Assembly: GCA_016193385.1 (NCBI GenBank)
Contig: JACPSF010000299.1
Coordinates: 1-20,216 of the forward strand
DNA: 20,216 nucleotides
Reading direction: 5' to 3'
Origin: Deltaproteobacteria bacterium
GTDB lineage: Bacteria > Desulfobacterota_B > Binatia > UBA9968
Position 1 is the first letter of the stretch; every line of letters starts with the position of its first letter. The notes beneath the pieces were generated by a model. It was not told the DNA's origin and ran no database searches. It saw only the letters and a program-made list of their open reading frames with translations. Below, one piece after another: positions 1 through 20,216 of this stretch. The position numbers were made by a program, and so were the translations under genes.

Positions 1-10
1 ATCTAGAGCC

Positions 11-73
11 TTTCTCATTAGTGAGAAAAAGAGTTGTCAGAAAAGCCTAAGATTTGGCGAAATAGAGTTTCGC
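11..73. repeat. Two short dyads upstream of the ATPase operon
   Basis: Dyad 1 is TTTCTCA-TTAG-TGAGAAA at 11-28 (7-bp arms, 4-nt centre). Dyad 2 is GCGAAA-TAGAG-TTTCGC at 57-73 (6-bp arms, 5-nt centre). Both lie upstream of the -24/-12-like element at 134-149, at about -140 and -95 from the start site it would imply, where activator sites for sigma-54 promoters are usually found. Neither is followed by a T-tract on the + strand, so a terminator is less likely. The two differ from each other and from the GTTAC sites near 14,000, so one shared activator is not supported. Confidence 0.35.
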
Positions 74-133
74 TGATTCCATCCGAGTCACATTTCTCCT
101 GCCTTTCCAAGTAATTACGATTATTCGCAGTAC

Positions 134-149
134 TGGCATACCTCTTGCG
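134..149 (+). promoter_or_regulatory. Sigma-54 (-24/-12)-like promoter for the ATPase operon
   Basis: TGGCATACCTCTTGCG matches the sigma-54 consensus TGGCAC-N5-TTGCW, with GG (135-136) and GC (147-148) 12 bp apart. The implied start site is near 160, about 100 nt before the first ATPase gene. It is the first of four such elements in the window, each directly before a transcription unit. The start site is inferred, not observed. Confidence 0.55.
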
Positions 150-256
150 TTTCGGCTTCTTACCCCCCCTCGGGAAATGAATGTCAGGCTCCTGCCGAAG
201 GTCCAGTGGAGTCAGCCGGAACGACCTTCCCCCAGGGCCGGAGAGGAAAAAGTGGG

Positions 257-589
257 ATGCAGGCTCCGCAGGATAGCTCGCCGCTCAATTTGATTCGACA
301 GAAAGAGCGGGAGCTGGCCCAGCGCATCCGGACGGGCATGAGCGAGGCGGACGCGAAGGTGGCCGGGGCGCGCCAGCGCGCTGTGCTTATCCGGGAAGCG
401 GCCGAGCGCGAGGGCTTGCGTGAGGCCGAGGAATGTTTTCAGCGGGGGCGGGCCGAGGCTGTAGCCGAAGCCGACCGCGTCAGAGCTGGCGGCCAAAAGG
501 AGGCGGAGCGAATCCGCCATGCCGGATTGGAGCGGGTTGAGCGCGCAGTCCAGGCGATTATTGAATTTGTGTTACCCGGTGAACGGTGA
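257..589 (+). CDS. atpH: A/V-type ATPase subunit H/G (peripheral stalk)
   Basis: This is the small peripheral-stalk subunit, which pairs with subunit E as a coiled-coil stator between the A1/V1 head and membrane subunit I. The 110-residue product is almost wholly charged and alanine-rich helix with heptad-like Glu/Arg/Ala spacing (repeated AEA, REA, AER). There is no membrane segment or signal peptide. I chose ATG 257 because AGAGG at 242-246 lies about 10 nt upstream; a GTG at 206 in the same frame would add 17 poorly structured residues. The gene opens a nine-gene cluster in the standard archaeal order and ends 7 nt before the start of the subunit I gene. Sequence conservation is low in this family, so the call rests mostly on position, size and coiled-coil character. 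Confidence 0.75.
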   Translation: MQAPQDSSPLNLIRQKERELAQRIRTGMSEADAKVAGARQRAVLIREAAEREGLREAEECFQRGRAEAVAEADRVRAGGQKEAERIRHAGLERVERAVQAIIEFVLPGER

Positions 590-596
590 TCCCCCG

Positions 597-2516
597 ATGC
601 TTCTGCCGATGACGAAAATCCAAATCCTCGGCACCAAGGGTAAGCTTGAGCCGACCCTGCGCGCCCTTCATCGCCTGGGAACGGTACAGATCGAAGATAT
701 GGCGCAGCGGAGTCCGGAAACGGTCCTGCCGAAAATGGCGCTCGATGCGGCAGGACTCAAACAGCTCGAAGAGGTCGCTTTACTGGTGACGCGCCTGGAG
801 GCTTTGCTCGCTCTCCTGCCCTTGCCCTCGCTGCCGGAGAATCTGCCGCGGCTGTACGAGGACGCCTCAGTGAGGCCGACCGAAGAGCTTCTCACGGAAG
901 TGAAAAAGGTTCTGAACGAGATCGCACCGAAGGCCCAGGCCCTGGCGCTCAGGCGTGATGAGCTCGATGGCGAGCAGGCTTCGCTTTCTCGCTATCAGGC
1001 GACCATCCGCACGCTGATGCCCCTGGCCGCCGAGCTGCCGGAGCTGGCGGGCTTCGAGACCGTGGCCCTCCTGATCGAGCGGCGCTCCAGCGCCGTCCTC
1101 AACCTCATTCGCCAGGAATTGCTGGCGTGGATGGGTGATCAGTTCGAACTCAATGCGCGCCATGTGGATGAGGAGACAACGGCGGCGATTCTCGTCTTTC
1201 CCAAGGAGCAGAGCGAGCGGGTCAACTCGCTTTTGGGGCGCGAGAACATCAGCCAGGTCCGTTTGCCCAAGGAACTTGCGGGCGTATCGTTTAAGGACGC
1301 CGTCGGAATCATCGCGGCCAGATTGGCGGAGATCCCCCGCGAAATGGAGCAGACCCGCGCGGAGCTTCGGGAGCTGGCGAAGAACTGGAGTGGTTCCCTC
1401 GCCCTGCTGCGGGCGGTAGCCAGGGATCGCCTCCAGGAGATGGAGATCGTCGGGTACATCGGCACCACCCGGTATGCCTTTGTGCTTGTCGGGTGGCTGC
1501 CGAGCGAGAGTCTGAGCGCGGTGAAAGACGCGTTAAGAAAGACGGTCGGAGAACAGGTGGTCGTGAGCGAGCTCGAGCTGGACCGGGAGGAGATGAAGCG
1601 CGCGCCCGTCGCCCTGTCCAATCCCGCGCCGGTCAGGCCCTTTGAGTTTCTCGTGCGGCTTGTGGCGCTACCGCGTTACGGCGCGCTCGACCCGACCCCC
1701 CTGCTCGCGCTGTTTATGCCGGTATTCTTTGGTTTGATCCTCGGCGACGTGGTCTACGGGGCGGTCCTGCTGATCATAGCGGCATTACTCTGGCGGCGGT
1801 TTTCTTCCGGCACTCTGCGCAGTCTGGCTCAAGTCATGGTTCTCTGCGGCTTTTGGGCTGTGGTTTTCGGTTTTCTTTTTGGCGAGTTTCTGGGGAGCTT
1901 TGGATACGAGCTTTTCCGGCTGAGACCTCTTTGGATGGAGCGCAGCGGTGTGACCTTGATTCCACTCCTCGTTTTTGCCGTCGCGATTGGAGCGGCCCAC
2001 GTGACGCTGGGAGTAATCCTCGGGGTGTGGGAGGCGGCGCGCCGGCGCAGCAAGCGAGAGCTGAGCGAGCGCCTCGGGAGATTCGTCGCGCTGGTGGCTC
2101 TTTTCTGGCTCCTCGGCGTCCTCTCCCGTCAATTGCCGCAGGGTTTCTCCACACCGGGAGTGGCCGCGCTCATCATCGGTATCGTGCTGCTGGGCGCGCC
2201 CATGGGGTGGATGGGAGGGATCCTCGGCCCGCTCGAAGCCCTGGGGATGCTGGGGAACGTGTTGTCTTACCTGCGGCTTGCGGCGATCGGGTTGGCCTCG
2301 TTCTATCTCGCCGAGGTGGCCAACCGTCTCTATGGGATGTCCGCCAACGTCGCCGTCGGCGCTATCGTCGCCGGCCTGCTGCACGCGCTTAACCTCACGC
2401 TGGGCATCGTGAGCTCGACGATCCAGTCCTTGCGATTGCACTATGTCGAGTTCTTCACCAAGTTTTACGAGAGCGGCGGCGAATCGTTCAAGCCCTTCAA
2501 GCAGAGTGGCATATAA
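597..2516 (+). CDS. atpI: A/V-type ATPase subunit I (a), membrane stator
   Basis: Subunit I forms the ion half-channels facing the rotor ring. The product is about 639 residues: a cytoplasmic helical N-terminal half (about 1-360) and a C-terminal membrane half with roughly seven to eight hydrophobic segments. The hallmark is SYLRLAAIGLA, in which Arg560 (codon 2274-2276) corresponds to the essential arginine that interacts with the rotor carboxylate. The N-terminus (MTKIQILG, near ATG 609) and the C-terminal FYESGG...FKPF are typical of the family. The start is ATG 597 or ATG 609; the longer in-frame GTG at 519 would overlap subunit H by 71 nt and adds non-conserved residues. The gene lies between H and K, and its stop is 14 nt before the K start. 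Confidence 0.93.
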   Translation: MLLPMTKIQILGTKGKLEPTLRALHRLGTVQIEDMAQRSPETVLPKMALDAAGLKQLEEVALLVTRLEALLALLPLPSLPENLPRLYEDASVRPTEELLTEVKKVLNEIAPKAQALALRRDELDGEQASLSRYQATIRTLMPLAAELPELAGFETVALLIERRSSAVLNLIRQELLAWMGDQFELNARHVDEETTAAILVFPKEQSERVNSLLGRENISQVRLPKELAGVSFKDAVGIIAARLAEIPREMEQTRAELRELAKNWSGSLALLRAVARDRLQEMEIVGYIGTTRYAFVLVGWLPSESLSAVKDALRKTVGEQVVVSELELDREEMKRAPVALSNPAPVRPFEFLVRLVALPRYGALDPTPLLALFMPVFFGLILGDVVYGAVLLIIAALLWRRFSSGTLRSLAQVMVLCGFWAVVFGFLFGEFLGSFGYELFRLRPLWMERSGVTLIPLLVFAVAIGAAHVTLGVILGVWEAARRRSKRELSERLGRFVALVALFWLLGVLSRQLPQGFSTPGVAALIIGIVLLGAPMGWMGGILGPLEALGMLGNVLSYLRLAAIGLASFYLAEVANRLYGMSANVAVGAIVAGLLHALNLTLGIVSSTIQSLRLHYVEFFTKFYESGGESFKPFKQSGI

Positions 2517-2530
2517 GGAAAGGAGGGAGC

Positions 2531-2764
2531 ATGGATCTTGGAACTGGATTGTTGGCCATAGGCGCTGGCCTGGCCGTAGGTCTGGCGGCACTGGCTACAG
2601 GCTGGGCTCAGGCGCGCATCGGCGCCGCCGGAGCGGGTGCCCTGGCGGAGAAGCCTGAGATGTTCGGCTCGATCCTGATCATGCTCGCCCTGCCGGAGAC
2701 TCTGGTCATCCTCGGTTTCGCGGTGGCGGCGATGATCATCCTGCTGCTTCATCCGGGCGGGTAG
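2531..2764 (+). CDS. atpK: A/V-type ATPase subunit K (c), rotor proteolipid
   Basis: This is the ion-carrying rotor ring subunit. At 77 residues it is a single two-helix hairpin (helices about 4-28 and 46-74), not the fused four-helix form seen in some V-type enzymes. The loop reads AEKPEMFG. The ion-binding carboxylate is Glu56 in ALPETLVILGF, followed by Thr57, and helix 1 carries Gln27 in GWAQARIG. Gln on helix 1 with Glu-Ser/Thr on helix 2 is the pattern known from Na+-binding c-rings (Ilyobacter Gln32/Glu65/Ser66). The Gln27-to-loop-Pro42 distance is the same 15 residues as in Ilyobacter. Start ATG 2531 has AAAGGAGG at 2518-2525 just upstream. Na+ specificity is inferred; the family call is firm. 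Confidence 0.92.
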   Translation: MDLGTGLLAIGAGLAVGLAALATGWAQARIGAAGAGALAEKPEMFGSILIMLALPETLVILGFAVAAMIILLLHPGG

Positions 2765-2811
2765 GCAACCGTGCTGGTAGTGTCGGGGGATGGCTCGGGC
2801 GGTGATCGGTT

Positions 2812-3251
2812 ATGGGACTCGAAGAGATCCTGAAGGCGTTGGAGGTCAAAGATAGACATCTCGCCGGCGCGAGGCAGCGGCTGGGAAAGGAGCGAGAGCG
2901 GCTTGTGAGCGGCGCCAAACTGGAGGCGAAAATGGTCTGTCTGGATGCGCGGGAGGCTTTGCTTGGGCAGGCCTTTACCATGGCGCAAGAACGGCTGGCC
3001 CAACTGCGCGGCAACTTGGCCTACCCGGCGCATCTGATGCGGCTGACGAGAGAGGCGGTGGCCGAGATCGGATCCGATCTGCGCATTGCGGTTAGCGCTG
3101 TCGATGAGGAGCTTATGCGCGGCGTCGTCCTGGAGTTGGGGGTACGGGCGCAGATCTCGGCCGGCCTGAACACCTGCGGTGGTCTCGAGGCGAGCACGCC
3201 GGATGGCCGCATCCGGGTTGTGAATACGGTCGAAGCCAGTCCCCCTTGTAA
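2812..3251 (+). CDS. atpE: A/V-type ATPase subunit E (peripheral stalk), damaged 3' end
   Basis: Subunit E pairs with H/G in the stator. The N-terminal about 75 residues are charged coiled coil; the C-terminal globular domain ends with the family signature GGLEASTPDGRIRVVNTVEA at about residues 123-142. Family members then continue about 25 residues before stopping. Here the raw reading frame instead runs through CCCCC (3241-3245) into an Arg-rich, unrelated tail to 3477, overlapping the subunit C gene by about 209 nt. One extra C in that run would give Pro-Pro-Leu-stop with TAA at 3249-3251, just before the subunit C ribosome site GGAGGAGG (3257-3264). I therefore end the gene at 3251. Even so the C-terminus is short, so a small deletion, a real truncation or an assembly error is likely. 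ATG 2812 is 47 nt after the K stop. Confidence 0.72.
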
Positions 3252-3268
3252 GGCTCGGAGGAGGTTTC

Positions 3269-4348
3269 GTGCAGGGCGACTACAGCTACGGGAACGCCCG
3301 GGTCCGAGCCATGAGAGGGCGCTTGCTCGACGCGCGGGTCTACGGCGATCTGCTGGCAGCCGCCAGCATCGATATGGTCATCGAGACGCTCGTGCGGACC
3401 GCGTACCGGGAAACCATCGAAGCGACGTTGGTCAAATACGGCGGCATGAAGTGCGTGGCCGAGGCGCTGCGCCTTGACTTGGCGCGCACCGTCGGCAGAA
3501 TCAAGCTCTTCTTCGAAGGCCGACCGCGAGCGCTCGTGGCCATGCTGCTTTCACGCTGGGACATGAGGAATCTGATGGCGGTACTGCGGGGCCAGGCGCG
3601 CGGCGTGGCGGCGGAGGAGATTCTCGATGCGGTCGTGCCGGCCGGTGAGTTGACCGAGGCGGAGTTGCGCGAAATGGCTTGGCAGCCGAGCATCCGCGCC
3701 ACCGCGGATCTGATGTTCACGTGGCGTATTCCCCATGCCGGCGCGCTGGGCGAAGCGCTTCGGACTTCGAGTGGCGATTTGGCCGATATCGAGACCAGGC
3801 TCAATCGGCTCCGGTACGGCGAGGCGTTGGCCCGGCTGGGACACGAGATGAACGAAATGCTGGTGCGGGAGATGCTTGAGGCTGAAATTGATGTGGCGAA
3901 CTTGACTGCTCTCATCCGGCTGTTGAGCCTGGGCGATCGCAGGGCGAAGCTTCGGGCCCGCTATGGTTCAGCGGACCCGATGACGCTTCTGATCGAAGGC
4001 GGCGGGCTTTCGCCGCGCGTATTAAGCGCGTTGAGCGCTGCGGAGGATGTGGAATCGATGGTGCGCGACTTGAGCGGGACCACCTATGGGACGGCTTTGA
4101 TGAACCGTTGGGAGACATACCGGCAAAGCGCTGATGCGGCCGTCCTTGAGCGCGGCCTGGAGGAGTTCCTCGTGCTCAAGGGTATCCGCATGTTCCACCG
4201 GGATCCGCTGAGCATCGCGATTCCGACTGGATATATCTGGGCCAAAGCGAACGAGGTCGTCAACATGAGGCTGATCGCCCAGGGAAAGGCGCTCGGCTGG
4301 GATCGCGATTCGATTCATACGGAATTGATTTGGTGGGTAAGGGAGTAG
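3269..4348 (+). CDS. atpC: A/V-type ATPase subunit C (d), rotor-shaft adaptor
   Basis: Subunit C (AC39/d family) is the funnel-shaped adaptor joining the central shaft (D/F) to the rotor ring. The product is 359 residues, all helical and soluble, the usual length. It opens with QGDYSYGNARVRAMRGRLLD, typical of the family N-terminus, and ends with YIWAKANEVVNMRLIAQGKA, a conserved C-terminal motif. The GTG start at 3269 is supported by GGAGGAGG at 3257-3264. The gene follows subunit E and stops 4 nt before the subunit F start, with GGGAG (4341-4345) spanning its end, so the two are probably translationally coupled. Confidence 0.92.
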   Translation: MQGDYSYGNARVRAMRGRLLDARVYGDLLAAASIDMVIETLVRTAYRETIEATLVKYGGMKCVAEALRLDLARTVGRIKLFFEGRPRALVAMLLSRWDMRNLMAVLRGQARGVAAEEILDAVVPAGELTEAELREMAWQPSIRATADLMFTWRIPHAGALGEALRTSSGDLADIETRLNRLRYGEALARLGHEMNEMLVREMLEAEIDVANLTALIRLLSLGDRRAKLRARYGSADPMTLLIEGGGLSPRVLSALSAAEDVESMVRDLSGTTYGTALMNRWETYRQSADAAVLERGLEEFLVLKGIRMFHRDPLSIAIPTGYIWAKANEVVNMRLIAQGKALGWDRDSIHTELIWWVRE

Positions 4349-4352
4349 ACGC

Positions 4353-4685
4353 ATGGCCAAACTCGCGGTGATTACGGACGCCACCTTGGCGGTCGGTTTC
4401 TCCCTGGCGGGGGTGGAGGTGCATGCGATGAGCTCTCCGGAGGAGGCCAAGCGCGTTCTCCTTCGGCTCATGAGCGAGGCGGATATGGGCGTGATCGCCA
4501 TCAACTCGGGCTACCTGAACGCGCTTGACGGGATGACGCGGCGGCGGGTGAGCGAGAGCACGAAGCCGGTGATCGTGGGCTTGCCGAGCGGCATGCCCAC
4601 GGTGCCGGAGGAAAGGCGCAGCCGGCAGATCGCCGAGTTGATTCGGCGCGCCATCGGTTTTCGCATTACGTTCCCGGGAGGATAG
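4353..4685 (+). CDS. atpF: A/V-type ATPase subunit F (central shaft)
   Basis: Subunit F sits on the central shaft with subunit D. The 110-residue product has the family's Rossmann-like pattern: LAVITDATLAVGFSLAGVEV at the start, then GVIAINSGYL in the middle, and KPVIVGLPSG further on. Length and order are normal. The ribosome site GGGAG at 4341-4345 is 7 nt from ATG 4353. An 80-nt spacer separates it from subunit A, the widest gap inside the ATPase cluster, and it holds short inverted repeats (see the repeat at 4687-4727). Confidence 0.92.
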   Translation: MAKLAVITDATLAVGFSLAGVEVHAMSSPEEAKRVLLRLMSEADMGVIAINSGYLNALDGMTRRRVSESTKPVIVGLPSGMPTVPEERRSRQIAELIRRAIGFRITFPGG

Positions 4686-4686
4686 C

Positions 4687-4727
4687 CTTGAACTGTTTGG
4701 ACGTTTTGAACTCTGCGTCGGTTCAAG
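4687..4727. repeat. TTGAAC/GTTCAA inverted repeats in the F-A spacer
   Basis: TTGAAC occurs at 4688-4693 and 4706-4711, and its complement GTTCAA at 4721-4726. Two alternative stems are possible: a 6-bp stem with a 9-nt loop (4706-4711 with 4721-4726), or a 7-bp stem CTTGAAC/GTTCAAG (4687-4693 with 4721-4727). The spacer precedes the catalytic subunit gene, so an effect on expression balance is conceivable. No T-tract follows, so it is not an obvious terminator. Confidence 0.35.
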
Positions 4728-4765
4728 CCGTTTAAGCCGCAAGGGATCGGATTGGGGCTGGGAAA

Positions 4766-6541
4766 ATGACCAGATCAGCCGCAGCACGGGGTATGCTTCG
4801 CCGCATCGCCGGGCCGGTGGTCGTGGCGGACGGATTGCGTGGAGCGCGTGTGGGCGATGTCGCCCGCGTCGGCGAGGCCGGGTTGATTGCCGAGATTATT
4901 CGCCTGGAGGGGGATCAGGCTACCCTCCAGGTCTATGAGGACACGGTTGGTCTCAGAGTCGGCGAAGCGGCCGTCTCCAGCGGAGAGCCGTTAATGGCTG
5001 AACTGGGGCCGGGCTTGCTAGGTTCTATTTTCGACGGGCTGCAACGGCCTTTACCTGAAATCCAGAAACAGATGGGCCCCTTCATCCACAAAGGCGCGAC
5101 AGCGCCCGCCCTGTCACGGGCGCGGCGCTGGCCGTTTACGCCGGCAGTGAGAGAGGGCGATCGCGTCGGGCCCGGTGACGTCCTCGGCACCGTTCCTGAG
5201 ACGCCGCGACTTACCCACAAGATCTTGGTTCCCCCCGGTGTGCGGGGCCATGTTGCGGAGATTTGCCGCGGCGAGTTCACCGTTGAGGATGCTGCAGCGC
5301 TGGTCGAGATCGGCGGAAGCAAGCCAGTCGTCGAGATCGGGCTCAAGCAGCGCTGGCCGGTGCGCCAGGGCCGGCCTTATCAGCGTAAGCTCTCGCCCAA
5401 TATGCCCTTGATTACCGGCCAGCGCGTAATCGACACTTTCTTTCCGGTCGCCAAGGGGGGCACCGCGGTCATTCCCGGAGGGTTCGGCACGGGCAAAACG
5501 GTCATGGAGCAGACGCTGGCCAAGCGCGCCGAAGCAGAAATAGTAGTCTATGTCGGCTGCGGCGAGCGGGGCAACGAGATGACCGAGGTATTGGCTGAAT
5601 TTCCCTGCCTGGTCGACCCGCGGGCCGGCGTAACCCTGATGGAGAGGACCGTCCTTGTGGCCAACACGTCCAACATGCCCGTGGCGGCGCGCGAGGCTTC
5701 CATCTACACCAGTCTCACCATCGCCGAGTACTATCGCGACATGGGCTGTGATGTCGCACTGATGGCCGATTCCACTTCCCGTTGGGGCGAGGCCCTGCGC
5801 GAGGTCTCCGGCCGCTTGGAGGAGATGCCGGCGGAGGAAGGTTATCCGGCTTATCTGGGCTCACGTCTGGCCGGCTTTTACGAGCGCGCCGGCCGCGTCG
5901 TTTGCCTGGGTCAGGACAGCCGCGAGGGCTCGGTGACGATCATCGGCGCCGTGTCGCCTCCGGGGGGTGACTTTTCGGAACCCATGACTCAGAGCTCTCT
6001 ACGCGCTGCGGGTACTTTCTGGGGCCTGGATGTCAACCTGGCGCGCCGGCGTCACTTTCCTTCTATTCATTGGATGACGAGCTATTCGCTCTACGAGCTC
6101 AGCCGCTGGTTTGACGAGTGCGTCGCCCCGGATTGGCAGGAGCAGGCGCGGCTGGCCATGTCGCTTTTGCAAAGGGAAGAGGAACTCACGGAGATCGTGC
6201 AACTGGTCGGCAGCGAGGCCATGCCGGACGCTGAAAAGGCGATTTTGCACGTGGGGCGCTTGCTGCGCGAAGACTATTTGCAGCAATCCGCCTTTGACGC
6301 GGTCGATGAGTTCTGTCCGCCGCTGAAACAGTACTGGATGCTGCGGGCCATCCTGGCTTTTTACCGAGAGCTGGCGGAGGCGTTGGGCCGGCGTGTGGCC
6401 CCGGTCCAAGCCATGGCCCTGCCGGCGCTGGGCGAGATCGCGCGCATGAAAGAGCTCCCGGCGGAAAAGGCCGAGCGTGAAATCCGGGGGTTGATTGAGC
6501 GAATCCACGAGAGTCTTGCGACGTTATCTGAGGGAAAATAA
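4766..6541 (+). CDS. atpA: A/V-type ATPase catalytic subunit A
   Basis: This is the catalytic nucleotide-binding subunit, alternating with B in the A3B3 head. The product has 591 residues, the expected size for A with its extra bulge domain. The N-terminal beta barrel contains RRIAGPVVVADG; the non-homologous region is at about 110-190. The Walker A loop is GGFGTGKT at 238-245 (Lys244), followed by VGCGERGNEMTEVL (conserved catalytic glutamate region), ALMADSTSRWGEALRE (Walker B) and GAVSPPGGDFSEP. The P-loop reads GGFGTGKT where GPFGSGKT is commoner, a mild variation. Start ATG 4766 is used; ATG 4793 in the same frame (MLRRIAGPVVV), preceded by ACGGGG, is an equally plausible start. Confidence 0.96.
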   Translation: MTRSAAARGMLRRIAGPVVVADGLRGARVGDVARVGEAGLIAEIIRLEGDQATLQVYEDTVGLRVGEAAVSSGEPLMAELGPGLLGSIFDGLQRPLPEIQKQMGPFIHKGATAPALSRARRWPFTPAVREGDRVGPGDVLGTVPETPRLTHKILVPPGVRGHVAEICRGEFTVEDAAALVEIGGSKPVVEIGLKQRWPVRQGRPYQRKLSPNMPLITGQRVIDTFFPVAKGGTAVIPGGFGTGKTVMEQTLAKRAEAEIVVYVGCGERGNEMTEVLAEFPCLVDPRAGVTLMERTVLVANTSNMPVAAREASIYTSLTIAEYYRDMGCDVALMADSTSRWGEALREVSGRLEEMPAEEGYPAYLGSRLAGFYERAGRVVCLGQDSREGSVTIIGAVSPPGGDFSEPMTQSSLRAAGTFWGLDVNLARRRHFPSIHWMTSYSLYELSRWFDECVAPDWQEQARLAMSLLQREEELTEIVQLVGSEAMPDAEKAILHVGRLLREDYLQQSAFDAVDEFCPPLKQYWMLRAILAFYRELAEALGRRVAPVQAMALPALGEIARMKELPAEKAEREIRGLIERIHESLATLSEGK

Positions 6542-6589
6542 CGGGGCCGGACCGGTGCGGTGCCCCGCATCCCGGCCGCGGAGCAGGTG

Positions 6590-8020
6590 ATGATGCAACC
6601 AACGGCAAGGCGTCCGCTCTTCGCCAAGGAATACTGCACCGTGTCCTGCGTAGCGGGGCCGCTCTTGTTTATTGAGCGCGTAAGCGATATCGGACACGGC
6701 GAGATCGTGGAAGTTTTCTCGGGCGATGGAGAGATGCGCCGTGGTCAGGTGCTCGAAGTCAACGGCGATCGCGCCGCAGTGCAGGTGTTTGCCGGCACTC
6801 GCGGTTTCGCTGTGGAGACGACACGGGCCCGCTTCACGGGCGAAGTAGCACGCCTCGGCGTCGGCCTGGAGATGCTTGGCCGCATTTTCGACGGCTCAGG
6901 TCAGCCGGTGGACGGGGGACCGGCCCTGATTGCAGAGAAACAGATCGAGGTCGCCGGGCTTCCCATCAATCCCTGCGCGCGCGATCACCCGGTGGACTTT
7001 ATCCAGACGGGTTTCTCGGCCATCGACGGGCTCAATACACTGGTGCGAGGGCAGAAACTTCCCATTTTTTCCTGCTTCGGTTTGCCGGCGGCGGAGGTGG
7101 CGGCTCAAATCGCGGTCAGTGCCAAGGTGATCGAACAGGAGGAGGTAGGGGAGGCAAGACAGCCCTTCGCCGTGGTGTTTGCGGCCATCGGGATCACTCA
7201 TCGTGAGGCTTCCTACTTTCGCGCCCAGTTTGAGGAGAGCGGTTCCCGCGACCGCACCGTATCGTTTCTCAACCTCGCTGATGATCCCACAGTGGAGCGC
7301 GTCCTGGTGCCTCGATTGGCGCTCACCGCGGCGGAATACCTCGCGTTCGAGCGGGATATGCACGTTCTGGTTATCATGACCGACATGATCAACTACGCTG
7401 AGGCGCTACGCGAGATCGCAACGGCCCGCGAAGAGGTCCCCGGCCGGCGCGGCTACCCCGGGTATCTTTACAGCGATCTCGCCGCTCTCTACGAGCGGGC
7501 GGGGCGCATCAAGGGCAAAAGGGGCTCGATTACGCAGCTCATCATCTTGACGATGCCGGACGACGACATCACGCATCCGGTGCCAGACTTGACCGGCTAT
7601 ATCACGGAAGGCCAACTCGTGCTGTCGCGCGACTTGCACCGCAGGGGCATCTACCCTCCGATCGACGTGTTACCGAGCCTCTCGCGCTTGATGAACGCCG
7701 GTATTGGCTCCGGGAAGACGAGGGAGGACCACCGCAGCGTGGCCGATCAGCTTTACGCCTTGTACGCGCAGGGCCGCGACCTGCGCCGGCTGGTGGCCAT
7801 CGTCGGCGAGGCGGCGCTGTCGGCCGAAGACCGGCTCTATCTGGATTTCGCCGACCGGTTCGAGCAGCGTTTCGTTCACCAGGGACGGCGGTCTCGGGAA
7901 CTCAGGGAAACTTTAGATAACGCCTGGGATTTGTTGTCCATGATGCCGGCGGCGTCGCTTAAGAGAATCCGGTCCGAATTTATCCAAAAATACCACCGCG
8001 GCGGAGGCGCCCGTGACTGA
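6590..8020 (+). CDS. atpB: A/V-type ATPase regulatory subunit B
   Basis: This is the non-catalytic partner of subunit A in the hexameric head. It resembles A in fold but lacks a P-loop: where A has the Walker motif, B has [18 protein letters not shown]. Other family marks are [76 protein letters not shown] and the downstream [15 protein letters not shown]. From ATG 6590 it is 476 residues, near the family norm, with GGAG at 6580-6583; a GTG at 6560 in the same frame would add ten non-conserved residues. It ends inside the start of subunit D (8-nt overlap), pointing to translational coupling. Confidence 0.95.
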
Positions 8021-8714
8021 GCGCGTCGCACCCACCCGTATGGAATTGCTGGCCAGAAGAGGGCAGATCGCTCTGGCCAGGCAGGGCCGGGATTTGCTTA
8101 AAGAGAAGCGCGACGTGCTCATGAAGCAGTTTATGAAAGTAGCCGAGCTCGTGATCGTGAGCAGCGACGAGCTCGAGCGCTTAGCCGCGGCCGCGAGGCA
8201 CGCGCTGGCATTGGCCGAGGCGGTGGAGGGGGACGATGCGGTCCGCTCGGCCTCCTTCGCGGCCCGTGGCGAAGTCTCCCTCACCTTGGAGCGAGGTCAG
8301 CTCATGGGTGTGTCGGTGCCGCTCATCGAGAAAAGGAGCCTGTCCCGCTCGTTGCTGGACCGGGGCTATAGCCTGGCCGGCAGCTCCGCCCGGATTGACC
8401 GGGTGGCGCAACGTTTTGAGGACGAATTGAGCCTCGTCGTCGAGATTGCCGCGAGCGAGGCGCGGCTGCGCCGCCTGATCGAGGAGATCCGGCAGACTAG
8501 CCGACGCGTCAACGCGCTGGAGCACAGGACGCTCCCGTGTCTTGAGGCCGAGCGGGACTACATCGAGATGGTGCTGCAAGAGCGGGAGCGAGAGGATAAC
8601 TTTCGACTGAAGCGGGTCAAAGGGAAGCTGCGACGCGGGAGCCGCCACCGACCGGACCGCCCTCGGGCCCCTCGGGGGGATGTCGAGTTGAATTCTGTAA
8701 CGCCCGGTTCCTGA
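8013..8714 (+). CDS. atpD: A/V-type ATPase subunit D (central shaft)
   Basis: Subunit D is the coiled-coil axle that turns inside the A3B3 head. The 233-residue product starts with [18 protein letters not shown] and [10 protein letters not shown], the family N-terminal helix, and has the matching C-terminal helix with [20 protein letters not shown]. The GTG start at 8013 overlaps the B stop and has GGAGG at 8003-8007. The last about 25 residues are Arg/Pro-rich and not part of the conserved fold. It completes the nine-subunit set. A GC-rich hairpin (CGGTTCC/GGAGCCG at 8705-8722) covers its stop codon but lacks a T-tract, so read-through into the cytochrome genes 23 nt downstream is likely. 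Confidence 0.93.
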
Positions 8715-8737
8715 AGGAGCCGCCGGAGGCGAGAACG

Positions 8738-9439
8738 ATGCGAATCAGTTCATCATCTGGTAGTAGACTTCGAGGAATCGTCGCTGCTGTATTGTTCCTT
8801 CTCGTCTTCCTCACTCCGGGCCTTGTGCGGGCTCAGGCCGTCCGAAAAGATCTCTGTCTTTCGTGCCATGGCACGGAGGGGCTCGAGAAGGTACGCGAGG
8901 GGAAGCCCGTTTCTCTTTTTGTCTCCGGAGAAAAGTTTGCCCGTTCAGTCCACGGTTCTCTGGAATGCACGGGGTGCCACAGCGATGTCTCCCAAATCCC
9001 TCATGCCCCGGAATTGAAGGCGGTTCAGTGCTCCACATGTCATGCGGCGGTTTCCCGGGAATACTCTCGGAGCGTTCACGGGAGGGCTAACGCGAAAGGC
9101 GATAGAGACGCTGCGACCTGCAGCGACTGCCACGGGAGCCACGACGTTCTCCCGAGGGCACATCTGGAGTCGCGCGTGAATCCGCTGAACCTGCCGCGGA
9201 CCTGCGGCGGCTGCCACGGGCTTGCTGGTTGCGGCGAATTGCTCGAGTTGCCACGGATCTCACGGCATCCTTCCAGCCTCAGATCCGCAGTCTACCGTGC
9301 ACAAGACCAACATCCCCGAGACCTGCGGTCGCTGCCATGCCGGAGTTCTGCGGGTGTACGCCGACAGCGTTCACGGGAGGGCAGTCAAGGGAGGGAATCC
9401 GATAGCTCCCGTTTGCATCGACTGCCACACCGCTCATGA
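8738..9439 (+). CDS. Multihaem cytochrome c, N-terminal part (frame broken at about 9220)
   Basis: Periplasmic electron carrier with five CXXCH haem sites (Cys40, 77, 98, 128, 156) after a signal peptide (hydrophobic residues about 12-31, cleavage near RAQA). The fold is a string of repeats of the type CXXCH...YxxSVHGR...CxxCHGSHD, where the His in SVHGR is probably a distal haem ligand. After the fifth haem (CGGCHG, ending 9220) the frame becomes Arg/Ser-rich nonsense to 9439. The true continuation is one base over, from 9222, and starts directly at the next CSSCHGSHG. Compared with the other repeats, the whole YxxSVHGR segment (about 20-26 residues) is missing at the joint. Either an inactivating deletion of 3n+2 bases or an assembly error would explain this. 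It lies 23 nt after the ATPase operon. Confidence 0.8.
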   Translation: MRISSSSGSRLRGIVAAVLFLLVFLTPGLVRAQAVRKDLCLSCHGTEGLEKVREGKPVSLFVSGEKFARSVHGSLECTGCHSDVSQIPHAPELKAVQCSTCHAAVSREYSRSVHGRANAKGDRDAATCSDCHGSHDVLPRAHLESRVNPLNLPRTCGGCHGLAGCGELLELPRISRHPSSLRSAVYRAQDQHPRDLRSLPCRSSAGVRRQRSREGSQGRESDSSRLHRLPHRS

Positions 9440-9956
9440 GATCCGGCGGGTAGAAATGGAGCGTTGGCGGCTTGAGATTGTTCGCGAGTGCGGCACGTGC
9501 CACGCGCAGTCGCTGCGCACCTACCGGGATACTTTCCACGGACAGGTGACCTCTCTGGGATTTACGCGGGTGGCGCGCTGCTCGGACTGCCACGGAGCCC
9601 ACGACATCCTCGCCAAGTCCGATCCCCGCTCTTCCGTGGCGCCGAGCCGGGTCGTGGCCACCTGTCGCAAATGCCACCCGCAGGCCAGCGCCAACTTTGC
9701 CAAATACGACCCTCACGCCGATGATAGAGATCGCGCCCGTAACCCGGTCCTGTACTACGCCGCCCGTTTTATGACCTGGCTGTTGGCCGGGGTGTTTTTC
9801 TTCTTCGGCATTCATACTGCTGTTTGGGCCGCGCGTCCGCTCATTGCTCGGTTTGTGAAAAAGCGACCGAGGAAAGAGGACGGAGACGAACCGCCCGAGC
9901 CCGGGGGGGAAGGTGGGGGGGAGCACGAACCAAAGGAGGGGAGTTCTCGTGGCTGA
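9222..9956 (+). CDS. Multihaem cytochrome c, C-terminal part with membrane anchor
   Basis: This is the second half of the cytochrome starting at 8738. It has six more CXXCH sites (Cys7, 35, 65, 90, 120, 148 counted from codon 9222), giving 11 for the joined protein. Repeats carry YADSVHGRA and YRDTFHGQV between haem pairs. A single membrane helix (about 182-204, rich in Phe and Trp) ends in Arg/Lys, so the haem domain faces the periplasm. A Gly/Glu/Pro-rich cytoplasmic tail follows. The TTG at 9222 is only the first possible start in this frame and probably not a real one. The 3' end overlaps the cytochrome b gene (GTG 9949) by 8 nt. The pair suits a quinol:cytochrome module in which cytochrome b feeds or drains this multihaem protein. 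Confidence 0.8.
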   Translation: MLVAANCSSCHGSHGILPASDPQSTVHKTNIPETCGRCHAGVLRVYADSVHGRAVKGGNPIAPVCIDCHTAHEIRRVEMERWRLEIVRECGTCHAQSLRTYRDTFHGQVTSLGFTRVARCSDCHGAHDILAKSDPRSSVAPSRVVATCRKCHPQASANFAKYDPHADDRDRARNPVLYYAARFMTWLLAGVFFFFGIHTAVWAARPLIARFVKKRPRKEDGDEPPEPGGEGGGEHEPKEGSSRG

Positions 9957-10773
9957 GTATTACTTCCGGTTTTCTCTTGGCCAGCGTCTTTTGCACGGTC
10001 TTTTGGTCTTGACCTTTCTTGGCCTGGTCGCTACCGGCATGCCGCTACGCTACAACCAAGCGGGCTGGGCCATCTGGCTCTCTCACACTCTGGGTGGGTT
10101 CGGTGTCATGGGATTTTTTCACCGCACCTTCGCCGTGCTTCTAACTCTGTGCTTTTTTCTCCATCTTGGGCCGATTCTTTACCGCTTCCTCGTGCGTAGA
10201 GAAGCAGGGATACTGTGGGGTTCGGACTCTCTGGTGCCGCAGCCCAATGATTTCAAAGAATTTTACGGGCACCTCAAATGGTTCCTGGGCTTGGGGTCCA
10301 GACCAGCGTTTGGTCGCTTTGCCTACTGGGAGAAGTTCGATTATTGGGCGGTCTTCTGGGGTATGGCGATCATCGGGACCACCGGCTTTATGCTCTGGTT
10401 CCCGGGCTTTTTTTCCGCGTTTCTCCCCGGTTGGATCTTCAACGTGGCCTTGGTTATTCACGGGGAAGAGGCTTTGTTGGCCGCTGGGTTTATCTTTGCC
10501 ATCCATTTTTTCAACAGCCACATCAGGCCGGAAAAGTTTCCCATGGACCTGGTGATCTTCACAGGGAGAGTGAGCAGAGACGAGCTTCAGGAGGAGAGGC
10601 CCGCCGAGTATGCCAGGCTTTCTCGACTCGGCGCTTTGACGAGCGTGAAAACGGAGCCGCCGCCGCGCTGGATGAAGAACCTCTCGTGGATTCTCGGCGG
10701 CGTTAGCATCGCGATCGGTTTGGCACTTTTCTGTCTGATCCTTTTTGCGGTCCTGACCGGAGGAAGAGAATAA
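9949..10773 (+). CDS. Membrane cytochrome b (formate dehydrogenase gamma / b561-like)
   Basis: Di-haem quinone-reactive membrane subunit, 274 residues. There are four main hydrophobic segments (about 17-33, 58-80, 132-150, 165-188) plus a C-terminal one (about 247-270). Candidate haem ligands are His16, His46, His58, His72, His171 and His186. [10 protein letters not shown] (191-200) after the fourth helix is a motif I associate with this cytochrome b family found beside multihaem cytochromes. I chose GTG 9949 because AAAGGAGG (9932-9939) sits upstream and the protein then begins [16 protein letters not shown], as in relatives; the longer in-frame start at 9913 lies inside the cytochrome c tail. 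It probably exchanges electrons between menaquinone and the cytochrome c just upstream. Direction is not determinable. Confidence 0.85.
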
Positions 10774-10832
10774 GAGTTTCCAAACGCTCGCACGCCTGAT
10801 CTCATGCGCCATCCATGTACAAGGGGGCTTGA

Positions 10833-12317
10833 ATGTCATCTAAGGTCAAGATGATTCTGGGGATCGGGGCGATCATGCTGGCAGTAATTGTAGCCTACGT
10901 AATCGTTACCGCGAGGAGCCAAGCGAATCATCTGTTGAATCTCACTCGGCGCGAGGCGGAGTTAGTCGCTGCCGTAACGGAGCGGGCGATTGCGCTAGCG
11001 ATGACAGAGGGAAAGAGCCAGGAGGTTCAGGCAATCCTCGAACAGATCAGCAAGGTTCCGCAACTTGCGGGGATCAGAATTGTGGATTCCGACGGCACTA
11101 TCATTCGCTCGAGCAGTCCGGGGGAAACAGGCCAGATCCTTGCGCAAGAGGACCGGCTTGAGGAGGGCAAGGTGCCAGAGCCGCTCTGGAATCATGCCGA
11201 GGGGACGATCGGAATCTTTCGCCCCATCCCGAACCGACCGGTCTGCCACACCTGTCATTCTCAGGATCGTGCATCGATTGCATTCCTGAGCGTGCGCCTT
11301 GGTTTGCCGAGTGCCGGATCTCAGATATCCCAGCAATGGAAGGTCATGGTCCTCCCCGCCGTGCTCGCCCTCGTTGCCGCGGGCGGCTTGATTGCCATTT
11401 ATTTCACGCTCGTGATCGGTCGGCGTATCGATACCTTGTCCCAAGCCATGAGCCGGGTTGAGGCCGGAGATCTTTTGGCCAAAGCCCCAGAGGGCGACCG
11501 GGATGAGCTGGGGCGGCTCGGAAAGAGTTTTAACTCCATGATGGGCCGACTGGCCGAGGCCCAACGCCAACTGGAGGACCGCCACGCGGATGAAGTCCGG
11601 CGGGCGGAGCACCTGGCCTCTCTTGGAAAAATGGCAGCCGGGATCGCACATGAAATCAATAATCCCCTTGCGGGCATGCAGAACTGCATTAGGACTCTCC
11701 TCAAAGGCGCCAGAGAGGAGGCGCAGCGAGTGCAATACCTGACAATGCTCCAGGAGGGGCTGAGCCGCATCGGTCGGACCATCAGGCAACTCCTGGACTT
11801 CGCACGTGAGAGGAAACCCCAACTGACTCGAACCCATTTCCCACCCCTTCTTCACCGTTCCATGGCCCTTTTGGAGCACGAGCTGGCGGCCAAGAAGATC
11901 TCCTGCTCTTTGTCTACGGAATCCGGGCTTCCCGCGCTCCTAGCTGACCCGCACCAGCTTGAACAAGTCTTTCTCAATATTCTGATGAACGCCGTCGAAG
12001 CTATGCCGAGCGGAGGGAGCCTTACGGTGACGGCTGGAGTTCGACGCCGTCAAGCCGGCTCTTGGATAGAGGTCTCGGTCGCCGACACGGGAGTCGGAAT
12101 TCCCGCCGAGAACCTGCCTCGCGTCTTTGATCCCTTTTTCACCACCAAAGAGGTTGGCAAGGGGACAGGGCTCGGGCTCTCGGTGAGCTACGGGATCGTG
12201 AGGGCTCACGGCGGCGTCCTTGAGGTTCAGAGCGAGGTTGGAAAGGGGAGTACCTTCACAGTTATCCTTCCGTTGACAAGAGAAGGGGAGGGCCAATGCG
12301 CCACCGTGTCCTCCTAG
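10833..12317 (+). CDS. Membrane histidine kinase with periplasmic CXXCH haem motif
   Basis: Sensor kinase of 494 residues. Order: TM1 (about 7-27), periplasmic sensor (about 28-170), TM2 (about 172-194), HAMP (about 190-245), HisKA with H-box [12 protein letters not shown] (His273), and the HATPase domain with N-box (Asn386), DTGVGI and GTGLGLS. The sensor ends in [17 protein letters not shown], where Cys138-Cys141-His142 make a c-type haem attachment motif. This implies a haem- or redox/gas-responsive sensor matured by the cytochrome c machinery. It overlaps the regulator gene by 22 nt, so the two form a pair. A 59-nt gap separates it from the cytochrome b gene. The signal is unknown. Confidence 0.93.
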
Positions 12318-13639
12318 TTGAAGATGAGCCAATCCTTCAGGTGACGCTGGCGAACGACCTTGCCGAAGAGGGATATGAGGTCGCCACCGCGTCGGACGGA
12401 GCGCAGGGGCTTCGCCTCATCCAGGAGAGAGCATTCGACGTGGCCCTTCTGGATCTGAAGCTTCCCAAGGTGGATGGACTCGCCTTGCTCCAGAGCTTTA
12501 AAGCCGAGAGCCCTTCTGGTATCGCCATTATGATGACGGCCTACGGGACTATCCAGTCGGCGGTGGCGGCGATGAAAGCAGGGGCCACTGACTACCTCGT
12601 GAAGCCGTTTCCCACGGACGATCTCCTCATTCTCCTCCGCGGCCTCCTAGCTGGGCGTGCGGCCTGGTCTGAGCAGGGGCCGGGTCCATCTGAGGCCCGC
12701 AGATTCGGCGACCTTGTTTACGCGAGCGGAAAGATGGCCGAGGTTTGCGACCTTATCGCCACCGTGGCCCGGAGCGATGCCACCGTCTTGATCCAGGGAG
12801 AAACGGGCACGGGAAAGGAGTTGGTTGCCCGTGCCGTCCATCAGGCAAGCCCCCGGCAATCCTTCCCGCTCATTAACGTTGCGTGCGCAGCGATTCCAGA
12901 GTCCCTGCTGGAGACGGAGCTTTTCGGTCACGAGAAGGGCGCGTTTACGGGAGCGATCCGGGACCGAAAGGGACGCTTTGAGCTGGCTCATCGTGGGAGC
13001 CTCTTCCTGGACGAAGTCGCCGATCTAGGATCGGCAGTCCAAGCCAAGTTGCTCAGAGTCCTCCAGGAAAAGGAGTTCGAGCGGGTCGGCGGGAGCCAAA
13101 CTATCAAGATCGACGTCCGGCTTATCTCCGCCACCCGTAAACGGTTGGAAGACGAAGTCTTAGCCGGACGCCTCCGTGAAGACCTTTTTTACCGCCTCAA
13201 GGTGATCACCGTTACCCTCCCTCCTTTGAGAGAGCGCAAAGAAGACATCCTCCCGCTGGCCGAGCACTTTCTCGAGAAGTACCGCCGCCCGCTGGGAAAG
13301 GAGATTCGGGGTCTTACCCCCGAAGCCTGCGGCTGTCTCCTCTCCTACGACTGGCCCGGAAACATCCGGGAGCTGGAGGCAGGGATCCAGCGAGCAGTCA
13401 CCCTGGCGAAAGACACTGTCCTCACGCCCGACGACTTTCCCCTGGAGGGTATCGTCATGTCTGCCGATCCGCCCGGTGAGCCGGCTCGCTCTCTCACCGA
13501 TGCGATCCGGGAGGCTGAACGACAGTACCTGCAAGGCGTCCTCCGGAGCGTCGGTGGTCAACGAAAGCGCGCGGCCGAAATCCTGGGGATGAGCCGAAAG
13601 ACTCTCTGGAAGAAGCTGAAGTCCCTGGGTCTAGAATAA
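12296..13639 (+). CDS. NtrC-family sigma-54-dependent response regulator
   Basis: Transcription activator of 447 residues. The receiver domain (1-115) has phosphoacceptor Asp53 in LLDLKLPKVDG, acidic pair Glu9/Asp10, Thr81 and Lys103. The AAA+ domain has Walker A GETGTGKE (168-175), the sigma-54-contacting GAFTGA loop (215-220) and Walker B GSLFLDE (234-240). The Fis-type helix-turn-helix at the end contains AAEILGMSRKTLWKKLKSLG. ATG 12296 lies inside the kinase gene and is preceded by GGGGAGGG. The intact GAFTGA loop means it should act on sigma-54 promoters; candidates occur at 13720, 14093 and 18520. It most likely responds to the kinase it overlaps. Confidence 0.95.
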   Translation: MRHRVLLVEDEPILQVTLANDLAEEGYEVATASDGAQGLRLIQERAFDVALLDLKLPKVDGLALLQSFKAESPSGIAIMMTAYGTIQSAVAAMKAGATDYLVKPFPTDDLLILLRGLLAGRAAWSEQGPGPSEARRFGDLVYASGKMAEVCDLIATVARSDATVLIQGETGTGKELVARAVHQASPRQSFPLINVACAAIPESLLETELFGHEKGAFTGAIRDRKGRFELAHRGSLFLDEVADLGSAVQAKLLRVLQEKEFERVGGSQTIKIDVRLISATRKRLEDEVLAGRLREDLFYRLKVITVTLPPLRERKEDILPLAEHFLEKYRRPLGKEIRGLTPEACGCLLSYDWPGNIRELEAGIQRAVTLAKDTVLTPDDFPLEGIVMSADPPGEPARSLTDAIREAERQYLQGVLRSVGGQRKRAAEILGMSRKTLWKKLKSLGLE

Positions 13640-13719
13640 TCTTCGCGTTAGTTTGCTTGTCCGCGCGCTCTGGGTTGGCTGCTCGTCACCCGCATGTGCA
13701 GATGACTTACCTCCACGCA

Positions 13720-13735
13720 TGGCAGCGATCTTGCA
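13720..13735 (+). promoter_or_regulatory. Sigma-54 (-24/-12)-like promoter before the orphan HTH gene
   Basis: TGGCAGCGATCTTGCA fits TGGCA-N6-TTGCA, with GG (13721-13722) and GC (13733-13734) 12 bp apart. The implied start near 13746 leaves only about 6 nt before ATG 13752, room for little more than AGGA, so the message would be nearly leaderless. No clear dyad is seen between 13640 and 13719. Confidence 0.5.
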
Positions 13736-13751
13736 CGTTCAAAATTAGGAT

Positions 13752-13976
13752 ATGAGCAAGAAAGTGCTGACCTCAGCCTCTGAGGCGGAGGTCGGGGACC
13801 GGCGGCTGAGCACAGTCCGTGAAAAGGCGGAACGGAAGCACATCGTCTCCATCATCCGTCTCGCGAAAGGCAATCGGGCTCAAGCGGCTCGGATTCTGGG
13901 GATTAGTCGGAAGACCTTGTGGAAAAAGCTCAAGCACCTTGGCGGGGCTAGCTCTCCTGATGTTACTAAAAGGTAA
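13752..13976 (+). CDS. Orphan Fis-type helix-turn-helix protein
   Basis: A 74-residue protein consisting of little more than a Fis/NtrC-type DNA-binding domain. Residues about 24-64 contain ERKHIVSIIRLAKGNRAQ and AARILGISRKTLWKKLKHLG, nearly identical to AAEILGMSRKTLWKKLKSLG at the end of the regulator 110 nt upstream. It has no receiver or AAA+ domain. The recognition helix is shared, so it should bind the same or similar sites, and it might compete with or modulate the full-length regulator. The first GTTAC/GTAAC dyad (13961-13978) covers its stop codon, which could give feedback. It could also be a remnant of a partial duplication, but the frame is clean. Function is inferred from similarity only. 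Confidence 0.72.
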   Translation: MSKKVLTSASEAEVGDRRLSTVREKAERKHIVSIIRLAKGNRAQAARILGISRKTLWKKLKHLGGASSPDVTKR

Positions 13977-14039
13977 CGGATCTCGACTGCATGTTACCTT
14001 TCGGTAACATGGTCAGATCGAGTTCTCCGCCTGAGTAAC
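13961..14039. promoter_or_regulatory. Phased GTTAC/GTAAC activator-site array (31-bp period)
   Basis: Site 1 is TGTTACTAAAAGGTAACG (13961-13978). Site 2 is TGTTACCTTTCGGTAACA (13992-14009), whose perfect dyad extends to 9-bp arms over 13990-14011. GTAAC recurs at 13973, 14004 and 14035, exactly 31 bp apart each time, so a degenerate third site with only its right half is centred near 14031. A 31-bp step is close to three helical turns, placing the sites on one face. They lie about 150, 119 and 88 bp before the start site implied by the promoter at 14093-14108, as expected for NtrC-type enhancers. Confidence 0.65.
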
Positions 14040-14044
14040 GTGTT

Positions 14045-14062
14045 TGTCCAAGTTTTTGGACA
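14045..14062. promoter_or_regulatory. TGT-N12-ACA dyad, possible further activator site
   Basis: TGTCCAAGTTTTTGGACA has 7-bp arms (TGTCCAA/TTGGACA) and a 4-nt centre. It shares the TGT-N12-ACA frame with site 2 of the upstream array but not its GTTAC core. Its centre is 53 bp from that of site 2, about five helical turns, and about 66 bp before the implied start site. It may bind the same regulator weakly or a different one. Confidence 0.45.
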
Positions 14063-14092
14063 GTTACCCCTCTCAGCTTCGAAGCTTTCCTC

Positions 14093-14108
14093 TGGCATCG
14101 GAATTGCT
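14093..14108 (+). promoter_or_regulatory. Sigma-54 (-24/-12)-like promoter of the molybdoenzyme operon
   Basis: TGGCATCGGAATTGCT matches TGGCAY-N5-TTGCT, with GG (14094-14095) and GC (14106-14107) at the required 12-bp spacing. The implied start site is near 14119, about 65 nt before ATG 14185. The phased dyads directly upstream make this the best-supported promoter in the window. Confidence 0.7.
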
Positions 14109-14184
14109 GCGGCGACACAAAGGGAAAGTGTACCCGGGTGGAGTTCAATTTGAGGTCTCATGGCGAAGGTTAACGGGGGTGATC

Positions 14185-15102
14185 ATGAAAAAATTGAGTG
14201 TCACGAAAAAAGCTGAGGAGCGGCGGAACTTTCTCAAGACCGTTTTGGCTGGTGCGGTTATAGGAGCAGGCCTTTTGGCCAAACGGGAAAGGGCAGAGGC
14301 CGCCTCCAGCGAAAAGCCACTACCTGAGCTTCCCGATGGAGAGAGTCCGCTTCTACGTATGCAGCGTGATCTGCAAAGGGCATTAAGAAAGCCGGTCGAC
14401 GAGAGACGGTGGGTCATGGTGATTGACCAGAGAAAATGCGTTGGCTGCAACGCTTGCAGAGTAGCTTGCGTGACAGAAAATGCGCTACCGCCTGGGGTGA
14501 CGTACCGCACGGTGCCCGAGACGCAAAGCGGCGAGTACCCCAAGGTGAGCCGCTTTTTCATGCCTACCCAATGTATGCAGTGCGACAAGCCTCCGTGCCT
14601 TGGGGCAGCCAATGCCGTCTCTCGAGGGTCCATTACCAAGCGGCCCGACGGGATCGTAGCCATTAACTACCGGAAGTTTCGAGGGCGAAAGGCGTTTCAG
14701 GCTGCGGTTAAAGCCTGTCCGTTTAAAGCTCTCTACTACGACGACGGGCGCTTCTTCACTGAGGGAACGCCAGCCTTTCAGCCCTACGAGAAAAGAGAGA
14801 GCTACGACTACGGGGCGGTGTGGAAGCGGGTTAAAGGTCAGAATGATCCTCCCATCGGCGGGGGCAGGAAGTGCCATTTCTGTCTGCATCGATTGACCGC
14901 TAGCATGCTTCCCGTATGCGTGACCACATGTATTGGGCGAGCAGCATTTTTTGGCGATCTTAACGATCCCCAAAGTCTGGTGAGCGAGCTTTTAGAAAAG
15001 AACAGGGCAAAGGTAGTGCGCATTCGGGAGAATCGCGGCACCGAGCCCAGGGTCTATTACATTGTGGATGATCCTGCCCTAGCTGCGGCCTACCATACTT
15101 AG
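14185..15102 (+). CDS. Tat-exported iron-sulfur subunit of molybdoenzyme, one cluster lost
   Basis: Electron-transfer (beta) subunit, 305 residues, related to TtrB/PsrB/DmsB. The Tat signal is EERRNFLKTV (Arg13-Arg14) followed by a hydrophobic stretch. Full-size relatives have 16 ligand Cys in four motifs. Here motif I (Cys85, 88, 91, 95), three of motif II (Cys130, 133, 138), the last of motif III (Cys178) and motif IV (Cys230, 233, 245, 249) remain. The fourth Cys of motif II is replaced (Ala142) and motif III CxxCxxC reads FRGRKAF (165-171). In the known fold those four residues bind one and the same cluster, so three clusters should remain. ATG 14185 (after GGGGGTGAT) is the start, downstream of the promoter; the longer TTG-started frame from 14044 would run across it. 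The stop abuts the ribosome site of the catalytic subunit. Confidence 0.88.
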   Translation: MKKLSVTKKAEERRNFLKTVLAGAVIGAGLLAKRERAEAASSEKPLPELPDGESPLLRMQRDLQRALRKPVDERRWVMVIDQRKCVGCNACRVACVTENALPPGVTYRTVPETQSGEYPKVSRFFMPTQCMQCDKPPCLGAANAVSRGSITKRPDGIVAINYRKFRGRKAFQAAVKACPFKALYYDDGRFFTEGTPAFQPYEKRESYDYGAVWKRVKGQNDPPIGGGRKCHFCLHRLTASMLPVCVTTCIGRAAFFGDLNDPQSLVSELLEKNRAKVVRIRENRGTEPRVYYIVDDPALAAAYHT

Positions 15103-15114
15103 GAGGTTAGAGTC

Positions 15115-18100
15115 ATGAAGAAGAAAACTTTAATTAGCCAAGGGATTGATCGAAGAGAGTTCTTAAAGTGCGGCGCCTTCCTAGGAGGAACGGCCTTCTT
15201 AAGTCAGGTGGCACAGAATAGTCTCTTCCCCCGGCTGGTAGAAGCTGGAGAGGTTGTGCCAGGCTTGGAATATCCTTTGGCCAAAGCGGAGAACATCCTT
15301 TACAGCGTGTGCCAGCAGTGTAATGCCCAGTGCGGCATCAGGGCTAAGATTAAGGATGGGGTTGTGGTGAAAATTGATGGAAGTCCCTTCAGTCCATGCG
15401 GCATGAATCCGCATCTTTCGTACAAGACCCCAATATCACAGGCTGCAACGGTGGATTCCGCCCTTTGCCCCAAGGGCCAGGCGGCTATCCAGACTTCCTA
15501 CGATCCTTACCGGGTGATCAAGGTTCTAAAAAGAGCCGGTCGCAGAGGCTCCAACCGATGGATAACCATTCCTTTTGAGCAGGCCATCAATGAGATTGCT
15601 AATGGCGGCAAGCTCTTTTCCCATGTGCGGGGAGAAGAAAAGCGAGTTGTCAGTGGTCTTAAGGAGATTTGGGCTCTAAGGGATGCCAAAGTTGCCGGGG
15701 CAATGGCCAATGACGTGAAGGTCATCATGGGCAAAAAAACGGCCGAAGAGAAAAAAAGGGCCGTGGAAGAGTTCAAAGCCAAACACAAAGACTACTTGCA
15801 TACTCTGATTGACCCTGAGCATCCAGACCTGGGTCCCAAGAATAACGAGCTCGTCTTTGTCTGGGGGCGGTTAAAGTCCGGTCGCGGGGACCTCATCAGC
15901 CGCTTTACCAAGGATGCTTTTGGCTCGGTGAATGCTCATGGCCACACAACGGTTTGCCAGGGTTCCCTCTACTTCACCGGCAAGGCCATGAGCGAGCAGT
16001 ACGTCGACGGCAAATGGGGCGGAGGCAAGAAGTTCTTCTGGCAGGCCGACCAACAGGGATCTGAGTTTATCATCTTTGTCGGCGCCAATCCTTTTGAGGC
16101 GAATGTCGGCCCCACTTTCCGCACGCAACGAATCACGGATGGCCTTGTCAGCGGTCGGTTAAAATTTGCGGTGATAGACCCGCGCCTCTCTAGGACAGCA
16201 GCTTTGGCCTGGAAATGGCTGCCGAATAAGCCTGGAACAGAGGCTGCTATAGCCTTGGCCATGATCCGATGGATTATCGACAACAAACGCTTCGAGGAGC
16301 GCTATCTACGCAATGCCAACAAGGCAGCGGCGGGGGCGGATAAGGAACCTAATTGGTGCAATGCTTCCTGGCTCGTGCGCCTAGACAAAGAGGGAAAGCC
16401 GGGAGGACTCCTCCGCGCCTCGGAGGTGGGGCTTGCCGCAAAGGAGAGTCGCAAGACAAGCGATGGAAAAGGAACGTACGAATTCGATCCGTTCGTGGTC
16501 TCGGTTAATGGGCGCTTTATTCCCTTTGATCCCAATGACAGCAAAAACCCCGTCGAGGGCGACCTCTTTGTGAATAGTGAAACAGGAGGAGTGAGGGTCA
16601 AGAGCGCACTGCAAATTCTCCATGAGGAGGCATCTGCCCATACGATTGAGGAATGGGCAGAAATGTCGGGGCTCAAGGCCGAAGACCTGGTGGAGCTGGC
16701 TCGGGAGTTCACAAGTCATGGTAAGAAAGCTGCTGCAGAGATCCACCGGGGTGTCTCCCAGCACACCAATGGCTTTTACAACTGCACAGCTTGGTATTCC
16801 TTGAACCTGCTTATCGGCAACTATGACTGGAAAGGTGGTATGGCTCAGGCCTCCACTTATGACCATTTTGGGAGCAGGGCTGGTAAGCCCTTCCCCATCG
16901 GGAGGATGCATCCGGGGAAGATCCCCAACTTCGGCATCAGCATTATTCGCCACGATATGAAATATGAGGATACAACCCTCTTTTCTGGTTACCCTGCTCG
17001 GAGGGCCTGGTACCCCTTGGCGAGCGATATCTATCAGGAGATTATCCCGTCGGCCGGCGATGCCTATCCCTATCCGATCAAGGCTCTATTCATCTACATG
17101 GGGACGCCTGTCTATTCGCTCCCTGCCGGTCATACCAACATCGAGATCCTGGCAGATGTGAAAAAGATTCCTCTCATCGTAGCCAACGATATCACCATAG
17201 GCGAGACCTCCATGTACGCCGACTATATCTTCCCAGACCAAGCCAATTTGGAGCGGTGGGAGTTCGCGGGTTCCCATCCGTCGATAATCTGGAAGATGCA
17301 GCCGATCCGCCAGCCGGTGATCGCCACGCCTAACGAGACCGTGAAAGTCTTCGGTCAGGAGATGCCTTGCAGTCTGGAGGCTTTGCTGCTTGGTGTGGCG
17401 GAAAAATTGGGCCTGCCGGGATTCGGCCCAGGAGGGCTAGGGGAAAAGGGAGACTTGCTCAGGGCCGAGGACTTCTATCTGCCCATGGTAGCCAATGTGG
17501 CCTTTGGTGATAGAGCTGACGGTTCGGATGCGGTGCCGGATGCTGACGACCGGGAGGTGGAGCTGTTTTTGAAGGCCCGCCGGCACCTGCCAAAAAGCGT
17601 TTTTGATCCTAAACACTGGCAGACCGTATTAGGGGAGAAGTGGTGGAGGAAGGCTGTCTATGTTCTTAATCGAGGCGGGCGCTACGATGATTTTGCCAAT
17701 GGGTACGATTCGGAGCAATTGAAAAACAGGCACGGTACCCTGATCAACCTCTATCAGGAGAAAACCGCCACGACTAAGCATAGCATGACGGGTAAACCAT
17801 TCTCCGGGGTCGCAACCTATCTTCCCGCTCCTACCGATGTGCTTGGCCGTCCGGTGGCGGATGAAGGCTACGACCTCACGCTTATTACCCATCGGGAAGT
17901 AACCCAAACCAAGAGCCGAACCATCAGTAACTACTGGCTACTGGGCGTTCTCCCTGAGGGGATCTTTGTCATCAGCACGGCCGATGCACAGCGCTTGGGT
18001 TTCAAAAATGGGGATCGGGTAAAGGTCCTCTCTGCCAGTAATCCAGAGGGCGTGTGGGACCTTAAGAACGGCCATAAGAAGGCCATGATCGGGGAGCTGA

Positions 18101-18345
18101 CCGTTACCGAGGGAATTCGCCCCGGTGTTGTAAGCTTTTCCTTGGGCCACGGCCACTGGGCCTATGGGGCTAGTGATGTGGTGATCAATGGCAAAAGAAT
18201 CCGTGGTGATAAAAGGAGAGATAAGGGGATACACGCCAATGCTGCCATGCGCGTCGATCCTGTTCTCAAGAATACCTGCCTCTCCGACGTGACCGGTGCC
18301 AGTGCGGTTTTCTACGACACCAGGGTGAAGCTGGTAAAAGTCTAG
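15115..18345 (+). CDS. Molybdopterin oxidoreductase catalytic subunit (TtrA/ArrA/SrdA-like)
   Basis: Periplasmic catalytic subunit, 1076 residues. Tat signal IDRREFLKCG (Arg13-Arg14). The N-terminal [4Fe-4S] motif is Cys66-x2-Cys69-x3-Cys73...Cys118. HTTVCQGSLYFTGKA places Cys281 as the likely Mo ligand. Long shared blocks such as LGPKNNELVF, EFTSHGKKAAAEI, GFYNCTAWYSLNLLIGNYDW and GDAYPYPIKALFIYMG, and the length, resemble tetrathionate reductase TtrA and the related selenate/arsenate reductases. The C-terminal molybdopterin-binding domain is complete. AGGAGGT at 15101-15107 supports ATG 15115. The partner is the iron-sulfur subunit just upstream. The substrate is unresolved: a sulfur, selenium or arsenic oxyanion is likely by family, acting as terminal acceptor or in reverse. 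Confidence 0.9.
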   Translation: MKKKTLISQGIDRREFLKCGAFLGGTAFLSQVAQNSLFPRLVEAGEVVPGLEYPLAKAENILYSVCQQCNAQCGIRAKIKDGVVVKIDGSPFSPCGMNPHLSYKTPISQAATVDSALCPKGQAAIQTSYDPYRVIKVLKRAGRRGSNRWITIPFEQAINEIANGGKLFSHVRGEEKRVVSGLKEIWALRDAKVAGAMANDVKVIMGKKTAEEKKRAVEEFKAKHKDYLHTLIDPEHPDLGPKNNELVFVWGRLKSGRGDLISRFTKDAFGSVNAHGHTTVCQGSLYFTGKAMSEQYVDGKWGGGKKFFWQADQQGSEFIIFVGANPFEANVGPTFRTQRITDGLVSGRLKFAVIDPRLSRTAALAWKWLPNKPGTEAAIALAMIRWIIDNKRFEERYLRNANKAAAGADKEPNWCNASWLVRLDKEGKPGGLLRASEVGLAAKESRKTSDGKGTYEFDPFVVSVNGRFIPFDPNDSKNPVEGDLFVNSETGGVRVKSALQILHEEASAHTIEEWAEMSGLKAEDLVELAREFTSHGKKAAAEIHRGVSQHTNGFYNCTAWYSLNLLIGNYDWKGGMAQASTYDHFGSRAGKPFPIGRMHPGKIPNFGISIIRHDMKYEDTTLFSGYPARRAWYPLASDIYQEIIPSAGDAYPYPIKALFIYMGTPVYSLPAGHTNIEILADVKKIPLIVANDITIGETSMYADYIFPDQANLERWEFAGSHPSIIWKMQPIRQPVIATPNETVKVFGQEMPCSLEALLLGVAEKLGLPGFGPGGLGEKGDLLRAEDFYLPMVANVAFGDRADGSDAVPDADDREVELFLKARRHLPKSVFDPKHWQTVLGEKWWRKAVYVLNRGGRYDDFANGYDSEQLKNRHGTLINLYQEKTATTKHSMTGKPFSGVATYLPAPTDVLGRPVADEGYDLTLITHREVTQTKSRTISNYWLLGVLPEGIFVISTADAQRLGFKNGDRVKVLSASNPEGVWDLKNGHKKAMIGELTVTEGIRPGVVSFSLGHGHWAYGASDVVINGKRIRGDKRRDKGIHANAAMRVDPVLKNTCLSDVTGASAVFYDTRVKLVKV

Positions 18346-18595
18346 AACTGGAAGTAACACCACTCGAAGAAAGGAGAAACCAACCATCGTAGCGCTCTAT
18401 CTAATTGAGGTACGCCGCTCTCTATTCTGGTATCGGCCTTTTCCCAAAAAAGAGAATCCAATCGATCTCGGTTGTTTGTATTCTGTAATAAAATTAGGGA
18501 CTTACTTATCTCCTAAGCTTGGCACAAATCGTGCTAAATCTTCGAGCCCGTCAGCGGCGAGAAGGAAAGGGGGAATATCGTCACGCGCAAAATGA
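18338..18595 (+). other. Open frame with a good ribosome site but no usual start codon
   Basis: AAGGAG at 18371-18376 is followed 9 nt later by ATCGTAGCG where an ATG would be expected. The frame then stays open for 69 codons (IVALYLIEVRRSLFWYRPF...) to TGA at 18593-18595. No ATG or GTG is available at the expected place. It may be a gene whose start mutated (ATG to ATC), a rare AUC start, a decayed gene, or chance. The sigma-54-like element at 18520-18535 lies inside it, which argues against a conserved protein. The rest of the 246-nt spacer shows no other clear gene. Confidence 0.3.
18520..18535 (+). promoter_or_regulatory. Sigma-54 (-24/-12)-like promoter before the octahaem cytochrome
   Basis: TGGCACAAATCGTGCT has a perfect TGGCAC -24 half and GTGCT instead of TTGCT at -12, with GG (18521-18522) and GC (18533-18534) 12 bp apart. 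The implied start site is near 18546, about 46 nt before ATG 18592. No GTTAC-type dyad is seen upstream. Confidence 0.5.
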
Positions 18596-19350
18596 CAAGG
18601 GAAATGATGCGAGGTGTGTTAAGAAAAATTCCTGAGCAGATAAGAAGACTTTCTATTGTCATCGCAATCATCATTGCGGGGGTTGTCACGGCACGATATG
18701 TCATCCTGCCGTCTTCTCTTACAGATAGGCGATTCCATCGAGAATCCACCGCACAGAGAGAAGTTGCAAAAAATATCGTCTTCGCGGGCGCGACTATTTG
18801 CGGCAATTGCCATGTCGACCAGGCCGCCAAGAAAAAGGACGGTTTCCATAAAAACGTCTCCTGCGAAACCTGTCACGGGCCCGCGCAGGCGCATATAGAA
18901 AATCCCTCAACCAAGCCTACCGCGCCGAGGGGCAGGGACTTCTGTGTTTTTTGTCACGCTTATGATCCATCGAGACCCACCGGATTTCCTCAGATCAATC
19001 CCGTTCTCCACAATCCGATTAAGGCTTGTATAACGTGTCACAACCCTCATGACCCGGTACCTCGGGAGACTCCGCGGGAATGTTCCGCCTGTCATGCGCA
19101 AATCGCAAGCATCAAAACCGTTTCCCCGCATGCGCTCATCGGCTGTACGAGCTGTCACAGCGTCCCGGTGAAACATAAGGTAACTCCGAGGAGCGTCAGG
19201 CCGACGAAGCCCGATACGCGGGAATTCTGTGGAAAGTGTCACGGGAAAGAATCCGACCGAAAGGATGCACCCAAGATAGACCTCGCCAGCCATGGTGAGA
19301 GGTTTCTCTGCTGGGAGTGCCATTATCCGCATCGGCCCGAGAGGATGTAA
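18592..19350 (+). CDS. Membrane-anchored octahaem cytochrome c
   Basis: Electron carrier of 252 residues with one N-terminal membrane anchor (about 20-40, SIVIAIIIAGVV) and eight CXXCH sites (Cys70, 91, 118, 146, 164, 185, 213, 240), the rest of the protein being periplasmic. Extra His residues (86, 101, 140, 153, 180, 195, 234, 247) are candidate distal ligands. I do not recognise a named family; spacing differs from the cytochrome at 8738, which has SVHGR repeats. The start is uncertain: ATG 18592, 18604 or 18607 (AAGGG at 18597-18601 would best serve 18607). It is followed 8 nt later by an iron-sulfur protein and then an NrfD-type subunit, the set found in periplasm-facing quinol-oxidising complexes (Nrf, Qrc or Act type). 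Confidence 0.85.
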   Translation: MTREMMRGVLRKIPEQIRRLSIVIAIIIAGVVTARYVILPSSLTDRRFHRESTAQREVAKNIVFAGATICGNCHVDQAAKKKDGFHKNVSCETCHGPAQAHIENPSTKPTAPRGRDFCVFCHAYDPSRPTGFPQINPVLHNPIKACITCHNPHDPVPRETPRECSACHAQIASIKTVSPHALIGCTSCHSVPVKHKVTPRSVRPTKPDTREFCGKCHGKESDRKDAPKIDLASHGERFLCWECHYPHRPERM

Positions 19351-19358
19351 CCACGATT

Positions 19359-20099
19359 ATGCATAGAAGGAAGTTCCTAAAAAATGCCGTTTTGTTTGTT
19401 TCCGCCGCGGGGGTGTTCCGGCACCTTCTAAAGGATGCCTCTGCAAAACCCACGACCGGTGGGTATGATCCGGCCAATCACCTCTACGGAATGGGCATCG
19501 ACATAGAAAAGTGTATTGGGTGCGGCTTATGTATCGAAGCCTGCAAGAAGGAAAACAATGTGCCCAAGGAGCCTTTCTTTTGTCGGACCTGGGTGGAACG
19601 ATACGTCATTAAGAGGGATGGCAGTGTTACGGTTGAGAGCATTGAGGCTCAAAAAGGAAAACCCAGGGCAGACGAGCCGGATATCCTGAGAAGTTTCTTT
19701 GTTCCAAAACTCTGCAACCAGTGTGAGAATCCCCCATGCGTCCAGGTTTGCCCCGTGGGAGCCACTTTCGCGACGGAAGACGGCGTTGTCCTTGTGGATT
19801 CCAAGCGATGCATCGGATGCAGATACTGCATTCAGGCGTGCCCGTATGGGGCACGCTATCTTCACCCGGAGACTCGGACTGCGGATAAATGTACGTTCTG
19901 TTATCACAGGATCGTAAAAGGGCTGCTTCCCGCCTGCGTCGAGGTGTGCCCGACGCAGGCGCGGATTTTCGGGGATTTAAAGAGCATGGCGAGTCGGCTC
20001 GTGCGCTTTACGCGGGTCAATAAGATTCATGTGCTAAAGCCCCACCTCAATACTGAGCCTAAGGTATATTACGCCGATATGGACGGAGAGGTGCGATGA
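19359..20099 (+). CDS. Tat-exported four-cluster ferredoxin subunit (NrfC/TtrB/PsrB-like)
   Basis: Electron-transfer subunit, 246 residues, linking an NrfD-type membrane protein to periplasmic haem or molybdenum partners. Tat signal MHRRKFLKNAVLF (Arg3-Arg4) and hydrophobic segment to about 30. All four Cys motifs are intact: I Cys52/55/58/62, II Cys119/122/127/131, III Cys151/154/157/161, IV Cys178/181/193/197, giving four [4Fe-4S] clusters. This contrasts with the three-cluster relative at 14185. ATG 19359 starts the Tat motif directly; a longer in-frame start at 19317 would overlap the cytochrome and bury the signal. The ribosome site is weak (GAGG at 19341-19344). The stop overlaps the next start as ATGA (20096-20099). 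Confidence 0.92.
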   Translation: MHRRKFLKNAVLFVSAAGVFRHLLKDASAKPTTGGYDPANHLYGMGIDIEKCIGCGLCIEACKKENNVPKEPFFCRTWVERYVIKRDGSVTVESIEAQKGKPRADEPDILRSFFVPKLCNQCENPPCVQVCPVGATFATEDGVVLVDSKRCIGCRYCIQACPYGARYLHPETRTADKCTFCYHRIVKGLLPACVEVCPTQARIFGDLKSMASRLVRFTRVNKIHVLKPHLNTEPKVYYADMDGEVR

Positions 20100-20216
20100 A
20101 CCAAGAATTGGTCCAAAAGTTGTCAGAACTTCTGCGGGAGGTCACCGGGTTTATCTATCCCAATGAGGTGGAGATCCACTGGTCGATTTTGATCGTGGTG
20201 TATCCGTATATTACAG
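20096..20216 (+). CDS. NrfD/PsrC-type membrane subunit, 5' part only
   Basis: Only the first 40 codons are in the window. They encode a short helical N-terminus, then YPNEVEIHWSILIVVYPYIT, which matches the beginning of the first membrane helix in NrfD/PsrC/TtrC-type quinone-binding subunits (usual form: PNE..I.WS.LIVLYPYITG). The start overlaps the upstream ferredoxin stop in an ATGA, a sign of translational coupling. The protein would bind menaquinol in the membrane and pass electrons to the four-cluster ferredoxin. The gene runs off the window edge. Confidence 0.85.
   Translation, partial: MNQELVQKLSELLREVTGFIYPNEVEIHWSILIVVYPYIT

Follow-up and report, generated by a model that had tools for sequence, protein, structure and literature searches.

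Promoters of the sigma-54 type carry a -24/-12 element with the consensus TGGCAC-N5-TTGCW, transcription starting about 12 bp past the -12 part, and the GAFTGA loop contacts sigma-54. Among described systems, the closest operator found was that of CbrB of Pseudomonas, given in the accessible parts of the sources as TGTTAC-N12-14-GTAACA-N15-19-GTAACA, with subsites described there as non-palindromic and variable in spacing (PMC8871633, PMC6296734). The NifA-type UAS is TGT-N10-ACA in the accessible part of one of these papers (PMC6296734), and the HcpR2 motif is GTAAC-N4-GTTAC in the available text of PMC1274295.

The stretch of DNA analyzed here (the window) comprises 20,216 nucleotides from a Deltaproteobacteria bacterium (contig JACPSF010000299.1). 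Its two operator dyads read TGT-N12-ACA, with outer T/A that are not invariant, which is not the NifA-type UAS as quoted in that partial text. No paper on the operator pair, on an operator over a stop codon or on an HTH partner of an NtrC-type activator was recognized among the titles and abstract starts covered, most subscription journals lying outside this coverage, and a search of the accessible text of PMC3333781 for the terms GTTAC, GTAAC and stop codon gave no hit. For respiratory molybdoenzyme and dsr operons of lineages known chiefly from metagenomes, the locus offers an operator, a regulator and a regulatory logic that are open to testing.

Organization of the locus

The regulatory genes, the operator dyads, the -24/-12 elements and the molybdoenzyme operon are on the plus strand. 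The product of the sensor histidine kinase gene (10833-12317; Pfam HisKA, HATPase_c and HAMP) carries the c-type haem motif CxxCH near residue 138. This motif was present in all six kinases examined in modules with 31-bp pairs and absent from both kinases examined at loci with wider pairs (L043 and L058), and a kinase carrying it is probably a redox or gas sensor. The regulator gene (12296-13639) encodes receiver, sigma-54 AAA+ and Fis-type HTH domains, all above cut-offs (PF00072, PF00158, PF02954), and its translation contains GAFTGA and the recognition helix GMSRKTLWKK. By these domains and the GAFTGA motif it is assigned to the NtrC-family response regulators, with phosphorylation-dependent ATPase activity and DNA binding as predicted properties. 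A short gene (13752-13976) encodes a stand-alone Fis-type HTH protein of 74 amino acids, the mini-HTH (HTH_8, Pfam E 5.7e-13).

The operon downstream encodes a TtrB-like Fe-S subunit (14185-15102; Fer4_11; 130 bits against an NCBIfam TtrB cut-off of 416) and a TtrA-like molybdopterin oxidoreductase (15115-18345; Pfam; 459 bits against an NCBIfam TtrA cut-off of 1750). Both scores are well below those cut-offs, and the products are classed as TtrB-like and TtrA-like only. Elsewhere in the window (519-8714), a gene cluster resembles that of a V/A-type ATPase when the translations are read by eye, the ORFs at 4766 and 6560 being like those of the A and B subunits.

Two exact copies of GTTAC-N6-GTAAC, dyad 1 (13962-13977, GTTACTAAAAGGTAAC, centre 13969.5) and dyad 2 (13993-14008, GTTACCTTTCGGTAAC, centre 14000.5), lie 31 bp apart, exactly where the initial annotation had placed them. 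It had also put the first dyad on the stop codon of the HTH gene, and TAA at 13974-13976 indeed falls within dyad 1. Most sites read GTTACC-N4-GGTAAC, the half-sites are separated by 6 bases in the two dyads of the window and in those of the relatives, and the outer T/A vary across sites. By eye, the inner spacers of 31-bp modules tend to CAA/GAA in dyad 1 and to TTC/TTT in dyad 2, which makes the pair roughly mirror-symmetric.

Copies of GTAAC occur at 13973, 14004 and 14035, as had been noted before. The one at 14035-14039, which lacks a left half, and a TGT-N12-ACA at 14045-14062 had been proposed as further regulator sites. Both are present, the second as a strand-neutral 7-bp inverted repeat (TGTCCAA-GTTT-TTGGACA), and their proposed role was rejected for want of conservation. 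The half-site was found in none of the six relatives with 31-bp pairs and is probably incidental; neither TGT-N12-ACA nor a 7-bp inverted repeat with a loop of 3-8 bases occurred within 90 bp downstream of dyad 2 in any of these six, leaving the repeat with no supported function.

Putative sigma-54 promoters

On both strands of the window, matches to 10 of the 11 consensus positions were found at 13720, 14093 and 18520 only. The element at 14093-14108 (TGGCATCGGAATTGCT, predicted start 14119), before the molybdoenzyme operon, is the one that the initial annotation had reported; the elements at 13720-13735 (TGGCAGCGATCTTGCA, predicted start 13746), directly 5' of the mini-HTH gene, and at 18520-18535 (TGGCACAAATCGTGCT) had been missed. 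The last precedes genes for a multihaem cytochrome (18592-19350) and for an Fe-S protein that is DsrO-like (193.5 bits, cut-off 200). No operator dyad was found near it, and another activator may be in use there.

Downstream of the operator pair, the best -24/-12 match covered 8-10 of 11 positions in each of 10 loci (the best of about 125 positions each). The distance from dyad 2 to the -24 element was 100 bp in the window, 80-82 bp in five relatives and 91 bp in L126, in steps of about one and two helical turns.

All five loci in which a mini-HTH gene adjoins a regulator gene have an element with 9-10 of 11 positions 29-32 bp before the ATG. Measured from the start of the element to the first in-frame ATG, the distance is 32 bp in the window, 31 bp in L002, L116 and L117, and 29 bp in L125, predicting mRNA leaders of 6, 5, 5, 5 and 3 nt, respectively. 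The mini-HTH gene of L115, with no adjoining regulator, has no such element. The dyads lie about 224-255 bp downstream of the predicted mini-HTH start. From 700 bp upstream to 400 bp downstream of dyad 1 in the mini-HTH region, no site other than the pair exceeded 7.5 on the operator matrix, on which pair sites score 13-29. Since no other operator site is near, a promoter of the 13720 type would be activated from the downstream dyads or by another activator.

Operator pairs in related genomes

A scan of genome contigs for molybdoenzyme relatives gave 248 stretches, the best 80 of which were kept as loci. Together with the window, these best 80 of 248 (1.286 Mb in all) contained nine exact dyads, two each in the window, L002, L043 and L058 and one in L071. 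The gene order of L002 is that of the window: kinase, regulator (78%), mini-HTH (60%), dyads at 31 bp, -24/-12 element and TtrB/TtrA. The locus with the closest enzyme (L001, 89%) had no regulator and no exact dyads in the roughly 1 kb covered before the TtrB-like gene, and no protein of its genome matched the regulator at more than 47%.

A mini-HTH profile detected three of 95 genomes at E <= 1e-18 (L115, L116 and L117), and in all three dyad 1 lies on the mini-HTH stop codon with dyad 2 exactly 31 bp further on. Lack of conservation of the pairs and their 31-bp spacing would have counted against the initial annotation, and they were kept in all five mini-HTH loci (window, L002, L115, L116 and L117) that were found without recourse to the dyads, through their enzyme or their HTH. 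The profile (A2) included the C-terminal tail and favours tailed proteins, and in first looks at most 61 or at most 19 candidates were scored per genome. In 22 further genomes with molybdoenzyme relatives it gave no match at E <= 1e-17, a result that carries no weight alone. In 297 genomes of the phylum of G001 it gave two at E <= 1e-18, G001 itself and G164, where the match is a 477-aa frame encoding a full regulator, not a mini-HTH.

Searching with the regulator (E <= 1e-145) identified orthologs in six of 95 and two of 148 genomes, seven of them 70-78% identical and one 54%. The 31-bp pair was present in five of these eight genomes (G001, G532, G095, G096 and G014, the last with a degenerate second dyad). 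In G010 the regulator is 78% identical but lacks neighbouring dyads, its contig ending about 460 bp on, and the whole genome is without a pair; in G072 the regulator ends at the contig edge; and in G081 (54%) the only pair is degenerate, with a spacing of 24 bp. G011 holds a mini-HTH and a dyad pair with no regulator ortholog in the assembly (best match 46%).

The pattern of the 31-bp pair itself, with up to two mismatches, occurred in 4 of 95, 2 of 148 and 0 of 400 genomes, against 0, 0 and 1 genomes for reversed-pattern controls. Three exact pairs and G014 account for the 95-genome matches, and L002 and G532 for those among the 148 genomes of the class of L002; exact pairs in the 95-genome group were confined to the three genomes in which the mini-HTH was found. 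Both L125 (G532; kinase, regulator, mini-HTH, pair and -24/-12 element) and L126 (G014; the same set without a mini-HTH) came from this pattern and are no independent test of the 31 bp. The relatives named here are mostly metagenome assemblies. A large regulon was considered and rejected: ten genomes (about 43.7 Mb) gave 21 exact dyads (reversed control 11), of which 16 were at this locus type, and the other five (three in G532, two in G002) were unpaired and on different contigs.

The operons behind the control region differ. They are TtrB/TtrA-like in the window and L002, dsr in L115, cytochrome plus TtrA-like in L116, ArrA-like (below cut-off) in L117 and L125, and FDH-like in L126. The L115 operon (G011:C183) includes dsrA, dsrB, dsrC and dsrM, all above cut-offs. 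About 2 kb upstream of the L115 pair, a gene for a YeiH-like transporter (80 bits, cut-off 232.6) has in front of it a second 31-bp pair (one mismatch in each dyad), followed at 102 bp by a -24/-12-like element. A short ORF before the ArrA-like gene of L125 (about 9924-10055) was seen by eye to start with MKKFNARKKGEERR, much as the TtrB-like proteins of the window and L002 begin; it is perhaps a remnant of an operon swapped behind the control region. The FDH-like catalytic gene of L126 (9754-10317) runs for 187 amino acids up to a TGA followed by CAC, with weak molybdoenzyme homology (19%) past the TGA, which is possibly a selenocysteine codon.

Association with a regulator subfamily

A general association of the dyads with NtrC-type regulators was rejected. 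The best 80 of the 248 loci include 12 regulators above 120 bits, and exact dyads were present only at L002, L043 and L058; with exact dyads at just three of 12 regulator loci, the dyads therefore mark a subfamily. When 30 Fis-type HTHs with loci were compared (of 68 matches in seven genomes, G001, G005, G006 and G007 having been chosen because they hold dyads), five had the helix SRK[T/N]LW[K/E]K. Dyads lay within 1.5 kb of four of these five (two at one locus) and of none of the 25 others. The fifth, L084, shares a contig with the L071 dyad, at a distance of about 20 kb, and the exact dyad of L071 has no full regulator adjoining it.

Among 295 genomes of the L058 group, a DNA pattern for wider pairs (55-85 bp gap) matched eight genomes (control 0 of 295), two of which (G005 and G006) are the already known L058 and L043 and six of which are new. 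Seven of the eight pairs are directly 3' of an NtrC-type regulator that is 46-48% identical to that of the window and has the helix GISRK[T/N]LWEK. At these seven loci the best -24/-12 match after the pair covers 8-11 of 11 positions, the 8 of L164 being weak; the eighth locus (L165) has a molybdoenzyme and no regulator within 1.5 kb. Spacings of the wider pairs are 82-99 bp, and the 31-bp spacing is therefore a trait of the window's regulator clade, not a general need. The earlier suggestion that all sites, including the TGT-N12-ACA, share one helix face is not supported, given the spacings in the L058 group and the lack of conservation of the third site.

On these results, the dyads are very probably the enhancer of this regulator subfamily. 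The initial annotation had read them as the enhancer of the adjoining regulator, driving the operon through sigma-54. This central reading is well supported by comparison, in that the dyads track regulators with SRK[T/N]LW and precede -24/-12 elements, and binding and activation are what one would predict from this. Comparison of the loci argues with good confidence for a real, conserved sigma-54 enhancer and for its assignment to the adjoining regulator subfamily.

Alternatively, the dyads could primarily be the mini-HTH's own operator, serving a local repressor or a positive architectural factor, with the two-component regulator acting elsewhere. In all six mini-HTH loci with DNA (L125 having been found by pattern), dyad 1 falls where the mini-HTH gene ends, and G011 combines a mini-HTH with two dyad pairs, at the dsr operon and the YeiH-like gene, and no regulator ortholog, both of which are consistent with this explanation. 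However, G014 (L126) and seven of the eight wider-pair loci have dyads, regulator and -24/-12 element, and no separate mini-HTH in the DNA read, making such an arrangement unlikely.

The mini-HTH and the operator over its stop codon

The mini-HTH is the most unusual component of the locus, although the initial annotation had mentioned the orphan HTH only in passing. Its recognition helix is GISRKTLWKK; across 60 amino acids it shares 45% identity with the HTH of the regulator, and SRKTLWKKLK is identical in the two. Sharing the regulator's helix, it very probably binds the dyads.

Exact counterparts of dyad 1 are found at the mini-HTH end in L002, L115, L116 and L117, as well as in the pattern-found L125. 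In five of the six loci it is read as GTT ACN NNN NGG TAA C, i.e. V-T-x-R/G-stop. The operator of L125 is intact, but the end of the mini-HTH gene runs through it in another reading frame and gives a different peptide, which argues for selection on the DNA and not on the peptide. In long ORFs of the five in-frame loci (mechanically defined everywhere except in the window), GTT makes up 4-20% of valine codons, and TGA stops outnumber TAA in four of the five, the window being the exception. In L116 and L117, sequence weakly resembling a dyad at the stop codon of the regulator (0.4 and 2.4 on the operator matrix, against 13-29 for pair sites) was set aside.

A protein search with the mini-HTH returned 99 hits including itself (among 100 candidates), the other 98 being mostly small stand-alone Fis-type HTH proteins; many are on short contigs, and further fragments may be among them. 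The C-terminus was V-T-x-x in 59 (V-T-x-[R/G] in 55 of these) and A-T-x-[R/G], which needs one operator mismatch, in 20. The remaining 20 consist of two with LP-x-GN plus one or three residues, the second-frame reading of the operator (at the protein level only), two with IT-x-G, one each with ATIGQ and SIT, four resembling regulator fragments, and ten without a trace. The V-T-x-x and A-T-x-[R/G] tails appear to be what an operator over the stop codon yields, exactly or with one mismatch. Overlap of stop codon and operator would explain the VT-x-R/G tail seen at the protein level, selection probably being on the DNA.

The mini-HTH might instead be what is left of a duplicated regulator gene, decaying and functionless, so that the dyads alone are of importance. 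It does resemble the regulator C-terminus, and G014 does without it. Moreover, a degenerate dyad (GTTGCGGAAGAGTAAC) spans the regulator's own stop codon in G081, with a second degenerate dyad 24 bp on, before a TtrB-like operon; from this, the mini-HTH could plausibly have arisen by partial duplication of the regulator end and its dyads. A functionless remnant is nevertheless quite improbable. The dN values were 0.22-0.51 with dS of at least 0.89 in 14 of 15 pairs (dS 0.89-2.98 in 12, 0.44 in one and saturated in two), the recognition helix is invariant in 23 aligned members, and the mini-HTH's own promoter element is conserved. The dyad letters are unchanged while the mini-HTH codons are near synonymous saturation. 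In a weakly resolved HTH tree (49 columns), 14 of 16 orphans were on one branch apart from the regulators and the other two were unplaced, so that the mini-HTH looks old; at this resolution, recent duplication at each locus was rejected as its source. The orphan state requires three label changes in the tree, which neither shows nor excludes a single origin.

The dyads could also form RNA hairpins in the mini-HTH transcript, as an attenuator or a processing signal. Folding gave z = -3.9, with none of 200 shuffles as stable, but any pair of palindromes would behave likewise. This explanation is very improbable, since no terminator-like site was found, there was no Rfam match at gathering score, the same sites occur 3' of regulators where the mini-HTH is missing, and the letters are conserved beyond mere pairing.

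Chance, or a general sigma-54 region without a specific regulator, is hardly tenable: the -24/-12 motifs are degenerate and dyads with up to two mismatches are not above chance in the window (two, chance mean 2.36), but exact dyads averaged 0.001 per dinucleotide shuffle of the window (one dyad in one of 1000, two in none), and the reversed-pattern controls and the conservation across genome groups argue in the same direction. As the loose count is ordinary, the evidence rests on exactness and pairing. A joint chance of 3e-15 assumes independent loci and a slot picked after looking, and is not relied on.

Proposed mode of regulation

We consider it likely that the dyads are the UAS of the regulator; they would serve two sigma-54 promoters, and the mini-HTH would provide negative feedback. 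The haem-motif sensor kinase would phosphorylate the NtrC-type regulator, dimers of which would assemble on the two dyads spaced by 31 bp and activate sigma-54 polymerase at 14093, leading to transcription of the TtrB/TtrA-like respiratory operon. Acting from downstream, the same dyads probably also serve the 13720 promoter, because they are the only such dyads in the window, and a nearly leaderless mini-HTH mRNA would result. With the same helix and neither receiver nor ATPase, the mini-HTH most likely occupies the dyads and damps the regulator.

Comparison of genomes shows that the dyads are conserved together with their spacing, their overlap with the stop codon and the two -24/-12 elements, and that they are linked to the regulator. 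What the model would add to these is binding, activation, the use of the downstream dyads at 13720 and, above all, the sign of the mini-HTH effect. Taken by itself, a negative effect of the mini-HTH is nearly evenly balanced, falling slightly short of probable.

At least two genome groups carry a mini-HTH and an operator pair before differing operons. The module may, tentatively and with some doubt, be regarded as a portable one-piece feedback device, in which the mini-HTH, whose stop codon carries the operator, is induced by the activator from this downstream site through a sigma-54 promoter of its own (3-6 nt leader) and then evicts the activator from the shared dyads, and which moves between TtrA-like, ArrA-like and dsr operons. 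A paralog of the activator that retains only DNA binding and is conserved together with the activator's enhancer would make a natural dominant-negative of a sigma-54 activator open to testing.

Comparison with known systems

The mini-HTH shares with Fis the HTH_8 domain and the form of a small stand-alone protein, and its profile matches, by sequence, the structures of Fis, ZraR and NtrC. It differs from Fis in its length of 74 amino acids, aligning just to the C-terminal part (about residues 53-97), and in sitting on a specific conserved operator; against the NCBIfam Fis model it scored 29.7 bits, below the cut-off of 99.

In the accessible text on HcpR2, the motif has similar letters, but its half-sites are in the opposite order and the regulator belongs to the CRP/FNR family. 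CbrB, as far as the available parts of its sources go, is more similar, with TGTTAC/GTAACA half-site letters and a sigma-54 dependent two-component activator. The window dyads, with an inner spacer of 6, do not match its pattern TGTTAC-N12-14-GTAACA, and those parts of the sources mention no stand-alone HTH partner.

With the NtrC-family (group I bacterial enhancer-binding protein) systems the locus shares a regulator composed of receiver, AAA+ (GAFTGA) and Fis-type HTH, and tandem dyads upstream of a -24/-12 promoter. It differs from them in the GTTACC-N4-GGTAAC operator arranged as a 31-bp pair, in the overlap of dyad 1 with a stop codon, and in having, between regulator and operon, a further HTH paralog that stands alone and is preceded by a -24/-12 element of its own.
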